Shown here piece by piece: positions 1 to 64,000 of a DNA stretch of 64,000 bases. Where the stretch lies: NCBI RefSeq assembly GCF_039536245.1, contig NZ_BAAAYN010000023.1, positions 68,875 through 132,874 on the forward strand, written 5' to 3'. The notes under the pieces were generated by a model, which did not search any database, was not told the DNA's origin, and saw only the letters and a program-made list of their open reading frames with translations. Made by a program: the position numbers and the translations under genes. This DNA is from Cryptosporangium minutisporangium (lineage in GTDB: Bacteria; Actinomycetota; Actinomycetes; Mycobacteriales; Cryptosporangiaceae). The number at the start of each line of letters is the position of its first letter. The stretch's first letter is position 1.

Positions 1-471
1 AAGGAGGCCCAACGATCGGTGCTGGCCGGGCATGTTCCGTCCGGCCTGGCGTTGCCGCACCGACTGAACGAGGGCCAGCGGGTGGTCAACGGCCAACGGC
101 TCATGCAGGTGGCCAGCGACATCTTCCTGGGCTGGGAACGGGCAGCGGGATCGGACGGCCAAACCCGCGACTTCTACGTGCGCCAGCTCCGGGACTGGAA
201 AGGATCCGCGGTCGTCGAGGAGATGGACCGTGCTGGGTTGCGAACCTACGGCGAGCTGTGTGCGTGGACGCTGTCCCGCGCGCACGCCCGCACCGGCGAT
301 CGGATCGCGATCGCGGCGTACCTCGGCGACGAACCGACGTTCGACGAGGCGCTGGTCGAATTCTCCGAGCGTTACGCGGACCAGTCGGAGCGCGACTACG
401 CGGCCCTCCAGGAGGCCGTGCGCGTCGGCAGGCTCGAGGCGGCGGGTACGGCGAGCGACGAGGAAGCGTGA
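1..471 (+). CDS. DUF2252 family protein, C-terminal part (5' end outside window)
   Basis: The frame is open from base 1 and ends at a stop at 469-471. The readable part includes GQRVVNGQRLMQVASDIFLG (about residues 25-44 of the fragment), the hallmark C-terminal block of DUF2252 proteins. These are about 400-450 residues long and have a kinase-like fold of unknown substrate. A GTG or ATG inside the fragment is not the true start, because the family similarity continues upstream of it (KEAQRSVL). The last 25 residues are acidic and variable. The next gene is convergent. Function is unknown; the family is common in actinobacteria. Confidence 0.8.
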   Translation, partial: KEAQRSVLAGHVPSGLALPHRLNEGQRVVNGQRLMQVASDIFLGWERAAGSDGQTRDFYVRQLRDWKGSAVVEEMDRAGLRTYGELCAWTLSRAHARTGDRIAIAAYLGDEPTFDEALVEFSERYADQSERDYAALQEAVRVGRLEAAGTASDEEA

Positions 472-486
472 GCGCGGGTCGCCGGA

Positions 487-1044
487 TCACTCGGTCCGGC
501 GACCTGCGGCTCCGATCTGCGCGGCGGTCACCAGGAAGCGGATACCGAGCCCGAGGAAGACCATGCCGCCGATCATCTGCGCGCTGGCCAGGAGCCGCGC
601 GGCGCCGGTCTGCGGGACGACGTCACCGAACCCGGTCGTGGAGAACACGGTGATCGTGAAGTAGAGCGCATCGTGGTGGGACAGCGGCTCGCTGAAGCTC
701 GCCCTGTCCACCCCGGCCAGCATGAGATAGGCCGTGGCGAACACGACGAGGAACAGCGGGGCGGCGACGGCGAGCGCCTGGATCGCGCGGAGGCGTGGCA
801 CCGGCGACCGGCTGATCGCCCGGAACTGCAGGATCAGAACCGACACGACGGCGACCGCACCGGCGATTACCAGCACCAGCACGCCCCAGCTCGTGCGGGC
901 GGGCACCGCCGGAACCGCGTAGTACGTGCCGAGCAGCAGCGTCGTCGTGATCGCGGACCGCAGCAGCGTCGCGGGGACCGGTTTCAGTCCGCGGCCACGC
1001 ACCCGGGTACCCGGCCGCTCGGCCCCGGTCGTCTCCGTTGCCAC
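487..1044 (-). CDS. Two-pore-domain-like potassium channel family protein
   Basis: A 185-residue membrane protein predicted to conduct K+. Hydrophobic segments lie near residues 28-46, 53-72 and 90-111. A pore loop carrying the filter TTGFGD (about 136-141) follows, then a last helix to about 170. No cytoplasmic RCK/TrkA_N domain follows, so it is a minimal channel. I chose the GTG at 1044 because GGAGAGGAG sits just upstream; a longer frame would overlap the preceding peptidase gene. It lies 40 bp behind the M24 homologue on the same strand and probably shares its promoter and the dyads at 2333-2386. The ion assignment rests on the filter motif. Confidence 0.85.
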   Translation of the reverse strand: MATETTGAERPGTRVRGRGLKPVPATLLRSAITTTLLLGTYYAVPAVPARTSWGVLVLVIAGAVAVVSVLILQFRAISRSPVPRLRAIQALAVAAPLFLVVFATAYLMLAGVDRASFSEPLSHHDALYFTITVFSTTGFGDVVPQTGAARLLASAQMIGGMVFLGLGIRFLVTAAQIGAAGRRTE

Positions 1045-1084
1045 GGCTCTCCTCTCCACGTCCGCGACGGTCTCCTGGCGGGCA

Positions 1085-2251
1085 TCAGTAGACCACCGCG
1101 ACCTCGTGCTCGGTCCGGCCGAGCCGGCGCGCACCGGTCCGGGTCACCGCGACGACGTCGCCGAGCCGCGCGCCGAGCCCGTGCGCCAGCTGGATTCCGG
1201 GCTCGACCGAGAAACACATCCCGACGTTCAGCGGTCGCATCTCGCCCTCGACCGTCCACGGCGGCTCGTCGGCGGTGAGGCCGATGCCGTGCCCCGCGTA
1301 CCGCACGTCGGCCTCGGCGTAACCGGCGTCGACCACCGTCCGTCGCACCGCCCGCTCGACCTCCTGGCTCGGCGCGCCGGGCCGCACGACGTCGAAGGCT
1401 GCGCGGGCGGCGAGCTGGAGAACGTCGTGCGCCCGCGCCACGGCGATGCCCGGCGGCCCGACGCTCACCGTCCGCACGAGCTCGGAGCGGTACTCCTCGA
1501 CGGCGCCGCCGAGGCGCAGCACGACGGTGTCTCCGAACTGGATCGGCCGGGAAGCCGGCTCGTGCTCCGGATCGGCCCCGTTCGGGCCGGAGGCCACACC
1601 AGCTACCACCTCGGACAGGCCGTACGCGGTCAGATACTCGCTGAGCTCCGCGGCGACCTCGCGCTCGGTGCGGCCCGCGAACTGAATGCGGAGAATCCGG
1701 GTGTAGGCGGCGTCGGTCGCCGCCGCGGCCGCGGCCAGCCGCGCGACCTCGCCCTCGTCCTTCAGCGCCCGCAGCATCGGGAGCGCCTCGGTGAGGGGAT
1801 GGATGACCACAGCCGGCGCGATGCGCTCGATGCCGACGACGTGGCGCGCCCACATCGAGTCGGACGCCGCGTAGACACCAACCGGGTCGAGGGCGTCGAT
1901 GAGCCGCTGGTACGGGCTCTCGCCGTCGTCCCAGGACTCGATGACGAGCGGCTCGACGACCGGCATCGCCGCAGCGGCGGGTAGGTCCCGGCGCGGCAGA
2001 ACCAGCGTCGGTGGCTGCCCCGCCGACACGACGAGCACGGTCAGCCGGTCGGCGCCGGACGGCGGTGAGTAGCCGCAGAGATACCTCAGGTCGGGTCCGA
2101 CCGTCACGAGAATCCCCTGGAAGCCGGCGCGCGCGGCGTCGGCGGCGACGCGTTCCAGGCGTCCGTCGAAGTCCTTCGCGAGCTCTGTCGGCCCGTGGCC
2201 GTCGCTGAGCGAAAACCGGCCTCGCCGGGGCCGATACGGCGTTTGGGTCAT
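1085..2251 (-). CDS. M24 (aminopeptidase P-like) family protein, probably catalytically dead
   Basis: 388 residues: an N-terminal creatinase-like domain (about 25-160) and a C-terminal pita-bread domain (about 170-388), the normal M24 layout. The five metal ligands of active members are Asp, Asp, His, Glu and Glu. Here the first Asp is Arg246 (VVLRLGG), the second is Glu257 (YRSELVRT), His321 (GHGIGL) and Glu350 (SVEPG) are kept, and the last Glu is Gly364 (RLGD). The paralogue at 26788-27960 has all five. Binding of a dinuclear metal site is therefore unlikely, although substrate or proline-peptide binding may persist. The ATG at 2251 is preceded by GAGGAG. It forms an operon with the K+ channel and is divergent from the MFS gene. 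Confidence 0.85.
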   Translation of the reverse strand: MTQTPYRPRRGRFSLSDGHGPTELAKDFDGRLERVAADAARAGFQGILVTVGPDLRYLCGYSPPSGADRLTVLVVSAGQPPTLVLPRRDLPAAAAMPVVEPLVIESWDDGESPYQRLIDALDPVGVYAASDSMWARHVVGIERIAPAVVIHPLTEALPMLRALKDEGEVARLAAAAAATDAAYTRILRIQFAGRTEREVAAELSEYLTAYGLSEVVAGVASGPNGADPEHEPASRPIQFGDTVVLRLGGAVEEYRSELVRTVSVGPPGIAVARAHDVLQLAARAAFDVVRPGAPSQEVERAVRRTVVDAGYAEADVRYAGHGIGLTADEPPWTVEGEMRPLNVGMCFSVEPGIQLAHGLGARLGDVVAVTRTGARRLGRTEHEVAVVY

Positions 2252-2332
2252 CGCTCGTGCTCCTCGGACCGGGGCGGTGCACGGTGACTCACCGCGGGAG
2301 TTCCACGGTCTCCGCCCGCTCGTCTCCGGACC

Positions 2333-2349
2333 TCATCCCGGAGGGGCGA
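2333..2349. promoter_or_regulatory. Dyad copy 1 (TCRYCC-N5-GGRYGA)
   Basis: TCATCC-cggag-GGGCGA. It lies 82 bp upstream of the M24 homologue (minus) and 147 bp upstream of the MFS gene (plus). Its start is exactly 37 bp from the start of the next copy. The function as an operator is inferred from recurrence across the island. Confidence 0.5.
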
Positions 2350-2369
2350 TTCCCTCGCCCGCGCCCGCG

Positions 2370-2386
2370 TCACCCGTCGGGGATGA
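2370..2386. promoter_or_regulatory. Dyad copy 2 (TCRYCC-N5-GGRYGA)
   Basis: TCACCC-gtcgg-GGATGA, 110 bp upstream of the MFS start, in the same divergent intergenic region as copy 1. Five of six arm positions are complementary. Confidence 0.6.
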
Positions 2387-2495
2387 GCCGCAGCGTGGTG
2401 CAAATGCCGAGCATGGGGCCGAGGCAGAACCGGCCGGGCCCTGCGGGAGGCCCGCGCCGCGGCCTGGGTGCGACCCGACGACCGAAGGAGTGCCG

Positions 2496-3998
2496 ATGAC
2501 CGGCGCCGAACCCGTGACCACCACGCCGGGCCACCGGGCCGCCGGCGGCCTCCTCTTCGTCGCCTGCCTCTCGACGCTCGTGGTCAACGCGAACACCTCG
2601 GCGGTCTCGATCCTGCTGCCGGCGATCAGCGAGGACGTCGACTCCCCGTTGTCGGTGCTGCAGTGGGCGGTGACCGGCTACAGCCTGGTGGGCGCCGCCG
2701 TGATCATCACCGCCGGCGCCCTGGGCGACATGCTCGGGCGGCGGCGCGTTTTCCTCTGGGGTCTCGGCCTGTTCATCGCGTCCTGCGTCTGGATCGCGCT
2801 GTCCTCCGGCGGCGCCGGGGTCGTGCTCGGCCGGGCAGTTCAGGGCGCGGCCGGCGCGACGATCCTCGCGTGCGGACTCAGTCTGTTGACGCTGGGCTCG
2901 GCGGGGGCGGGCCGGGTGGCTGCGATCTCGCTCTGGGGCGCGGCCGCGGCCGTCGGCGCAGCCGCAGGACCGTTGGTCGGCGGCGCGCTGGCCGGCCTGA
3001 CCGGCTGGCAGGGCCTGTTCTGGCTCGATGCGGCGGTCGCAGCCATCTGTATCCCCATCACCCTGCGGGCGGTCGCGGAGTCCCGCGACGAGCATCATTC
3101 CGGGTCCCTGGACGTCGTCGGTTCGATCCTGGTCGCCGCGGTGCTCGCCCCCTTCATCCTGGCCGTCACGAAGGGCGGCGACTGGGGCTGGACGTCCCCG
3201 TCGACGCTCGGGTCCTTGCTCGTCAGCGTCGTCGCGGCGATCGCGCTGGTCTGGGCGGAGCGACGGTCGGCGGCCCCGCTGATCGCCCCGGAGCTGCTCT
3301 CCAACCGGCTGCTGATGGCCGGCACGCTGGGCATCCTGATCGGTTCCGGAACGATCAACGCCCTCGGCTACCTGATCAGCATCTACTTCCAGGACCCGGC
3401 GACGCTGGGTATGAGTGCCCTCGAGGCCGGCCTGGCGACGCTACCGCTCACGGCGACCCTCGTCCTGGTCGCGCCGATGGTGGTCGGTCTCGCTCGGAGG
3501 CTCGGCACCCGGACCGTGATCGGCCTGGGCTTCGCGATCAGCACCGCCGGATTCGTGTTCCTCGTCCCGGTCAGCCCGGAGTGGAGCTACGCGGCGTTCG
3601 TCATCCCGCTGGTCGCGGTCGCCGCCGGTCTCGGGCTCTCCAACGGTCCCTGCTCGTCCGTGGCGACCAGCGCGGTTTCGGAGGACGACGTCGGCGCCGG
3701 CTCGGGCATCTCGAACATGGCTCGCTACGTCGGTGCGTCGGTCTTCGTCGCGGTCGTGGCGGCGATGTACGGGAACGCAGCACCCGCGGCCGACCCGGAG
3801 CACGCTGCGTCGGCGGCGGACCATTTCGCCCGCGCCAACGTTCTGCTGGCCGTGGTGTCGGCACTCGGCGTGGTGCTGGCCGCACTCGCCGCGCGCCACC
3901 GTCCGGAGCGGCCGCGGAGGGCCGACTACGCGGTCGCGACCGCCTCAGCTGTGCACACGATGCCTACCTACGCCATGCTGCGCCGGGACCGGTTCTGA
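2496..3998 (+). CDS. MFS transporter, DHA2 (EmrB/QacA-like) family
   Basis: A 500-residue integral membrane protein with about 14 hydrophobic helices, the DHA2 drug:H+ antiporter size. Motif A appears as LGDMLGRRRVFLWG near residue 75. The GPLVGGALAGLTGWQGLFW segment, about residue 155, matches motif C/D of the exporter subfamily. I chose ATG 2496 because GAAGGAG lies 5 bases upstream; a GTG six bases earlier overlaps that ribosome binding site. It is monocistronic and divergent from the M24/K+ channel pair. Two copies of the island dyad lie in its upstream region. The substrate cannot be predicted. Confidence 0.88.
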   Translation: MTGAEPVTTTPGHRAAGGLLFVACLSTLVVNANTSAVSILLPAISEDVDSPLSVLQWAVTGYSLVGAAVIITAGALGDMLGRRRVFLWGLGLFIASCVWIALSSGGAGVVLGRAVQGAAGATILACGLSLLTLGSAGAGRVAAISLWGAAAAVGAAAGPLVGGALAGLTGWQGLFWLDAAVAAICIPITLRAVAESRDEHHSGSLDVVGSILVAAVLAPFILAVTKGGDWGWTSPSTLGSLLVSVVAAIALVWAERRSAAPLIAPELLSNRLLMAGTLGILIGSGTINALGYLISIYFQDPATLGMSALEAGLATLPLTATLVLVAPMVVGLARRLGTRTVIGLGFAISTAGFVFLVPVSPEWSYAAFVIPLVAVAAGLGLSNGPCSSVATSAVSEDDVGAGSGISNMARYVGASVFVAVVAAMYGNAAPAADPEHAASAADHFARANVLLAVVSALGVVLAALAARHRPERPRRADYAVATASAVHTMPTYAMLRRDRF

Positions 3999-4047
3999 CG
4001 CCGCCGCGCCGACCTGCCGGCCGGCGCCGCGGACCGGGCCGCCGTTC

Positions 4048-4064
4048 TCGCCCGCTGCGGATGA
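4048..4064. promoter_or_regulatory. Dyad copy 3 (TCRYCC-N5-GGRYGA)
   Basis: TCGCCC-gctgc-GGATGA, 63 bp before the small frame at 4127 and about 150-175 bp before the lipid kinase start. Confidence 0.55.
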
Positions 4065-4126
4065 CCCCCGGGACCGGCCGATGCTCGATCGTGGGTTCGG
4101 AGAAAGTTACCGGGGAGGTGGCCGAC

Positions 4127-4204
4127 ATGTCATCCGCAGCAGGCATCATGGACGCGACTCGCGTCGAGCAGCAGCGCGTCGGCGGCCCGACGCACGGGCG
4201 GTAG
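4127..4204 (+). CDS. Possible 25-residue small protein or leader peptide
   Basis: ATG 4127 opens a 25-codon frame (MSSAAGIMDATRVEQQRVGG...) ending 7 bp before the first candidate start of the lipid kinase. It is preceded by GGGGAGG at good spacing, a better ribosome binding site than that of the kinase. Together with the dyad at 4048-4064 this suggests a translated leader. No family similarity is recognised, and a chance frame is possible in GC-rich DNA. Confidence 0.3.
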   Translation: MSSAAGIMDATRVEQQRVGGPTHGR

Positions 4205-4211
4205 CGCGGCC

Positions 4212-5579
4212 GTGGGCGACGAGGAGCCCGTGCTGGACATGGTCACGACGACCGCCCCGATACCGCGACGGATCGTCTACCTGCAACGCTGGCTGGCCCG
4301 GTCCGCCTTCCTCGCGGCCGCGGCGTGCCTGGTACTGCCGCTCGCCGTCGCCGGTGTCCGTAGCGTCGGCCTGCTGCTGATCGGACTCGGTGGCGCGGCG
4401 CTGACGTTGGCGGCCGGGTGGTGGTTCCTCAGCCGCAGGGGGGTGCTGCGCTGGGTCGCCGCAGGCGTGCTCCTCGTGACTCCCCTTGCTGTCGCTGCCT
4501 GGTACATCCGGGCCGAGCTGCTCTGGGTGGTGGTGGTCACCGCGCTCCTCTGGGTTCTCGCGCTCGGGCTCGGCCGCACCGCGCTGTCCGAGCTGCCCCG
4601 CCCGGCCCCACCGGCCGAGTACGACACGCCCTCACCCCGTCACCCGTTCTTGATCATGAACCCGCGCTCGGGCGGCGGTAAGGTCACCCGGTTCGGACTC
4701 GCGGACGCCGCACGAGCCCGTGGCGCCGAGGTCGTACTGCTCGACGACGAGCACAAGAACGCCGCCAGCCTGGCCAGGGAGGCCGTCTACGCCGGAGCCG
4801 ACCTGCTCGGGGTCGCCGGCGGTGACGGCACCCAGGCCCTCGTCGCCGATGTCGCAGCGGAGACCGGTGTGCCGTTCATGGTCATCTCGGCAGGCACCCG
4901 TAACCACTTCGCGCTCGACCTGGGGCTCGATCGCGAGCATCCGATGGCCTGCCTGGACGCGCTGACCGACGGCGTCGAGCTGCGTGTCGACCTCGGCCGG
5001 GTCGGTGGCCGTACGTTCGTCAACAACGCGTCGTTCGGTGCCTACGCGACGGTGGTGGATCGACCGTCGTACCGGGGCAAGAAGGCGGGCACCGCGCTCG
5101 ACGTCCTGCCCGATCTGCTGACCGATCACACCGGTCCCGCGCTGCGGGTGACCGTCGGGCAGACCGTGCTCGAGGGACCGGTCGCCGCGCTGGTGAGCAA
5201 CAATCCCTACTGCGTCGACGACGTGGCGCACTTCGGGCGCCGCTCCCGGCTGGACGTCGGAGTGCTCGGCGTCCTGGCGGTCACCGTCCGCGGGGCCCGG
5301 GACGCGACCCGCCTGCTGCGCGGGCGCCGATCCCGGTCACTCCAGGTCGTACAGGGCCGCGAAGTGACGGTCGACGCGGACGCTCCGTCCATTCCGGTCG
5401 GGATCGACGGCGAGTCGTTCTGGTTGCACACCCCGGTGCGGTGCACACTCCGACCGCGCGCGCTCCGGGTCCGGGTGCCGCGGAACCGGCCGGGAGTCCG
5501 GCCGCCGAGGCCGACGATGAACTGGCGGCGTCTGGGTCGGCTGGCGTTGTCCACCGGCCACCGCGCCGTCGATGCCTGA
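4212..5579 (+). CDS. Membrane-anchored diacylglycerol kinase family lipid kinase
   Basis: 455 residues. The N-terminal third (about 25-125) holds four hydrophobic helices. A DAGK catalytic domain follows, with NPRSGGGK (about 150-157) and the nucleotide-binding GGDGT (203-207), then the family C-terminal beta-rich domain (VGIDGE near 400). DAGK-family enzymes phosphorylate lipid hydroxyls such as diacylglycerol or sphingoid bases; the exact lipid is unknown. The start is uncertain: GTG 4212, GTG 4230 or ATG 4239, with GAGGAG between the first two. Its stop overlaps the ATG of the next gene (ATGCCTGA), so the two are translationally coupled. Confidence 0.85.
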   Translation: MGDEEPVLDMVTTTAPIPRRIVYLQRWLARSAFLAAAACLVLPLAVAGVRSVGLLLIGLGGAALTLAAGWWFLSRRGVLRWVAAGVLLVTPLAVAAWYIRAELLWVVVVTALLWVLALGLGRTALSELPRPAPPAEYDTPSPRHPFLIMNPRSGGGKVTRFGLADAARARGAEVVLLDDEHKNAASLAREAVYAGADLLGVAGGDGTQALVADVAAETGVPFMVISAGTRNHFALDLGLDREHPMACLDALTDGVELRVDLGRVGGRTFVNNASFGAYATVVDRPSYRGKKAGTALDVLPDLLTDHTGPALRVTVGQTVLEGPVAALVSNNPYCVDDVAHFGRRSRLDVGVLGVLAVTVRGARDATRLLRGRRSRSLQVVQGREVTVDADAPSIPVGIDGESFWLHTPVRCTLRPRALRVRVPRNRPGVRPPRPTMNWRRLGRLALSTGHRAVDA

Positions 5580-6390
5580 CCGTCGCGGCGCCGACGGACC
5601 GCCGATCCTCGTCGCCCACGTCGCCGGTCCGCACGTCGCTCGGCCCCGGCGCGCCGGATCCCGGGCCGGCAGCCACCTGTCGGCCGCGATCGAGACGCTG
5701 GCCGCAGACGTCGTCGCGGCCAAGCCGACGCTGACCGTGGTGACCGGGGAGTGCACGACACCGTTCGGGGACGACGAGCTCGGCGCGGTACACGCTCTCC
5801 TCAACCGCCTTCCGCTCCCCCGGCTGACGCTGTTCGGCGCGCACGTTCCGCCCCGGCTCCGTGACCGCCTGTCCGGGCCGATCACCCGCCCCAACGGCCC
5901 CGAGCAGGAGACGCCGGATCCGTTGGCAGACGTGCCGGGTGTCCGGGGAGTCGGGCTGCAGTCGATGTCCGCCTGGCAGTGCGCCACCGGTCAGATCCCG
6001 GCACGGCATGCGGCCGCGGTGCGCCGGGCGCTGGTCGACACCCCGCCCTCCACCGCGCGCCTGGTCGCACTGCATCATCGCCCGGCCCTGTCCAGCCCCG
6101 GCGGGCCCCGGTCGTTGACCGGCGCCCTGGTCGATGCGCGCGTCGACGTCGTGCTCGCGGGCTCCTCCCGGGTACCGAGCGTCCGCCGCAGCCAGCTGTG
6201 GAGCGGTGGTCTGCGGTATCCGGTGGTGGAGGTGGTCTCCGAATGCCCTGGCGCCTCGGCGACGCGGTCCGGCTCCCTGTCGTGGAGCCTGCTCCGCGTC
6301 GACGCGCACTCGATCACCGTCGAGCAACGTCACCTGCTGGACGGCGGATGGCGCACCGGCCGGAGCGTGCAGTACCTGCGCGGACAATGA
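5572..6390 (+). CDS. Degenerate calcineurin-like metallophosphoesterase homologue (pseudoenzyme)
   Basis: 272 residues, clearly homologous over its whole length to the gene at 13153-13935. Shared blocks include LTVVTG, GLQSM, LVALHH and the C-terminal SGWRTGR/GGWRTGR. Its catalytic motifs have decayed: DLH became GPH (19-21), GD became GE (59-60), GNHD became GAHV (89-92), and GHTH became GSSR (197-200). Only HH (168-169) is intact. The frame is nevertheless open and unbroken, so a non-catalytic role is more likely than recent pseudogenisation. ATG 5572 overlaps the lipid kinase stop, implying co-expression. A binding or regulatory partner role is a guess. Confidence 0.78.
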   Translation: MPDRRGADGPPILVAHVAGPHVARPRRAGSRAGSHLSAAIETLAADVVAAKPTLTVVTGECTTPFGDDELGAVHALLNRLPLPRLTLFGAHVPPRLRDRLSGPITRPNGPEQETPDPLADVPGVRGVGLQSMSAWQCATGQIPARHAAAVRRALVDTPPSTARLVALHHRPALSSPGGPRSLTGALVDARVDVVLAGSSRVPSVRRSQLWSGGLRYPVVEVVSECPGASATRSGSLSWSLLRVDAHSITVEQRHLLDGGWRTGRSVQYLRGQ

Positions 6391-6394
6391 CTGA

Positions 6395-6411
6395 TCACCC
6401 TCCAGGGATGA
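6395..6411. promoter_or_regulatory. Dyad copy 4 (TCRYCC-N5-GGRYGA)
   Basis: TCACCC-tccag-GGATGA, starting 4 bp after the preceding stop codon and 65 bp before the DUF7144 start. It heads the four-gene unit 6476-12525. Confidence 0.62.
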
Positions 6412-6475
6412 CCCTGCCGGGCGCCTCCGCCGCCACTCTGAAGCGGACGCTCGTGGGACAACGGAGGGCAGAGAC

Positions 6476-6931
6476 ATGTCTGACACCGAGGCTCCGGCGG
6501 TCGCGCCGACCGGACCGGCCAGCCATACGCAGCCGAGGGCCGAAATGACCGGATGGGCCGGCTGGGTCATATTCGCCGGCGTCCTCTTGATCTTGATCGG
6601 CGCGTTCCACGCCTGTGAAGGGCTGGTCGCCATCTTCGACCCGGGCTACTACGCGGTGACCGAGAACGGCCTGGCGATCGAGATCGACTACACCGGCTGG
6701 GGCTGGGTGCACCTGATCCTGAGCCTGCTGCTCATCGGCGCCGGCGCAGGTCTGATCGCCGGGCAGATGTGGGCCCGGGTGGTGGGGGTCGTGCTCGCGT
6801 CGTTCGGCGCACTGGTGAACCTGGCGTTCCTCGCCGCGTATCCGATCTGGTCGACGATGCTCATCGCGCTCGACGTCCTCGTCATCTACGCGATCGTCGT
6901 GCACGGCCGGGAACTCAAGTCACGCCGCTGA
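6476..6931 (+). CDS. DUF7144-like four-helix membrane protein (copy 1)
   Basis: 151 residues: a polar N-terminal tail (1-25), then four hydrophobic helices, ending in the conserved stretch YPIWSTMLIALDVLVIYAIV and HGRELK. Two paralogues lie at 16158-16598 and 21110-21586; they share GWxxW/V openings, the ...AYPxW... helix and the VHGRE C-terminus. I recognise the family as DUF7144; function is unknown. GGAGGG stands 8 bases upstream of ATG. It is first in a unit with PPK2, a P-type ATPase and SulP. The strict linkage of all three copies to the island dyad suggests a stress role. Confidence 0.8.
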   Translation: MSDTEAPAVAPTGPASHTQPRAEMTGWAGWVIFAGVLLILIGAFHACEGLVAIFDPGYYAVTENGLAIEIDYTGWGWVHLILSLLLIGAGAGLIAGQMWARVVGVVLASFGALVNLAFLAAYPIWSTMLIALDVLVIYAIVVHGRELKSRR

Positions 6932-6971
6932 GGTGCCCGCCCCGCCCGTCGACGAAGGAGTGCGATAACCG

Positions 6972-7946
6972 ATGGCCGCCGCCGAATCGAGAGCCGCGCG
7001 GATCGCGGAGCTCGTCCGCGTACTCCGCGTCGAACCAGGGTCCGAGGTAGTTCTCTCCCGGGACTTCGATCCCGGCTACAAGGCCGATCTGATCCGGAAG
7101 CGGGACGGCGACGAGCTGCTCCGCGCCGGGATCGCGATGCTGGCGGACTACCAGGCGCGGCTGGCCGCGCAGAACACCCACGGTGTCCTGGTCTGCTTGC
7201 AGTCCCTGGACGCCGGCGGGAAGGACGGGACGATTCGCCACGTCATGAGCGGAGTCAATCCGCAGGGCGTCGGAGTGCGGGGTTTCAAGGTGCCCTCGTC
7301 CGAGGAGCTCGACCACGACTACCTGTGGCGATACGCCAAGGAGCTCCCAGGGCGCGGTGACATCGGGATCTTCAACCGGTCGCACTACGAGGAGGTGCTG
7401 GTTGTCCGGGTTCACCCGGAGCTGCTCGACCGCCAGCACCTCCCACCGGCGGCCAAGGCCGGCGACATCTGGGAGCGTCGGTACCGGGAGATCAACGACT
7501 GGGAGCGTTACCTGTCCGAGAACGGGTTCCGGGTCGTCAAGATGTTCCTCAACCTGTCCAAGGAAGAGCAGCGGACACGGTTCCTGCGCCGGATCGACCG
7601 GCCGGACAAGAACTGGAAGTTCTCCGCCGCCGACGCGCGCGAGCGCCGCTACTGGGACGACTACCAGAGTGCGTTCTCCGAGATGCTGTCGGCGACCAGT
7701 ACGCCGTGGGCACCGTGGTACGTCCTCCCCGCCGACCGGAAGTGGTTCACCCGGATCTGCGCCGCGGCGGTGCTCGTCCACACGCTGATCGACCTCGATC
7801 CGCAGTACCCGGACGTCGGGGCGACCGCGCACCGGGACCTGGCGAAGGTGAAGCGGGCGCTGGAGAAGGAGGCGCCCGCGGGCAGGCCGGCGGATCCGTA
7901 CGCCGCCGGGGTGAAGAAGCGGGCGCGGCGGGAGGCGAAGTCGTGA
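6972..7946 (+). CDS. ppk2: Polyphosphate kinase 2 family protein
   Basis: 324 residues. PPK2 enzymes transfer phosphate between polyphosphate and nucleotides (ADP/GDP or AMP). Walker A is SLDAGGKDGT (78-87). Walker B and its neighbours read DIGIFNRSHYEEVLVVRVH (about 128-146). The lid contains RIDRPDKNWKFS. The FDPGYKADL N-terminus is typical of the roughly 300-residue single-domain members. Class and preferred substrate (AMP versus ADP) cannot be set from motifs alone. The ribosome binding site is AAGGAG. The last codons overlap the GTG of the next gene (GTGA), so it is coupled to the cation ATPase. Polyphosphate use fits an energy-stress unit. Confidence 0.9.
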   Translation: MAAAESRAARIAELVRVLRVEPGSEVVLSRDFDPGYKADLIRKRDGDELLRAGIAMLADYQARLAAQNTHGVLVCLQSLDAGGKDGTIRHVMSGVNPQGVGVRGFKVPSSEELDHDYLWRYAKELPGRGDIGIFNRSHYEEVLVVRVHPELLDRQHLPPAAKAGDIWERRYREINDWERYLSENGFRVVKMFLNLSKEEQRTRFLRRIDRPDKNWKFSAADARERRYWDDYQSAFSEMLSATSTPWAPWYVLPADRKWFTRICAAAVLVHTLIDLDPQYPDVGATAHRDLAKVKRALEKEAPAGRPADPYAAGVKKRARREAKS

Positions 7947-10648
7947 CGGAGCAGCTCGACCGCGCCACCGACGCACCGTGGTATGCAGTCACCCCGGAGG
8001 CCGTGGGGCGTTCGCTCTCGGTGGACCCGCTGCACGGGCTCACCGCCGAGCAGGTGACCGACCGGCTCGGGCGGGACGGCCGGAACGAACTGCCGGCCAG
8101 CCCGCCGGTGCCCGGCTGGCGCCGGTTCGTCGACGAGTACCGCAGCTACATGCAGCTCATCCTGCTCGGCGCGGCGATCGTCGCGGTGCTGATCCCCGAG
8201 TGGAGCACGGTCGTCATCCTGCTCGCGCTGACCGTGCTCAACGCGGTCCTCGGCCTGCGTCAGCAGGGCAAAGCCGAGGACGCGATGGCCGCGCTGCGCT
8301 CGATGACGGAGGCCACCGCGCGCGTGCGGCGCGACGGCGGCGCCGAGGCCACGATTCCGGCCTCCGGGCTGGTCGCCGGTGACGTCGTGCTGCTCAGCGC
8401 CGGTGACCAAGTGCCCGCCGACGGGCGGATCGTCTCCGCGAACGCGTTGCAGATCGACGAGTCGGCGCTGACCGGCGAGAGCGTACCTTCTGCGAAGAGC
8501 CCGGGGACGCTACCGTCCGACCCGGTCGGCCCGGGCGACCAAGCCGACATGGTCTTCATGAACACGCTGGTCACGCACGGCTCCGCGGTCGTCGTCGTCA
8601 CCGGTACCGGGCAGAGCACCGAGGTCGGGAAGATCTCCGGGATGCTGGCCGGGGGTGGGCGGAGGAAGTCTCCGCTGGCCCGGCAGCTCGACCGGCTCAC
8701 GCTCTGGATCGTCGGTGCCGCCGCCCTCACCATGCTCGTCATGTTCATCCTCGGGCGGATCCGCGGCGAGGACTGGGACGTGCTGTTCCTCAGCGCGGTC
8801 TCACTGGCGATCGCCGCGATCCCCGAGGCGCTGCCCACGGTGTCGCAGGCGATCCTCTCCCGCGGCAGCCTGGAACTCGCCGACCAGGAAGCCATCGTCA
8901 AGGACCTGCCGTCGGTCGAGACGCTGGGGTTCGTCTCGGCGATCAACACGGACAAGACCGGAACGCTGACGCTGAATCAGATGACCGCGGTCGAGGTCGT
9001 CGACGCCACCAACCGGTACACCGTTTCCGGGTCCGGCTACGAACTCACCGGCCGCATCCACCACGAGGCCGGCGCGGCCGACCGGATCGACGAGGCGATC
9101 CTGCCCTACGTGATGGCCAACGACGCCACGCTCGTCGACGACAAGGTGGTCGGCGACCCCACCGAGGGGGCACTGCTGGTCCTCGCACACAAAGCGGGCC
9201 TGGACATCGACGCGACCCGAGCGCGCTCGCCTCGATTGGCGACACTTCCGTTCGACCCCACCTACAAGCTGATGGCGACGTTCCACCGGATCACCGACCC
9301 GGGCGGACGCGAGCTCGTCCGCTGCTACGTGAAGGGCGCCGCGCCCGCGGTCATCGCCCGCACGCTGCCGGCCTCGGAGGAAGCCGCCCCCGCGTCCTGG
9401 ACGGTCGAGCCGGAACAGCGGATGGCCGCCGCGGGCCTGCGGGTCATGGCCGCTGCCACCCGGGACATCGACGCCGCCGAGTTCCAACCCGACGGTGATC
9501 TCCTGGACTTCGTCCGCGACCTGCGACTGACCAGCCTGGTCGCGATGGTCGACCCGCCGCGGAAGGAGTCCGCCGACGCGGTCGCCGGCGCGCAGAGCGC
9601 CCACATCCGCGTCCGCATGGTGACCGGCGACGACGTGGGTACCGGCGCGGCCGTCGCCCGCCAGGTCGGCATCCCCGGCGAGGCGATGCTCGGCGCGGAC
9701 TTCGCCGCACTCTCCGAGGCCGAACGACGGGAGAAGATCAACGACATCGGGGTGCTCGGCCGAGTCGCTCCGGAGCACAAGGTGATGCTGGCCGAGACGC
9801 TCCAGGCCAACGGTGACGTGGTGGCGATGACCGGGGACGGTGTCAACGACGCCCCGGCGATCAAGGCCGCGGACATCGGCATCGCGGTGGGCAGCGGCAC
9901 CGAGGTGGCGAAGGAATCCAGCCGGATGATCCTGTCGAACGACAACTTCGCGACGATCGTCTTCGCTGTCGAGCAGGGCCGGAAGATCTTCGACAACCTG
10001 CTGAAGTACATCCGGTTCGTCTTGGTCTTGCTCGTCGTGTTCGTGCTGACGTTCCTCGGCGCGTCGCTCTTCAACATCGCGGAAGGCGCACCGTTCACCC
10101 CGATCCAGGTGTTGTGGATCCACTTCTTCGTCAACGCGGCGTTCGGCTTCGCGCTGGGCTTCGACGCGCAGAGTCCGGGGCTGATGGCCCGGCCACCGCG
10201 TCGGCGCGGGCAGTCGATCGCCGATCGGGCCGTCGTCGTCACGGTGGTGCTCACCGGCCTGGTGATCAGCGCGGGCCTCCTCGCCCTGATCGTGCTGGGC
10301 CAAGAGCAGTTCGACAGCCTGGACACCGGCCGGTCGATCGCGTTCACCTCGTTCGCGTTCTGCCTGATCGTCGCCGCGTTCGAGTGCCGCAGCCAAACCG
10401 CGACCGCGTTCAGCCGAGCCTCGCTGGAGAGCCGGGTGTTCAACCGGGCCGTGCTCGCCGAGTTCGTGCTCGCCATCCTCGCCACGCAGACCGACGTCCT
10501 GCGCACCGTGCTCGGCACCACCCAGCTGACGTTCGCCGAGACGCTGTGGGCGCTGGTACCCGCGATCGTCGTCCTGGTGCTCTGGGAACTGGGCAAGCTC
10601 GCCGCGCGCCGGCACCGAGCGACCCGCGGCGCTGTCGCGGCAGGCTGA
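7943..10648 (+). CDS. P-type (P2-like) cation-transporting ATPase
   Basis: 901 residues. It has an N-terminal cation-ATPase domain; the actuator motif ALTGES (about 174-179); PEALP in the ion-binding helix (about 293); the phosphorylation site DKTGTLT (about 336-342); the nucleotide domain KGAAPAV; the hinge TGDGVNDAPA (about 630); and a six-helix C-terminal transport domain. The layout is that of Ca2+/Na+-type P2 ATPases; the transported ion is not determined. The start is the GTG overlapping the PPK2 stop. A mycobacterial analogue of this class, CtpF, belongs to the dormancy regulon, which makes the island dyad upstream of the unit notable. Confidence 0.9.
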   Translation: MTEQLDRATDAPWYAVTPEAVGRSLSVDPLHGLTAEQVTDRLGRDGRNELPASPPVPGWRRFVDEYRSYMQLILLGAAIVAVLIPEWSTVVILLALTVLNAVLGLRQQGKAEDAMAALRSMTEATARVRRDGGAEATIPASGLVAGDVVLLSAGDQVPADGRIVSANALQIDESALTGESVPSAKSPGTLPSDPVGPGDQADMVFMNTLVTHGSAVVVVTGTGQSTEVGKISGMLAGGGRRKSPLARQLDRLTLWIVGAAALTMLVMFILGRIRGEDWDVLFLSAVSLAIAAIPEALPTVSQAILSRGSLELADQEAIVKDLPSVETLGFVSAINTDKTGTLTLNQMTAVEVVDATNRYTVSGSGYELTGRIHHEAGAADRIDEAILPYVMANDATLVDDKVVGDPTEGALLVLAHKAGLDIDATRARSPRLATLPFDPTYKLMATFHRITDPGGRELVRCYVKGAAPAVIARTLPASEEAAPASWTVEPEQRMAAAGLRVMAAATRDIDAAEFQPDGDLLDFVRDLRLTSLVAMVDPPRKESADAVAGAQSAHIRVRMVTGDDVGTGAAVARQVGIPGEAMLGADFAALSEAERREKINDIGVLGRVAPEHKVMLAETLQANGDVVAMTGDGVNDAPAIKAADIGIAVGSGTEVAKESSRMILSNDNFATIVFAVEQGRKIFDNLLKYIRFVLVLLVVFVLTFLGASLFNIAEGAPFTPIQVLWIHFFVNAAFGFALGFDAQSPGLMARPPRRRGQSIADRAVVVTVVLTGLVISAGLLALIVLGQEQFDSLDTGRSIAFTSFAFCLIVAAFECRSQTATAFSRASLESRVFNRAVLAEFVLAILATQTDVLRTVLGTTQLTFAETLWALVPAIVVLVLWELGKLAARRHRATRGAVAAG

Positions 10649-10650
10649 GG

Positions 10651-12525
10651 GTGTCCACCGAGACCGGCCCGCCATCCGGGCCCACCCCGCCGTCCTCGTC
10701 GACGAACCCGACGGCCGAACCGGCCCCGCCGCCACCGGACATTTCCACCCCGACCGGCTCCGGCCCGGCCGACGAGGGGCCGTCGGCCGGGTGGGCCCGC
10801 TGGGTGCCGGGGCTGACCGTCCTCAAGACCTACCGGGCCGGCTACGCCCGGCGGGACGTCATCGCCGGCCTCGTACTCACCACGCTGCTCGTGCCACAGG
10901 GCATGGCCTACGCCGAACTGGCCGGGCTCCCGCCGATCACCGGCCTGTACACCTCGATCACGTGCTTGATCGCGTACGCGGTGTTCGGGCCGTCCCGCGT
11001 GCTGGTGCTGGGCCCGGACTCCTCGCTCGGGCCGATGATCGCCGCCGCGATTCTCCCGCTGATGGTCGCCGGCGACGATCCGGCGAAGGCGGTAACGCTC
11101 GCGGCCATGCTGTCGCTGATGGTCGGCGCCCTCATGATCGCGGCCGGAGCGGGCCACCTCGGCTTCGTCGCCGACCTACTGGCCAAGCCCACCCGGATCG
11201 GCTACCTCAACGGGTTGGCGCTGACGATCCTGGTCGGCCGGCTGCCCTCGCTGTTCGGCACGTCCGTGGACGCCGACGGCGTCGCCGCGGAGTTCGTCGG
11301 TGCGGTCCGCGCGGTCGTCACCGGTGAGGCGAACGGGATCGCGGCGGCGATCGGGCTGCTGAGCCTCGCGCTCATCCTCGGGCTGCGGCGAGTCGCTCCC
11401 CGCGTCCCCGGCATCTTGCTCGCGGTCGTGCTGGCCACCGGCCTGACCTGGCTGCTGAACCTCGACGAGCGCGGGGTCGACGTCGTCGGCGGTCTGCCGC
11501 AGGGCCTGCCCCCGTTCACGATTCCGCACGCCTCCTGGTCGGAACTCGGGCTGCTCGCCGCTGCCGCGCTGGGGATCACGCTGGTCGCCCTGACCGACAC
11601 GATCTCGACAGCGTCCGCGTTCGCCGCCCGAACCGGCAGCGCGGTGCGCCCCAACCAGGAGATGATCGGCATCGGCACCGCGAACGTCGCGGCCGGCTTC
11701 TTCCAGGGCTTTCCGGTAAGCACGAGCGGCTCGCGCACCGCGGTAGCCCACCAGTCCGGCGCCCGGACCCAGGTCACCGGCCTGGTCGGCGCGGCCGGCA
11801 TCCTGTTGCTGATTCTGCTCGCTCCCCAGCTGTTGCGGACGCTGCCGCAAGCCACGCTGGCGGCGGTCGTGATCGTGGCTGCGCTCTCCCTGACCGAGGT
11901 CTCGGCGACCAAGCGACTCTGGAAGCAGCGCCCACTGGAGTTCGCGGTGTCGATGGCCGCGTTCGTCGGTGTCGTCGTCTTCGGTGTGCTGCCCGGCATC
12001 GCCATCGCGGTCGGGCTCTCGGTGCTCAACGTGTTCCGTCGGATCTGGTGGCCGTACCAGGCGGTGCTGGGACGAGTGAGCGGCATCGACGGGTACCACG
12101 ACGTGAGCGTCCACCCCGACGCGCAGCTGGTCCCCGGACTCGTTCTCTACCGGTTCGACTCGCCGCTGATCTTCGCGAACGCCCGAACCTTCCGGACCGA
12201 GGTCCAACGGCTGGCCGACGCCGACCCCCGCCCGCAGTGGATCGTCGTCGCCGCCGAGCCGATCACCGACGTCGACACGACGGCCGCGGACATGCTCGAG
12301 GAGCTCGACCAGGACCTCAACGCGCGCGGGGTCTCGCTGGTGTTCGCCGAGCTGAAGACCCCGGTCCGGGAGAAGGTCGCGCGCTACGAGCTGACCAGGA
12401 CGATCGACCCGACCCACTTCTACCCGACGATCGAGGACGCGATCCGCGCATTCGTCGCCGCTCACCCGCCGGACTCCCCGCCGGACTCCCCGCCGAAGGA
12501 CAGGGAGTCCGGCGCGCCCGACTGA
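10651..12525 (+). CDS. SulP family anion transporter with STAS domain
   Basis: 624 residues. A disordered Pro/Ser/Thr-rich N-terminus (1-45) precedes a sulfate-permease membrane domain of about 12-14 helices (about 50-465), with VPQGMAYAELAGLPPITGLY as the family signature. A cytoplasmic STAS domain follows (about 480-605). Members move sulfate, bicarbonate or other anions. The start is GTG 10651, two bases after the ATPase stop. The end of the coding region contains a GC-rich hairpin and repeated Pro-Asp-Ser-Pro codons. It is last in the DUF7144-PPK2-ATPase unit. The exact anion is unknown. Confidence 0.88.
   Translation: MSTETGPPSGPTPPSSSTNPTAEPAPPPPDISTPTGSGPADEGPSAGWARWVPGLTVLKTYRAGYARRDVIAGLVLTTLLVPQGMAYAELAGLPPITGLYTSITCLIAYAVFGPSRVLVLGPDSSLGPMIAAAILPLMVAGDDPAKAVTLAAMLSLMVGALMIAAGAGHLGFVADLLAKPTRIGYLNGLALTILVGRLPSLFGTSVDADGVAAEFVGAVRAVVTGEANGIAAAIGLLSLALILGLRRVAPRVPGILLAVVLATGLTWLLNLDERGVDVVGGLPQGLPPFTIPHASWSELGLLAAAALGITLVALTDTISTASAFAARTGSAVRPNQEMIGIGTANVAAGFFQGFPVSTSGSRTAVAHQSGARTQVTGLVGAAGILLLILLAPQLLRTLPQATLAAVVIVAALSLTEVSATKRLWKQRPLEFAVSMAAFVGVVVFGVLPGIAIAVGLSVLNVFRRIWWPYQAVLGRVSGIDGYHDVSVHPDAQLVPGLVLYRFDSPLIFANARTFRTEVQRLADADPRPQWIVVAAEPITDVDTTAADMLEELDQDLNARGVSLVFAELKTPVREKVARYELTRTIDPTHFYPTIEDAIRAFVAAHPPDSPPDSPPKDRESGAPD
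12480..12513 (+). terminator. Hairpin inside the 3' end of the SulP gene
   Basis: GCCGGACTCCC pairs with GGGAGTCCGGC (11 bp, 12-base loop) a few codons before the SulP stop. It stands where the plus-strand unit meets the convergent DUF1269 gene 15 bp further on. No U tract follows, as is usual in actinomycetes. Confidence 0.4.
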
Positions 12526-12539
12526 GTGGTTGCCTCCGG

Positions 12540-13094
12540 TCAGACGGTCGCGGCCGCCTGCGGGCCGTGCAGGGCCTCCTGCAGCTCTGCCTCGGCCTCG
12601 TGGGACAGCGACGACTTGAGCACGGTGCCGCCGTACGGTGCCAGCGCCTCGATCGCCTTGTCCGGGGTGGCCTTCTCGACGACGAGGAACAGCGCGGAGG
12701 TGCCCGGCTTGAGCAACTCACGCACGCGCTCTTCGAACTGCTTGTTCACCACGCCCTTCGTCATCTTGCCCATCAGCGCACCCATCCCCGCGCCGACGGC
12801 CATGCCGAGGAACGGGACGAAGAACAGCATGCCGAAGAGCAGGCCCCAGAACATCCCCCAGGACATACCCGACGCGACCGGCCGGTGGCTGGTCGTGACG
12901 TGGAATTTGCCTTCGAGATCGCGGGTGATGACGGCGATGGCGTCCGGTTGAAGAATCAGGTCCTTGGTTAGCCGACGTGCCTCCTCGGCTGCCACGGTGG
13001 CGGTCGTCTCGTCCGCATATCCGATCGCGACCAGCGTGGTCATGGTTACGCACACCCTTCCGACGTCGATGGTGGTCGGTAGCTCCGGCACCAT
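12540..13094 (-). CDS. DUF1269 domain-containing membrane-associated protein
   Basis: 184 residues. The DUF1269 region starts at MTTLVAIGYADE and continues through a Gly/Met-rich double hydrophobic hairpin (SWGMFWGLLFGMLFFVPFLG, about 98-117) to a C-terminal ALFLVVEKATPDKA segment. Function is unknown; family members are often induced by stress. Two starts are possible. ATG 13094 has GGAGG at 6-base spacing and is preferred; ATG 13043 begins exactly at the conserved domain. A dyad copy lies 25 bp upstream of 13094. The gene is convergent with SulP. Confidence 0.82.
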   Translation of the reverse strand: MVPELPTTIDVGRVCVTMTTLVAIGYADETTATVAAEEARRLTKDLILQPDAIAVITRDLEGKFHVTTSHRPVASGMSWGMFWGLLFGMLFFVPFLGMAVGAGMGALMGKMTKGVVNKQFEERVRELLKPGTSALFLVVEKATPDKAIEALAPYGGTVLKSSLSHEAEAELQEALHGPQAAATV

Positions 13095-13118
13095 GCGCCA
13101 CCTCCGTTGCGGGCGGGG

Positions 13119-13135
13119 TCCCCCGCGGCGGGTGA
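13119..13135. promoter_or_regulatory. Dyad copy 5 (TCRYCC-N5-GGRYGA, one mismatch)
   Basis: TCCCCC-gcggc-GGGTGA, 25 bp upstream of the DUF1269 start. The left arm deviates from the consensus at its third base. This is one of the weaker copies. Confidence 0.4.
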
Positions 13136-13152
13136 ATCTGCCGGCGCGGTCG

Positions 13153-13935
13153 TCACCGGCTGGTGTGGTCGGCCCTACGGCAGCTGACGGTCCTGCCGGT
13201 GCGCCATCCGGAGTCACCGCAATAGCGCTCGTCCACCACGATCTCGTCGTCGTCGACCATGATCCGGCTCCACGACAGACCGACACCGCGGTGCCTGCGA
13301 CTCGTGGCGGTACCGGCGATCACCACCACTGCTCGGCGTCGCGTACCGTCCGGTGCTACCAGCGTCTTCTCCCGGACGTCGGGCACGTGGGTGTGGCCGG
13401 CGAGCACGAGATCGGCGCCTGCCTCGGCGACCCCCCGCCCGAGCCGACCACGCCCCACCAATTGCGCCGTCCCACGGGCGAACGGTGGATGGTGCAGCGC
13501 CAGCAGCCGGACGTCGCCGGTGGGCGCGGCCCCGAGCGTCCCCACGAGCAGGGACGCCTGGCGGCGTGACACGCGGCCGTTCTTCCAACGCCAGCGGGGC
13601 ATCGATTGCAGCCCGAGGGCGGTGAGCCCGGGAATCCGGACGACGGGATCCAGATCGGCCTCGACCCAGCGCCGGTAGCGGGTGTACGGGGTGAACGCCC
13701 GCGCTGGTCCGAGCGGCACGTCGTGGTTGCCGAGGACCGCGAGCAGCGGGTGCGGCAGCCGGTCGAGGAGCGTCCGCACCGCGCGGAACTGGCCGGTCCT
13801 GGCCCGCATCGTGTGATCGCCCGTCACGACGGTCAACGCCGGCGCGGCGGCCACCACGTCGGCGACCAGATCATCCACCGCGCCCGGCAGGTGAGCGCCG
13901 AGGTGCAGGTCGGAGACGTGTGCGACGACCAGCAT
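13153..13935 (-). CDS. Calcineurin-like metallophosphoesterase (intact copy)
   Basis: 260 residues with all phosphoesterase motifs: DLH (9-11), GD (39-40), GNHD (69-72), HH (148-149) and GHTH (180-183). A dinuclear metal centre and phosphomonoester or diester hydrolysis are expected; the substrate is unknown. I chose ATG 13935 because AGGTGG lies 5 bases upstream; a GTG at 13944, directly after the previous stop, is the alternative. It is probably co-transcribed with the phosphodiesterase gene upstream. The gene at 5572-6390 is its degenerate paralogue. Confidence 0.87.
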   Translation of the reverse strand: MLVVAHVSDLHLGAHLPGAVDDLVADVVAAAPALTVVTGDHTMRARTGQFRAVRTLLDRLPHPLLAVLGNHDVPLGPARAFTPYTRYRRWVEADLDPVVRIPGLTALGLQSMPRWRWKNGRVSRRQASLLVGTLGAAPTGDVRLLALHHPPFARGTAQLVGRGRLGRGVAEAGADLVLAGHTHVPDVREKTLVAPDGTRRRAVVVIAGTATSRRHRGVGLSWSRIMVDDDEIVVDERYCGDSGWRTGRTVSCRRADHTSR

Positions 13936-13944
13936 CCGGTCCAC

Positions 13945-15933
13945 CTATCGGTCCGCGGCGGGGCGATCGGCGGCGCCCGCAACCGAGGGGTCGGCGATCG
14001 TCCGGCACCCCACGTCCTGGAGCCACCCGCAGAGCACCCGGTGAACGGCGTCGGCTCCGACCAGCTCGTCCGGCACCGTCCAGGCCTGCGGATGAATCAG
14101 CACCGGCCGGTTCTGCCAGCCGCCGAGGCCGCCGTGGCAGCCGATCAGCTCCTCGAACGCCGCGACTTCCTGCGTGACCGGATCCCAGCTGCTGTTGACG
14201 AGCAGGTCACCGACGTTCGCGAGGCCGTCGTGCCGACGCAGGTCGTCCGCGGCGCGGTCCCCGAATCCGGCGAGCGGGTCGACGCCCTCCACGGAGTCGT
14301 CCGCGAGCCGGCGACGCCCGGCCGGGCCGAGCACGACCGCGCCCCACCGGCGGGACCGGACCATCACCCAGCCGACGCCCGGATGGCTGGTGAGGCCGGG
14401 CAGCAGTTCGGGATGCCGGACCTCGAGATCCTCCAGCAACACCCGGCCGGGGAGCCGGGCCAGGTAAACCATCGCGAGGTTGCCGGAGGCCGCGACGACC
14501 ACCTCCGGACGATCGGTGACCACGGTGGTGGACGCGCCGTCCGGCGGCGTCTTCTCCGGGGAGCGGCGCAGTCCCGCCCGCAACAGCCGGGTCCGGCCCT
14601 TGCGCTCGTCGTCGCCGGTGACCAGCAGCGTGCCCCCGGCGGTCAACCGCCGCACCAGCTCCTCCAGCCCGACGCCGTAGCGCTGGACGAACGTCGCGCC
14701 CTGGCTCTGGCCGTGGTCGGACAGCACGACGAAGTGGTACGGGCGCGGCGCGGCGGCGGCCACCTCCTCAAGGGTGGCGAGCACACCGTCGAGTCCTTCC
14801 AACGACGCCAGGGCCTCCGGCCGGGCCGGACCGGCGTGGTGGGCGATCTCGTCGTAGTCGACGAAGTCGCAGTAGATCGACGGCGCGCCGCGCATCATCT
14901 GCTCGGCCACGACCGCGAGGTTCAGGCTCCGGAGCAGAACGTTCGTCGCGCCCCGGAGCAGCACGTAGTCCCAGGTCTGTCGCAAGCGTGGCCACACGTG
15001 CCGCAGCCGCCGGCGTCGGCCCTGATAGAGCTCCTTGGCGATCTCGCCGACGGTCAGCACGATCGACCGGGTCAGCCCGAACGGGTCGAGCAGGTAAGCG
15101 CTGACGTACTGGGCCGGCCCGCTCGTCCGCCGCCGTTCCGCGACCGTGCTCATCGTGAGCAGCGAGGTCGCGGCATCGCCGGAGAAGACGTTGCTGACGC
15201 TGACGCCCCCGTCGGCCAGCAGACCGCGCCCGTCCGAAAACCGGGACTCGATCAACGCGCTGTCTTGCGGCCGGTTCGTCACCAGGAGCCGGCCGGAGTC
15301 CTTTTCGTACCAGCGGAACGCCGGTATGTGGTCACTTGCCCCGTGCAGGAGACCGGCCTGGCTGGCCGGCGTCGTCGCCGGGAGCTCCGCGTACCACTCG
15401 GTCAGCGTGTGGCTGCCGTCGCGGAGCCAACGGCCGAGCGTCGGCAGGTTGCCCGCCTCGACGGCCCACCGGGCGAGCGGTGCCGACAACCCGTCGATCT
15501 GGATCATCACGACGCCGGGCGCGTCGCTGCGCGGCACGTCCCGCCGGAACCGCCGGTTGGCCCGGAGCAGGTGCTGGGTCGCCGCGCCCGGCTGCCCGGC
15601 GGTCACCGCCCACCAGCCGACGCTCATCAGAGCCGCACTCAGCCACGCCGCCCAGAACGCGGCCCAGAACCCGTCTACCTCGACTCCCGGCGTCAGCAGC
15701 AGCGCTGCGTAGACCAGCACGGCCTGGACCACCAACCAGCCGACGACGACACCGACCCAGCCGATGGCGGACAGCAGGCGGACCAGTGCCGGCCGGAGCA
15801 GGGTCCCGACCAGTCCGACGACGGCCGCTCCCAGTAGCACGGCCCACCCGCTGTCGGCGGTGACGCCCGGGAGCACGGCGATGGTGATGCCGAGCACCAG
15901 CGCGCCGAGACCGATCGTGAGGAGGGCGGACAT
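13945..15933 (-). CDS. Holin-like membrane domain fused to a type I phosphodiesterase/nucleotide pyrophosphatase
   Basis: 662 residues. Residues 1-115 contain about four hydrophobic helices resembling the phage-holin family 4 membrane domain. The rest is an alkaline-phosphatase-superfamily domain: MIQIDGLSAP (about 138-147) supplies the first metal-binding Asp, ATTPASQAG (about 184) the catalytic Thr, DYDEIAHHAGP (about 358-368) and SDHGQSQG (about 403) further metal ligands. Such enzymes cleave phosphodiester or phosphonate bonds, here probably outside the membrane. ATG 15933 begins the first helix; the longer upstream frame is Arg-rich and unlikely. A dyad lies 35 bp upstream. Confidence 0.85.
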   Translation of the reverse strand: MSALLTIGLGALVLGITIAVLPGVTADSGWAVLLGAAVVGLVGTLLRPALVRLLSAIGWVGVVVGWLVVQAVLVYAALLLTPGVEVDGFWAAFWAAWLSAALMSVGWWAVTAGQPGAATQHLLRANRRFRRDVPRSDAPGVVMIQIDGLSAPLARWAVEAGNLPTLGRWLRDGSHTLTEWYAELPATTPASQAGLLHGASDHIPAFRWYEKDSGRLLVTNRPQDSALIESRFSDGRGLLADGGVSVSNVFSGDAATSLLTMSTVAERRRTSGPAQYVSAYLLDPFGLTRSIVLTVGEIAKELYQGRRRRLRHVWPRLRQTWDYVLLRGATNVLLRSLNLAVVAEQMMRGAPSIYCDFVDYDEIAHHAGPARPEALASLEGLDGVLATLEEVAAAAPRPYHFVVLSDHGQSQGATFVQRYGVGLEELVRRLTAGGTLLVTGDDERKGRTRLLRAGLRRSPEKTPPDGASTTVVTDRPEVVVAASGNLAMVYLARLPGRVLLEDLEVRHPELLPGLTSHPGVGWVMVRSRRWGAVVLGPAGRRRLADDSVEGVDPLAGFGDRAADDLRRHDGLANVGDLLVNSSWDPVTQEVAAFEELIGCHGGLGGWQNRPVLIHPQAWTVPDELVGADAVHRVLCGWLQDVGCRTIADPSVAGAADRPAADR

Positions 15934-15967
15934 GCCAGCAGTGTTCCGGCGCACCGCGGTATGGGCG

Positions 15968-15984
15968 CCATCCTGGCGGGATGA
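15968..15984. promoter_or_regulatory. Dyad copy 6 (TCRYCC-N5-GGRYGA)
   Basis: CCATCC-tggcg-GGATGA between divergent genes: 35 bp from the phosphodiesterase start (minus) and 174 bp from the DUF7144 start (plus). Confidence 0.55.
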
Positions 15985-16157
15985 CCCCGGTGTGCTGCGG
16001 TGGCGGGTCCGGCTCGGTTCGGCGGACGGCCGGACGGTCCGAGTCGAACGGCGATCTCGTCCGCCGCGGGTGGCGCGCACACGTTCCCACCGGCGCACGA
16101 TCGGCGCGATCACGAGAAGGCTCAGCCCACTTCGCTGACCAAGCCGAGGAGAAAACC

Positions 16158-16598
16158 ATGACGGACGCCCGAGCCGGTTCCGACCGGCTGTCGTCGGCCC
16201 CCACCGAGCAGCGCAGGCAGACCGGGTGGGTCGGTCTCGTGGCCTTCGCGGGGATGCTGCTGCTGATGGTCGGCAGTTTCCAGATTTTCGAGGGAATCGT
16301 CGCCCTCTTCCGCGACGAGTTCTACCTGGTCGGCTCGAGCGGCCTGATGCTGCCGATCGACCTCACCGCCTGGGCCTGGATCCACCTGCTCGTCGGCGTG
16401 ATCGCGTTCGCGGCCGGCTTCGGGATGCTCTACGGCCAGATGTGGGCGCGGGTTCTCGGAATCGTCTTCGCGGTGATCAGCGCCCTGTCCCACCTGCTCT
16501 TCGGAGCGGCCTATCCGATCTGGTCGATCATCATCGTCACCGTGGACGTCCTGATCATCTACGCGCTCACGGTCCACGGCCGGGAGGTCAAGTACTGA
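16158..16598 (+). CDS. DUF7144-like four-helix membrane protein (copy 2)
   Basis: 146 residues, paralogous to 6476-6931 and 21110-21586. It has a polar N-terminus, four hydrophobic helices, the LYGQMWARVLG turn between helices 2 and 3, AYPIWSIIIVTVDVLIIYAL as the last helix, and HGREVKY at the end. GAGGAG lies 6 bases before ATG. It is a single-gene unit, divergent from the phosphodiesterase gene and sharing its dyad. Biochemical function is unknown. Confidence 0.8.
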   Translation: MTDARAGSDRLSSAPTEQRRQTGWVGLVAFAGMLLLMVGSFQIFEGIVALFRDEFYLVGSSGLMLPIDLTAWAWIHLLVGVIAFAAGFGMLYGQMWARVLGIVFAVISALSHLLFGAAYPIWSIIIVTVDVLIIYALTVHGREVKY

Positions 16599-16604
16599 GC
16601 GGCG

Positions 16605-16631
16605 GGGCCGGTGGCGCGGGGCCACCGGCCC
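16605..16631. terminator. Bidirectional hairpin terminator
   Basis: GGGCCGGTGGC and GCCACCGGCCC form a perfect 11-bp stem with a 5-base loop. It sits between the convergent DUF7144 gene and the CinY-like gene. Confidence 0.65.
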
Positions 16632-16660
16632 GTCCGTAACCGCGGATCCGTGGCCGGTGC

Positions 16661-17731
16661 CTACGCCGCACCACGACGGCGGAGTCGCAGCAACAGGGCG
16701 CTCGCTGCCAGAGCTCCGAGGAGAACGAGCACCACGGCGACAGCCGGGACCCGCCCAGAACTCGTGGCCTGGTTCCGCTGCGCGCACTCGCTCACCGGAT
16801 CGTCGTGGGTGAGCGCACATGCCAGGAGCGACGCGCGCTCCGCACCGTAGGCGCTCCGCAGCGCGGTCCGCAGTTCCTGCCACTGATGGCGGGTCTCGAT
16901 CACCGCGCCCGCGACCGCTCTCGCGAAGTTGTCGCCCACCTCGCCTCGCGGCGTCGTCGGGTCCGCAGCCCTCCCGGTGCGCTGATCGATCGTCCCCGTG
17001 TCCTTGTTGAGGGCGGCGTGGGTGACTCTCCGTTCGCACACGCGGACGCCGGTGACACGATCGGGAAGCACGAAGCACCCGGTCGTCAAGCCGCGAGGGA
17101 CCGTCGGGATGCCGCTGCCGCGCAGGTCGAGCAGCGAGCTCGGCGCCGGGCGAGACAAGCCGGGGGGATTTTCCGCGCCGATCGGACGGGTCGGGTCCGC
17201 CACGTCGGTCCAATTGCTGTGCGAGTAGAAGTCCTGCACGCCGTGCAAGGCTCGACCGAAGGCCTCCAGAGCCGTGCACTTGGCCCGCATCTCGGTCGGG
17301 CCCAGCTCGCAGTCGGCGTCCAGATCGACCTCCGCGCCGACGACCCGCCCCTCGTCGTCGAGCAGGTCGGCGGCACCGTCGACCGCTTCGGCGAAGCGCC
17401 GACGGAGGTGGGTGACGCAGTCGCGGAGGCTGGTCGTCGCCTCGCCGAGCGTCCGCGGATACCCGCCGACGAGGTGGTCCGCGTCGTCGCAGTGCGCCGC
17501 CGGGTCGGACACCTCGGTCGAATCCGGGGATCCGACCGCTCCGAAACCACTCCCACGGCCGGCGAGCTGGTCCATCGACACCGGTTCGAAGCAGCCGCCG
17601 GCCGGGCGCGGCATCGCCGAACACGCGACCGCGGCTCGCGTGATGCGCTCGTGCTCCCGGTTCTGCGAGCCGCCGTCAACTGTCCCGAACGCCACCGCGG
17701 AGCTCGGGGCAGCCGCGAGGGAGCCCGCCAC
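16661..17731 (-). CDS. CinY-like secreted or membrane-anchored protein
   Basis: 356 residues in the chosen frame. An Ala-rich signal-like start is followed by EHERITRAA (about 27-35), HCDDADHLVGGYPR, FGRALHGVQDFYSHSNWTD, the His-rich core typical of CinY-like and zinc phospholipase C-like proteins, and VTHAALNKDTG. A C-terminal hydrophobic helix with RLRRRG follows. It is likely extracytoplasmic and anchored. Two oddities stand out. The GTG at 17731 leaves a short signal without a basic n-region. The frame stays open upstream with a good continuation (RGALVALIVAGSLAAAP) but has no ATG, GTG or TTG there. A rare CTG start (17737) or a sequence error is possible. Catalysis is unproven. Confidence 0.72.
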   Translation of the reverse strand: MAGSLAAAPSSAVAFGTVDGGSQNREHERITRAAVACSAMPRPAGGCFEPVSMDQLAGRGSGFGAVGSPDSTEVSDPAAHCDDADHLVGGYPRTLGEATTSLRDCVTHLRRRFAEAVDGAADLLDDEGRVVGAEVDLDADCELGPTEMRAKCTALEAFGRALHGVQDFYSHSNWTDVADPTRPIGAENPPGLSRPAPSSLLDLRGSGIPTVPRGLTTGCFVLPDRVTGVRVCERRVTHAALNKDTGTIDQRTGRAADPTTPRGEVGDNFARAVAGAVIETRHQWQELRTALRSAYGAERASLLACALTHDDPVSECAQRNQATSSGRVPAVAVVLVLLGALAASALLLRLRRRGAA

Positions 17732-17780
17732 GATCAGCGCGACGAGCGCCCCTCTCCCCCAGTGTTCGGCTGCGCGCGGC

Positions 17781-18065
17781 TTAGGACCGTAGGGCGTCGG
17801 CCCGGATCTGCCCGTCGTAGTCCCGCCACGCGCCGACCCCCGCCATCGTCGCGGTGCGGGCCTGGCCCAAGCGACGGCGCGCGGTGACCGTCGGCGGTTC
17901 CTTCAGATCGGCGACATACCGACGGCATCCTTTCACCGCTGCGACCGTGCCCAGCGTCGCGCCGGCCAGACAGACCAGCAGACCGCCGGTCAGGAGCACC
18001 ACGCTGCCGACGACCATCCGCCGGTCCACGTAGCTCCGGTCACCAATTCTGCTGTCAGCGGCCAT
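17781..18065 (-). CDS. Small membrane protein of unknown function
   Basis: 94 residues with one long hydrophobic stretch (VVGSVVLLTGGLLVCLAGAT, about 20-39) and a polar, basic C-terminal half. ATG 18065 is preferred because GGGAGG lies 5 bases upstream; an ATG eight codons earlier lies inside that ribosome binding site region. It precedes the CinY-like gene by 49 bp on the same strand and may be co-transcribed with it. No family is recognised. Confidence 0.6.
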   Translation of the reverse strand: MAADSRIGDRSYVDRRMVVGSVVLLTGGLLVCLAGATLGTVAAVKGCRRYVADLKEPPTVTARRRLGQARTATMAGVGAWRDYDGQIRADALRS

Positions 18066-18186
18066 CTCTGCCTCCCGGGTCGGGGTCACGGTCGGGTCCG
18101 CACGATCGGTGCGCGGGCTCGGACGCGTCCGCGGCAGCGGTACCGCGGGACACCGATCACCCTTCCGCCCGCGTCGGCCGGAGTCC

Positions 18187-18203
18187 TCATCCGGTAGGGA
18201 TGA
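18187..18203. promoter_or_regulatory. Dyad copy 7 (perfect arms)
   Basis: TCATCC-ggtag-GGATGA is a perfect 6-bp inverted repeat with a 5-base spacer, 122 bp upstream of the 94-residue membrane protein gene. This is one of the two perfect copies used to define the motif. Confidence 0.65.
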
Positions 18204-18224
18204 TCGACACTCACCGTTGGCGGC

Positions 18225-19484
18225 TCAGCGAGCCCGTGGACGCGGCAATCCGCGGACCGGAACATCGGGGATCGGATCGCCGGGCTCCTCTTCACCGGCT
18301 CCAGCAGCGACCGACCTGCCGTATCGCGCCGCCAGCGGACTCGCGCTGATGCCGTGCGCGACGACGCTCAAGAGCACCGTCGCCGCGATCACCGCCACCG
18401 CGCCGTCTGCGTCGGCTCCGAGTTGTTCGAGAGCCAGCAGCGCGAAAACGAGTGACGCCAGCCCACGCGGACCGAACCAGCCGACGAACAGAACGGTTTT
18501 ACGGTCGAGCCCGGCGCCGATCAACGCGAGGGCGACCGGAACCATCCGGATCACCGTGAGGCTCAGCACGGCGTACAACAGCCGGGCCCAGTCCAAGCGG
18601 TCGAGCATGATCGGGACAGCGATCGCACCGAATGCCAGCCAGACGAGCAAGGAGACCGCGCCACTGGTTTGTTCCAGGAAGACCAGCTCGGCCGGGCCAC
18701 GCCGACCGGCCGCGGCACCGAAGGCGATCCCTCCGCAGAAGGCGGCGACGAACCCGTTGCCGTGCACGGACAGCGCCACCAGGTAGGACAGCAGCGCCAG
18801 CGCCAGCACCGCGACACCGACGAAGTCCTCGGCGGCCCATCCTCGTTCCCGCGCCCAGCGCAGGAGCCAGCCACCGGCGTAACCGACGGCTCCCCCGATC
18901 GCCGCGCCGATCGCCAATTCCACCAGCGCGCTGCCGGCACCCCACTCGTCGACCTCTGCCATGGACGCCGCCCCCGCCACGGCGACCAGCACGACCGGGG
19001 TGGCGATCCCGTCGTTGAGACCGCTCTCGACGGTGATCAGACGGCGCACCCGGGAGGGCACCACCGGGTTGGTGACGACCGGCACGCCCAGTGCCGCGTC
19101 GGTGGGAGCGAGCGCGGCACCGACCAGCAGGGCCAGCCACACGCCGAGCCCCGGCAGCAGCCAGGCCGCGAGCCCCCAGCCTGCCAGGAGCGTGAGCGGC
19201 AGACCGACGGCGAGCAGCCGCACCACCATGCCGAGGTCCCCGCGCAGGTCGTGCACTCGCACCCGGGCGGCATCGGCGAAGAGCACCCAGACCAGCGTGA
19301 CGTCCAGCAAGGGTTTCAGCGTCTCGGGGGCCACCGTTCCCGGCATCAGACCGACGCCGGCCACGACGACGCCCACTGCCGTGAAGACGATGGGCGCCGT
19401 CAGGTCGGCCCGCTCCATCCGGGCCGACACCGCGCCCCAGAGGAAGACCACCGCCGCCACGACGGCGAATGCGGTGGCCTCCAT
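18225..19484 (-). CDS. CPA1-type cation:proton antiporter (NhaP-like)
   Basis: 419 residues and about 12 hydrophobic helices. The CPA1 signatures are present: APTDAALG (about 125-132) and VESGLNDGIATP (about 150-161), which carry the transport-site Asp residues. It exchanges Na+ or K+ for H+. ATG 19484 follows a GAGAGGGGG ribosome binding site. It lies 45 bp behind the coiled-coil membrane protein gene and is probably the third gene of a DUF7144-led unit. The C-terminal cytoplasmic tail is short and acidic, with no regulatory domain. Confidence 0.87.
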   Translation of the reverse strand: MEATAFAVVAAVVFLWGAVSARMERADLTAPIVFTAVGVVVAGVGLMPGTVAPETLKPLLDVTLVWVLFADAARVRVHDLRGDLGMVVRLLAVGLPLTLLAGWGLAAWLLPGLGVWLALLVGAALAPTDAALGVPVVTNPVVPSRVRRLITVESGLNDGIATPVVLVAVAGAASMAEVDEWGAGSALVELAIGAAIGGAVGYAGGWLLRWARERGWAAEDFVGVAVLALALLSYLVALSVHGNGFVAAFCGGIAFGAAAGRRGPAELVFLEQTSGAVSLLVWLAFGAIAVPIMLDRLDWARLLYAVLSLTVIRMVPVALALIGAGLDRKTVLFVGWFGPRGLASLVFALLALEQLGADADGAVAVIAATVLLSVVAHGISASPLAARYGRSVAAGAGEEEPGDPIPDVPVRGLPRPRAR

Positions 19485-19529
19485 GTCCGCCCCCTCTCGC
19501 CGTCGCCACGCAGAGCTGGAAAGCACGGA

Positions 19530-21068
19530 CTACACGGGCGCACGCTGTGGTCGGCCGAGCAGCGTCACGACGATCTCGAACACCGCGAGGAGAACGACGA
19601 TGACGACCAGCGCGGCCCACGACGACAGCACCAGGGCCAGCAGGACGGCGGCCACGACGCCGGCGATCCGCAGTGGATCGAGGTGCTGCGCGGTCCATCC
19701 GCGCCCGTGGGTGCGGACGTCGCGTCCCCGCGCCACCGTCCACCGGCCACCCGCCCGTCCGCCTCGAACGGCGTTCCGCCGCAGCGAGGCCGGCAGCCTG
19801 CCGGGTCCGATCAGGTACGCCAGCACCGCGATCACGACGCCGAGGACCACCAGTTGCACACCGCGGTCGTGCAGCGACCGGGTGACCGTGACGATCGTGG
19901 CGGCGACGCCGTCGCGGTACGTGCCTTCGGGCACCTGTCGCAGGAGCTGCGTGCGGCCGGCGCGGAGCGAGACCGTCACGGTCACCGCGGCGAGCACCAA
20001 CCAGACGCCGAACTGCAGCAGCGTGCGTCGACGCCGCGGTGACACTGCGAACGCTGCGATGAGCAGCACGATCCCGGCGCCGACCAGCAACGCCAGATCC
20101 CGCTTCACGGCCACCACGGTTTCCTGCACGGCGCGCAGCCGCCCGGCGTCGTAGACCGTGAACTGGGCGAAGTTCGCCGGTAACGAGACCCCGAGGGCCT
20201 GCTCGATCCGTTGCCGAAGGTTCTCCGGTATCGCGCCGCTCCCGAGGTCCGGCAGGCTGATCTGCTTGCCGAACAACGTCGGGAGCTGGGCGCTCAACTG
20301 CCGCAACGCCTGGTTGATCAAGGGAAGCAGGTCGATCTCCACCCGATCGCCGCGGGCGGTGACGATCGTGCTGCGGCCCTCGATGATGGCGAGCGCACGC
20401 TGGTGTGCCCGCCGGTTCGCCTCGACCCAGATCGGCTGGAATCGGTCACTGCGGATCACGTTGGTGACGGTTCGCTGCACGGCAGTGCGGACCTGTCCCG
20501 CCAGCGGTCCGACGACGAACCCGGCTCGCGGTGGAAGCACGTCCCGGAGCCGCTGCTCGATCTGCAGGACCTCGGACAACTGGGTGGTCGCGTACTGGGC
20601 GACCGCCGCCGAGACCTGCGGATCACGCGGCAGTGGGGCGACGGCCGTCACCCATCGGTCGGTGTCGAGCGCGGTGCGTGCCGCCCAGACCCCGACGACG
20701 CTGGCGGTGAGGGCGAACGCGGCCAGCATGACGAAGACCGCCGCAGCGATCCGGCGCAGCGCCAACACGGTCTCGCCGCGCCGCCGTCGGGTGTCGAGCC
20801 GCCCGCGCAGTGCGGCGAGTTCCTCGCGCAGCCTCGCCACCTCGGCGTCCGGAGCGGCCGACGCCTCCGCCGACGCAGCGGCCGACGCCTCCGCCGGCGC
20901 AGCGGCCGACGCCGCCGTCGGCGCAGCGGCTGCCGGAGCAGTCTCCTCCGCTTGGGGGCGGTCGGTGGTCAGGGCGGGTTCCGGGGTCGGGGTGTCACGC
21001 CCCTCGACGGTGGTCGCCGACGTTGCACCGGCGTCGGGTACGTCCGGTGGCGGCGTTCGAGATGTCAT
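19530..21068 (-). CDS. Ala-rich/coiled-coil membrane protein of unknown function
   Basis: 512 residues. An acidic, Ala/Pro/Thr-rich disordered N-terminus (1-75) contains a three-fold 8-residue repeat. A short coiled coil follows (EVARLREELAALRGRLDTRR), then a first transmembrane helix (about 105-130), a long extracytoplasmic domain (about 135-340), and further helices near 350-370, 380-400, 425-445 and 480-505. The extracytoplasmic part resembles uncharacterised actinobacterial membrane proteins; I recognise no named domain. ATG 21068 has GGAG at 6 bases. It lies between a DUF7144 gene and NhaP in one unit. Confidence 0.75.
   Translation of the reverse strand: MTSRTPPPDVPDAGATSATTVEGRDTPTPEPALTTDRPQAEETAPAAAAPTAASAAAPAEASAAASAEASAAPDAEVARLREELAALRGRLDTRRRRGETVLALRRIAAAVFVMLAAFALTASVVGVWAARTALDTDRWVTAVAPLPRDPQVSAAVAQYATTQLSEVLQIEQRLRDVLPPRAGFVVGPLAGQVRTAVQRTVTNVIRSDRFQPIWVEANRRAHQRALAIIEGRSTIVTARGDRVEIDLLPLINQALRQLSAQLPTLFGKQISLPDLGSGAIPENLRQRIEQALGVSLPANFAQFTVYDAGRLRAVQETVVAVKRDLALLVGAGIVLLIAAFAVSPRRRRTLLQFGVWLVLAAVTVTVSLRAGRTQLLRQVPEGTYRDGVAATIVTVTRSLHDRGVQLVVLGVVIAVLAYLIGPGRLPASLRRNAVRGGRAGGRWTVARGRDVRTHGRGWTAQHLDPLRIAGVVAAVLLALVLSSWAALVVIVVLLAVFEIVVTLLGRPQRAPV
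20854..20925 (-). repeat. Three tandem 24-bp units inside the coding region
   Basis: Units at 20854-20877, 20878-20901 and 20902-20925 begin GCGGCCGACGCC and differ at a few bases. On the minus strand they encode successive Ala/Ser-rich octapeptides in the disordered N-terminus of the membrane protein. The unit is in-frame, so copy number can vary without a frameshift. Confidence 0.85.
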
Positions 21069-21109
21069 CCTCTGCTCCAGTCTCCGGAAAGGCGGCGCGG
21101 GCCGAACGC

Positions 21110-21586
21110 TCAGGAGCGGAACGCCCGCGCTTCGCGTCCGTGGACGACGAGCGCATAGATCACGATGACGTCCAGGGCGACCAGAAGCGTCGTCCACACC
21201 GGGTACGCAGCGAGGAACGCCAGGTTGACCACGGCGTTGAGTCCCGCCGCGGCGACGCCGACGACGAGCGCCCAGGTCCGGCCCGCCATCACACCCCATC
21301 CGGTGACGGTCAGGACGAGTCCGAACAGGATCAGGATCCAGCCCCAGACCGCGTAGTCGACCTCGAGCGCGAGTCCCGACGGGGTGACCAGGTAGTACGA
21401 CTCGTTGAAGACCGCGACGAGGCCTTCGATGACGTTGACCATGCCCGACAGGGACAGGAGGAGCCCGCCGAACAGAACCCAGCCCACCCATTTGGTCATC
21501 TCGGGCGGGGCCTGCGCCGCTCGGGCGGGAGATGCCGCGTCGCTGGGGGCGGTCTCGGTCGGATCGGTGTTCGGGTGCGTCGTCAC
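21110..21586 (-). CDS. DUF7144-like four-helix membrane protein (copy 3)
   Basis: 158 residues, third paralogue of 6476-6931 and 16158-16598. It has an Ala/Pro/Thr-rich N-terminus, WVGWVLFGGLLLSLSGMVNV as helix 1, an AYPVWTTLLVALDVIVIYAL last helix, and HGREARAFRS at the end. I prefer GTG 21586 (GAGAGG 9 bases upstream); an ATG 22 codons earlier is possible. It is first in the unit with the coiled-coil membrane protein and NhaP. Two dyad copies lie 100 and 182 bp upstream. Confidence 0.78.
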   Translation of the reverse strand: MTTHPNTDPTETAPSDAASPARAAQAPPEMTKWVGWVLFGGLLLSLSGMVNVIEGLVAVFNESYYLVTPSGLALEVDYAVWGWILILFGLVLTVTGWGVMAGRTWALVVGVAAAGLNAVVNLAFLAAYPVWTTLLVALDVIVIYALVVHGREARAFRS

Positions 21587-21685
21587 GGTGATCAGCCTCT
21601 CGGTGCCCACGATCGACGATCTGGTGGTGGCGCCGGGACGATCCGGGCGCACGTCAGACCCTGGCGGGCGGCCTCGGCTCGGGGC

Positions 21686-21702
21686 TCACCCTGGCGGGTT
21701 GA
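21686..21702. promoter_or_regulatory. Dyad copy 8 (TCRYCC-N5-GGRYGA)
   Basis: TCACCC-tggcg-GGTTGA, 100 bp upstream of the third DUF7144 gene. The right arm has one deviation. Confidence 0.5.
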
Positions 21703-21767
21703 TCTTTGCCGCCGGGCGGTGCTCGAGCCCTCCGGCTCGACGGTGCGGGGTCGACGGCGTCCGGCGC

Positions 21768-21784
21768 TCACCCGGCGCGGGTGA
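21768..21784. promoter_or_regulatory. Dyad copy 9 (perfect arms)
   Basis: TCACCC-ggcgc-GGGTGA is a perfect inverted repeat, 90 bp upstream of the M20 peptidase start and 82 bp from copy 8. It lies between divergent units. Confidence 0.65.
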
Positions 21785-21873
21785 GGAATCGGCGCGCCCG
21801 GCCACCGATGCTGACCCCAGCGCGCTCCGCCCGGACCGCGCACCCGCATGAATGTCGACCGGCGGAGGCTCGG

Positions 21874-23244
21874 ATGACGATCGGGCAGATCGAGACCGAA
21901 GAGGTCCGTGCGCGGATCAGCGCCCTGATGCCGCAGGTCAAGGAGGACCTTGCACGGATGGTGTCGTTCCGGTCGGTGGCGGACCCCAAGCAGTACCCGC
22001 CGGAGGAGTGCACCCGCACTGCCGACTACCTGATCGAAGCTTTCCGCGGGGTCGGGCTGACGGACCTGCGTGCCTACGAGACGCCGGACGGCAGCCAGGC
22101 CGTCTACGGCTGGGCGCCAGGGCCACCAGGAGCGCCCACGGTGCTCCTCTACTGCCACTACGACGTGCAGCCGCCGCTGGACGAAGCGGCCTGGTTGACA
22201 CCGGTGTTCGAGCTCACCGAGAAGGACGGACGCTGGTACGGGCGCGGCACGGCCGACTGCAAGGGCAACATCGCCGCACACCTGGCCGCGTTGCGGACGT
22301 TGGACGGCGAATTCCCAGTGACGGTCAAGCTGATCGCTGAGGGCTCCGAGGAACAGGGCACCGGCGGCCTGGAGGCGTTCGTCCCCGAGCACGCCGAGTT
22401 GCTCCGCGCCGACACCGTCCTGGTGTGCGACGCCGGCAACTTCGCGGCCGGCGTCCCGACGCTCACCACCACGCTGCGCGGACTGGCGAACGTCGTGGTC
22501 ACCGTGCGAACGTTGACCAGCGCGATGCACTCCGGGCAGTTCGGCGGCGTGGCACCGGACGCGTTGTTGGCGCTGGTGCAGATGCTCGCGACGCTGCACG
22601 ACGCCGAGGGCAACACGACCGTACGCGGCCTGGACTCGACGCAGAAGTGGCCGGGCGTCGCCTACTCGCCCGACCAGTTCCGGGTGGACGCGAACGTCCG
22701 CGAGGGCGTCGATCTGATCGGCAGCGGCGACCCTGCCGACCTGCTCTGGGCGCGTCCGGCCCTCACCGTGCTCGGCATCGACTGCCCGCCGGTGGTCGGA
22801 TCGTCGGCGGCCGTGCAACCGGAAGCCAGGGCCCGGCTCAGCCTGCGGGTCCCACCCGGCACCGACGCCCGGGAGGCCCAGGACGCACTGATCGCGCATC
22901 TGGAGGCCGTGGCACCCTGGCACGTCCAGCTCGAGATCGAGCGGGAGTCCTTCGGTCAGCCGTTCGCCGGCACCACCGACGGCCCCGGGTACACCGCGCT
23001 CCGCACCGCGCTGGAGGACTCGTACGGCACCGCGCTGACGACGCAGGGACAGGGTGGCTCGATCCCGCTCTGCAACGTGCTGCGGGAGACCTACCCCGAC
23101 GCCGAGATCATGATCCTGGGCGTCGAGGAGCCGCGCTGCCTCATCCACGCGCCGAACGAGAGCGTCGATCCCGACGAGATAGCCCACATCGCTCTCGCCG
23201 AGGCACTGTTCCTCCGCCACTACGCGTCGACGAGCGCGGGGTAG
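21874..23244 (+). CDS. M20 family metallopeptidase (dipeptidase)
   Basis: 456 residues. The M20/ArgE-type metal ligands are visible: His in YCHYDVQP (about 94), the bridging Asp in GTADCKGN (about 130), the catalytic Glu pair in EGSEEQGTG (about 155-163), Asp in VCDAGN (about 187) and His in IHAPNE (about 425). A dimerisation lid lies between about 210 and 330. It hydrolyses dipeptides or small N-acyl amino acids. ATG 21874 follows GCGGAGG. It is followed 6 bp later by the TRIC-type channel gene. Confidence 0.88.
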   Translation: MTIGQIETEEVRARISALMPQVKEDLARMVSFRSVADPKQYPPEECTRTADYLIEAFRGVGLTDLRAYETPDGSQAVYGWAPGPPGAPTVLLYCHYDVQPPLDEAAWLTPVFELTEKDGRWYGRGTADCKGNIAAHLAALRTLDGEFPVTVKLIAEGSEEQGTGGLEAFVPEHAELLRADTVLVCDAGNFAAGVPTLTTTLRGLANVVVTVRTLTSAMHSGQFGGVAPDALLALVQMLATLHDAEGNTTVRGLDSTQKWPGVAYSPDQFRVDANVREGVDLIGSGDPADLLWARPALTVLGIDCPPVVGSSAAVQPEARARLSLRVPPGTDAREAQDALIAHLEAVAPWHVQLEIERESFGQPFAGTTDGPGYTALRTALEDSYGTALTTQGQGGSIPLCNVLRETYPDAEIMILGVEEPRCLIHAPNESVDPDEIAHIALAEALFLRHYASTSAG

Positions 23245-23250
23245 AGCCTC

Positions 23251-24036
23251 GTGCTGCTGGCTTCGTCGGATGTCCTGCCTCCGGCGGAGCTGGCGACGCC
23301 GGTCTGGCTGGACGCGATGTCAGCCGCCGTCGGCGGCGTGTTCGGCGCGCTCACCGCCCGGCGGGCCGACCTCGACGTGATGGGCGCGCTCTTCATCGCG
23401 GTCGCGACCGGGATCGGCGGCGGGCTGATCCGCGACACGCTGCTCCAGCGAGGCACCCCCGCCGCGCTGACGAATCCGTGGCTGGTCCCGACGGCGCTCG
23501 GCGCCGCGCTGGTGGGTTTGTTGTTCGCGCGTCCGGTCGTCCGCCTCACCCTGCTGCTGACGCTCCTCGACGCCCTCTTCCTGGGCATCTACTCGATCGT
23601 GGGCACCGAGAAGGCGTTCCGTGCGGACCTCCCGTTGCTCTCGTGCGTGCTGCTGGGCGTGGTCACCGGCGTGGGCGGAGGCTTGCTCCGGGACATCCTG
23701 GTCGGCGATCGGCCGATGCTGCTGCTCCCCGGCGCGGTGTACGCATCGGCCGCGGCCGGCGGCACCACGCTGTTCACCGTCGCCCTGGCGCTCGGCGGCA
23801 GCACCGCAGTCTGGTTCGTGCCCGCGCTGGCCCTCACCGTCCTGATGCGGCTCGGCTCCCTGCGGTTCGGCTGGAACACGCCTGGCCCGGCCGCGGTCGA
23901 TGCCCGGATGGCGACGGTTACCTCGTGGCCGGCGCGGCTCGTCCGCCGCTCGAAGCCGGCGACGCCCGGCGGCCCGGCACACGACGAGCCGCCGAGGCCC
24001 GGTCGAGGCACCCGCCGGGGTCCGGATCAGCGGTAG
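23251..24036 (+). CDS. TRIC cation channel family (UPF0126) membrane protein
   Basis: 261 residues with the duplicated three-helix UPF0126 unit. The two repeats carry GIGGGLIRD (about 52-60) and GVGGGLLRD (about 138-146), the pore-lining Gly-rich kinks of prokaryotic TRIC channels. A basic, Pro-rich cytoplasmic tail follows (220-261). Bacterial TRICs conduct monovalent cations, mainly K+. The start is GTG 23251, 6 bp after the M20 gene. The 3' end overlaps the convergent DUF6069-like gene by 10 bp. Confidence 0.85.
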   Translation: MLLASSDVLPPAELATPVWLDAMSAAVGGVFGALTARRADLDVMGALFIAVATGIGGGLIRDTLLQRGTPAALTNPWLVPTALGAALVGLLFARPVVRLTLLLTLLDALFLGIYSIVGTEKAFRADLPLLSCVLLGVVTGVGGGLLRDILVGDRPMLLLPGAVYASAAAGGTTLFTVALALGGSTAVWFVPALALTVLMRLGSLRFGWNTPGPAAVDARMATVTSWPARLVRRSKPATPGGPAHDEPPRPGRGTRRGPDQR

Positions 24037-24521
24037 CGGTCCCGCACACCGCCCGGCGGAACGGTGCGGACCGCGCTCCGCGCCGTGCCGGCGACCAACG
24101 CGCCGATCGCGGCGCCCAGCACGAGGTTGAGGACCGCCGTGGTGAACTTCGCCGACAGGGGCGCCTCGCCGGCGAACGGGGCGACCACGCCGACGACCGT
24201 CGCCAGCCCGACGATCCAGCTGAAGAACCGCATCGGGCGCGGCGTCGAGAGGATCAGGACGTGCATCAGGCCGGTCGCGGCCAGGCTCAGCAGGCCGGCA
24301 CCGAGCGCATACCCGACAGTGGTCGCATCGCCCCAGACCCCTTGGCCCTTCGGCGCCATGATCGCGATGTCGAACACGCCGCGGGCGATGAGGATGCCGG
24401 TGACGACGATCAGCGCGGCGACCAGGGCCGTGGCGAATCCGCCCGCCCAGAGACGTCCGGCGTCCACCGCCAGCCCCGGTGGCCCTCCGGCCGTTCCTTC
24501 GCTGGGATACCTGCGGGTCAT
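24027..24521 (-). CDS. DUF6069-like four-helix membrane protein
   Basis: 164 residues with four hydrophobic helices (about 26-48, 68-92, 96-118 and 125-148) and RxxFSW between helices, the pattern of DUF6069 proteins. Function is unknown. ATG 24521 follows GAGGAGG. The convergent overlap with the TRIC gene means there is no room for a terminator. The nearest island dyad (24682-24698) lies 161 bp upstream and is shared with the divergent APC permease. Confidence 0.7.
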   Translation of the reverse strand: MTRRYPSEGTAGGPPGLAVDAGRLWAGGFATALVAALIVVTGILIARGVFDIAIMAPKGQGVWGDATTVGYALGAGLLSLAATGLMHVLILSTPRPMRFFSWIVGLATVVGVVAPFAGEAPLSAKFTTAVLNLVLGAAIGALVAGTARSAVRTVPPGGVRDRYR

Positions 24522-24681
24522 ACCGCCTCCTCGGGTGTGCCGGCTCCCTCGAGAGAGGAAGCGCATGTCGCCTCTGCCGATGACCCTCGTCATCCCGGCT
24601 CGACCTGGCTTCGTCCCGCTGGGGTGAACGGCCCCGCCGTCGTATCGGCCCTGGCAGCGCCCGCGACGCGCTCGGTAGCAG

Positions 24682-24698
24682 TCACTCCTCGCGGGTGA
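24682..24698. promoter_or_regulatory. Dyad copy 10 (TCRYCC-N5-GGRYGA)
   Basis: TCACTC-ctcgc-GGGTGA, 106 bp upstream of the APC permease start. The left arm differs at one base. A further, poorer arrangement (GATGACCCTCGTCATC) lies at 24579-24594 with other geometry. Confidence 0.5.
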
Positions 24699-24803
24699 GG
24701 CGTGGGCGTGTCGCGATGGCTAACTTGCCCACACGGCCGACCACCGTCCACTGCCCACAGTCGGCCGCGACGTGGCAGGAACGACGAGGCTTACGGAGGA
24801 CGC

Positions 24804-26327
24804 ATGAGTACGGATGCGTTGAGTGGCGCGGACTCTGCCAAGCCCCGCGCTCCAGGGTCAGGCGGTTCGGACTCGGGGGTGAGCCGGGTCCGGACCGTCG
24901 CCACCAGCCCGCAGTTCCTCGCCTGGACCGCGTTGGCGTTCATGACCACGTCCTCGGTGGCGAGTCTCCGGCCCTCCCCCACGATGGCCGTCTACGGACT
25001 GGCCTGCGTCTTCCTCTATCTGGTTCCGGCCGTCGTCTTCCTCCTGCCGACCTCGCTGGTCTCGGCGGAGCTGGCGTCCGGGTGGTCGGGCGGCGTCTAC
25101 AACTGGGTCAGCCGAGGCATCTCGTCGCCCGCCGGCTTCCTCGCCGTCTGGTGCCAGTTCGCGATGACGATCTTCTACTACCCGAGCTTGCTCTCGTTCG
25201 TCGCGAGCACGCTGGCCTATGTCTTCGCTCCCGACCTCGCCAGCAACGGCGTGTACGTCGCCGCCGTGATCATCATCGTCTACTGGCTGGGCGTGTACGT
25301 CTCGTCCCGCGGCACCAAGGCACTGGCCGGGCTCGCCAGTAGCGGCCTGATCATCGGAACGCTGATCCCCGGCGTCGCCCTGGTCGTGCTCGGCATCGTC
25401 TATCTGCTCCAGGGCAACGAGTCCGCGGCACCGATGGACGCCGGGCACCTGCTGCCCGAGTGGGCCGGGCTGGCCAGCCTCGTGCTCATCGTCAACAACT
25501 TCTTGAGCTACTCCGGCATGGAGATGAACGCCGTACACGTCTCCTCCCTCCGCCGCCCCGCCAAGGAGTTCCCGCGCGCGATGTTCCTCGCCATGGGCCT
25601 GGTCCTGGCGATCTTCGTGCTGCCGGCGCTCGCGATCAGCTTCGTCATCCCGGCCGAGGACCTCAGCCTGACCGCCGGCCTCATGCAGGCGTTCCAAGGC
25701 TTCTTCGCCGAGTTCGGGATCGAGTTCCTGACGCCGATCCTCGCGCTGATGATCGTCTGCGCCTCGCTCGGCGGCATGCTCACCTGGCTGGCCGGACCCT
25801 CCAAAGGCCTCCTGCTGATCAGTCGGCGCGAGGGCTACCTACCGCCGTTCCTGCAGAAGATGAACAAGAACGGTGTCCAGCAGAACATCCTGGTCACCCA
25901 GGGCGTCCTCACCACGGTGATCGCCCTGGCCTACGGGCTGATCCCGGACGTGTCCAGCGTCTACTGGATCTTCTCGGTGATGACCACCCAGGTGTACCTG
26001 ATCATGTACCTGCTGATGTTCGTCGCCGCGGTGCGACTGCGTCGGAAGGAGCCGGACCACCCGCGCGGCTACCGCGCGCCTGGGCTCGTCCTGCTCTGCG
26101 GGGTCGGGTTCGCCGCCTCGCTGGCCGCGCTCTTCATCGGCTTCGTACCCCCGTCGCAGTTCGGCGGCGGCAACCCGGCCAGCTACATCGCGATCGTGGG
26201 AAGCGGAACCGTCCTCATCGGCCTGCTGATCCCGTTCCTGCTCTACCGGTTCCGGAAGCCGAGCTGGAAGACGGCTACCCCGGACGAGCCCGACGCCCCG
26301 GTCGACGCCGACGCAGCCAAGGTGTGA
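24804..26327 (+). CDS. APC superfamily amino acid permease (GadC-like)
   Basis: 507 residues, about 12 hydrophobic helices. ASGWSGGVYNWVSRG (about 91-105) is the helix-3 signature of the glutamate:GABA antiporter (AGT) group, and SYSGMEMNAVH (about 234-244) matches helix 6. Substrate and mode (antiport versus uptake) are not fixed by sequence. ATG 24804 follows ACGGAGGA. It is first in a unit with a small membrane protein (10 bp gap) and an M24 peptidase (15 bp gap), suggesting handling of amino acids or peptides. Confidence 0.87.
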   Translation: MSTDALSGADSAKPRAPGSGGSDSGVSRVRTVATSPQFLAWTALAFMTTSSVASLRPSPTMAVYGLACVFLYLVPAVVFLLPTSLVSAELASGWSGGVYNWVSRGISSPAGFLAVWCQFAMTIFYYPSLLSFVASTLAYVFAPDLASNGVYVAAVIIIVYWLGVYVSSRGTKALAGLASSGLIIGTLIPGVALVVLGIVYLLQGNESAAPMDAGHLLPEWAGLASLVLIVNNFLSYSGMEMNAVHVSSLRRPAKEFPRAMFLAMGLVLAIFVLPALAISFVIPAEDLSLTAGLMQAFQGFFAEFGIEFLTPILALMIVCASLGGMLTWLAGPSKGLLLISRREGYLPPFLQKMNKNGVQQNILVTQGVLTTVIALAYGLIPDVSSVYWIFSVMTTQVYLIMYLLMFVAAVRLRRKEPDHPRGYRAPGLVLLCGVGFAASLAALFIGFVPPSQFGGGNPASYIAIVGSGTVLIGLLIPFLLYRFRKPSWKTATPDEPDAPVDADAAKV

Positions 26328-26337
26328 GGAGTATCTG

Positions 26338-26772
26338 ATGTCCGTCGAGACCGACGCGCCGAGGCGCGACCGGAGCCACCTGCTCCTCTACTCGATCATC
26401 GCCGCTGTCTTCGTCATCCTGGCGATCTGGGGGCTGATCGCCTACCCGGGCGTCACCGAGAACGCTGAGGCCAGGCAGAAGGCCGATCGGACGATCGACG
26501 CGATGGAAGAGGCCGGATTGCCGACGCCGTCCCGGGACTTCCTGGTTCGCACGCTCGGCACCGACGGCGGCTTCCCGTGCCGCGACCCGGGCGGCGCCTT
26601 CGAGAAGGCGGTCTGGAACCTGCAGCTGACCAACGGGGCCGCCCACGTCGGCGTACGGCCGGTGCTGGTTACCCGCAACCTGGTGCGCGCCGAAGCCATC
26701 GTCCTCGGCGTCTACTGCCCGGACCAGCTGGCGACGTTCGAGCGCTATCGCGACAGTCTCCGGTACTCGTAG
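26338..26772 (+). CDS. Single-helix extracytoplasmic protein of unknown function
   Basis: 144 residues: a short basic cytoplasmic start, one helix (LLLYSIIAAVFVILAIWGLI, about 15-34), then a soluble domain with two cysteines (FPCRDP and GVYCPDQ) that could form a disulfide outside the cell. GAGGAG lies before the ATG. It sits between the APC permease and the active M24 peptidase, so a transporter accessory role is plausible but unproven. Confidence 0.7.
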   Translation: MSVETDAPRRDRSHLLLYSIIAAVFVILAIWGLIAYPGVTENAEARQKADRTIDAMEEAGLPTPSRDFLVRTLGTDGGFPCRDPGGAFEKAVWNLQLTNGAAHVGVRPVLVTRNLVRAEAIVLGVYCPDQLATFERYRDSLRYS

Positions 26773-26787
26773 ACCCGAGGAGCGATC

Positions 26788-27960
26788 GTGACCCAAGCCG
26801 ATCAGCGACGATCCCTGCGTGGCAACAGCCACCGCGCCACCGGCGAACCCGCCCCGTTCACCCCGGACGATTTCACTGCCCGGATGGCCAGGGCCGCCCG
26901 CGCCGCCGGCGAGGCCGGCTTCCGCGGGATCCTGGCCACGCCGGGACCCGATCTGCTCTACCTCACCGGCTACGCCCCGGTGGCGGTCACCGAGCGGCTC
27001 ACGCTGCTGATCGTCCCGGCGGACGGTGACCCGACGTTGATCGTGCCGACGCTCGAACGCCCGGACGCCGAGGCGGCGCCGGCCGCCGAGCGGCTCATCG
27101 TGCGGGACTGGGGAGACGGCAGTGATCCGTACCGCCTGGCTGCCGGCGTGCTCGACGCCGGCGGTCGGTACGCGATCTCCGACTCGGCGTGGGCTCTGCA
27201 GTTGCTCGGATTGCAGGCCCAGCTGCCCGGCACCGGTTTCGCTCCGCTGACCACCGCGCTGCCGATGCTCCGGGCGGTCAAGGACGCCGACGAGCTGCAG
27301 CGGTTGGCGGCTGCCGCGACCGCCGCCGACCTGACGTACGGTGAGATTCTGAGTGTCCGCTTCGCCGGTCGCCGGGAGAACGAGGTTGCCCGCGACCTCG
27401 CCGACCTGCTGACGAAGCACGGCCACTCGCAGGTCGATTTCACGGTCGTCGGCTCCGGCCCCAACGGCGCGAACCCGCATCACGAGGCCGGTGACCGGGT
27501 CATGCGGGTGGGCGACACCGTGGTGTTGGACTTCGGCGGCCTCAAGGCCGGCTACGGCTCGGACACCACCAGGACGGTGAGCATCGGGGAACCGTCCGCC
27601 GAAGTACGGCACGTCCACGAGGTGGTCCGTCAGGCACAGGAGGCTGCCTTCGTCGCGGTATACCCGGGGGTGACCTGCGAGGCCATCGACCGGGTCGCGC
27701 GGCAAGTCATCACCGAGGCCGGGTACGGCCCGCACTTCGTGCACCGCACCGGCCACGGGATCGGCCTCACCACTCACGAGCCGCCGTACATCGTCGAGGG
27801 TGAGAAGCAGCCGCTGGAGCCGGGGATGTGTTTCTCGATCGAGCCGGGCGTCTACCTACCGGGACACTTCGGTGTCCGGATCGAGGACATCGTCACGGTC
27901 ACCCGTGACGGCGGCCAACGCCTGAACGAGACCAGCCACGCGTTGGCCGTCGTGGACTGA
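26788..27960 (+). CDS. M24 family aminopeptidase P-like metallopeptidase (intact copy)
   Basis: 390 residues; an N-terminal creatinase domain plus a pita-bread domain. All five metal ligands are present: Asp248 (VLDFGG), Asp259 (SDTTRT), His323 (GHGIGL), Glu352 (IEPG) and Glu366 (RIED). It is expected to release N-terminal residues from Xaa-Pro peptides with Mn2+ or Co2+. Sequence blocks shared with the degenerate paralogue at 1085-2251 cover the whole length. The start is GTG 26788 with GAGGAG 6 bases upstream. A strong terminator follows. Confidence 0.9.
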   Translation: MTQADQRRSLRGNSHRATGEPAPFTPDDFTARMARAARAAGEAGFRGILATPGPDLLYLTGYAPVAVTERLTLLIVPADGDPTLIVPTLERPDAEAAPAAERLIVRDWGDGSDPYRLAAGVLDAGGRYAISDSAWALQLLGLQAQLPGTGFAPLTTALPMLRAVKDADELQRLAAAATAADLTYGEILSVRFAGRRENEVARDLADLLTKHGHSQVDFTVVGSGPNGANPHHEAGDRVMRVGDTVVLDFGGLKAGYGSDTTRTVSIGEPSAEVRHVHEVVRQAQEAAFVAVYPGVTCEAIDRVARQVITEAGYGPHFVHRTGHGIGLTTHEPPYIVEGEKQPLEPGMCFSIEPGVYLPGHFGVRIEDIVTVTRDGGQRLNETSHALAVVD

Positions 27961-27977
27961 ACCCCTGCGCACGTGGC

Positions 27978-28021
27978 GACCGGCCGGTGCCCACCCCGAG
28001 GGGGGTGGGCACCGGCCGGTC
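27978..28021. terminator. Perfect 20-bp hairpin terminator
   Basis: GACCGGCCGGTGCCCACCCC pairs perfectly with its complement across a 4-base loop (GAGG). It separates the convergent M24 and HdeD genes and can stop transcription from both sides. Confidence 0.85.
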
Positions 28022-28051
28022 AGCGTCCGTCACGCCGCAGCAGCAGGCGGC

Positions 28052-28627
28052 TCACGCCGCAGCGGCGGGCGGCGCCACGTCGCTCCGGAGCATCGCCTCG
28101 CGCCGGATCGACGCGGCGAGCCCCAGTTCGCAGAAGCCGATGACGATCGCCGTAATACTGATCGTGAGAACGATGGTGGCGAGCGACAGCGTCGGCCAGA
28201 ACAGGAACACGCAGCCGGCCAAGACGGTCACGGTCCCCACCACGATCAACCAGATCCGCACGCTGCCGTGCACCCGGAACGCGAGGAACAGCGCTGACGT
28301 GCCGTCGAGGATCCAGAGCACCGCCACCAGGGCGGCCAGCACCCCGACACTGGCGGCGACGTCGGCGAGACACAGCACGCCGCCCACCACGAGCACCACT
28401 CCGATCGCGAGGGTTCCCGCCGGACGTTTCATCGAGAGACCCAGCAACACCCGGGCCACTCCGACGACCACGAGGCCGAGGCCGAGCAGCACGGCCACTA
28501 CCCGCAGGGTCGCCTCGGGCCAGATTAGAACCGCCACTCCGAGTGCGACCCACGCCATCCCGAGGGCGGCCTCCCCCAGCCATGCGCCGCTCGGCCCGGT
28601 CGTCCGCCCCACTGATCGCGTCGCCAT
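28052..28627 (-). CDS. HdeD family membrane protein
   Basis: 191 residues and six hydrophobic helices in three hairpins. Conserved GLGLVVVGVARVLLGL and FLFWPTLSLATIVL segments match the HdeD (DUF308) family, linked to acid stress in enterics. ATG 28627 follows GGGGAGG. An Ala/Pro tail closes the protein. It is a single-gene unit with a dyad copy 78 bp upstream and the last member of the dyad-linked island. Confidence 0.82.
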   Translation of the reverse strand: MATRSVGRTTGPSGAWLGEAALGMAWVALGVAVLIWPEATLRVVAVLLGLGLVVVGVARVLLGLSMKRPAGTLAIGVVLVVGGVLCLADVAASVGVLAALVAVLWILDGTSALFLAFRVHGSVRIWLIVVGTVTVLAGCVFLFWPTLSLATIVLTISITAIVIGFCELGLAASIRREAMLRSDVAPPAAAA

Positions 28628-28704
28628 CGTCGTCCTCCCCTGCGGCCGCGGGCCCGTAGGCGGGCCCCGACGCGAAGCGTGCCGCCGACGCGGGGGCGTC
28701 CGGC

Positions 28705-28721
28705 TCACCCGGCCGGAGTGA
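28705..28721. promoter_or_regulatory. Dyad copy 11 (TCRYCC-N5-GGRYGA)
   Basis: TCACCC-ggccg-GAGTGA, 78 bp upstream of HdeD. This is the rightmost copy noticed; one base of the right arm deviates. Confidence 0.5.
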
Positions 28722-28787
28722 TTCCCTCCCGGCGAGTGCCTCGCCGACGAGCGAGGCGCCACCCTCCGCCCGCCGGCGCCGACCGAA

Positions 28788-28940
28788 CTACAGCTGGTAA
28801 TACGCGTCACCCCGAGCTGCCTCGGACCAGTCGACCACGCCGGTGATCTCGTCCCCGTCGACGAACACGTGCGTGACCTGCAGGTCCCCGTGCGTGAACA
28901 CCGACGCGCAGGGTCGCGCGCTCGGAGTGCGCGACGACTA
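28788..28940 (-). pseudogene. Remnant of an aminoglycoside/macrolide-type phosphotransferase (APH)
   Basis: Read on the minus strand, about 45 codons give FTHGDLQVTHVFVDGDEITG followed by VVDWSEAARGDAYYQL and a TAG at 28788-28790. HGDLQ is the catalytic loop and VVDW the metal-binding motif of the APH kinase fold. The N-lobe, helical C-lobe and the usual continuation after GDA are missing, and an in-frame TAG lies roughly 50 codons upstream of the end. It is therefore a decayed fragment, not a gene. The original function cannot be told. Confidence 0.6.
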
Positions 28941-29044
28941 CCTCGACCTCCATGCGGTCATCTTCGCGGGGATGACCATCGACTTCGCCGGGTTTGTCAC
29001 GCGATACCCTCACTGGCATCGACCCAGCTCGCGGAGGTGCCTGA

Positions 29045-29077
29045 ATGACCGGCGTGACACTGCGCCGCACCGCATGA
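29045..29077 (+). CDS. 10-codon leader peptide coupled to the YchJ-like gene
   Basis: GGAGG at 6-7 bases precedes ATG 29045, which opens MTGVTLRRTA and then TGA. The stop overlaps the ATG of the next gene (ATGA at 29074-29077). The downstream gene has no good ribosome binding site of its own, so this mini-frame probably delivers ribosomes to it by termination-reinitiation. Confidence 0.45.
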   Translation: MTGVTLRRTA

Positions 29078-29472
29078 GCGTTCCCGACCGGTGCCCGTGC
29101 GGCTCCCGCCGGGAGTACGCCGAGTGCTGCGAGCCGTTCCACCTCGGGGCCGCCGCGCCGACCGCCGAGGCGCTCATGCGCTCCCGGTACAGCGCCTTCG
29201 CCCGCAGCCTCGCTCCGTACCTGCTGCGCACCTGGCACCCCTCGACGCGCCCCGATCATCTCGATCTGGACGCCGAGATCACTTGGCGCGCCCTACAGAT
29301 CGTCGACACCGTGGACGGCGGCCCGGACGACGACACCGGGGTCGTGGAGTTCCGGGCGATCGCGCGCTCGGCGGACGGCGAGCGTCACGTGCAGCACGAG
29401 CGCAGCACGTTCACGCGCGTTGACGGCCGCTGGTTCTACGTCGACGGCGGGTCGGGACCGCTGCTCCGATAA
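29074..29472 (+). CDS. YchJ family protein (SEC-C motif)
   Basis: 132 residues. CPCGSRREYAECC at residues 7-19 is a SEC-C zinc-binding motif, followed by the YchJ core with ALMRSRYSAFA, YLLRTWHPSTRP and DGRWFYVDG. Function is unknown; the motif binds zinc in SecA and related proteins. ATG 29074 overlaps the stop of a 10-codon upstream frame. A long palindrome follows the gene. It is convergent with the kinase-like gene. Confidence 0.82.
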   Translation: MSVPDRCPCGSRREYAECCEPFHLGAAAPTAEALMRSRYSAFARSLAPYLLRTWHPSTRPDHLDLDAEITWRALQIVDTVDGGPDDDTGVVEFRAIARSADGERHVQHERSTFTRVDGRWFYVDGGSGPLLR

Positions 29473-29502
29473 ACAGCCCCTTTCCACGCCCGCGACCCGG
29501 CT

Positions 29503-29550
29503 GACAACTACGTGTGGTGTGGGCGATCGCCCACACCACACTTAGTTGTC
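29503..29550. terminator. 48-bp near-perfect palindrome, probable bidirectional terminator
   Basis: Arms of 24 bases centred on GGGCGATCGCCC match at 23 of 24 positions with no loop. The left end begins GACAACTA and the right end closes TAGTTGTC. The right arm includes the stop codon of the minus-strand kinase-like gene. The position between two convergent 3' ends favours termination, but it is longer and more AT-containing than the other terminators here. Confidence 0.65.
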
Positions 29551-30093
29551 GGCGGCTCGTCGTTCTCGCTGAACGGCGCTGGCGGCAGCGAGAACCTCCT
29601 CCACGACCGCCTCGGGAGCTTGCGTGCCGTCGATGATCGTCGCGCCGAGCCGCCGGTACGTGGACTCTGTAATGACGTTGTCGTCCAACGCTGCGGCCAA
29701 CTCCTCCGGGTGCTGGCCGAACGCGTTCGTGGTGCGGCTCGCCAACCGCGTCGCCACCGTCTCGTCGTCGACCACCAGGCAAATCATGAGGTCGAACAGA
29801 TCCCGCACCTCGTCCTCGTTCTCGACTGATCCGCAGAGGAACACGGTCTTACCGGCGGCCCGCGCCGCGAGAGCCTCGACGCGCGCACGGTCGATCTTCC
29901 ATCCGAAGCGATGCAACCACCCGCGGGGCGCCGGGTAGGGCGGACTGACCACGATTCGGTCGGTGGTCCGATCCACCCAGTGGTTGTAGCCCTCCCAGTC
30001 GGCATCGACCGCGTCGTGCCCGTGGCGCTTCAGTAGCTCGCAGACCGTGGACTTTCCTGCGCCGGAATTCCCGGTCACCCAGATCACGGACAC
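29542..30093 (-). CDS. P-loop nucleotide kinase-like protein
   Basis: About 183 residues. The Walker A motif TGNSGAGKST lies at the N-terminus, followed by DADWEGYNHWVDR, VFLCGSVENEDEVRDLFD and a LASRTTNAFG lid-like segment, as in small AAA/adenylate-kinase-like ATPases. The likely reaction is phosphoryl transfer to a small substrate, not identified. The start is uncertain: GTG 30093 begins just before the P-loop strand, with GTG 30087, 30111 or 30147 as alternatives and no clear ribosome binding site for any. It is convergent with the YchJ-like gene. Confidence 0.72.
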   Translation of the reverse strand: MSVIWVTGNSGAGKSTVCELLKRHGHDAVDADWEGYNHWVDRTTDRIVVSPPYPAPRGWLHRFGWKIDRARVEALAARAAGKTVFLCGSVENEDEVRDLFDLMICLVVDDETVATRLASRTTNAFGQHPEELAAALDDNVITESTYRRLGATIIDGTQAPEAVVEEVLAAASAVQRERRAADN

Positions 30094-30270
30094 CGGCGAA
30101 GCATCACACACCGATCGAGACGTGGTGCCGTTCTGAACCTTCCACACCCCCGCAAATCCCGCCGGACCTCACCCAGGTCCGTCTATGGCTCGCCGAACGG
30201 TGACGGGAGTGGTCCGCCGCCCGAGTGGGCATCAGCCAGGGTGCCGCGTTCACTATGACGGGAGGACTGC

Positions 30271-30639
30271 ATGCACTGGGCGTCGTTCCTGAGCGCGTCC
30301 ATCCTCTTCGCCTTCGCCGGTGCCGGCGTCTGGACGGCTGTGAACAGGCGCGCGCTGACGAACGGTCCTCAGCGCCAGGAGCCCTCGTTCCCGCAGCGGC
30401 TCGCGAGGCGGATGAGCGGCACCCACGAGCTGAACGCGCCAGCGCTGTGGTGGTTCTGCGCGCAGTTCGCACTGCTCGGAACGGGAGCGGCCCTCAACGG
30501 CTTCGCCCACCTCGCTCGACCGAACGCCCTCGGGTGGTCGCTCACCGTGCTCGCGTTGCTCTCGATGGCGTCCGGACTGGTCGCCGGCGTGGTCGCACTC
30601 CGGAAGCGATCCGAGGAACCACGCGTCCCGCCGCGCTGA
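30271..30639 (+). CDS. Three-helix membrane protein of unknown function
   Basis: 122 residues: helices at about 5-24, 58-78 and 88-110, separated by a basic, Gln/Arg-rich loop (30-50). GGGAGG lies 5-6 bases before the ATG. No family is recognised. It stands alone between divergent and convergent neighbours. Confidence 0.6.
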   Translation: MHWASFLSASILFAFAGAGVWTAVNRRALTNGPQRQEPSFPQRLARRMSGTHELNAPALWWFCAQFALLGTGAALNGFAHLARPNALGWSLTVLALLSMASGLVAGVVALRKRSEEPRVPPR

Positions 30640-30699
30640 GCGCGAGAGGGTCCGCAGCGATCGACATTTGATCCGGGCCGATGGTGCCGCTCTGTCGCA

Positions 30700-30918
30700 T
30701 CAGGGCGGCGGCGCGGGCACCTCGGCCACCCAGTACATCTGCTTGTGGCCACGTGCCTCGAACTCCGCCGCGAGCGCTTCGGCCTCCGCCCGCGAATCCT
30801 TCCGGACGATCTCGTACCGGTTGCCGTTGTCGTCCTGTCGCCAGACAGCCCATCGCGCTGGGTGCGGACCGTCCGCAGGACCACGGGCGTCTATTCCGGA
30901 CGGCGGTTCGGTGGACAC
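30700..30918 (-). CDS. Small SPOR-like domain protein
   Basis: 72 residues from GTG 30918 (88 from GTG 30966). The core RWAVWRQDDNGNRYEIVRKD, followed by SRAEAEALAAEFEARGHKQM, matches the short SPOR-like proteins frequent in actinobacteria. Their role is unknown; true SPOR domains bind denuded peptidoglycan, but these lack a signal peptide. The minus-strand frame runs on into the divergent sigma factor gene, so the short version is more credible. Confidence 0.65.
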   Translation of the reverse strand: MSTEPPSGIDARGPADGPHPARWAVWRQDDNGNRYEIVRKDSRAEAEALAAEFEARGHKQMYWVAEVPAPPP

Positions 30919-31051
30919 CAGGACATAATGCCCGAGCGGCGACACTGCCGCCGCGGGCGGCGTCACATGGTGCCTGGCATCGCCTGCCCTGCAACCCCGA
31001 GCCTCGATCGCTCCGTCGTACGGGTATCTCTCGTCCGACAGGAGTCCGGCC

Positions 31052-31543
31052 ATGCGCAGAGCAGACGACGAACGGTTCACGGCCTTCGTCGAGGAGCGGA
31101 TGGACCGCTGGCGACGCAGCGCGTACCTGCTGTGCCGCGACTGGCACACCGCCGACGATCTGGTCTCGACGACCGTCACCAAGCTGTTCCAGAACTGGCG
31201 GAAGGTGTGCGCCGCAGGCAATCCGGAGGCGTACGCACAGCGCATCCTGACGCGATCGTGGCTGGACGAGCGTCGTCGTCCGTGGCGCCGGGAGCACGCG
31301 AGCGACGAATTGCCCGACCGCGGATCCCTACCCGACGACCGCGTCGAGGACCAGGCGTCGCTCGAGGCCCTGCTCGACTCGGTCGGCCCGCGGCAGCGCG
31401 CAGTACTGGTCCTGCGCTACTACCTCGACTTCAGCATCGAGGAGACCGCAGAGATTCTCCGGATCGCGCCCGGCACCGTGAAGAGCCAGGCGGCCCGCGG
31501 GCTGGCTTCCCTCCGGGTGCGGTCCACCCCTCGGCGTCCGTGA
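31052..31543 (+). CDS. SigE-family RNA polymerase sigma factor (copy 1)
   Basis: 163 residues. Region 2 (about 20-60) has SAYLLCRDWHTADDLVSTTVTK; region 4 (about 110-155) has RQRAVLVLRYYLDFSIEETA and a PGTVKSQAARGLASLR recognition helix. It belongs to the short actinobacterial SigE family, an ECF-type group. AGGAG lies 7 bases before the ATG. It is followed after 29 bp by a membrane protein with a basic juxtamembrane cytoplasmic segment, probably its partner or anti-sigma factor. A second such pair lies at 34987-36521. Confidence 0.88.
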   Translation: MRRADDERFTAFVEERMDRWRRSAYLLCRDWHTADDLVSTTVTKLFQNWRKVCAAGNPEAYAQRILTRSWLDERRRPWRREHASDELPDRGSLPDDRVEDQASLEALLDSVGPRQRAVLVLRYYLDFSIEETAEILRIAPGTVKSQAARGLASLRVRSTPRRP

Positions 31544-31572
31544 CCAGCCGCCCCACCCCTAGGGAGACGACC

Positions 31573-32301
31573 ATGAACCAGCAAATGTTCGATGACCTGA
31601 TCGGTGAGCCGCCGCCCTCGACGGTCGACGTCCATCGGATCGTCCGCCGGGTCCGCCGCGTGCGCAGGCTGCAGCGATCAGCGCTCGCGTTCGTCGTCGT
31701 CCTCGCGATGGCCACCGGTGCCAGCTACTTCCAGACCGGGACGCAGTCGGCCGCGCCACCGGTCGCGGTGGATACCCGGTTCCGGCTGGTCGTCGACACC
31801 GAGGAGGCGGCAGAGGTCAGCGGCGCCCGCTTGAGCGAGGCGTACGACGAGGCGCTGACGAAGGCGGCGCCAGGCTTCCGCTGGCGCGAGGGTCACCCGC
31901 CGGTCATCACGGACCGGGAGGCAACAGACCTGTTCACGGTGACCGGATCGATCGACTACCGAGGCCGCTCCGGCCTGCTGCTGCTGAGGGTGGAGGGGCC
32001 GTACGACCCCGGCCCGTGCAAGGGCAGCCCGGCACAGTGCGAGGAGGTCCGGGAGGCCGTCAACCAGGACGCGGTCAGGTCCCTCACGTGTACGGCGCAG
32101 GGCGACTGCAGCGCACGGAAAGGTCCGCAGGGCCAGGCGATGACGGTCCGGCACTGGCGAATCTCGCCGAAGGCCGACTACACCGAGGTGCGGATCGCGC
32201 TGCCGGAGAAGCGCGTCCTGATCCTGGAGGCCCACAACCAAGTGGTGACCAAGGAGCAGCTGGTCGCGGTCGTCTCGGATCTCGCCGGCCAGATCAAGTG
32301 A
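31573..32301 (+). CDS. Single-helix membrane protein, putative sigma-factor partner (copy 1)
   Basis: 242 residues. The cytoplasmic start contains GEPPPSTVDVHRIVRRVRRV (about 11-30), then one helix (about 36-50), then an extracytoplasmic domain with cysteines in GPCKGSPAQCEEV and LTCTAQGDCS. The partner at 35514-36521 has the same layout and shares the PPxxVDxxxIV-plus-basic-run motif. I infer an anti-sigma or sigma-modulating role from the position and the shared motif; no zinc-binding ZAS motif (HxxxCxxC) is present. AGGGAG precedes ATG 31573. Confidence 0.65.
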   Translation: MNQQMFDDLIGEPPPSTVDVHRIVRRVRRVRRLQRSALAFVVVLAMATGASYFQTGTQSAAPPVAVDTRFRLVVDTEEAAEVSGARLSEAYDEALTKAAPGFRWREGHPPVITDREATDLFTVTGSIDYRGRSGLLLLRVEGPYDPGPCKGSPAQCEEVREAVNQDAVRSLTCTAQGDCSARKGPQGQAMTVRHWRISPKADYTEVRIALPEKRVLILEAHNQVVTKEQLVAVVSDLAGQIK

Positions 32302-32313
32302 CTCGCGAGCGAA

Positions 32314-32340
32314 CGGCGGCCCGGCACAGCCGGGCCGCCG
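32314..32340. terminator. Bidirectional hairpin terminator
   Basis: CGGCGGCCCGGC and GCCGGGCCGCCG form a perfect 12-bp stem with a 3-base loop (ACA). It lies between the convergent sigma-partner and SDR genes. Confidence 0.75.
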
Positions 32341-32364
32341 CCCGCTGATGGGCAGCGGTGGGCG

Positions 32365-33363
32365 TCATGCTTTGAGCAGCTGTTCGCTCAGCTCCCAGAG
32401 TTTCTGGGCGGACTGCGGGTCGACGGCGTGCGCAGCGACGTCGGACGTGGCGGCCTCGGGCGCGCCGGAGTCGGTGGACGCCACAGAATCGCGCAGCCGG
32501 GCGATGTCGTTGTCTTTCAGGTAGACGCCGCCGATGCCGGTGAGCAGTGGGCTGGCTGCGGCGAACACGATGGTGCTGGCGCCTTGCTGCGGTGTCTTCT
32601 TGTCGTGCTCGGGTTCGATGATCGGTCGGCCGGCCTCGTCGATCAGTCCCATGGCTGAATTCGTCGCCCGAACCTTGTCCTCCGGCATCGACGATCCCAA
32701 GCTGGTGCCGACGACCATGCCCGGGTGCACCGCGTAACCGTGGATCCCCGCGTCGCCCCAGCGTCGATCCAGTTCGACGGCGAACAGGACGTTGGCGGTC
32801 TTGGACTGGGCGTACGCAACGAAGGGCCGGTACCCGGTGGTGAAGTGCGGGTCGTCCCAGCGGATGCCCCCGATGTGGTGGGCGGCGGATGACACGTTGA
32901 CCACACGAGCACTGTGTGCGGCGCGCAGCGCGGGCAGTAACTGCAACGTCAGCTGGAAATGGCCGAGATGATTGGTCGCGAACTGCGATTCGTAGCCCCG
33001 GGCGTCGCGCACCAGTGGGCCGCCCATGATCCCGGCACCGTTGATCAAAATGTGCAGCGGACGGCCGGAGTCGAGGTAGCGAGCGGCGAAGGCGTCGATC
33101 GACATCGGGTCGAGAAGGTCCAGCCGGCTGATCTCGACCCGCTCGATTCCGGCCAGCGGCGGGGCGGCGCGGTCCGGAGCACGCGAGCCCACGACGACCG
33201 ACGCGCCGGCCTTGCTGAGCGCACGGGTGGTCTCCAGACCGAGCCCCACGTGGCCGCCGGTGACGATGACGTTCGTACCGGACAGATCGATGCCCGAGAG
33301 GACATCGTCGGCCGTTGAGGCGGCGGTGAAGCCCGTACCGATGGGCTGCTGCTTCTGCGTCAT
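32365..33363 (-). CDS. Short-chain dehydrogenase/reductase (WW-domain oxidoreductase-like)
   Basis: 332 residues, an extended SDR. Cofactor motif TGGHVGLGLE (about 35-44), INGAGIMG (about 107-114), Ser in VNVSSAAH (about 151-158) and YAQSK (about 183-187) complete the NAD(P)H site and the Ser-Tyr-Lys triad. The substrate is unknown. ATG 33363 has AAGGTAG upstream. The C-terminal 60 residues are longer than in classical SDRs. Confidence 0.85.
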   Translation of the reverse strand: MTQKQQPIGTGFTAASTADDVLSGIDLSGTNVIVTGGHVGLGLETTRALSKAGASVVVGSRAPDRAAPPLAGIERVEISRLDLLDPMSIDAFAARYLDSGRPLHILINGAGIMGGPLVRDARGYESQFATNHLGHFQLTLQLLPALRAAHSARVVNVSSAAHHIGGIRWDDPHFTTGYRPFVAYAQSKTANVLFAVELDRRWGDAGIHGYAVHPGMVVGTSLGSSMPEDKVRATNSAMGLIDEAGRPIIEPEHDKKTPQQGASTIVFAAASPLLTGIGGVYLKDNDIARLRDSVASTDSGAPEAATSDVAAHAVDPQSAQKLWELSEQLLKA

Positions 33364-33439
33364 GTCGCTACCTTGCGGGAACCCGCCGCCGCCGTCTGCG
33401 TCATCGACCAAGTCGCCCGCGCCCGGCCGCCTCGGCGCG

Positions 33440-33775
33440 TCAGGCGAGGTCGCCGGCGCGCCTCATCGCCAAGCCGATCGCGACGGCTCCGAAGTACTGC
33501 GCGAGGCTTTCGACGTCGGTCTCCTCCCACCGGGCGCCTCGGCCAGCCGAATCGATCTCGAACCGAATGCACCGTAGGTCGGCGTCGATGAAAACGCCAT
33601 CCTGCCGGTTGTCTTCTCCTCCGATGAGTCCCGCCAGGATGACGTCCGACTCGTGCATGCCGTGGGCCCGGAGCAGCGTTCGGAGGTCGCCGAAGTCGGA
33701 GTCTTCGCGAAGCAGTTCCGTGAGCTCCTCGACTTCCTCACGCAACGCTTCGTCCCCGTCGGAAAGCTCGGCCAC
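33440..33775 (-). CDS. Small acidic protein of unknown function
   Basis: 111 residues from GTG 33775, very acidic in its first half (LREEVEELTELLREDSDFGD), probably helical, then a mixed alpha/beta C-terminal half. No family is recognised. It is divergent from the lipoprotein gene, with only 43 bp between the two starts, so both promoters must overlap or be very short. Confidence 0.55.
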   Translation of the reverse strand: MAELSDGDEALREEVEELTELLREDSDFGDLRTLLRAHGMHESDVILAGLIGGEDNRQDGVFIDADLRCIRFEIDSAGRGARWEETDVESLAQYFGAVAIGLAMRRAGDLA

Positions 33776-33818
33776 GAAAGCCAGACTGGCTGAGCTACGT
33801 CAGGATGTCGAGGTGGCG

Positions 33819-34808
33819 ATGCGGTGGTGTACCGGTTCCCGGCTGGGCCCCGCCCTTCTGGCCACGGTGCTGGCGGTCTCGGGCTGCTCACTCAACCCCA
33901 GCGACTTCGAGTTCGACGACCCACCGGGACCCGCTGACTCAGCGGTGACGTCGTACGGTTCCGAGTTGGGGGCCCGAGTGCGCCTGGTCGGTCGCGGCGC
34001 TCCCGACGGGGCCACCTTGCCGGACGTCTACTCGGGCAGCGGCCCCGGTGACGTCAGATTCGATCCTTCCGGCCGGTACGCCGCGATCGAGGGGGACCTC
34101 GAGCCCAACGGCTTTCCGACGAGCACCACCCTTCTGGACCTGACCACCGGCGAGGCCACCCAGATCACGCATTCGGAGACGTGCGGCGGCATCCCCCTGA
34201 TCGTGTTCGCGACCGACTCCCGCACCCTGATCCAGCGCGAGTGCGAGCGGGCGCGACTACGAAAACACACGCCGGAAGGATGGGAGTCGACCGGAGCGAA
34301 CCTCGCCCTGGACGACGCGGAGAACATCTGGGCACTGTCAGCGGACGGACGCATCCTGACCTACGGACGCAACCGCCTGCGCATACGCTCGGCAACCACC
34401 GGCGCGCTCCTCGGCGACCATCCGGTTCCGCGGGAGATCACCGCCGACGAGCTGAACGGAGCGACGGGCACCTTCGACGGAGAGAACCGACCCCTCTTTC
34501 TGACCTCTTCCGGCGTGTGGCTACTGGGCAGCACCGAGCCGCCCCGGCGATACGCACCCGCCCGCTGTCCGGTCTCCTGCGAAACAAGCCTCGCCGGCCA
34601 GAGCCCGGACATGATCGCCTGGACCATCCAAGGCACCAGCCCCGCCGAAGGCGCACCGCAACTGTGGACACTCGACCACACCGGCACGATCACCGCGCGA
34701 GGCACCGTCACCGGCGGCGCGACACCGGACTACCTCAACTTCTTCCTGGCCGATCGCCTCCTGCGACCCGGCCCCGACTTCCTGAGAACACCCCAACTGA
34801 GGGTGTGA
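33819..34808 (+). CDS. Lipoprotein, probably beta-propeller-like
   Basis: 329 residues with a lipoprotein signal peptide ending in the lipobox VSGC (Cys about 24). The mature part is rich in repeated beta-strand motifs (GRYAAIEGDL, LLDLTTGE, GRILTYGRNRLRIRS) and looks like a WD40- or YVTN-type propeller; Cys residues near 120, 250 and 254 may form disulfides. ATG 33819 has GAGG 5 bases upstream. No enzymatic motif is visible. Downstream in the same frame a further 36 codons stay open after the stop. Confidence 0.65.
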   Translation: MRWCTGSRLGPALLATVLAVSGCSLNPSDFEFDDPPGPADSAVTSYGSELGARVRLVGRGAPDGATLPDVYSGSGPGDVRFDPSGRYAAIEGDLEPNGFPTSTTLLDLTTGEATQITHSETCGGIPLIVFATDSRTLIQRECERARLRKHTPEGWESTGANLALDDAENIWALSADGRILTYGRNRLRIRSATTGALLGDHPVPREITADELNGATGTFDGENRPLFLTSSGVWLLGSTEPPRRYAPARCPVSCETSLAGQSPDMIAWTIQGTSPAEGAPQLWTLDHTGTITARGTVTGGATPDYLNFFLADRLLRPGPDFLRTPQLRV

Positions 34809-34920
34809 GCGGCGGCGGCGCGCGGGCGGTTCCTGGCACTCCATCGGACGCCCGACCGCGCCGAAGAGGTCATCGGCGACCTCGACGAGGTGCGGCGCCT
34901 CGTCGGAGCGACAAGCTAGC
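34809..34920 (+). pseudogene. In-frame coding-like tail after the lipoprotein stop
   Basis: Directly after the lipoprotein TGA the same frame runs on for 36 codons (LALHRTPDRAEEVIGDLDEV, then RRLVGATS) to a TAG. The composition is coding-like (amphipathic, acidic/basic pairs), but there is no start codon with a ribosome binding site. It may be the remnant of a separate gene's C-terminus. This is weak evidence. Confidence 0.3.
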
Positions 34921-34986
34921 AGGCAACCGAATCCCGTTCTCGCTGCCTCTCCTCATCGACGGGGCAGTCCGGGGCGAAGGGAACGT

Positions 34987-35511
34987 GTGCTCGACCCATG
35001 GGAACAGGCGTACTTGGAGTTCGCCGGGGAACGCCTGCCGGTCCTGCGCCGTCTGGCCTACGTGCTCTGCCAGGACTGGCACCGCGCGGACGACCTGGTG
35101 CAGGGCGCGCTCGTGCAGCTCTACGTCCACTGGGAGACGGTCAGCGCCGCGACCGACCGGGCCGCCTACGCGCGGACCGTACTGATGCGTGTCTTCCTCA
35201 ACGAGAAGCGCACGTTCTGGGGTAAGCGCGTGGTGCTGGTCGACGACGTGCCGGACCGCGAGGTCACCCGCGAGCCGGACACCGCGGCGTCGGTGACGCT
35301 GCGGGCGGCGCTTGCCGGGCTGCCGGCCCGGCAGCGGGCGGTGCTGGTGCTGCGGTTCCTCTCCGACCTGTCGGTCGAGCAGACCGCCGAGGCGCTGGAG
35401 TGCTCCACCGGCACGGTGAAGAGCCAGACGTCCAAGGCCCTCGCCGCGTTACGGCGCGCCCTGCCGGATCCCGAGCACATCGACCGGTTCACGAGCGGGC
35501 CGAGGAGCTGA
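34987..35511 (+). CDS. SigE-family RNA polymerase sigma factor (copy 2)
   Basis: 174 residues, region 2 with LAYVLCQDWHRADDLVQGAL (about 20-39) and region 4 with RQRAVLVLRFLSDLSVEQTA and STGTVKSQTSKALAALR. It is homologous to the sigma factor at 31052. The start is GTG 34987 with GAAGGGA upstream. Its stop is 2 bp before the ATG of the partner membrane protein, a closer arrangement than in copy 1. It probably responds to a signal sensed by that partner. Confidence 0.88.
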   Translation: MLDPWEQAYLEFAGERLPVLRRLAYVLCQDWHRADDLVQGALVQLYVHWETVSAATDRAAYARTVLMRVFLNEKRTFWGKRVVLVDDVPDREVTREPDTAASVTLRAALAGLPARQRAVLVLRFLSDLSVEQTAEALECSTGTVKSQTSKALAALRRALPDPEHIDRFTSGPRS

Positions 35512-35513
35512 CC

Positions 35514-36521
35514 ATGGACGAGACACGGACCCGAGCCCTGCTCACGACCATTGCGGCCGACGCCGCTCCGCCTACCGGCGTCGACCTGGCCGGCATCGTC
35601 AAAATTGGCCGACGCCGACGCAAGCGAGCACCTCGATGGATCGTCGCCGCGGCAGCGGCAGTCGTTCTGCTCCTGACGATCACCACCGTCGCGCTGCTCC
35701 GCCCCGACGGGGAGAAGCCACCGCCGCCCACCGTGGCACCGACCAGCTTCGACCCGCGCACGACGCGGATCGTCCCCGGCTGGCTGCCGGACGGCATCGA
35801 CAACCGCGGGCACCTCGCCGACCCACGCCGGGAGGCGCACAGCGCGTCACGGGTCGAGGGCGGGATGGTCACGATCACGCTGCTGCCGCGCGGGGGCACG
35901 CCACCGGCCTTCGTCGCGATGTCGGAGCCTGGTCCGGCGGTCCGCGGGGCCCCCTCGACCTGGACCGTCTCCTTGGACGGACAGAGGGGCCGGCTCAGCT
36001 GGGAATGGGCACCGGATGCTCTCGTCTACATCGACATCTTGCCCTTCAAGGGCTACCCCGACCTGCGGGCGCTGGTCGCTCGGGTGGCCGCCGACCTGCG
36101 GGTGGGCGCCGAACGCCCGGCGGCGTTGCCGTTCACGGTGGAGGTCCCTCCAGGGCTGCGGGTGTCGGAGATGGCCGAGAGCCGGTCGGATTCCGGCAAC
36201 GTAGTGCTGTCGTTCGAGGGCCGCGGAGGTCAGAAGCAGCCGACCGCACGGCTGATGCTCTCGCGGTACTCGCCGAACCGCAGGCCCCGCTTCGAGCCGA
36301 ACACGACGGCCGGTGGCCGGCCGACCATGGTCGCCGTGCAGGGCGAGCGGGTCGAGGCGGTGCAGATGCTCGGAGGCCACGAGCTCACCGTGTTCTGCCT
36401 GCCCTGGAAAGGTCTGACGGGGATCGGCCTGCGCGACGAGTGCATGCGATTCATCGGCAGCGTCCGGCCAGTCGGCGAACTCAACCGGCCGGAGACCTGG
36501 AGCACGGCACCGATCCGGTAG
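35514..36521 (+). CDS. Single-helix membrane protein, putative sigma-factor partner (copy 2)
   Basis: 335 residues. The cytoplasmic part has APPTGVDLAGIVKIGRRRRK (about 18-37), matching the PPxxVDxxxIV-plus-basic motif of the 31573 gene. One helix follows (about 43-62), then a large extracytoplasmic domain without a recognised fold. ATG 35514 follows GAGGAG two bases after the sigma gene stop. The repeated gene order suggests it controls its sigma factor. No catalytic or zinc motif is seen. Confidence 0.65.
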   Translation: MDETRTRALLTTIAADAAPPTGVDLAGIVKIGRRRRKRAPRWIVAAAAAVVLLLTITTVALLRPDGEKPPPPTVAPTSFDPRTTRIVPGWLPDGIDNRGHLADPRREAHSASRVEGGMVTITLLPRGGTPPAFVAMSEPGPAVRGAPSTWTVSLDGQRGRLSWEWAPDALVYIDILPFKGYPDLRALVARVAADLRVGAERPAALPFTVEVPPGLRVSEMAESRSDSGNVVLSFEGRGGQKQPTARLMLSRYSPNRRPRFEPNTTAGGRPTMVAVQGERVEAVQMLGGHELTVFCLPWKGLTGIGLRDECMRFIGSVRPVGELNRPETWSTAPIR

Positions 36522-36560
36522 CTGATTCCGACGTCTTCGCGTTGGCCGGTCGATCAAGGG

Positions 36561-37139
36561 CTAGTCGTCCGAGGCCACTCTCGTACGGAAGCCCGGGCCT
36601 GGGACGGTCTCGATTTCGGCTGCCGCGACGTGGTGATCGTGTTCGCAGCGGACCTGCACGGACAGGGGAGCGCCGCAACCGGATGCCGTGGTAGGTACGT
36701 CGAGCTGCGTGCCGATGCCCTCCAGGCACCACTGCCACCCCTCCCGCAGGCCGTCGACCGCCTTCGCGTCCGCCAAGCCCTCGACCGTGAGCTCCAGTCG
36801 GGTCCCGCCCTCGACCGGCAGGAGCAGCACCGTGCAGCGGGAGCGCTCCAGCATGCCCTCCCCCTCGGTGAGCACGTCGAGCACGAGTCGCTCCACCGGC
36901 TCGAACACCGCGAAGGTCGCCGTCTCGCGGTACCCCTCGCCGGCCGGACGCGGGCCGAATCGCAGCCGGTAGCCCCCGCCCTCGCGGGCGTCGACCTCGC
37001 ACGTCGACACACGCCAGTCGGGGTCGGGGCAGGCCCAGCGCTCCAGCAGGTCGGCGCGGGTGAAGGCGGCCCACACCCGCTCGGGCGGCGCCGGGTAGGT
37101 GCGGTCGAGGTCGAACGAGAGGAGCGGGGCGGTGGTCAC
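36561..37139 (-). CDS. SRPBCC (AHSA1/START-like) domain protein
   Basis: 192 residues. The AHSA1-type opening FDLDRTYPAPPERVWAAFTR (about 9-28) and the WACPDPDWR turn are typical; the fold makes a hydrophobic ligand cavity. The last 40 residues after DVPTTAS are an unusual extension with several His. The start is a GTG overlapping the ArsR stop (ATGTGACC). ArsR-SRPBCC pairs are a frequent actinobacterial two-gene unit in which the ArsR protein controls the pair. The ligand is unknown. Confidence 0.85.
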   Translation of the reverse strand: MTTAPLLSFDLDRTYPAPPERVWAAFTRADLLERWACPDPDWRVSTCEVDAREGGGYRLRFGPRPAGEGYRETATFAVFEPVERLVLDVLTEGEGMLERSRCTVLLLPVEGGTRLELTVEGLADAKAVDGLREGWQWCLEGIGTQLDVPTTASGCGAPLSVQVRCEHDHHVAAAEIETVPGPGFRTRVASDD

Positions 37140-37441
37140 ATGTCCTCCAGGAGGGTGCCGAGAGCGTCCAGCCGGGTCGACCAGAGCGCCTGCTGCTGTG
37201 CGGTCCACTCGGCTACGGCGACGAGGGCGTCGTCTCGCAGCCGGCATTCGCGCACGCGGCCGCGCTTGACCGTCGTCACCAAGCCCGCCTCCTCCAGCAC
37301 GCGGACGTGCTTGAGGACGGCGGGCAGCGACAGCGACGTCGGCGCCGCGAGATCACCGGCGGTCGTCGGCCCGCGGGCGAGCCGCTCGACGATGGCGAGG
37401 CGGGTCGGGTCGCCCAGAGCCGCGAACTGACGGTGAACCAT
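37136..37441 (-). CDS. ArsR family transcriptional regulator
   Basis: 101 residues with a winged helix-turn-helix: FAALGDPTRLAIVERLARGP (about 6-25) and SLPAVLKHVRVLEEAGLV, the recognition helix and turn. No metal-binding CxC motif, so it belongs to the non-metal group that partners SRPBCC proteins. ATG 37441 has no ribosome binding site; a TTGACA lies at the distance expected for a leaderless transcript, and an operator-like dyad overlaps the start. It overlaps the SRPBCC gene by 4 bp. Confidence 0.85.
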   Translation of the reverse strand: MVHRQFAALGDPTRLAIVERLARGPTTAGDLAAPTSLSLPAVLKHVRVLEEAGLVTTVKRGRVRECRLRDDALVAVAEWTAQQQALWSTRLDALGTLLEDM

Positions 37442-37450
37442 ACGGTTTAC
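37433..37450. promoter_or_regulatory. Putative ArsR autoregulatory operator
   Basis: GTGAACC-atac-GGTTTAC is an inverted repeat with 6 of 7 arm bases matching, centred on the ArsR start codon. Binding here would block a leaderless promoter. Its role is inferred from the position. Confidence 0.45.
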
Positions 37451-37471
37451 TGTTGCGCCCGGACGTGACCG

Positions 37472-37477
37472 TGTCAA
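37472..37477 (-). promoter_or_regulatory. Candidate -35 element of the ArsR promoter
   Basis: TTGACA on the minus strand occupies -36 to -31 relative to the ArsR ATG, the correct place if the mRNA starts at the A of ATG. The -10 region (ACAGTA) is poor. Confidence 0.4.
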
Positions 37478-37496
37478 CCCACCACGAGACCGTGGG

Positions 37497-37964
37497 TCAG
37501 CGGACCTGTTCGGCGAGCCCGACGAGGATGCCCTCGGGGCCGCGGACGTAACAGAGGCGATAGCTGTCGTCGACGCCGGGATCACCCGGCTGGTGCTGGT
37601 ACCGCACCAACTCCCCGACGAGTTCGGCGCCGTGGTTGCGCAGGCGCTCCAGCACGTCGTCGATGTCGTCGACGGCGAACATGATGCGGCGAATGCCCAG
37701 CGTGTTGGCGGGTGCGTTCTTCGGCTCGGCGCTGATCGCCTTCGGTGCGTGGAACATCGCGAGCTCGATTCGGCCCTGGCCGTCCGGGGTCCGCAGCATG
37801 GCGATTTCCTGTCGGACGTCGTCGATCCCGATGACGCGCTCCACCCAGCGGCCCTCGATGGGGGCCCTGCCGTCCAGCTCCATGCCGAGTTCGAGGAAGA
37901 ACGAGATCACTGCGTCGAGGTCGTCGACAACGATGAGAACGTTGTCCATCCGCTGAAGCGTCAT
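37497..37964 (-). CDS. VOC (glyoxalase/bleomycin-resistance-like) protein
   Basis: 155 residues with two beta-alpha-beta-beta-beta halves: NVLIVVDDLDAVISFFLELG (about 8-27) and IRRIMFAVDDIDDVLERL (about 91-108). The C-terminal half ends YVRGPEGILVGLAEQ, with the metal-ligand Glu of the fold. Members range from isomerases to dioxygenases and drug-binding proteins; the substrate is unknown. GGAGG stands before ATG 37964. It is a single gene. Confidence 0.83.
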   Translation of the reverse strand: MTLQRMDNVLIVVDDLDAVISFFLELGMELDGRAPIEGRWVERVIGIDDVRQEIAMLRTPDGQGRIELAMFHAPKAISAEPKNAPANTLGIRRIMFAVDDIDDVLERLRNHGAELVGELVRYQHQPGDPGVDDSYRLCYVRGPEGILVGLAEQVR

Positions 37965-38111
37965 GCCGGGCCTCCTTGATCCGTGCGGCCGCCTGGCCGC
38001 AACCGCCCCGGGGACGGAGCCGTCGGGCCGTTCTCGACACGCATCGTCTCGCGAGAGGTCACCTGCGCGGGGGCCCTCAGCGACCGGGACGCCGGGGAAC
38101 CGGTCCGTGCG

Positions 38112-38936
38112 TCATCCGAGGGAGGGCGTGCCCGTGACCCGCGCGACGTAGGCGTGGGCGCGCGGCAGCACCTGGTCGCGGAGCTGGAGAAAGAGGGCGG
38201 CGCTCTGGTGGCCGGGCCAGTCGTCGGGGAGTAACCGGGCCGGCAAGCCGGGGTCGATGTACGGGATGATCCGCCAGCTGTCCAACCCGTGAATCCATGC
38301 GCGGAACGCGTCCTCCGGCGCGTCGCCCAGGGTGGCCACCGCGTCGGCGTGCGCCCCGAGGAACGCGTCGTGCCGGGCCCGGATCGACGCGAGGTCCCAC
38401 CAGCGGGCCGGCTCGCCGGGCCCCCGGACCTCGTTCGCCAGGAACACCGTCGCGTTGGCCGAGAGGTCCAGGTCGGCCAGGATGTCCTCGACCTCCTCGG
38501 TCAGGGATTCCGGGCAGATCCAGAGGGCCGGCGACACGGCGCCGCAGCCGATCCACGTCAGTCGACGCCGCAGCTGGTGACGCACGTCGCGGTTCTGCTC
38601 CGGCACGGAGTAGGAGATCAGGCACCAGCGGTCGTTATCGGCCATCGAACGGGGCTGGAAGATGCGCCGGTCGCCGCGTTCGAGCATCGGAACCGCGTCC
38701 GGGGCGAGCGCGTAGCCGGGCACACCCTCTCGGTTGTCCGCCTCGAGCAGCCCTTTGGCCTTGATCCGCGCCAGCGCGGTCCGGGTGCGCGACTCCGGGA
38801 GGCCGACGGTTCCGGCCAGCTCGACGAGGTGCGCGACCGCGATCCAGCCACCGATCCGGCGCAGCGAGGTGCCGACGATCGTCCGGAGCAGCGACGTGGT
38901 GCTGCCCGGCGAGGACTCCATGTCGTCGAGGATCAC
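38112..38936 (-). CDS. PaaX family transcriptional regulator
   Basis: 274 residues. An N-terminal winged helix (about 22-75, with VGLPESRTRTALARIKAKGL) is followed by the PaaX central domain (WCLISYSVPEQNRDVRHQLR) and the PaaX C-terminal domain (about 170-270). PaaX proteins repress aromatic-acid catabolic genes and respond to CoA thioesters. The GTG start overlaps the kynureninase stop (GTGA), so here it is coupled to tryptophan breakdown. ATG 38921 is a possible alternative start. Confidence 0.85.
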   Translation of the reverse strand: MILDDMESSPGSTTSLLRTIVGTSLRRIGGWIAVAHLVELAGTVGLPESRTRTALARIKAKGLLEADNREGVPGYALAPDAVPMLERGDRRIFQPRSMADNDRWCLISYSVPEQNRDVRHQLRRRLTWIGCGAVSPALWICPESLTEEVEDILADLDLSANATVFLANEVRGPGEPARWWDLASIRARHDAFLGAHADAVATLGDAPEDAFRAWIHGLDSWRIIPYIDPGLPARLLPDDWPGHQSAALFLQLRDQVLPRAHAYVARVTGTPSLG

Positions 38937-40159
38937 GCGGCCTTCTTCCGGTGCCCGGCGCCCAACTCCTCCGCGACGATCAGCAGGCCGCGGGCGACCT
39001 CGGTGAAACTCGTGGAGAGCGGGGAGAGCCCGACCCGCATGCCGTCCGGGTGGCGGAAGTCCGGCACGACGCCGCGCTCCCAGAGCAACGGCACGAGCTC
39101 CTGGAAGTCCGGATGGTCGAGCGTCACGTGGCCGCCGCGCAGGGCGGCGTCGCGGGGAGTGGAGACCCGGACGTCCAGCGGGGCGAGCAGCTCGTCGGAG
39201 AGCTCCAGCACGAACTCGGTGAGCGCGATCGACTTGCGGCGGATGGCGTCCAGGCCGGCCTCGTCGATGAGGTCGAGCATGTCCCGCATGGGGAGCATGG
39301 CGAGCACCGGCGGGGTGCCGCTGACGAACTGGCGGACGCCGGTGGCCGGCTGGTAACCCGGCCTCATCGCGAACGGATCGGCCGAGCCCATCCAGCCCTG
39401 GATCGGCTGCCGGGCCTCGTCGTGGAGCCGGCTGGCGACGTAGGCGAACGCCGGTGCTCCGGGACCGCCGTTGAGGTACTTGTAGGTGCAGCCGACCGCG
39501 AAGTCGACGCCCCAGGCGTCCAGCTCCACCGGGACGACGCCGACGGAGTGGCAGAGGTCCCAGATCACGAGCGCGCCGGCACGGTGGGCGATCGCAGTGA
39601 TCGCGGACACGTCGGCCAGGTAACCGGAGCGGTACGCGACCTGGCTGAGGACGACCATCGCGGTGTCGGGGCCCACCACCGCGGCCACCTGCGCGGGCGT
39701 CACGCCAGCCGACGGGTCGGCGTCGATCCAGCGGAGCGTCGCGCCGCGCTCGGCGGCGATGCCCTCCAGGACGTATCGGTCGGTGGGGAAGTTCTCGGTG
39801 TCCAGCACGATCTCGGCGCGGCCGGGACGCGCGTCGAGAGCGGCCCTGGCGACCTTGTAGAGCATCACGGTCGTCGAGTCCCCGACGACGGTCTGCCCAG
39901 GCGCCGCGCCCAGCGCCACCCGGCCGATCGTGTCGCCCAGCGTGGTCGGCGTCTCGGTCCAGCCCTCGTTCCAGGCGCGGATCAGCCGGCCGCCCCAGGT
40001 CTCGTCGACGAACCGCACCAGGTGGTCCCGGGTCGCCAGCAGCGGGCGGCCCAGCGAGTTCCCGTCCAGGTAGGCGACGACGTCGGCCGGCACGAACCGG
40101 TCGCGGAACGCGGCCAGCGGGTCGGCGGCGTCGAATGCTTCCGCGCGGTCCAGCGTCAT
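38933..40159 (-). CDS. kynU: Kynureninase
   Basis: 408 residues, fold-type I PLP enzyme. It cleaves L-kynurenine (or 3-hydroxykynurenine) to anthranilate (or 3-hydroxyanthranilate) and alanine. LDGNSLGRP near the N-terminus and CTYKYLNGGPGAP (about 219-231), with the PLP-binding Lys, are diagnostic; WDLCHSVG supplies a PLP contact Asp. ATG 40159 is one base after the stop of tryptophan dioxygenase (TGAgATG). The regulator PaaX follows with overlap. No kynurenine formamidase gene is in the window. Confidence 0.93.
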   Translation of the reverse strand: MTLDRAEAFDAADPLAAFRDRFVPADVVAYLDGNSLGRPLLATRDHLVRFVDETWGGRLIRAWNEGWTETPTTLGDTIGRVALGAAPGQTVVGDSTTVMLYKVARAALDARPGRAEIVLDTENFPTDRYVLEGIAAERGATLRWIDADPSAGVTPAQVAAVVGPDTAMVVLSQVAYRSGYLADVSAITAIAHRAGALVIWDLCHSVGVVPVELDAWGVDFAVGCTYKYLNGGPGAPAFAYVASRLHDEARQPIQGWMGSADPFAMRPGYQPATGVRQFVSGTPPVLAMLPMRDMLDLIDEAGLDAIRRKSIALTEFVLELSDELLAPLDVRVSTPRDAALRGGHVTLDHPDFQELVPLLWERGVVPDFRHPDGMRVGLSPLSTSFTEVARGLLIVAEELGAGHRKKAA

Positions 40160-40160
40160 C

Positions 40161-41015
40161 TCAGCCCCCGATCCGCGCGCGGACGCTGTACAGCTCGGGG
40201 AAGAACGTGAGGTCGAGGGCCCGGCGGAGGAACGGCACACCGGACGAGCCGCCGGTGCCGGGCTGGGTGCCGATCATACGCTGCACCGTGCGCAGGTGAC
40301 GGAAGCGCCAGAACTGGAACGCGTCCTCCAGGTCGACCAGGTCCTCGCAAGCCTCGTAGACGTCCCAGGCCGCGGCCGGGTCGTCGTAGACGCCCTCGAA
40401 CACCCCGATCAGCTCCGGCGCCTCGACCCAGCCTTGCCGCACGTCCCGGCCGAGCACGCTGGCCGGGATCGCGTAGCCACGACGAGCGAGCATCCGCAGG
40501 AACGCGTCGTAGAGGCTCGGTTCTCCCAGCAGCGTGTTCAGCGTCTCCCAGGCGGGTGGGTCGGCCTCGAAGACCGCGAGCATGTCGGCGTTCTTGTTGC
40601 CGAGGAGGAACTCGACCGCCCGGTACTGGTGCGACTGGAAGCCCGACGACGGGCCGAGGATCGTACGGAACTCCGCGTACTCGCTCGGCGTCATCGTGGC
40701 CAGCACCGCCCACTGCTCGGTCATCGTCTCGAGGATCCGCTTGACCCTCGCGAGCCGCTTGAGCGACCACGACAGCTGATCGGCGTCGAGCAGCTCCCGC
40801 GCGGAGCGCAGCTCGTGCAGCATCAGCTTGAGCCAGAGCTCGGACGTCTGGTGCTGGATGATGAACAGCATTTCGTCGTGGTGGGCCGGGGCGCTCAGCG
40901 GCTGCTGCGCCCCGAGAACCAGGTCCAGACGGAGGTAGGACGCGTAGCTCATCGCGTCCCGGAAGTCCGTCCGCACTCCGCTTTCGAGCGGGCGCTCGCC
41001 GTTGCTGATGCTCAT
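40161..41015 (-). CDS. kynA: Tryptophan 2,3-dioxygenase
   Basis: 284 residues. A heme dioxygenase that opens the indole ring of L-tryptophan to give N-formylkynurenine. FIIQHQTSELWLKLM (about 51-65), SGFQSHQYR (about 123-131) and the proximal-heme-His helix RFRHLRTVQRMIG (about 236-248) are canonical. ACGGAGA lies before ATG 41015. It is first of the unit kynA-kynU-paaX. The 87-bp gap upstream holds CTCATGAG and CTCACAG elements that could be regulatory. Confidence 0.93.
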   Translation of the reverse strand: MSISNGERPLESGVRTDFRDAMSYASYLRLDLVLGAQQPLSAPAHHDEMLFIIQHQTSELWLKLMLHELRSARELLDADQLSWSLKRLARVKRILETMTEQWAVLATMTPSEYAEFRTILGPSSGFQSHQYRAVEFLLGNKNADMLAVFEADPPAWETLNTLLGEPSLYDAFLRMLARRGYAIPASVLGRDVRQGWVEAPELIGVFEGVYDDPAAAWDVYEACEDLVDLEDAFQFWRFRHLRTVQRMIGTQPGTGGSSGVPFLRRALDLTFFPELYSVRARIGG

Positions 41016-41102
41016 GAGAAGTCTCCGTCCCCCTGGTCTCCTGACGAGGCTATCTCATGAGCGTGACGACCGTAAGGACTGTGAGAGGTCGCCGATTCGT
41101 AG

Positions 41103-42638
41103 TCAGCCCCCCGGCTCCAGGGGCGCGCCGAACCAGTGGGTGAGCGCTTCGCGGAGCGCGGGCGCCGCGGTGTCCGCCGGTTCGCTGACCGCCGCCACCC
41201 AGGCGACGTGGGCGTCCGGGCGGATCAGCAGGGCGTCGGCCGGTCGATCGTCGGTCTTGGCGGTACGGATCTCGACGCGGTCCGCCCAGTCCCCCGCGAT
41301 GTCCCGGAGATCGGTGCGACCGGCCAGGTCGAGGAAGACCGGCCGGGCGCGGTCCAGCAGCCCGGCGACGCTGGTCTCGCCCCGGTCGGTCTGCAGCGTG
41401 AGATCGGGTGCGAACGTGCCGATCAGCGGATGCGAGTTCCCGCCGGGGTAGCGGAGGTCGGCGCCGGCGATGAGGGCTCCGATCCGGCGCCGCGCCGGCT
41501 CGTCGACGAGCAGTTCCTGGAAGACCTGACGGAGCGCGTCGGCAGCGGGGTCGTGTCCGCGCCGCAGGGCGACCTGAGCACGGGTCTGGAGCAGCGCACG
41601 GGCACCGGCGTACTGCCGCTCGTCGTGGTAGGTCCCGAGCAGGCCGGGCGGTGCCCAGCTCTGGATCTCCGCGGCCAGCTTCCAGGCGAGGTTCACCGCG
41701 TCGAGCATGCCGAGGTTGAGCGCCGCGCCGGTGGCGGGAAGCAGGTGGGCGGCGTCGCCGGCCAGCAGGACCCGCCCGTCCCGGTACCGCTCGGCCTGCC
41801 GGTCCTGGAACTGCCAGCGCGACAGCCGCCGCGCCTCGCCGAGCGGCAGATCCCCGCCGAGCACCCGCCGGACGCTGGCCCGGAACTCGGGAAGCGTCAT
41901 CGGTTCGTCGTCGTCGTACTCGACGGGCTCGTCCTCGATGGTGAAGACCGACATCGTGCCGCCGTTCGCTCCGCCGAACCCGAACAGACCGCGCTCGGTC
42001 CGGGTGAAGCCGGTGCGGATCGTGCCCAGCCCGGGAACCTCGAGGTCGCCGTTGTCCAGCCGGGTCACCGAGTCGGGCACGGTGACCACACCCAGCCGGT
42101 TGACCTCGGGGTAGGTAGTACCCGGGAACGGAATGCCCGTCAGGTCACGGACGCGGCTGCGCGGACCGTCGCAGCCCACCAGGTAGCCGGTGGACACCTG
42201 GTACGGAACGGCCGGGCCACGCACGTCCACGGTCACCGTGGCGCCGTCCTGGCTCACCCCGGTCACCTCGTGTCCGCGGCGGATCTCGGCGCCGAGTTCG
42301 CAGGCGCGCTCGTCGAGCAAGCGCTCCAGTCGCGACTGCGGAATCGCCATCGCGTGCAGCGGGGACTCCACCAGTTCGGTGAGGTCGACGTGCACCCCAC
42401 CGAACGGGACTCGCAGAGGCGGGTGAGGATCGTCGCTGGCCGAGCTGAACCAGGCCAGCAGCCCGCGGTAGCGCAGGAGCTCCAGGATCTGACCGCCGAG
42501 CCCACTGGCTTTCGGGATGTCCCGGATCTGCGGATGCCGCTCCAGCACCAGCGGTCGCACGCCCGCCAAGCACAGCTCACCGGCGAGCATCAGGCCCGTC
42601 GGGCCGGCGCCCACGATGATCACGTCGGCATCGCTCAC
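41103..42638 (-). CDS. FAD-dependent aromatic monooxygenase
   Basis: 511 residues, class A flavoprotein monooxygenase. The GxGxxG dinucleotide fold is VGAGPTGLMLAGEL (about 9-22), the DG motif GCDGPRSR (about 152-159), and the GD motif LAGDAAHLLPATGAALNLG (about 287-305). A C-terminal thioredoxin-like domain is present (about 385-511), as in phenol and polyketide hydroxylases. The substrate is unknown; placement beside the kynurenine genes could suggest an anthranilate-like compound, but polyketide-type hydroxylases look closest. The start is GTG 42638 behind AGGAGAG. Confidence 0.85.
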   Translation of the reverse strand: MSDADVIIVGAGPTGLMLAGELCLAGVRPLVLERHPQIRDIPKASGLGGQILELLRYRGLLAWFSSASDDPHPPLRVPFGGVHVDLTELVESPLHAMAIPQSRLERLLDERACELGAEIRRGHEVTGVSQDGATVTVDVRGPAVPYQVSTGYLVGCDGPRSRVRDLTGIPFPGTTYPEVNRLGVVTVPDSVTRLDNGDLEVPGLGTIRTGFTRTERGLFGFGGANGGTMSVFTIEDEPVEYDDDEPMTLPEFRASVRRVLGGDLPLGEARRLSRWQFQDRQAERYRDGRVLLAGDAAHLLPATGAALNLGMLDAVNLAWKLAAEIQSWAPPGLLGTYHDERQYAGARALLQTRAQVALRRGHDPAADALRQVFQELLVDEPARRRIGALIAGADLRYPGGNSHPLIGTFAPDLTLQTDRGETSVAGLLDRARPVFLDLAGRTDLRDIAGDWADRVEIRTAKTDDRPADALLIRPDAHVAWVAAVSEPADTAAPALREALTHWFGAPLEPGG

Positions 42639-42779
42639 GTATCCACTCTCCTGTTTCCGCTGGTGAACCCCGTCGGCGGAGGATTCTGCGGCACCAGGTG
42701 GGTCTTGCCGCAAGCCCTGGGGTGCGCTATAGCTTGAAGCTGGCGGAGAGTTCCGGCTCGGTCGGAGCACCTCCCCCGG

Positions 42780-43532
42780 TCAGCGACCGGGGTCGAGCGC
42801 CGGACCGACCATCGAGCCGGCGGATCCCTCCGCCAGCGCGTGCCGCAGCCACCGCGCGGAGGAGCTGACGTGCAGCAGCGCTGCCGCGCGGGCCAGTTCG
42901 GGGTCGCCGGCGGCGAGCGCGTCGTAGATCGCCTGATGCTCGGCGAGCGTCTGCGCCGCCGCATCGGCGTTGAGCAGTCCACGCCACACCCGGGCCCGCG
43001 CGGTTCGCCCGGAGAGCCCGTCCAGAACCGACGTGAGGGACTGGTTGCCGGTCGCGGCCACCACGGTGCGGTGGAAGTCCATGTCGTAGCGGACCAACTC
43101 CTCGGCGTCGGCGGCCGAGGCGCGCATCCGTCCGAGTAGGAACTCCAGTTCGGCGAGGTCGTCGGCGGTGATTCGGAGAGCCGCGGCGGAGGTGGCGGCC
43201 GGCTCGAGCATCGAGCGGATCTCCATCACCTCGAGCAGCGTGTCGTCACGCAACAGCTCGACCGCCGAGCCGAGCCCGCCCAGCAGGAGATCGGGAGCGA
43301 GGCTCGTGACGTAGGTGCCGTCGCCCGGCCGGGCGTCGAGCACGCGGGCGAACTGCAGCGCCTTGACCGCCTCCCGCATCGAGTTGCGGGAGATGCCGAG
43401 CTGCGCGGCCAGCTGGTTCTCCGGGGGCAGCCGACTACCGGGCGCGAGGTCGCCGGCCTGGATGAGACCGCGGATGCGGGCGATCGCCTCGTCGGTCAGC
43501 GACAGCGGTACCACCTCTTCGGTTGCAAACAT
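42780..43532 (-). CDS. GntR/FadR family transcriptional regulator (probable L-fucose operon regulator)
   Basis: 250 residues: an N-terminal winged helix (about 15-78, with LPPENQLAAQLGISRNSMRE) and an FCD ligand domain (about 95-225), whose metal-binding residues include the Asp in YDMDFHRTVV and His in EHQAIYDAL. FCD regulators sense organic and sugar acids. It is divergent from the fuconate dehydratase gene across 242 bp, the usual place for a pathway-specific repressor. A dyad AGGT-gtaa-ACCT lies between them. Confidence 0.86.
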   Translation of the reverse strand: MFATEEVVPLSLTDEAIARIRGLIQAGDLAPGSRLPPENQLAAQLGISRNSMREAVKALQFARVLDARPGDGTYVTSLAPDLLLGGLGSAVELLRDDTLLEVMEIRSMLEPAATSAAALRITADDLAELEFLLGRMRASAADAEELVRYDMDFHRTVVAATGNQSLTSVLDGLSGRTARARVWRGLLNADAAAQTLAEHQAIYDALAAGDPELARAAALLHVSSSARWLRHALAEGSAGSMVGPALDPGR

Positions 43533-43651
43533 CCCAGGGATCTACGGCGAACCCACGCTAGACGGGCTCTCCTCGCCCGGCAAGAGCGGCAGACCTCCGA
43601 GGGTTGTTACCGGTTCGTTACCAACGGACCCCTCGCCATCGCGAGGAGATC

Positions 43652-43663
43652 AGGTGTAAACCT
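43652..43663. promoter_or_regulatory. Candidate GntR operator
   Basis: AGGT-gtaa-ACCT, an inverted repeat resembling GntR/FadR half-site geometry, 112 bp upstream of the fuconate dehydratase start. Direct repeats GTTACC-ggttc-GTTACC lie about 35-50 bp further upstream. The role is inferred. Confidence 0.35.
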
Positions 43664-43774
43664 CCTATGTCTCGGCCACCAATGAGACCTGCGCCTCACT
43701 CATGACCCGCTGTTCAGTGAAATCGCTCGGAGGACTGGGTCTGCCCGCCGAGCTGCCGGAAGGTGGATGCCTCA

Positions 43775-45076
43775 GTGACGACCTCGATCGTCGAGTTGGA
43801 GACGCGGGACGTGCGGTTCCCCACCTCACGTTTCCTCGACGGCTCGGACGCGATGAACCCGTTCCCCGACTACTCGGCGGCCTATCTGGTGTTGCGCACC
43901 AGCGACGGCGCCGAAGGCCACTCGCTCGTCTTCACGGTGGGCCGGGGCAACGACGTGCAGGTCGCCGCCATCCAGGCGTTGTCGTCCCTGGTGGTCGGGT
44001 TGCCGGTGGACGAGGTCCTCGGTGACCTCGGCGCGTTCGGACGGCGGCTGGCCGGCGACAGCCAGTTCCGCTGGCTCGGCCCGGACAAGGGCGTCATCGC
44101 CATGGCCACCGGTGCGATCGTCAACGCCGCCTGGGACCTGCGGGCCCGCCGGGAAGGGCTCCCGCTCTGGCAGTTGCTCGCCGGGCTCTCCCCCGAGGAG
44201 ATCGTCGGCCTGGTCGACTTCCGCTACCTGCGCGACGCCCTCACGCCGGCCGAGGCCCTGGACCTGCTGCGAGCCGCATCCGACGGCCGCGCCGCACGGG
44301 AACGCCGGTTGCTGGCCGACGGCTACCCCGCCTACACGACCACCCCCGGCTGGCTCGGCTACGACGACGAGAAGCTGGCCCGACTGTCGAAGGAAGCCGT
44401 GGCCGACGGCTTCCGGATGATCAAACTCAAGGTCGGCAGCGACCTCTCGGACGATCTGCGCCGGCTGCGGATCGCCCGCGACGCGGTGGGCTCCGACGTT
44501 CCGATCGCGGTCGACGCCAACCAGATCTGGGGAGTCGACGAGGCGATCGAGTGGATGGCCGCGCTCGCGCCGTACCGTCCCTACTGGATCGAAGAACCCA
44601 CCTCACCGGACGACATCCTCGGGCACGCGCGGATCCGGCAGGCGGTCGGCCCGATCCGGGTCGCCACCGGTGAGCACGGCGCCAATCCGGTGCTGTTCAA
44701 ACAACTGCTCCAAGCACACGCGATCGACGTCGTCCAGATCGACGCCACCCGGGTCGGCGGCATCAACGACAACGTCGCGATCCTGCTGTTGGCCGCGAAG
44801 TTCGGCGTGCCGGTCTGTCCGCACGCCGGCGGGGTCGGCCTCTGCGAGATGGTGCAGCACCTGGCGATGTTCGACTACATGGCGGTCAGCGCCACCCAGG
44901 ACGGCCGGATGATCGAGTACGTCGACCATCTGCACCAGCATTTTGTCGACCCCGTCGAGCTGCGCGGCGGCCGGTACCGCGCCCCGACGACGCCCGGCAT
45001 CGGCGCCCGCATGCACGCCGCGTCGCTGGCCGAGTTCACGTATCCCGACGGCCCCGCGTGGGCCTCGTCGACCTGA
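43775..45076 (+). CDS. L-fuconate dehydratase (enolase superfamily)
   Basis: 433 residues. It removes water from L-fuconate to give 2-keto-3-deoxy-L-fuconate. Residues of the mandelate racemase subgroup are present: KLK (about 217), the metal ligands Asp in VDANQ (about 246), Glu in EEPTSP (about 272) and Glu in GEHG (about 299), and His in CPHAGGVGL (about 349). The long capping domain with [10 protein letters not shown] is characteristic of fuconate dehydratases. I prefer GTG 43775; GTG 43763 lies within the ribosome binding site AGGTGG region. It is first gene of the operon. Confidence 0.9.
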
Positions 45077-45128
45077 TCGCACTCCGCCGACCGCATCACG
45101 GCCCATCCGCACCGACGAAGGAGTCCCC

Positions 45129-46193
45129 GTGCGTCCGAGAATGCTTCGTCTCTTAGCAGTCGCCACCGCTATCCCGCTGGCGGCTGTGCTCGCCGCGTGC
45201 AATTCCGAAGGCGGAGGTTCCTCCGGCTCCGACCCGGTGATCGGGTCGGACTATCCGCGGTCGGACACCGACTTCTGGAACGCCTACGTCCGCTACACGC
45301 CGGACGAGGCCGAGAAGCTCGGCATCACGAATCTGAAGACCACCAACTCCGAGAACGACATCGCCAAGCTCACCGCGAACGTGCAGACGCTGCTCAGCCA
45401 GGGTTCCAAGGGCATCGTCATGGCCCCGCAGGACACCGCAGCCGTCGCCCCGACGCTCGCGCAGCTGGAGAGCAAGAAGATCCCGGTCGTCACGATCGAC
45501 ACCCGCCCGGACACCGGCAAGGTGTTCATGGTCGTGCGCGCCGACAACCGCGCCTACGGCGAGAAGTCCTGCCACTTCCTCGGCACGAAACTGCAGGGTA
45601 AGGGCAAGGTCGTGATGCTGATGGGCGACGTCGCCTCGATCAACGGCCGCGACCGCACCGAGGCGTTCAACGACTGCATGAAGAAGAACTACCCCGGCAT
45701 CACGGTGTTCGCCGAGCCGTCGAAGTGGGACGGGGCGACGGCCGCCAACCAGCTGCAGACCCGGCTCGCGGCCCACCCGGACATCAAGGGCATCTACATG
45801 CAGGCCAGCTTCGCGCTCTCCGGCACGCTGCAGGTTCTCAAGCAGCGCGGCCTGCTGGTGCCGCCGACCGACCCGAAGCACGTCTTCATCGTCTCCAACG
45901 ACGGCATCCCGGAGGAGCTCAAGAACATCGGGTCCGGTCAGATCGACGCCACGGTCTCGCAGCCGGCCGACCTGTACGCCAAGTACGGCCTCTTCTACGT
46001 CCAGCAGGCCCTCGCCGGCAAGACGTTCAAGCCCGGCCCCACCGACCACGACAGCACGATCATCCAGGTGCGCGACGGTGTCCTCGAAGACCAGCTCGCC
46101 GCCCCGCTGGTCACCCGGGACGGGGCCACGATCGACGGCGAGAAGACGCTCCGCTTCGACGACAAGAGCCTCTGGGGCAACAATGTCAGCTGA
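45129..46193 (+). CDS. Sugar ABC transporter substrate-binding lipoprotein
   Basis: 354 residues with a lipobox LAAC at about residues 19-22, then a periplasmic-binding-protein type 4 (ribose/xylose-like) fold with FMVVRADNRAYGEKSC and HVFIVSNDGIPEELKNIGSG. It delivers the sugar to the RbsA/RbsC-like importer downstream; L-fucose is inferred from the operon. The start is GTG 45129 with GAAGGAG 5 bases upstream. Its last 11 bases overlap the ATPase gene. Confidence 0.9.
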   Translation: MRPRMLRLLAVATAIPLAAVLAACNSEGGGSSGSDPVIGSDYPRSDTDFWNAYVRYTPDEAEKLGITNLKTTNSENDIAKLTANVQTLLSQGSKGIVMAPQDTAAVAPTLAQLESKKIPVVTIDTRPDTGKVFMVVRADNRAYGEKSCHFLGTKLQGKGKVVMLMGDVASINGRDRTEAFNDCMKKNYPGITVFAEPSKWDGATAANQLQTRLAAHPDIKGIYMQASFALSGTLQVLKQRGLLVPPTDPKHVFIVSNDGIPEELKNIGSGQIDATVSQPADLYAKYGLFYVQQALAGKTFKPGPTDHDSTIIQVRDGVLEDQLAAPLVTRDGATIDGEKTLRFDDKSLWGNNVS

Positions 46194-47691
46194 GCACCTC
46201 GTCGAGGCAGCTCACGTCACCAAGCGTTACGGCACCACGCTGGCGCTGCGCGACGCCGGGCTCGTGGTCCGCGCCGGCGCCACCCACGCCCTCGTCGGAC
46301 GGAACGGCGCAGGCAAGTCCACCCTGGTCAGCATCCTCACCGGACTCCAGGCACCGGACGAGGGAACGGTGACGTTCGGCGGCGAACCGGCGCCGCCGCT
46401 CCCCGATCGCGACGCCTGGCGTCAGCGGGTGGCGTGCGTCTACCAGAAGTCGACGATCATCCCCGAGCTGACCGTCGCGGAGAACCTGTTCCTCAACCGG
46501 CATCCCGCCGGCCGGGGGGTGATCAACTGGTCGGCGCTCCGCCGCAAGGCCGGCGAGCTACTCGCCACCTGGGACGTGGCGGTCGACGTGACGCGGCCGG
46601 CTGGTGAGCTCACCGTCGAGCAGCGCCAGCTCGTGGAGATCGCCCGCGCGCTCTCCTACGACGCGCGGCTGATCATCCTCGACGAGCCCACGGCCCAGCT
46701 GGACGGCCCGGCGATCAACCGGCTGTTCGATCGCATGCGTGGTCTGCAGGACCGCGGGGTGACGTTCCTCTTCATCAGCCACCACCTGGAGGAGATCTAC
46801 CGGGTTTGTGACGAGGTGACGGTGTTCCGCGACGCGCAGCACATCGTCACCGGCCCGGTCTCCGAACTCCCACCGGCCGACCTCGTCGCCGCGATGACCG
46901 GGGAAGCGACCCGGCTGACCGAGCGCGCTTCCCGTCCGCCGCTGCCCGCCGAGACCCCGGCGGTCCTGGAGGTCCGGGATCTCGACGGTGTGTCGTTCAC
47001 GGTTCGGGCCGGCGAGGTGGTCGGGCTCGCCGGCAGCGGCGGCAGCGGCAAGAAGGAGATCGCCGAGGCCGTCGTGGGCCTGCGGCGGGCCCGGGCGGGC
47101 ACGGTCCGGGTCGGCGGCACGCCGCTCGCGCCGGGCAGCGTCCCGGCGTCGCTCGCCGCCGGCGTCGGGCTGGTGCCGCAGGACCGTCATCACGAGGGGT
47201 TCGTCCCGGACCTGTCGATCGCCGAGAACCTCACGATGACGGTTCCGCGGCGCCTCGGCCGGTTCGGCACGATCTCCCGCAAGCGGCGCGACACGATCGC
47301 CCACACGCTCATCGACGAGCTGGCGGTGAAGACGCCCGGCCCGGAGCTACCGGTCTCCGCCCTCTCCGGCGGCAACCAGCAGAAGGTCGTGATGGGCCGG
47401 GCGCTCGCCAACGACCCGAAGGTGCTGGTGCTCATCCAGCCGACCGCGGGAGTCGACGTCCGCTCGAAGGAGACGCTGCTCGGCGTCGTCGACCGCGTCC
47501 GGGAGGGCGGCACGGGCGTCCTCATCGCCTCCGACGAGCTCGACGATCTCCGCACGTGCGACCGGGTGCTCGTGCTGTTCCAAGGCCGCACGGTGGCCGA
47601 ATTCGGAAGCGACTGGAGCGATCACGACCTGGTCGCGGCGATGGAGGGCCTGGATGTTGACGACAAAGGACGGCGCATCGATGACCAGTGA
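46183..47691 (+). CDS. Sugar ABC transporter ATP-binding protein (two fused ATPase domains)
   Basis: 502 residues. Domain 1: Walker A GRNGAGKST (about 39-47), TVEQRQLVEIARAL and Walker B LIILDEPTAQ. Domain 2: a degenerate Walker A (GSGGSGKKE), an intact LSGGNQQKV signature and LIQPTAGVD. This is the RbsA/XylG pattern, where only the first site is fully catalytic. ATG 46183 overlaps the binding protein stop; the 3' end overlaps the permease start. Confidence 0.92.
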   Translation: MSAEHLVEAAHVTKRYGTTLALRDAGLVVRAGATHALVGRNGAGKSTLVSILTGLQAPDEGTVTFGGEPAPPLPDRDAWRQRVACVYQKSTIIPELTVAENLFLNRHPAGRGVINWSALRRKAGELLATWDVAVDVTRPAGELTVEQRQLVEIARALSYDARLIILDEPTAQLDGPAINRLFDRMRGLQDRGVTFLFISHHLEEIYRVCDEVTVFRDAQHIVTGPVSELPPADLVAAMTGEATRLTERASRPPLPAETPAVLEVRDLDGVSFTVRAGEVVGLAGSGGSGKKEIAEAVVGLRRARAGTVRVGGTPLAPGSVPASLAAGVGLVPQDRHHEGFVPDLSIAENLTMTVPRRLGRFGTISRKRRDTIAHTLIDELAVKTPGPELPVSALSGGNQQKVVMGRALANDPKVLVLIQPTAGVDVRSKETLLGVVDRVREGGTGVLIASDELDDLRTCDRVLVLFQGRTVAEFGSDWSDHDLVAAMEGLDVDDKGRRIDDQ

Positions 47692-48706
47692 AACCACCAC
47701 TGACCGTCTGGGCCCGCCGCCCGTGGCCGCTACTTCCCCGCGACGGCTCCAGCTGGCCCGCCTGCGGGACCTGGCTCTGGTGCCCGCGATCGCGGCGATC
47801 GCGGTCGTCGGCTACCTGGTCAACCCGGTCTTCCTCAGCTCGCAGAACCTGGTCAACATCCTGCAGACGATGGCCGAGATCGGCCTGCTGGTACTCGCCC
47901 AGACCCTGGTACTCGTCGCCGGCAAGATGGACCTCTCCCTCGAGTCGACGTTCGGCCTGGCTCCCGGCCTCGCCGCGTGGCTGATCGTCGAACCCGGCGT
48001 CACCCACGGGCTCGGTGCGGTGCCCGGCTGGGCGGGCGTTCCGATCACGCTCGCCGTCGGTGCGGTGATCGGGCTGATCAACGGGCTGCTGATCGTCCGG
48101 TTCCGGCTGCACGGCTTCGTCGTCACGCTGGGCATGCTCATCGTGCTCCGCGGGCTGCTCACCGGCATCTCCGGCGGCCAGACGTTCTTCGGGCTCCCGA
48201 CCTCGATGCTCTACCTGGGCAGCACCGTCTGGCTCGGGGTCCCGGTGAGCGTCTACGTCTGCTTCGCCCTCTTCGGGCTGGGGATCGTCGCCCTCGGCTA
48301 CACCCGGGTGGGCCGCTCGCTCTACGCGATCGGCGGCAACGTCGATGCCGCTCGCGCCGCCGGTATCCGCACCGACCGTGTGCTGTGGGCGGTTCTGGTG
48401 ATCGCGTCGATGCTCGCCGCGCTGGGCGGGTTGATGCTCTCCGGCCGGCTCGCGTCGGTCGCCGCCGCCCAGGGCAACGGCGCGATCTTCACGGTCTTCG
48501 CGGCGGCGGTGATCGGCGGGGTGAGCCTCAACGGCGGCAAGGGAACCGTCTTCGGCGCGTTCACCGGCATCCTGCTGCTCTACGTGATCCAGAACGTGCT
48601 GACGCTGGCCGGTGTGCCGGCCCAGTGGATCGCCGCGCTCAACGGCGCGATCATCCTCTGTGCGCTGATCATCTCGCGAATCACCAGCGGAAGGGCCCAG
48701 GAATGA
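47681..48706 (+). CDS. Sugar ABC transporter permease (RbsC-like)
   Basis: 341 residues, about 8-10 hydrophobic helices. The BPD_transp_2 signatures are VILRFRLHGFVVTLGM-like (here LIVRFRLHGFVVTLGML, about 131-147), NVDAARAAGIRTDRV and GGVSLNGGKGTVFGAF. It forms the membrane channel with the RbsA-like ATPase. The start overlaps the ATPase stop and the end overlaps the aldo/keto reductase start (ATGA). Confidence 0.92.
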   Translation: MTSETTTDRLGPPPVAATSPRRLQLARLRDLALVPAIAAIAVVGYLVNPVFLSSQNLVNILQTMAEIGLLVLAQTLVLVAGKMDLSLESTFGLAPGLAAWLIVEPGVTHGLGAVPGWAGVPITLAVGAVIGLINGLLIVRFRLHGFVVTLGMLIVLRGLLTGISGGQTFFGLPTSMLYLGSTVWLGVPVSVYVCFALFGLGIVALGYTRVGRSLYAIGGNVDAARAAGIRTDRVLWAVLVIASMLAALGGLMLSGRLASVAAAQGNGAIFTVFAAAVIGGVSLNGGKGTVFGAFTGILLLYVIQNVLTLAGVPAQWIAALNGAIILCALIISRITSGRAQE

Positions 48707-49635
48707 TCTATCGGCCACTGCCCGGCACGACGCTGACCGTGAGCTCGATCGGGCTGGGCGCGGCGCCGCTGGGCGGCGAGTACGGGACGATCGAACCTGC
48801 GACCGCGACCGCCACCGTCCGGACCGCTCTCGACGCCGGCGTCACGCTGATCGACGTCTCCCCGTACTACGGACGGACCGCGGCGGAGACGGTTCTCGGC
48901 GACGCCCTCCGCGGCGTCGACCGCGACTCCTACGTGCTCGCCACCAAGGTCGGTCGTTACGACGTCGCGGAGTTCGACTTCTCCGCCGACCGGGTCGTCC
49001 GCAGTGTCGAGGAGAGCCTGCGCCGGCTCGGCACCGACCACATCGACCTGATCCAGTGCCACGACATCGAGTTCGGCGACCTCGACCAGGTCGTCGACGA
49101 GACACTTCCCGCGCTGCGCGGACTGGAGGAAAAGGGCCTGGTGCGGGCGGTGGGCATCACCGGCTACCCACTGCCCGCGCTCGTCTCGGTGGCCGGCCGC
49201 GCCCCCGTCGACACGGTTCTCTCCTACTGCCACTACACCGTGCAGAATCGGACGCTCGCCCCGCAGCTACCGTTCTTCGCCGAGCGGGACATCGGCGTGC
49301 TGAACGCCTCGCCCCTCGGCATGGGCCTGCTCACCGACGCCGGCCCGCCGGACTGGCACCCGGCGTCGGCCGAGCTGCGGGCGGCGTGCGCCGAGGCCGC
49401 GGCGTTCTGCCGCCGCGAGGGTGCGGAACTGGCCCGGCTCGCGCTGCAGTTCGCGCTGGCGCTGCCCGGCGTCGCGTCCACAATCGTGGGGATGGCGGAT
49501 CCGGAGACCGTCGCGCGGAACCTGGCGTGGACCGCGGAGCCGCCCGACACCGAGCTGCTCGCCGCCGTCGAGGAGATCCTCGGCGACCAGCGGGACGCCG
49601 GCTGGCCGGTCGGCCGACCGGAGAACAGTCGATGA
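48703..49635 (+). CDS. Aldo/keto reductase, probable L-fucose dehydrogenase
   Basis: 310 residues. The AKR tetrad is visible: Asp in LIDVSPYYG (about 48-56) with Tyr, Lys in ATKVGRYDV, and His in LIQCHDIEF. SYCHYTVQNRTL and PLGMGLLTD match the L-galactose/L-fucose dehydrogenase group. It would oxidise L-fucose to L-fucono-1,5-lactone with NAD(P)+. It is coupled to the permease before and the mutarotase after by ATGA overlaps. Confidence 0.88.
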   Translation: MIYRPLPGTTLTVSSIGLGAAPLGGEYGTIEPATATATVRTALDAGVTLIDVSPYYGRTAAETVLGDALRGVDRDSYVLATKVGRYDVAEFDFSADRVVRSVEESLRRLGTDHIDLIQCHDIEFGDLDQVVDETLPALRGLEEKGLVRAVGITGYPLPALVSVAGRAPVDTVLSYCHYTVQNRTLAPQLPFFAERDIGVLNASPLGMGLLTDAGPPDWHPASAELRAACAEAAAFCRREGAELARLALQFALALPGVASTIVGMADPETVARNLAWTAEPPDTELLAAVEEILGDQRDAGWPVGRPENSR

Positions 49636-49991
49636 AGCGCTACGGCACCGTGATCCGGCTCCGTCCGGAGCGCCGGGAGGAGTACCTCGCGCTGCACGCC
49701 GCCGTCTGGCCGTCGGTGGAGGCGACGCTCCGGTCGACCGGGATCCGCAATTACACGATCTTCCTGCACGACGACCTGCTCTTCGGCTACTACGAGTACC
49801 ACGGGGACGATTTCGCGGCTGATCAAGCGCGGATCGCCGCCGACCCGGAGACTCGTCGGTGGTGGGCGCTGACCGACCCCTGCCAGGAGCGCCTACCGGA
49901 CGCTCCGCCCGGCGCGCAGTGGTCCCCGGCGACCGAGGTGTGGCACCTGCCCGACGAGCCGACGAGCGGACACCGTACGGAGGAGCCATGA
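49632..49991 (+). CDS. L-rhamnose/L-fucose mutarotase (RhaM-like)
   Basis: 119 residues, a dimeric alpha/beta-barrel protein. VIRLRPERREEYLALHAAVWP (about 7-27) with the active-site His, NYTIFLHDDLLFGYYEY and the W-W pair RWWALTDPCQ match the RhaM family. It interconverts sugar anomers, feeding the right form to the dehydrogenase. The start overlaps the upstream stop (ATGA). Confidence 0.88.
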   Translation: MKRYGTVIRLRPERREEYLALHAAVWPSVEATLRSTGIRNYTIFLHDDLLFGYYEYHGDDFAADQARIAADPETRRWWALTDPCQERLPDAPPGAQWSPATEVWHLPDEPTSGHRTEEP

Positions 49992-50836
49992 CCGTCGTCG
50001 ACGCGCACCAGCACCTCTGGAATCCGGCGACCGCGGACTACCCGTGGCTGACGCCCGACCTCGTGCCTCTCGACCGGGTCTTCACGCAGGCGGACGTCGC
50101 CGACCAACTGCGGGCCGCCGGAGTCGACCGGACCGTGCTGGTGCAGGCCGCCGACAACGTCGCCGACACCGAGAACATGCTGCGGGAAGCCGCGGCCGAC
50201 CCCACCATCGCCGGAGTGGTGGCCTGGATACCGCTGGCGCGCCCGGACGACGCCGCCGCCCTCCTCGACCGCTGGGCCGGTGGCCCGATCGTCGGGGTCC
50301 GGCACATGGTCCACCGCGATCCCGATCCGAAGTGGCTGCTGCGGGCCGACGTCGCGGACGGACTGGCGCTGCTCGCCGAACGCGGCCTGACCTTCGACGT
50401 CTGCGCGGAGACGCCGGAGCTGCTGGCGCAGGTGCCCGCGCTCGCCGCCGCCCACCCGACGTTGACGCTCGTCGTCGACCACCTCGGCAAGCCACCGATC
50501 CGCTCGCGCGGCTGGGAACCGTGGGCGGGTCTACTCCGGGACGCCGCCGCCGCGCCCACCGTGGTCGCCAAGCTCTCCGGACTGAACACCGCAGCCGAGG
50601 ACGGCTGGACCGCGGCGAGCTTCCAGCCCTACGTCGACCATGCCCTGGAGGTGTTCGGCCCGGCCCGGCTGATGTACGGCGGCGACTGGCCGTTCGCCCT
50701 GCTCGCCGCGGACTCCTACGCCCACGTGCACGCCGCGCTGCGCGGCACGGTCACCGCACTCGACCCGGACGCACGCGACGCCGTCCTCGGCGGCACCGCG
50801 GAACGGATCTACCGTCTCACCCCAGAAGGGCACTGA
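49988..50836 (+). CDS. Amidohydrolase family lactonase, probable L-fuconolactonase
   Basis: 282 residues, a TIM-barrel amidohydrolase 2. VDAHQHLWNP (about 4-13) gives the HxH motif; GVRHMVHRDPDPKWL, VVDHLGKPPI and MYGGDWPFA complete the site. It hydrolyses L-fucono-lactone to L-fuconate. The start overlaps the mutarotase stop (ATGA). No other lactonase is needed, so it closes the gap between the dehydrogenase and the dehydratase. Confidence 0.88.
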   Translation: MTVVDAHQHLWNPATADYPWLTPDLVPLDRVFTQADVADQLRAAGVDRTVLVQAADNVADTENMLREAAADPTIAGVVAWIPLARPDDAAALLDRWAGGPIVGVRHMVHRDPDPKWLLRADVADGLALLAERGLTFDVCAETPELLAQVPALAAAHPTLTLVVDHLGKPPIRSRGWEPWAGLLRDAAAAPTVVAKLSGLNTAAEDGWTAASFQPYVDHALEVFGPARLMYGGDWPFALLAADSYAHVHAALRGTVTALDPDARDAVLGGTAERIYRLTPEGH

Positions 50837-50838
50837 TC

Positions 50839-51684
50839 ATGCGCCTCGCCCATGCCCGCACCGCCGCCGGTGACGTGCCCGTCGTCAGCCACGACCAACG
50901 GTGGTTCGATCTCCGTCCGCTGACCGCCGCGATCGCTCCGGCCACGCTGAGTCCGACCGCGCTCGCCGGCATCCGCACCGCGCTCGACGCCGACGAACTG
51001 CCGGAGGTCGACGCCCCCACGGCCTACGCGCCACCGCTGTCCGGGATCGGGAAGATCGTCTGCATCGGCCTGAACTACCAAGACCACGCCGCGGAGACCA
51101 ACACGCCGCCGCCGGACGAGCCGATCCTGTTCCTCAAGGCGCCCGACACCGTGGTGGGCCCGGACGACGACGTGTTGATCCCGCGGACGTCGGTGAAGAC
51201 CGACTACGAGGTCGAGTTGGCCGTCGTCATCGGCACGACGGCGCGGTACCTGCCGTCGGCCGAGCACGCCGCGGCGTACATCGCCGGGTACGCGATCAGC
51301 AACGACGTCAGCGAGCGGGCGTTCCAGATCGAGCGCGGCGGGCAGTGGGACAAGGGCAAGAACTGCGAGACGTTCAATCCGTTCGGCCCGTGGCTGGTCA
51401 CCCCGGACGAGGCCGGGGATCCACAGGACCTCGCGCTGCGGCTCTCGGTCAACGGGGAGCTCCGCCAGAACGGCACGACCAAGGACATGATCTTCGGCGT
51501 CCACGAGGTGGTCCGGTACGTGAGCCAGTTCATGACGCTCTACCCCGGAGACGTGATCAACACCGGTACACCCGCCGGGGTGGCGCTGGGCCGCCCCGAC
51601 GGCGCGTTCCTGCGCGATGGCGACGTCGTCGAGCTGGAGATCAGCGGCCTCGGCCGGCAGCGCCAGATCTTCCGGCAGGCCTGA
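50839..51684 (+). CDS. FAH family hydrolase, probable 2,4-diketo-3-deoxy-L-fuconate hydrolase
   Basis: 281 residues. The fumarylacetoacetate hydrolase C-terminal fold is clear: CIGLNYQDHAAE (about 75-86), FLKAPDTVVGP, DYEVELAVVIG (metal-binding Glu pair) and GDVINTGTPAGVALG. In the known fucose route this class splits 2,4-diketo-3-deoxy-L-fuconate to pyruvate and L-lactate. It starts 2 bp after the lactonase stop. Confidence 0.87.
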   Translation: MRLAHARTAAGDVPVVSHDQRWFDLRPLTAAIAPATLSPTALAGIRTALDADELPEVDAPTAYAPPLSGIGKIVCIGLNYQDHAAETNTPPPDEPILFLKAPDTVVGPDDDVLIPRTSVKTDYEVELAVVIGTTARYLPSAEHAAAYIAGYAISNDVSERAFQIERGGQWDKGKNCETFNPFGPWLVTPDEAGDPQDLALRLSVNGELRQNGTTKDMIFGVHEVVRYVSQFMTLYPGDVINTGTPAGVALGRPDGAFLRDGDVVELEISGLGRQRQIFRQA

Positions 51685-51685
51685 G

Positions 51686-52435
51686 ATGAGCGAACTCGAC
51701 GGCCTCATCGCGCTGGTCACCGGCGGCGCGTCCGGCATCGGCCTGGCGATCACCCAGGCCTTCCGCGCCAAGGGCGCGCGCGTCGCGGTCCTCGACGTCG
51801 CTCCTTCCGGACCCGCCGACGTGCTCTACCTGCGCGCCGACCTCACCGACGACGACGCGGTGCGCACCGCCGTCGCGTCCGCCGCCGAAGCGCTCGGCGG
51901 GCTCGACATCCTCGTGAACAACGCCGGGATCGGCGCGCAGGGCTCCGTCGAGCGGAGCACGGACGCCGAGTGGCAGCGGGTGCTCGACGTCAACGTCGTC
52001 GGCACCGCCCGGGTCTCCCGCGCCGCCTGGCCGCACCTGCGGGCGTCGGCGCACGCGGCGGTCGTCAACACGTCCTCGATCGCGGCCGTCGCCGGTCTGC
52101 CCGAACGCGCGATCTACTCGGCGAGCAAGGGCGCCGTGCTCGCGCTGACCCGCGCGATGGCGGCGGACGGCATGCCGGACGGCATCCGCGTCAACGCGGT
52201 CAACCCCGGCACCGCCGACACCCCCTGGATCGGACGGTTGCTGGCCGCCGCGCCCGACCCGGACGCCGAACGTGCCACCCTCGAGGCACGGCAACCACAC
52301 GGTCGCCTGGTCAGCGCCGAGGAGATCGCCCACGCCGTGGTCTACCTCGCCTCTCCCCGTGCGGGGTCGACCACCGGTACCGAACTGGCCGTCGACGGCG
52401 GCATGGCCGGGCTAAGGCTGCGGCCCCGGACCTGA
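51686..52435 (+). CDS. SDR family, probable 2-keto-3-deoxy-L-fuconate dehydrogenase
   Basis: 249 residues, classical SDR. TGGASGIG (about 12-19), NNAGIG, the catalytic Ser in VNTSSIAA and YSASK (about 145-149) are complete. The end DGGM(A)GL is typical of the fuconate-pathway enzymes. It oxidises C-4 of 2-keto-3-deoxy-L-fuconate with NAD+. It begins one base after the hydrolase stop (TGAgATG). Confidence 0.88.
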   Translation: MSELDGLIALVTGGASGIGLAITQAFRAKGARVAVLDVAPSGPADVLYLRADLTDDDAVRTAVASAAEALGGLDILVNNAGIGAQGSVERSTDAEWQRVLDVNVVGTARVSRAAWPHLRASAHAAVVNTSSIAAVAGLPERAIYSASKGAVLALTRAMAADGMPDGIRVNAVNPGTADTPWIGRLLAAAPDPDAERATLEARQPHGRLVSAEEIAHAVVYLASPRAGSTTGTELAVDGGMAGLRLRPRT

Positions 52436-52436
52436 G

Positions 52437-53702
52437 ATGCCCGACGTTCGGCTCGCGTACGGCCGAACCGGGCTGCGCGTCCGGTTCCCCGACGACCGCA
52501 CGACGGTGGTGACGCCGCAGCACCACGCACCCGCAGCCGACCCGGCGGCGACGCTCGCCGCCGCGCTGCGCACACCGGTCGTCGGGCCGGCGTTGCGGGA
52601 GAAGGTCCGGCCAGGCCAGCGGGTGGCGGTGTCGCTGTGCGACGTCACCCGGCCGCAGCCGCGGCGGGAGATGGTCGAGGCGCTCCTCGCGGAGCTCACC
52701 GGGCTCGTGTCGCGCGACGACGTCACCCTGCTGGTGGCGACCGGTACGCACCGCGGCAACACGGACGCGGAGCTGCGCAGCATGCTCGGCGACGAACTGG
52801 TCGACACGATGCGCATCGTCAACCACGACGCCCGGGACGCCGACGCACTGCGCTGGTGCGGTGTCCACGGCAACGGGGTGCCGGTCTGGCTCAACCGGCA
52901 CTGGGTCGAGGCGGACGTGCGGATCACGACCGGCTTCGTCGAGCCGCACTTCTTCGCCGGCTTCAGCGGGGGCCCGAAACTCGTCGCACCGGGACTCGCC
53001 GGCCTGGAGACCGTCCTCGTCCTCCACGACGCGCGCCGGATCGGCGATCCGCGGGCGACCTGGGCGGTCTGCGAGGGCAACCCGGTCCACGACGACGTCC
53101 GCGCCATCGCCGCGGCGACCGGCGTCGACTACGCGCTGGACGTCGTGCTCAACCGGGAGCAGCAGATCATCGCCGCGTTCGGCGGTGACGTGCTGAGCAT
53201 GCACGCGGTGGCCCGCGACACGGTGCGCGAGATCTCGATGTGTCCCGTCGACGGACTGTTCGACGTCGTCGTCACCACCAACGCCGGCTATCCCCTGGAC
53301 CAGAACCTCTACCAGTCGGTGAAGGGCATGTCCGCGGCGGCGACCGTGGTCCGCCCAGGCGGCCTGATCATCTGTGCCGCGGAGTGCTCCGACGGCTTCC
53401 CCGACCACGGCGAGTTCCGCGAGGTGCTGGCCTCGGCTCCTACCCCGCAGGCGCTACTGGCCACGATCGCCGCGCGGGAGCGCACGGTCCCCGACCAATG
53501 GCAGGTCCAGATCCTCGCTCGGGTGCTCGACCACGCGCGGGTCGGCGTCTACACCGATCACCTCTCCGCCGACGACCTGCGAAGCGCGCACCTGGCGAAG
53601 GTGGACGACATCGCGGCGGCGATCGCCGCCGAAGGCCCGGACGCGCGGGTCTGCGTGCTGCCGGAAGGGCCGCAGACCATCCCCTTCGTACGGCGCTACT
53701 GA
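52437..53702 (+). CDS. LarA-type nickel-pincer racemase homologue
   Basis: 421 residues. The LarA motifs are conserved: CDVTRP (Arg contact), ATGTHR with His, EPHFFAGFSGGPKLVAPG with His and Lys, LVLHDARR with the Ni-ligand His, and YQSVKGM with the late Lys. LarA epimerises 2-hydroxy acids using a nickel-pincer nucleotide made by LarB, LarC and LarE, which are not in the window. It is the last gene of the fucose operon, one base after the SDR, and could turn L-lactate into D-lactate or act on another hydroxy acid of the route. Confidence 0.83.
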   Translation: MPDVRLAYGRTGLRVRFPDDRTTVVTPQHHAPAADPAATLAAALRTPVVGPALREKVRPGQRVAVSLCDVTRPQPRREMVEALLAELTGLVSRDDVTLLVATGTHRGNTDAELRSMLGDELVDTMRIVNHDARDADALRWCGVHGNGVPVWLNRHWVEADVRITTGFVEPHFFAGFSGGPKLVAPGLAGLETVLVLHDARRIGDPRATWAVCEGNPVHDDVRAIAAATGVDYALDVVLNREQQIIAAFGGDVLSMHAVARDTVREISMCPVDGLFDVVVTTNAGYPLDQNLYQSVKGMSAAATVVRPGGLIICAAECSDGFPDHGEFREVLASAPTPQALLATIAARERTVPDQWQVQILARVLDHARVGVYTDHLSADDLRSAHLAKVDDIAAAIAAEGPDARVCVLPEGPQTIPFVRRY

Positions 53703-53812
53703 CCCTCGGCCACCTCGACCATCGCGGCGTAGCGACGCCCGTACTGCTGGCCCCAGCTGCGCAGCTCGTCGAGCAACGGGACGAGGCTGCGGCCCAGCAA
53801 GGCCGCCGGTTC
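53696..53812 (-). pseudogene. 3' remnant of an HxlR family regulator
   Basis: Minus-strand codons give LLGRSLVPLLDELRSWGQQY and then GRRYAAMVEVAEGQ and a TAG at 53696. This matches the C-terminal helix of HxlR winged-helix regulators (canonical ..TPxGRSLxPVLxxLxxWG..). The DNA-binding two thirds are absent. At about 53800-53812 the similarity stops and the plus-strand RidA remnant begins. It overlaps the end of the LarA gene by a few bases. Confidence 0.6.
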
Positions 53813-54002
53813 AGGCCTCGAGCACGTCGTCAAGGTGACGATCCTGGTGACCGACATGGCGGTGATCGACCAGGTGATCGCCCTACGCCGGGAGTTCTTC
53901 TCGCAGCCGTTTCCCGCCGACACGATCGCGCAGATCGGCTCCCTGGCGTCTCCGGACTGGCAGATCGAGATCGCGGCGATCGCGATCGTTCCCGGCCCGT
54001 AG
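53806..54002 (+). pseudogene. 3' remnant of a RidA (YjgF/UK114) family gene
   Basis: Plus-strand codons give GSGLEHVVKVTILVTDM, IALRREFFSQPFPADTIAQI and SPDWQIEIAAIAIV to a TAG at 54000-54002: the C-terminal 60% of a RidA enamine/imine deaminase. The N-terminal strands and a start codon are missing. With the HxlR remnant it looks like a head-to-head pair from which both 5' ends and the shared promoter were deleted. Confidence 0.62.
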
Positions 54003-54126
54003 GGACATCCATCACGACCCGACGCCGACCCCATTCGACCGAAATCGCCGGTGGCGAATGGGACCGTTAACATCCAGAACGCATCTCCTATTTGGATCAG
54101 TTGCCGCGTCCGGCGGCGCCGTTCGA

Positions 54127-54642
54127 TCAGCGGCCGGGCGTGTCCGGCCCTTGATCGGCACCGCGGCCGGTGCCGAGGCCGGTGATCACCACCCCGGCGA
54201 GATCCTCGACCGGGACGAAGCCCCACATCCGCGAGTCCGCGCTGTCGGGACTGGCGCCGAGGAGAACCACCGCGCCGGGCGGCACGGTTCGTCGGTCGCT
54301 GCCGACTGCGGCGGCGACCGACGCCGGAACCGGGTCTCCTGGCATCGCTGCCAACTTCTTGACCAGCCAATTCGTCTCGGGAGAGCCCTTCTTGACCGTC
54401 CGGCGGCCACCGATCTGATGGTGGGCGATCACCACGTCACCGACCCGGAACCGACGCGCCCGACGGACCAGGAGGCGGTCACCGTGGTCGAAGACCGGCG
54501 ACATGCTGTCGCCCACCACCTCGACCAGGAGTAGGCGCCGGCGCGCCAGCCAGACGCCTCCAAGAAGGGCGCCCGCGACGGCTAGGGCGACCACCGGCCA
54601 CACCGGGCGGGGGGTGGATCGCCAGCGTCCACAGTGGTTCAC
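54127..54642 (-). CDS. S26 family signal peptidase (peptide-cluster associated)
   Basis: 171 residues: one N-terminal helix (about 15-33), the catalytic Ser46 in GDSMSP, and the general-base Lys95 in LVKKLAAMPGD. DSADSRMWGFVPVEDLAGVV is the family C-terminal block. It is shorter than housekeeping type I signal peptidases. The GTG start has GTAGGAAC upstream. It is divergent from the MauE-like gene across 142 bp, with a GTTAGCG motif shared with the precursor promoter. It is proposed to cut the leader of the 58583 peptide after Ala-Ser-Ala. Confidence 0.85.
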   Translation of the reverse strand: MNHCGRWRSTPRPVWPVVALAVAGALLGGVWLARRRLLLVEVVGDSMSPVFDHGDRLLVRRARRFRVGDVVIAHHQIGGRRTVKKGSPETNWLVKKLAAMPGDPVPASVAAAVGSDRRTVPPGAVVLLGASPDSADSRMWGFVPVEDLAGVVITGLGTGRGADQGPDTPGR

Positions 54643-54680
54643 GTTCCTACCTGTCGCTCGTTACGGCGCCTCGGCAGCCA

Positions 54681-54698
54681 GTTGACGTTAACGCTAAC
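54681..54698. promoter_or_regulatory. Candidate SARP site in the S26/MauE intergenic region
   Basis: On the minus strand the sequence is GTTAGCGTTAACGTCAAC, sharing GTTAGCG, AACGT and AA with the repeats before the precursor gene. It ends 39 bp upstream of the signal peptidase start. Regulation by the cluster's SARP is inferred. Confidence 0.4.
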
Positions 54699-54784
54699 AA
54701 AGCGTACGTTGCGATTCTCCGTAGGTAGCCATTCCTTCAGGACTCGTAGCTCCACGACCCGACCATCGGCCCACGGGGGGCCTC

Positions 54785-55330
54785 ATGCGCGTCGTCGTCG
54801 CCACGGTGGCTCTACTGGTCATCGGGGTACTTTCGGTGTCACTTCTCAGCAAGCTCCGCAGCCGCGCCGCCTTCCGCGCATTCGCGGACGGCCTGGCCGC
54901 ACTCCGAGTGGTTCCCGGCCGCTGGGCGCCTGCGCTGGCCGGGCTGTCCGTCGCGGCCGAGATGGCGGTGGTCGGCGCTCTCCTGTGGCCCGGCGGCACC
55001 GTCGTCGGCCTGGCCGGGGGCGCGGTTCTTTTCGCCGGCTTCACTGTGGCGTTGTCCGTCGCGGTTCGGCGACGGGCCACCGTCGGCTGCCACTGCTTCG
55101 GCGTGACCAGCGCTCCGGTCGCCCCACGTCACGTGGTGCGCAGCGGATTTCTCGCTGTCACCTCACTCGCCGCGTTCTGCGGCGCCGCGACCACCTCGTC
55201 CGAACGACTGACCGGCCTCCCGGCGGCACAGCTGATCGCCGCGCTGGCGGCCGCCGGAATTCTCGTGGCGGGCCTCGTCTGGCTCGACGACTTGGTCTGG
55301 CTCTTCCGCCGCCCTGCGTCCCCCTCCTGA
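54785..55330 (+). CDS. MauE/DoxX-like redox-associated membrane protein
   Basis: 181 residues, four hydrophobic helices (about 3-21, 48-68, 72-95 and 115-170 region). A cytosol/membrane-face Cys-x-Cys pair, VGCHCFG (Cys102, Cys104), is typical of MauE-family proteins, which act with MauD in disulfide formation of exported proteins. ATG 54785. It is followed 38 bp later by a thioredoxin-fold partner, the same MauE-MauD pairing. No methylamine dehydrogenase genes are near, so the substrate must be another protein or peptide. Confidence 0.8.
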   Translation: MRVVVATVALLVIGVLSVSLLSKLRSRAAFRAFADGLAALRVVPGRWAPALAGLSVAAEMAVVGALLWPGGTVVGLAGGAVLFAGFTVALSVAVRRRATVGCHCFGVTSAPVAPRHVVRSGFLAVTSLAAFCGAATTSSERLTGLPAAQLIAALAAAGILVAGLVWLDDLVWLFRRPASPS

Positions 55331-55368
55331 CCCGGATCGGGCGTAGCCGTCTCCACAGGGGAGTTCAC

Positions 55369-55893
55369 GTGGAATTACTCGCCGCAATAGTGGCCGTACT
55401 GGCGGTCCTCGTCCTCGTCGACCTCGTGCTCAGCGCAGCGATCATCCGCCGCCTTCGGCAAACCGAGACGACCCTCATCGAGCTCCGTACGCCTCCCGAC
55501 ACCGGGCTGCCGGTGGGGGCGACCATGCCGGAGTTCAGTGCGGTCAACGGCGACCTGAGCAGCCGGGACCTCGTCGGCGAGCCCGCAGTGATCGCCTTCT
55601 TCTCCACCGGTTGTCCGCACTGCCCCGCTCAGGCCGAACGACTGGCCGCACGCGCCGACGAGCTGGCCGGCCACGGCACACGAGTGGTCAGCGTGCTGGC
55701 CGTGGCCGAGGGGACGACCGACGACCTCACCCCGACGCTCCGGAAGGCCGGACGGCTGCTCACCGAGAGTGGTCCGGACGGCCTGATGGCCGTGTTCGGC
55801 GAGACCGCGACGCCCAGCTTCCTGCTCTTCGACGCGGAGGGACGGCTCATGCGGAAGGGGCATGAACTGAGCGACGTACTGGGTAGCGGATGA
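55369..55893 (+). CDS. TlpA/MauD-like membrane-anchored thioredoxin-fold protein
   Basis: 174 residues: one N-terminal helix (about 3-25), then a redoxin domain with AFFSTGCPHCPAQ (Cys82 and Cys85 in CPHC, a disulfide-isomerase/oxidase-like motif) and ATPSFLLFDAEG with the cis-Pro loop. It is expected to face outside the membrane and pass or shuffle disulfides. The start is GTG 55369 with CAGGGGAG. It overlaps the ABC exporter gene (ATGA). It is probably the oxidising or isomerising partner for the eight-cysteine peptide. Confidence 0.83.
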   Translation: MELLAAIVAVLAVLVLVDLVLSAAIIRRLRQTETTLIELRTPPDTGLPVGATMPEFSAVNGDLSSRDLVGEPAVIAFFSTGCPHCPAQAERLAARADELAGHGTRVVSVLAVAEGTTDDLTPTLRKAGRLLTESGPDGLMAVFGETATPSFLLFDAEGRLMRKGHELSDVLGSG

Positions 55894-57734
55894 CCCGGCG
55901 GTCGCTGCGGGAGGTCCGCCGAGCCGCGTCGATCTTCCGACGCGCGTTGGGAATCTACGTCGGAGCGGCGCCGTGGGCGGCCGCGATGAGCGTCGTCGTC
56001 ATGATCGTGGCCGGGCTGGCGCCAGTGGCCTTGGCTTGGTCCACTCGCGCGATCGTCGACGGTCTGTCCGCGCGGGACGACACACGGATCTGGGTCGGCG
56101 TCCTCGGCTTCGGTGCGCTCGCGGTCCTGGCACCGGTCGTCAGCCACCTCTCCGGCTACGTACGTCAAGAGACCGAACGCCGGGTGACGGTGCGGACCCA
56201 GGTGGAGCTGTTCACGGCCGTCTCAGCCAACCCCGGCCTGGCTGAACTCGAGGACAGCACCTATCACGACCGCCTCCGCCTGGCCCGGGAGGCCAGCCAG
56301 TTCGCACCCGCCCAGCTCAGCATGGTCTTCCTCGGCGTCGGTCAGGAGGTGATCACGATCGTCGGGTTCGCGGCTCCGCTGCTGCGATGGTCGGGGTTGG
56401 TCGGTCTGCTCATCCTCCTCGCCACCGTCCCGACCTTCGTCGCCCAGGTGCGGTTGGCACGACTCCGTGGCGCGATGATGGAGCGGGTCACCCCGATCTT
56501 CCGACGCCAGGCGTTCTACGCCGCTCTCCTCCTCGACATGCGCGCCGCCAAGGAGATCCGGCTCTTCGGTCTGAGCACGTTCTTCCGCGGCCGCATGCTG
56601 CGCGAACTCCGGGCGGCGCAGCGGCAGGAACGGGACCAGGACCGGCTCGCGCTCCGCGTCGACAGTGCGCTGGCCACCCTCACCGGGCTCGTGTCGTTGG
56701 CCGCGCTCGCGGTGTTCGTCCGGGAGGTCGCCGCCGGGCGGGCCACCGTGGGCGACCTGATCGTCGTGATCGCCGCTCTCGGAGCCCTCCAGATGTCGAT
56801 GGCCAGCCTGGTGCAGCAGATCGCCAGCCTCGGAGAGACCCTGATCATGTTCGGCCACTACGTGGATGTCACCGCCGGGGCCCGGAAGTCCGCGAGCACC
56901 GCCCCGCTCCCGCCCGCTCCCCGGCTGCTGGACGCGGTGGAGTTCGACGACGTCTGGTTCCGGTACGCGGCCGACCACGACTGGGTACTACGCGGCCTGA
57001 CGCTCCGGATCCCGCGCGGGACGTCGCTGGCCCTCGTCGGGGGCAACGGCGCCGGGAAGTCGACGGTGGTGAAGCTGCTCTGCGGCTTCTACGCCCCCAC
57101 CCGGGGCGTCATCCGCTGGGATGGCGTCGACATCAGCTCGTACGACCCGGATTCGGTCCGGGCCCGTATCGGCGCCACCTTCCAGGACTTCATGACCTAC
57201 GACCTGTCCGCGCACGAGAACATCGCCCTCGGCGAGCTGCGCATGCTCGACGACCGAGACGAGGTACGGACGGCGGCGGGCACCGCCGGGTTGGACGAAA
57301 CCCTGCAGGGGCTTCCGCGTGGCTACGACACCCTGCTGACGCGGGCCTTCCACGACGACGACGGAGGCCCCCGCAGCACCGGCGTCGTGCTCTCCGGCGG
57401 GCAGTGGCAACGAATGGCGCTCGCGCGGGCGGCACTGCGCGTCGAGGCCGACGTGCTGATCCTCGACGAACCGTCCGCGGGGCTCGACGTCGAGGCCGAG
57501 CACGAGGTCCATCGGCGGCTCACCGCGCTGCGGGAGCAGCGAACCGGCCTCCTCATCTCCCACCGACTCAACACCGTGCGCGACGCCACCGCCATCGCCG
57601 TCCTCCGGGAGGGCAGGATCGCCGAGATCGGCACCCACGCGGAACTCATGGCGTCCAACGGGCACTACGCCGACCTCTTCCGCCTGCAGGCGTCCGGGTA
57701 CGACGACGCGCACGCCGATCGGATCGCGCCGTGA
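55890..57734 (+). CDS. ABC exporter, fused membrane and ATPase domains
   Basis: 614 residues: six hydrophobic helices (about 20-320), then an ATPase domain with Walker A GGNGAGKST (about 385-393), signature LSGGQWQRM (about 499-507) and Walker B VLILDEPSAG (about 521-530). It is a homodimeric exporter of the lantibiotic/bacteriocin type but without an N-terminal C39 peptidase domain, consistent with a separate S26 protease in the cluster. The start overlaps the TlpA-like gene and the end overlaps the SARP gene (GTGA). Confidence 0.88.
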   Translation: MTRRSLREVRRAASIFRRALGIYVGAAPWAAAMSVVVMIVAGLAPVALAWSTRAIVDGLSARDDTRIWVGVLGFGALAVLAPVVSHLSGYVRQETERRVTVRTQVELFTAVSANPGLAELEDSTYHDRLRLAREASQFAPAQLSMVFLGVGQEVITIVGFAAPLLRWSGLVGLLILLATVPTFVAQVRLARLRGAMMERVTPIFRRQAFYAALLLDMRAAKEIRLFGLSTFFRGRMLRELRAAQRQERDQDRLALRVDSALATLTGLVSLAALAVFVREVAAGRATVGDLIVVIAALGALQMSMASLVQQIASLGETLIMFGHYVDVTAGARKSASTAPLPPAPRLLDAVEFDDVWFRYAADHDWVLRGLTLRIPRGTSLALVGGNGAGKSTVVKLLCGFYAPTRGVIRWDGVDISSYDPDSVRARIGATFQDFMTYDLSAHENIALGELRMLDDRDEVRTAAGTAGLDETLQGLPRGYDTLLTRAFHDDDGGPRSTGVVLSGGQWQRMALARAALRVEADVLILDEPSAGLDVEAEHEVHRRLTALREQRTGLLISHRLNTVRDATAIAVLREGRIAEIGTHAELMASNGHYADLFRLQASGYDDAHADRIAP

Positions 57735-58522
57735 GCACCGACGCCCCGGTGAAGGTATCCCTGCTCGGCCCGATCGAGGTCACCGTCGCCGGCCAGCCGC
57801 TCGGGCTCGGCGGGCCCGGACGCCGAGCGCTGATCGCGGCGCTCGCGCTCAACGTCGGCACCGTGGTCGGCGTCTCCCAGCTACTGGAGGCCATCTGGGA
57901 CGACCGCCCACCGGTTACGGCGACGACCAAGTTGCAGGGACATGTGTGCGCGCTCCGGCAAGGACTCGGGCGGCTCGGCGGGTCGCGAGCCGCGCGGGTC
58001 GTCCGGACGCGGCGCCCCGGGTACGTGCTCTGCGCGCCGGACGCGGCTACTGACCTCGCCGCCTTCGACGACCTCGTGCAGCAGGCCCGGAGCACGCCGC
58101 TTCCGTCCGGCGCGGCCCGGCGCGCGGCCGCACTGGAGCAGGCCTTGCGGCTCTGGCGCGGGGACGCATGTACCGACGTCCCCTCCCCCTGGGTGGCCGC
58201 GGTGGCGGCGTCGCTGGACGAGCGCCGACGACGGGCCACCGAGGACCTCGCGGAGGCGCGGCTGGCGCTCGGCGACCACGACGCCGTCATCGACGCGATG
58301 CAGTCGCTGGTGCGGCTGACGCCCTACCGGGAACGTGCGTGGGAGCACCTGATCAGCGCACACCTGGGACGCGGCGATCTCGCGTCCGCACTCGCGGTGC
58401 ACGAGCAGCTGTGCCGGATTCTCGCGGGAGATCTCGGCGCGGCACCGGGGGTGCGCATCAGCCGCCTGATCGGCGCGATCCGGCAGTCCCGGGCCGATAG
58501 CACATCGTTAGCGGAACGTTAA
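57731..58522 (+). CDS. SARP (BTAD-domain) transcriptional activator
   Basis: 263 residues: an OmpR-like winged helix (about 8-98, with GGPGRRALIAALALN and VVRTRRPGYVLCAP) and a BTAD tetratricopeptide domain (about 105-250). Single-domain SARPs activate secondary-metabolite clusters by binding direct repeats about 11 bp apart. The start is a GTG overlapping the exporter stop. Its own last codons lie within three 11-bp repeats that precede the precursor gene, which suggests it drives that promoter. Confidence 0.88.
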   Translation: MSTDAPVKVSLLGPIEVTVAGQPLGLGGPGRRALIAALALNVGTVVGVSQLLEAIWDDRPPVTATTKLQGHVCALRQGLGRLGGSRAARVVRTRRPGYVLCAPDAATDLAAFDDLVQQARSTPLPSGAARRAAALEQALRLWRGDACTDVPSPWVAAVAASLDERRRRATEDLAEARLALGDHDAVIDAMQSLVRLTPYRERAWEHLISAHLGRGDLASALAVHEQLCRILAGDLGAAPGVRISRLIGAIRQSRADSTSLAER

Positions 58523-58539
58523 GGGCACGTGTAAGGGTC
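58507..58539. promoter_or_regulatory. Three 11-bp direct repeats, probable SARP operator
   Basis: GTTAGCGGAAC, GTTAAGGGCAC and GTGTAAGGGTC follow each other without gaps. The 11-bp period is that of SARP binding sites. The block overlaps the SARP stop codon and ends 44 bp before the precursor start. No clear -10 hexamer is visible. Confidence 0.55.
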
Positions 58540-58582
58540 CCTCTGCCGACAGGGCGTCGGCTCCAGCGGCGGAAGGAACACC

Positions 58583-58810
58583 ATGACCAAGCTCCTCAAC
58601 CGGATGGGCGACAAGATGCTCGCCAGCATGCTGCCCAAGGCGAAGGCGTCCGCGTGCGGCATCATGTGCCGGCATGCCTACACCGCCTGCGGCGGCGGCA
58701 CCTGCGTCTACTACTGGAACAAGTACGTGTCCGGCGGTCAGTACTGTTTTGCGATGCGGGAGAACTCCTGCTACTCGTCGCCGTACAGCACCCGGCCCGG
58801 GTGCTGCTGA
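58583..58810 (+). CDS. Precursor of a disulfide-rich exported peptide (8 Cys)
   Basis: 75 residues. A leader of 24 residues (MTKLLNRMGDKMLASMLPKA to KASA) is amphipathic and basic, without the hydrophobic core of a Sec signal. Ala22-Ser23-Ala24 followed by Cys25 is an ideal signal-peptidase-type cut. The mature 51 residues hold Cys25, 29, 36, 41, 55, 63, 74 and 75, plus many Gly, Tyr and Ser. Four disulfides are possible. GGAAGG lies 6 bases before the ATG. It is the last gene of the cluster. No Ser/Thr dehydratase or cyclase genes are nearby, so lanthionine formation is unlikely. Activity (bacteriocin, signal, other) is unknown. Confidence 0.75.
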   Translation: MTKLLNRMGDKMLASMLPKAKASACGIMCRHAYTACGGGTCVYYWNKYVSGGQYCFAMRENSCYSSPYSTRPGCC

Positions 58811-58815
58811 CCTCT

Positions 58816-58863
58816 CCCGCTGCGGCGCCGCCCGGGGCGAGGACGGACCGGCGCTGCGGCGGG
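58816..58863 (+). terminator. Terminator hairpin after the precursor gene
   Basis: CCCGCTGCGGCGCCG pairs with CGGCGCTGCGGCGGG along 15 positions in RNA (two G-U pairs) with an 18-base loop, directly after the precursor stop. Confidence 0.55.
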
Positions 58864-58897
58864 GCGGATCAGGCAGGCACTGAAACCCGGTGCCTGT

Positions 58898-59344
58898 TCA
58901 CTGGTCGCGTGTCCACGTCCCGACCACCATCAGCGTCTTCGTGCCGGTGACCGGGCCGGCGTTGCGCAGGGTGTCGATCGTCTCGCGCAGATGCGCCACG
59001 TCGCGGGCCCGCAGGTAGATGAGGGCGTCGGGGTCGCCGGCGATCCCGTAGATGGCCTGGACCGCAGGCACCTTCGACGCCGACGCGACGATCTCGCTCA
59101 CCCGGGTCCGGCCGGTGTAGCGCAACTCGGTGAACGCCTCGATCCCCCACCCCAGGCGCGCGTAGTCGACCTGCACGGTGAAGCCGGTGATCACCCCGAT
59201 CTCCCGCATGCGGTCCACCCGGCGCTTGACCGCGGCGACGGACAGCCCCACGGTGCTCGCCATGTCCGAGTAGGTGCGCCGGCCGTCCTCGCGCAGCAGG
59301 GTGAGCAGGCGCTCGTCGATCTCGTCGATCTCGCTGGTGGTCAC
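58898..59344 (-). CDS. Lrp/AsnC family transcriptional regulator
   Basis: 148 residues: an AsnC helix-turn-helix (about 5-55, with TYSDMASTVGLSVAAVKRRV) and an Lrp ligand-binding (RAM) domain (about 65-145). It is expected to sense an amino acid and control the divergent indolepyruvate oxidoreductase and downstream dehydrogenase. I chose GTG 59344 because GGAGGG precedes it; an ATG five codons earlier contains that sequence. Confidence 0.88.
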   Translation of the reverse strand: MTTSEIDEIDERLLTLLREDGRRTYSDMASTVGLSVAAVKRRVDRMREIGVITGFTVQVDYARLGWGIEAFTELRYTGRTRVSEIVASASKVPAVQAIYGIAGDPDALIYLRARDVAHLRETIDTLRNAGPVTGTKTLMVVGTWTRDQ

Positions 59345-59522
59345 GCTCGGACCCTCCATCCGTCTGCGCAAACTATTGCCGGCTCCGGCGCTGATTCAAC
59401 ACTTCCTTTGCGTTGCCTTCGCCTGATTGCGTCAGAAGGTTGCGTCTGTGATGGGCGACACCTTCTCCTGTACTCCTCGACCGAAGGCACATCCTCGGCT
59501 CCTCGCCCAGGACGGAGGACGC
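59345..59522. promoter_or_regulatory. Divergent control region with Lrp-like repeats
   Basis: The 178 bp between the Lrp gene and the oxidoreductase gene hold GCAA-acta-TTGC (59368-59379) and a direct repeat TTGCGTC at 59427-59433 and 59440-59446 (13-bp period). These are plausible binding sites for the divergent Lrp protein; no firm -10/-35 pair was found. Confidence 0.35.
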
Positions 59523-62500
59523 ATGACCAGCACCGTGACCCTCGACGACAAGTACCTCGCCGAACGCGGCAACGTTCTGATCTCCGGCATCCAGGCACTG
59601 GTTCGGCTGACCCTCGAACAACGCCGCATCGATGCGGCGCGGGGACTCGACACGCGAGCCTTCGTCTCCGGTTACCAGGGGTCGCCGCTGGGTGGGGTCG
59701 ACGCGGAGATGGGCCGGGCGAAGCGCTTCCTCGACGAGCGGGGGGTCGTCTTCCGGGCCGGCGTGAACGAGGAGCTCGCGGCGACCGCGGTCGCCGGCAC
59801 CCAGCTGCTCGGCGCGCTGCCGGGTCGACGGCACGACGCGGTCACCGGCTACTGGTACGGCAAGAACCCCGGCCTCGACCGGGCCGCCGACGCCATCCGC
59901 CACGGCAACCTCGCCGGCACGTCCGCGCTCGGCGGGGCAGTCGCCTGGATCGGGGACGACCCGGCCAGCAAGTCCTCGACCGTGCCGAGCTCCTGCGAGC
60001 CGATCGCACAAAGCTTGTCGATGCCGCTGCTCGCTCCGGGGTCGGTGGCCGAGATCATCGAGTTCGGCCTGCACGCCGTCGCGATATCGCGGGCTTCCGG
60101 CTTGTGGACCGGGTTGAAGATCGTCGCGGACATCGCCGACGCCTCGGCCGTGATCGACATCGGTGGGTGCGGGCACGGGATCCCGAGGACGTCGGCTGCT
60201 GCCCGTTCCGTCTCACCGCCGTTGGTCGGTCCGGCCGCGCTCGACGCCGAGTTCGACGTCCTCACCCGCCGGCTGGACCTGGCTCGGGCCTATGCCCGGG
60301 AGGCGGGGCTCAACCGCGTCGCGTTCTCGGCACACCGCGCCCGCCTCGGCATTCTCGCTTCCGGCACCGGCTACGCCGTCGTGCAGCGGGCGCTGGAGGA
60401 CCTCGGCCTGGACGAGGGGGCGATGGCGACGCTCGGCCTGCGCCTGATCCGCCTGGCGATGCCGTTCCCGGTCGACGCCGACACGCTCGCCGAGCTGACC
60501 GGTGACCTCGAGGAGGTGCTCGTCGTCGAGGACAAGGTGCCGTTCCTCGAGGATCACCTGAAGGCGTCGCTGTACCGTCGGGCGGAGGCGCCCAACGTCG
60601 TCGGGCGGCGGGACGAGCGCGGGCGGCCGCTGCTGACGCCGCGTGGACAGCTCGGCGCCGAGGACGTGGCTCGCGCGCTGGCCACTCGGATCGAGACGGT
60701 GCTCGGCCCCGACCGGTTGCCGCGCAGCGCGACGGCGTATCTGGAGTCGATCCGGCCGGTCCGCACGGCTCGGATCGCGCTGCCGCTGGCGTCGGATTCC
60801 GGCCGCCGCACCCCCTACTTCTGCTCCGGCTGCCCGCACAACACCTCGACCCGCACGTCCGACGACACGCTGGTCGGCGTCGGCATCGGCTGCCACGCGA
60901 TGATCGCGATCTCCGGGGAAGGCCGCGGCAACCAGATCGGCCTCACCCAGATGGGCGGGGAGGGCGCCCAGTGGATCGGTCTGGCGCCGTTCACCGACGA
61001 CCGGACGTTCGTGCAGAACCTCGGGGACGGCACGTTCTTCCACTCCGGGTCGCTGGCCGTCCGCGCCGCGGTCGCCGCCGGCCTGACCATGACCTACAAG
61101 CTGCTGTACAACGACGCGGTCGCGATGACCGGTGGGCAGCGCGCCGAGGGGCGGATGGACGTCCCCACGATCACCCGGCTCCTGGCGTTGGAGGGTGTGC
61201 GCCGCATCGTCGTCACGACCGACGACCCGGATCGGTACCGGGGCGTCGCACTGGACCCGATCGCCTCGGTCCGCCACCGGGACGACTTCGCCGCGGCGGA
61301 GGACGAGCTCACCGCGCTCGACGGCGTCACCGTGCTGATCCACGACGATCGCTGCGCGGCCGAGGAGCGGCGGCTGCGCAAGCGGGGAGCGCTCCCGACT
61401 CCCGCCGAGAGGGTGGTCGTCAACGAGCGCGTGTGCGAGGGCTGCGGCGACTGCGGTGACGTCTCCACCTGCCTGTCGGTGCAGCCGGTCGAGACCGAGT
61501 TCGGCCGCAAGACCCGCATCCACCAGCCGTCCTGCAACTCCGACTTCAGCTGCCTCAAGGGTGACTGTCCCTCGTTCCTGCTGGTCGAGCCCGGCAGCCG
61601 GGCCCGCCGGGAGGTGCCCGCGCTCCCCGTCGACCTGGTCGAGCCGGAGTCGCGGCTCACCGGGGACAGCACGCTGATCCGGATGCCCGGCATCGGCGGA
61701 ACCGGCGTGGTGACCGTCTCGCAGATCCTGCAGATGGCCGCCCACCTCGACGGGCGGTTCGCCGCGGGGCTGGAGCAGGTGGGCTTGGCGCAGAAGGGTG
61801 GTCCGGTCGTCTCCGACGTCCGAATCGCCAAGAGCCGGGTGAGCGGCTCGCTGCGGGCGTCGCGCGGCACCGCGGACGTGCTGCTCGGCTTCGACCTGCT
61901 CGGTGCCGCCGACGCCGCCAATCTCGCCGTCACCCGGCCCGGCCACACCGTTGCAGTAATCAACTCCGCGATCGTTCCGACGGCGGCGATGGTCACCGGC
62001 CGGGTGCTGCCCGGCTCTCCGGACGACGCGCTGGAGCGGATCGCCGCGACGACGGTGGACCCGCTCCACCTGGACGCGCAGCGCCTCTCCGAACTGCTCT
62101 TCGACGACCACCTGCCGGCGAACATGCTGCTGGTGGGCGCCGCCTACCAGCACGGGGTGATACCGATCCCGGCTGAGGCCATCGAAGCGGCGATCCGGCT
62201 CAACGGGTCGGCGGTCGACAAGACTCTCGCCGCGTTCCGCTGGGGCCGCGCCGCGGTGCTCGACCGCGAGGCGGTGTTCGCCGCGGTGACCACGCCCGCG
62301 CAGGCCGTGGTTGAGGTCGGCCCGCGCGACCGCGCGCTCGCCGGAGCGGGGGCCGATGCGCTGACTTCCGTGCTGGCCACCCGGGTCGCCGACCTCACCG
62401 GCTTCCAGGACGAGGCCTACGCGGCCCGCTACGCCGAGGACGTCCGCCGGGTCACCACGCTGGCGACCGAGCGCGCCGGTGTCGACGCCGGGCACCGGAT

Positions 62501-62996
62501 CGGCCTCGCCTACGCCCGGGGCCTGCACAAGCTCATGGCGTACAAGGACGAGTACGAGGTGGCCCGGCTCCACCTCGATCCGGTGGAGCGGGCTCGCCGG
62601 GCCGAGCAGTTCGGCGCCGACGCCACTGTCTCCGTCCTGTTGCACCCGCCGGTGCTGCGGGCCCTCGGGATGAAGCGCAAGATCCGGCTGGGCGGCCGCA
62701 GCGCCACCGCCGCCTTCACCACTCTGCGCGCCGCGCGGCGTCTGCGCGGCACCCGACTCGACGCGTTCGGCTACGCCGAGGTCCGCCGGGTCGAGCGGGC
62801 ACTCATCGGCGAGTACCGAGCGCTCGTGCGCCGTGCGCTCCGCCATCTCGACGCGGGCACCGCGGACCGGGTCGAGGCGCTCGCCGGCCTTCCCGACGTC
62901 GTCCGCGGATACGAGGACATCAAGCTCGCGAACGTCGAACGGTTCCGGACGCAGGCAGCAGCCCTGCTCACATCCCTCGGAGAGGAACAACGATGA
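59523..62996 (+). CDS. Indolepyruvate ferredoxin oxidoreductase family protein
   Basis: 1157 residues, one chain. An N-terminal ThDP pyrimidine-binding part (GYQGSPLGGVDAEM, about 44-57) and a ThDP-binding part (CSGCPHN, GIGCHAM, about 435-465) are followed by a Cys-rich segment (VCEGCGDCGDVSTC, CNSDFSCLKGDCPS) and a gamma domain (GIGGTGVVTVSQIL, about 723-736). It oxidatively decarboxylates arylpyruvates or branched 2-keto acids to acyl-CoA with ferredoxin. It lacks a separate ferredoxin partner in the window. ATG 59523 follows GACGGAGGA. The next gene overlaps its stop. Confidence 0.9.
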   Translation: MTSTVTLDDKYLAERGNVLISGIQALVRLTLEQRRIDAARGLDTRAFVSGYQGSPLGGVDAEMGRAKRFLDERGVVFRAGVNEELAATAVAGTQLLGALPGRRHDAVTGYWYGKNPGLDRAADAIRHGNLAGTSALGGAVAWIGDDPASKSSTVPSSCEPIAQSLSMPLLAPGSVAEIIEFGLHAVAISRASGLWTGLKIVADIADASAVIDIGGCGHGIPRTSAAARSVSPPLVGPAALDAEFDVLTRRLDLARAYAREAGLNRVAFSAHRARLGILASGTGYAVVQRALEDLGLDEGAMATLGLRLIRLAMPFPVDADTLAELTGDLEEVLVVEDKVPFLEDHLKASLYRRAEAPNVVGRRDERGRPLLTPRGQLGAEDVARALATRIETVLGPDRLPRSATAYLESIRPVRTARIALPLASDSGRRTPYFCSGCPHNTSTRTSDDTLVGVGIGCHAMIAISGEGRGNQIGLTQMGGEGAQWIGLAPFTDDRTFVQNLGDGTFFHSGSLAVRAAVAAGLTMTYKLLYNDAVAMTGGQRAEGRMDVPTITRLLALEGVRRIVVTTDDPDRYRGVALDPIASVRHRDDFAAAEDELTALDGVTVLIHDDRCAAEERRLRKRGALPTPAERVVVNERVCEGCGDCGDVSTCLSVQPVETEFGRKTRIHQPSCNSDFSCLKGDCPSFLLVEPGSRARREVPALPVDLVEPESRLTGDSTLIRMPGIGGTGVVTVSQILQMAAHLDGRFAAGLEQVGLAQKGGPVVSDVRIAKSRVSGSLRASRGTADVLLGFDLLGAADAANLAVTRPGHTVAVINSAIVPTAAMVTGRVLPGSPDDALERIAATTVDPLHLDAQRLSELLFDDHLPANMLLVGAAYQHGVIPIPAEAIEAAIRLNGSAVDKTLAAFRWGRAAVLDREAVFAAVTTPAQAVVEVGPRDRALAGAGADALTSVLATRVADLTGFQDEAYAARYAEDVRRVTTLATERAGVDAGHRIGLAYARGLHKLMAYKDEYEVARLHLDPVERARRAEQFGADATVSVLLHPPVLRALGMKRKIRLGGRSATAAFTTLRAARRLRGTRLDAFGYAEVRRVERALIGEYRALVRRALRHLDAGTADRVEALAGLPDVVRGYEDIKLANVERFRTQAAALLTSLGEEQR

Positions 62997-64000
62997 ACTC
63001 TTTTCAACCTCACACATCTCCGCAGGGTGAGCGCCGTCCGCAGGGGTCGGTCGAAAAGAATTCAATGACGTTGTCCCAGACGATGGCCGCCCGCGACTTC
63101 GAGCAGGTCGTGGTCTGCCGTGATCCGAACAGCGGCCTCGAGTCGGTGATCGCCGTGCACGACACCACCCTCGGCCCGTCGTTGGGTGGCATCCGCATGC
63201 GGGCCTACCCCAGCCAGGACGCCGCTCTGGCCGACGCGCTGGACCTCGCCGAGGCGATGACCTACAAGGCCGCCCTCGCCGGTCTGGAGCTCGGCGGCGG
63301 CAAGAGCGTCATCAACGCGGATCCGACGTCCCCCCACCGTCGAGAGTTGCTGGCCGCGCACGCGCGCTACATCGCCGGGTTGGGTGGCCGCTACATTCCC
63401 GCGGTCGACATGGGCACCAGCCCCGAAGACCTGGAGCTCGTCGGTCACTACGTGCCGACGGTCGCGAGCCAGCGTCGCGATCCGTCGTACTTCACCGCGC
63501 GCGGTGTGGTCGCGAGCATCCGCGCCGCGCTCGGGCTCACCAGCGCTACCGGCCTGCGGGACGCGCACGTGGCCGTGCAGGGTCTCGGTCACGTCGGCCG
63601 GCACGTCGTCGCGTTGCTCGCCGAGGAGGGCGCCCGGCTGACCGTCGGCGACATCGACGCGGCACGGGTCCGCGAGGTTCGCGATCGATTCGGGGCCACG
63701 GCCGTCCCGGCGGACGAGGTGCTGATCACCGACGCCGACGTCGTCTGCCCCTGCGCGGGCGGAGCAGCGATCACCGAGCCGGTACTCGACCGCCTCAAGG
63801 CGCGCTACGTCATCGGTGCCGCCAACAACGTGCTCGCCGACCAGAGCCTCGCCGGTGGACTCATGCAGCGCGGGATCGTCCACGTCCCGGACTTCGTCGC
63901 CAACGCCGGTGGCCTCATCGCCTGCGAGGCGGAGCTCCGCGGCGACGACTCCGGGGTGCTGGACCGGGTCGACGGCATCGGCGACACCGCGGTGGCGATC
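62993..64000 (+). CDS. Leu/Val/Phe dehydrogenase (Glu/Leu/Phe/Val dehydrogenase family), 3' end outside window
   Basis: 336 residues are visible and the frame is open to the window end. GGIRMRAYPS, the catalytic Lys in MTYKAALAGLELGGGKSVI and the dinucleotide fold VQGLGHVGRHVVALL mark the amino acid dehydrogenase family. It deaminates branched or aromatic amino acids with NAD+, giving the 2-keto acids used by the enzyme upstream. I start at ATG 62993, which overlaps the upstream stop and has GAGAGGA at 6-7 bases; ATG 63065, where similarity begins, has no ribosome binding site. The first 24 residues are a less GC-rich, non-conserved extension. Confidence 0.85.
   Translation, partial: MNSFQPHTSPQGERRPQGSVEKNSMTLSQTMAARDFEQVVVCRDPNSGLESVIAVHDTTLGPSLGGIRMRAYPSQDAALADALDLAEAMTYKAALAGLELGGGKSVINADPTSPHRRELLAAHARYIAGLGGRYIPAVDMGTSPEDLELVGHYVPTVASQRRDPSYFTARGVVASIRAALGLTSATGLRDAHVAVQGLGHVGRHVVALLAEEGARLTVGDIDAARVREVRDRFGATAVPADEVLITDADVVCPCAGGAAITEPVLDRLKARYVIGAANNVLADQSLAGGLMQRGIVHVPDFVANAGGLIACEAELRGDDSGVLDRVDGIGDTAVAI

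What the first reader, a model, noticed from the sequence alone, without database searches (positions are those of the whole stretch)
54127..58863. Compact cluster for an exported disulfide-rich peptide using MauE/TlpA chemistry
Seen: a 75-residue gene with eight Cys after an Ala-Ser-Ala|Cys site. In one cluster with it are an S26 protease, a MauE-like CxC membrane protein, a CxxC thioredoxin-fold protein, an ABC exporter with no C39 peptidase and a SARP activator. Known: MauE/MauD assist disulfide formation of the multi-disulfide methylamine dehydrogenase small subunit; S26 enzymes cut at Ala-x-Ala; SARPs drive secondary metabolism. Inference: the proteins form one pathway for an activator-induced, leader-cleaved, oxidatively folded peptide with up to four disulfides. 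No modification enzymes of known RiPP classes are present, and I do not recognise this set as a described family.
Basis: partly seen in the sequence, partly recalled or inferred. Interest (0 to 1): 0.92.

Follow-up and report, generated by a model that had tools for sequence, protein, structure and literature searches.

The report
Exported, disulfide-rich actinomycete peptide family
A soil actinomycete carries a small gene set that appears to export, trim and oxidatively fold a cysteine-packed peptide; the same set, with very different peptides behind one shared leader, recurs across many actinomycetes and looks like an untested family of secreted mini-proteins.

Summary
The peptide belongs to a real, widespread, uncharacterised family. 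Among 42 loci chosen only by MauE, 31 of 32 with TlpA and ABC beside it hold a peptide with the same leader; 0 of 9 with MauE alone do. The leader is 24 residues in 30 of 37, near-fixed at D-15, R-14, P-7, A-3, A-1, with no Sec-type hydrophobic core; the core after A-x-A varies greatly and has an even number of cysteines in 38 of 39 core clusters, the exception being a spurious call. TlpA, ABC and S26 are the constant partners; MauE is less constant (30 of 43). SARP-type regulators recur nearby; no known RiPP modification enzyme did in the neighbours scanned. Heptamers at 11-bp period precede the peptide gene. A congener has five cluster sites with seven peptides. Prior art: decRiPPter (PMC7794033) listed three mauE candidate RiPP families in Streptomyces with at least 8 Cys, so the idea is not new; the shared leader, S26/ABC logic and parity rule I did not find in print. 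Product, processing and activity are unproven.

The parts
54127..54642 (-). S26-family signal peptidase (171 aa), one N-terminal membrane segment, Ser46/Lys95 catalytic pair: predicted leader peptidase
   Evidence: TIGR02227, PF10502; Ser46 and Lys95 invariant in the 42-sequence cluster alignment; TM-like segment 13-34
54682..54710 (+). Promoter-like TTGACG-17 nt-TACGTT upstream of mauE, same layout in the congener
   Evidence: not among the sites found by the consensus scan
54785..55330 (+). MauE-like membrane protein (181 aa) with CHCFG motif: predicted re-oxidant of the TlpA-like protein
   Evidence: PF07291 77 bits; C-x-C-F-G or C-x-C-L-G in 50 of 51 non-redundant sequences; AF2 pLDDT 91.6, helical bundle
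55369..55893 (+). Membrane-anchored thioredoxin-fold protein (174 aa) with CPHC: predicted oxidant/isomerase of the exported peptide
   Evidence: PF00578; N-terminal TM-like segment 1-30 and only two Cys, 82 and 85
55890..57734 (+). ABC exporter (614 aa), permease fused to ATPase, no C39 peptidase domain
   Evidence: genome-wide C39 search empty
57731..58522 (+). SARP/BTAD transcriptional activator (263 aa)
   Evidence: PF03704 107.9 bits
58495..58534 (+). Four heptamers at 11-bp period (CGATAGC, CGTTAGC, CGTTAAG, CGTGTAA): candidate SARP operator upstream of the peptide gene
   Evidence: in the congener the first two are identical and the other two differ by one base each; TCGTTAG twice at 11 bp upstream of the Paractinoplanes peptide
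58571..58577 (+). Ribosome-binding-site-like GGAAGGA before the peptide ATG
   Evidence: Sequence
58583..58654 (+). Leader region of the peptide gene, residues 1-24 (MTKLLNRMGDKMLASMLPKAKASA)
   Evidence: Family-wide leader conservation
58655..58810 (+). Core region, residues 25-75, eight Cys (predicted four disulfides), plus stop codon
   Evidence: even-Cys rule across the family

Best explanation
This is a SARP-controlled export-and-folding cluster for a ribosomal, disulfide-rich secreted peptide. Proposed order: the SARP activates the peptide gene through the 11-bp repeats; the 24-residue amphipathic leader (not a Sec signal) targets the precursor to the dedicated ABC exporter; outside the membrane the S26 peptidase cuts after Ala22-Ser23-Ala24; the membrane-tethered TlpA-like CxxC protein, re-oxidised by MauE, pairs all the cysteines (four disulfides here). 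The product is most likely an antagonistic mini-protein (defensin- or bacteriocin-like). Shown by computation: gene content, co-occurrence, leader and cleavage-motif conservation, even Cys numbers, repeat operator. Inferred: direction of redox chemistry, cleavage, order of steps, activity.
For: Co-occurrence in loci chosen without the peptide: 31 of 32 with the module, 0 of 9 without; leaving out the 7 loci on contigs already used in the first round (six supplied training leaders), 24 of 25. Four of 4 opened ABC-selected plasmid loci have leader peptide, MauE, TlpA, ABC and S26. Peptide-selected loci: 39 of 43 have peptide+TlpA+ABC+S26. Leader 24 aa in 30 of 37, P-7 in 35, A-3 and A-1 in 36 each. 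Even Cys after the leader in 38 of 39 core clusters and 99 of 100 peptides, the one odd case (L107:12426, E 0.5) being spurious, and in 5 of 5 plasmid peptides and 5 of 5 further congener peptides, one with 12; other small ORFs with at least 4 Cys in the same loci are 185 even to 69 odd. Mean leader identity 0.43 against core 0.28. Regulators recur in the neighbourhood, known RiPP modification enzymes do not (86 of 180 picked ORFs scanned). Tandem, divergent paralogues, up to seven in Rhizohabitans; seven peptides at five sites in congener G001 and none in G002 and G003: an accessory, fast-diversifying trait.
Against: No product, processing or disulfide has been measured. The CxxC dipeptide is not uniformly DsbA-like (CPHC here, CSAC, CEPC, CPAC and many others elsewhere), so oxidation rather than isomerisation or reduction is not settled. 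MauE is missing from 13 of 43 peptide-selected stretches (some may be cut or out of the stretch) and from two of the four further congener sites. Foldseek found no solved relative of the MauE model, so the DsbB-like role is by family analogy only. No constant immunity gene was found. Leader and core both correlate with all four partner proteins (31 loci, Mantel r 0.33-0.55), so this does not single out the leader-ABC or leader-S26 pair, and shared descent alone could give it. The AF2 model of the peptide is unusable (pLDDT 51.7). Between the window and its congener the leader has more amino-acid changes (6 of 24 residues) than the core (4 of 51), opposite to the family-wide trend. One full-module locus, L104, has no peptide that I could find, and L090 and L091 have peptides without the module.
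Confidence: 0.74

Rival explanations
1. Same maturation pathway, but the product is a signal or developmental/surface peptide (pheromone, spore-coat or aerial-growth protein) rather than an antagonist.
For: SARP control, sporulating actinomycete hosts (recalled), no constant immunity gene.
Against: Very variable cores, tandem arrays, presence in 23 of 394 class genomes and absence in two of three congeners, which fit competition better.
Confidence: 0.25
2. The peptide is a small subunit or cofactor carrier of a redox enzyme, matured as MauA is for methylamine dehydrogenase.
For: MauE and a MauD/TlpA-like protein next to a multi-Cys small protein.
Against: No methylamine-dehydrogenase-like neighbour in the families listed (a FAD_binding_2 protein appears once in each batch); no methylamine dehydrogenase light chain found in the genome (whose control also stayed silent, so weak); core sequence and Cys number far too variable for an enzyme subunit.
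Confidence: 0.04
3. A RiPP whose main modification enzyme is encoded elsewhere, the disulfides being accessory.
For: In the same genome a second MauE-TlpA-ABC-SARP set (G000:C24, L175) stands with a graspetide-type ATP-grasp maturase (TIGR04187, below cut-off) and a 6-Cys ORF, so the module does combine with other chemistry.
Against: No known RiPP modification enzyme recurs among the neighbours scanned at 43 representative loci (86 of 180 picked ORFs); even Cys counts need only disulfides.
Confidence: 0.15
4. TlpA/MauE act reductively or the Cys-rich peptide binds metal, so cysteines stay as thiols.
For: TlpA proteins are often reductases (recalled); CxxC dipeptides vary.
Against: Predicted export; Cys numbers 4, 6, 8, 10 and 12 with no 5, 7 or 9 fit pairing; Cys spacing differs between core clusters by eye.
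Confidence: 0.06

Closest known systems
mauE candidate RiPP families of decRiPPter (Kloosterman et al. 2020, PMC7794033; section 7 read in full, other passages by search)
   Same: Streptomyces clusters with mauE (one also mauD), filtered to have transporter, peptidase and regulator, and a precursor with at least 8 Cys; the authors propose that MauE modifies the precursor and note its supposed disulfide role
   Different: Prediction only, in Streptomyces only. Main-text search gives 0 for thioredoxin, S26, signal peptidase and SARP (the listing counts one 's26' somewhere in the file); section 7 gives no leader motif or parity rule. Their S2 Table could not be read, so identity of the families is likely, not shown
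Sublancin/glycocin clusters with BdbA/BdbB thiol oxidoreductases (recalled)
   Same: ABC-exported peptide with cluster-encoded disulfide machinery
   Different: Glycosyltransferase, C39 exporter and double-glycine leader; none here
Methylamine dehydrogenase maturation (MauE/MauD; recalled, and as cited in PMC7794033)
   Same: MauE plus thioredoxin-fold partner serving an exported multi-disulfide small protein
   Different: No dehydrogenase genes in the cluster; peptide unrelated
Class II (double-glycine) bacteriocins such as pediocin PA-1 with PedC (recalled)
   Same: Small cationic disulfide peptide, short leader, dedicated ABC exporter
   Different: Leader ends in A-x-A with a separate S26 peptidase instead of GG with C39
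Graspetide-type cluster in the same genome (L175)
   Same: SARP, MauE, TlpA, ABC and a 6-Cys ORF
   Different: ATP-grasp maturase and ClpP-like SDH protease, no family leader and no S26 match in the stretch

Membership tests
RiPP (general) | Ribosomal precursor with conserved leader and variable core | tested here: met
   Mean leader identity 0.43, core 0.28 among 39 core clusters, the spurious one included; leader profile. The window-congener pair alone shows the opposite
RiPP (general) | Leader removal and post-translational modification of the core | not testable with these tools
   A-x-A site and even Cys numbers predict both
Class II double-glycine bacteriocin | GG/GA leader end and C39 peptidase-exporter | tested here: not met
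   A-x-A end; no C39 in the cluster or genome
Sec-dependent secreted peptide or lipoprotein | Hydrophobic h-region | tested here: not met
   Best 8-residue mean hydropathy 0.86 in the window leader, median 1.35 (0.45-1.76) in 37 leaders; Asp-Arg in the middle of most
Lanthipeptide, lasso, thiopeptide, sactipeptide | Class-defining modification enzymes in the cluster | tested here: not met
   Window proteins have no such match; none recurs in the census of 86 of 180 picked neighbour ORFs
Methylamine dehydrogenase maturation | Dehydrogenase subunits encoded with MauE/MauD | tested here: inconclusive
   None in the window cluster; light-chain search of the genome empty, but its control was silent too
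decRiPPter mauE candidate families | mauE plus precursor with at least 8 Cys in a Streptomyces cluster with transporter, peptidase, regulator | tested here: inconclusive
SARP-regulated cluster | SARP gene and heptameric direct repeats at 11-bp period at the target promoter | tested here: met
   BTAD protein; repeats. Repeats of 6/7 or better at 11 bp in 13 of 37 family upstream regions, 1-8 of 37 at the five other spacings tried. Binding not tested

The most novel reading that the evidence does not exclude
A new class of exported leader: a 24-residue amphipathic helix that docks on a dedicated ABC exporter, fused to a Sec-style c-region cut by a dedicated S26 peptidase, serving a hypervariable family of 2- to 6-disulfide antagonistic mini-proteins spread through actinomycetes and folded outside the cell by a MauE-TlpA oxidase. 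The MauE-TlpA-ABC module is portable and changes its protease and modification enzyme with the leader type (S26 here, ATP-grasp plus SDH protease at a second locus of the same genome).
Probability: 0.45. Interest if true: 0.78.

Novelty: new variant of a known kind. Interest (0 to 1): 0.64.

Why it matters
If right, actinomycetes hold a large reservoir of genetically encoded, disulfide-locked mini-proteins annotated, where I looked, only as hypothetical proteins, with a leader motif simple enough to find them by profile search. It would give MauE a role in oxidative folding outside methylamine metabolism, and offer a Gram-positive route (leader, exporter, peptidase and oxidase in one cluster) for producing multi-disulfide peptides. 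It also makes the 2020 decRiPPter guess directly testable, for example in Streptomyces clavuligerus, which has two tandem members on a plasmid.

Tried and rejected
Single-sequence searches reach too little: P0001 found 5 of 394 class genomes including its own, and its genome-contig scan gave nothing. The first family search (A1 in the family of G020, 150 of 341 genomes at E up to 0.01) holds many weak hits; I did not use that count and rely on 23 of 394 at E up to 1e-4 with the larger alignment. Early hits in G107, G131 and G004 had no module around them and were dropped; two G131 ORFs do resemble part of the peptide (45% over 44 residues, 33% over 36) and stay unexplained. Viral contigs: no relative of the window MauE. 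Solved structures: only chance-level matches for the peptide. AF2 on the peptide was too poor to search with. MauE fold search against the PDB: no significant match. Anti-phage defence library: no match for peptide, MauE, TlpA-like protein or S26. The idea that CPHC marks a DsbA-like oxidase throughout the family was dropped after the tally. Mantel tests did not discriminate leader from core. Lipoprotein reading of ASA|C rejected: no h-region, and only 5 of 37 cores start with Cys.
Full report
WHAT IS THERE. The window holds a compact cluster: S26 signal peptidase (54127-54642, minus strand), then on the plus strand MauE (54785-55330), a membrane-anchored thioredoxin-fold protein with CPHC (55369-55893), an ABC exporter without C39 domain (55890-57734), a SARP activator (57731-58522) and the 75-residue peptide (58583-58810). 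TlpA-ABC and ABC-SARP reading frames overlap, which suggests one transcript; a promoter-like TTGACG-17-TACGTT stands before mauE and is kept in the congener, though the consensus scan does not list it. The peptide has no match in Pfam, NCBIfam or PADLOC and only chance-level ones among solved structures.

THE PEPTIDE IS A FAMILY. A congener (G001) has an 87% identical copy in the same gene order, next to a second peptide with a second TlpA-ABC-S26 set. Two genomes of another family had the same leader beside MauE, TlpA, ABC and S26. I fetched 40 further stretches around matches of a five-sequence profile: of the 43 loci so far, all have a peptide (they were chosen by it), 40 TlpA, 40 ABC, 40 S26, 39 peptide with all three, and 30 also MauE. 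Three loci (L088, L090, L091) have peptides but not the TlpA/ABC pair within the stretch. A last search with a 37-sequence profile found seven members in G001, at five sites between 3.91 and 4.36 Mb, and none in congeners G002 and G003 or in G004. The four sites not seen before hold five peptides with 6, 8, 12, 6 and 8 Cys; ABC and S26 stand at 4 of 4, TlpA at 3 of 4 and MauE at 2 of 4.

TEST WITHOUT PEPTIDE SELECTION. A scan of named genomes with a MauE alignment gave 42 loci: among them Microbispora, Nonomuraea, Streptosporangium, Planomonospora, Rhizohabitans, Streptomyces, Amycolatopsis, Micromonospora and Paractinoplanes. Thirty-two of 42 have TlpA and ABC in the stretch with MauE, 31 of these also S26; 29 of 32 show the leader peptide at once and two more (L108, L131) when the ORF-length filter is dropped, so 31 of 32, L104 being the miss. 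L096 is a cut contig with TlpA only and a weak candidate. Of the nine loci with MauE alone, none has one. The reversed sequences (641 kb) give none. Seven of the 42 lie on contigs whose lengths equal those of first-round loci, six of which supplied training leaders; without the seven it is 24 of 25. Choosing by ABC protein in the plasmid collection (41 records match) and opening four hits gave peptide, MauE, TlpA, ABC and S26 in four of four (in one record the leader score was weak, E 0.011). The peptides are annotated 'hypothetical protein' in the three annotated records; one is a Streptomyces clavuligerus plasmid of 707 kb with two tandem peptides. In an even draw of 394 genomes of the class, 23 match at E up to 1e-4, in 9 of 138 genera.

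ANATOMY OF THE PEPTIDES. One hundred peptides fall into 39 core clusters at 60% identity. Among 37 representative leaders 30 are exactly 24 residues; position -1 is Ala in 36, -3 Ala in 36, -7 Pro in 35, -15 Asp in 33, -14 Arg in 31. There is no Sec-type hydrophobic core: best 8-residue mean hydropathy has median 1.35, and 0.86 in the window. So the leader looks like an amphipathic helix joined to the c-region of a signal peptide. The 37 cores are 31-58 residues, 16.6% Cys, 7.8% Tyr and 4.4% Trp, net charge median +2. Cys number after the leader is even in 38 of 39 clusters; the exception (L107:12426-12635, E 0.5) is a spurious call. The five plasmid peptides and five further congener peptides are also even. 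Small unrelated ORFs of the same loci with at least four Cys are 185 even to 69 odd, and 62 of them have five, a number no family member shows. This is what full disulfide pairing predicts. Paractinoplanes rishiriensis keeps all eight Cys of the window at 54% identity. Rhizohabitans has seven divergent tandem copies. Against the leader-conserved rule, window and congener differ more in the leader (6 of 24) than in the core (4 of 51).

PARTNERS. The S26 proteins keep the Ser and Lys of the catalytic pair in the 42-sequence alignment; MauE keeps C-x-C in 50 of 51 non-redundant sequences; the TlpA-like proteins keep CxxC in 46 of 47 but with many dipeptides, so the window's DsbA-like CPHC is not a family rule. 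MauE models well as a helical bundle (pLDDT 91.6) but finds no solved relative. The genome has four other S26-like genes, so the cluster one looks dedicated. No C39 peptidase was found in the genome. Grouping unlabelled neighbours of 46 ABC groups with my own crude ORF caller, the most frequent is a SARP-type regulator, in 27 groups; the next (13 groups) is an ORF antisense to S26 where I checked it, in L103. Scanning 86 of 180 picked neighbour ORFs against Pfam, BTAD (22) and NB-ARC (18) with AAA and TPR parts recur; beyond them only small numbers of MFS transporters (3), AraC-type regulators (3), ABC ATPases (3), S15 peptidases (2), FAD_binding_2 (2) and FtsX-type permeases (at least 2, one inside the Paractinoplanes cluster, a possible immunity transporter); no known RiPP modification enzyme recurs in the families listed (the first 25 of 40 and of 65).

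REGULATION. Upstream of the peptide gene, 58495-58534, four heptamers stand at 11-bp period; in the congener two are identical and two differ by one base, and the Paractinoplanes gene has TCGTTAG twice at the same period. That is the layout of SARP operators (recalled). Family-wide, repeats of at least 6/7 at 11 bp occur in 13 of 37 upstream regions against 1-8 of 37 at five other spacings: an enrichment, not proof.

MECHANISM AND FUNCTION. I commit to: SARP-induced synthesis; export by the dedicated ABC through the leader; cleavage after A-x-A by S26 outside; disulfide formation by the TlpA-like protein with MauE as its oxidant. Steps shown: co-inheritance, motif conservation, parity. Steps inferred: order, direction of electron flow, cleavage, and the product's use. 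Variable cationic cores, tandem paralogues, plasmid copies, seven members in one congener and none in two others favour an antagonistic peptide, but no constant immunity gene was seen. The 87% identical congener copy lies about 271 kb from the gene that flanks the cluster in the window (59427-62996), yet another family cluster of that congener lies within about 2 kb of it, so this may be a shared insertion spot.

A SECOND MODULE IN THE SAME GENOME. At G000:C24 (L175) a MauE, TlpA, ABC and SARP set stands with an ATP-grasp peptide maturase (TIGR04187, 251 bits, below its cut-off of 350), a ClpP-like SDH protease and a 97-residue ORF with six Cys; no S26 or family leader was found in the stretch. 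The MauE-TlpA-ABC unit thus seems portable, with protease and leader changing together.

PRIOR ART. Of ten library searches, judged from listings (one search showed 25 of 37), only PMC7794033 ties MauE to RiPPs; it is the only paper I opened. I read its section 7 in full and passages elsewhere: 42 candidate families in Streptomyces, three with mauE, one also mauD, each with a precursor of at least eight Cys, function proposed as precursor modification. Supplementary tables were not available. So the concept is in print as a prediction; in what I searched, the common leader, the S26/ABC logic, the parity rule, the spread beyond Streptomyces and the operator are not. The library lacks most subscription papers and holds no bioRxiv preprints, so absence there is weak.

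VERDICT. Real, well delimited, biologically interesting, partly foreseen; a new variant of the secreted disulfide-rich peptide theme with its own export and maturation set.

Noticed in passing
L175 (G000:C24:23000-42000), 5029-11271: Second MauE+TlpA+ABC+SARP set in the same genome, with a graspetide-type ATP-grasp maturase, a ClpP-like SDH protease and a 6-Cys 97-aa ORF: disulfide module combined with omega-ester chemistry?
   Followed up: partly
L119 2967-8850 (Rhizohabitans arisaemae): Seven divergent tandem peptide genes of the family around one TlpA-ABC-S26-MauE set.
   Followed up: partly
L183-L186 and L015 (congener G001, 3.91-4.36 Mb): Seven family peptides at five sites within about 450 kb of one chromosome, one core with 12 Cys; one site lies within about 2 kb of the homologue of the gene that flanks the window cluster.
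   Followed up: partly
L092 5822-9871 (Paractinoplanes rishiriensis): FtsX-like permease and ABC ATPase between the ABC exporter and S26 inside the cluster; possible self-immunity transporter.
   Followed up: partly
L015 4740-12590 (congener G001): Two adjacent TlpA-ABC-S26-peptide sets with a single MauE, as if MauE were shared.
   Followed up: no
L090 7365-8235 and L091 8080-8262: Family peptides (four and two) with no TlpA/ABC in the 16 kb stretch: orphan arrays possibly served by a distant module.
   Followed up: no
window 52437-53702 and 58898-62996: Flanks are a nickel-dependent lactate racemase LarA, an Lrp/AsnC regulator and a 1189-aa POR/TPP-type ferredoxin oxidoreductase with DUF6537, seemingly unrelated to the cluster.
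   Followed up: partly
L016 8082-8231 and L019 4955-5179 (G131): Two small ORFs in one 3 Mb genome resemble parts of the window peptide (45% over 44 and 33% over 36 residues) without A-x-A end or module; chance or a remote relative.
   Followed up: partly
L093, L101, L110, L112, L113, L122, L128, L129, L133: MauE genes without TlpA/ABC/peptide nearby: another, unexamined use of MauE.
   Followed up: no
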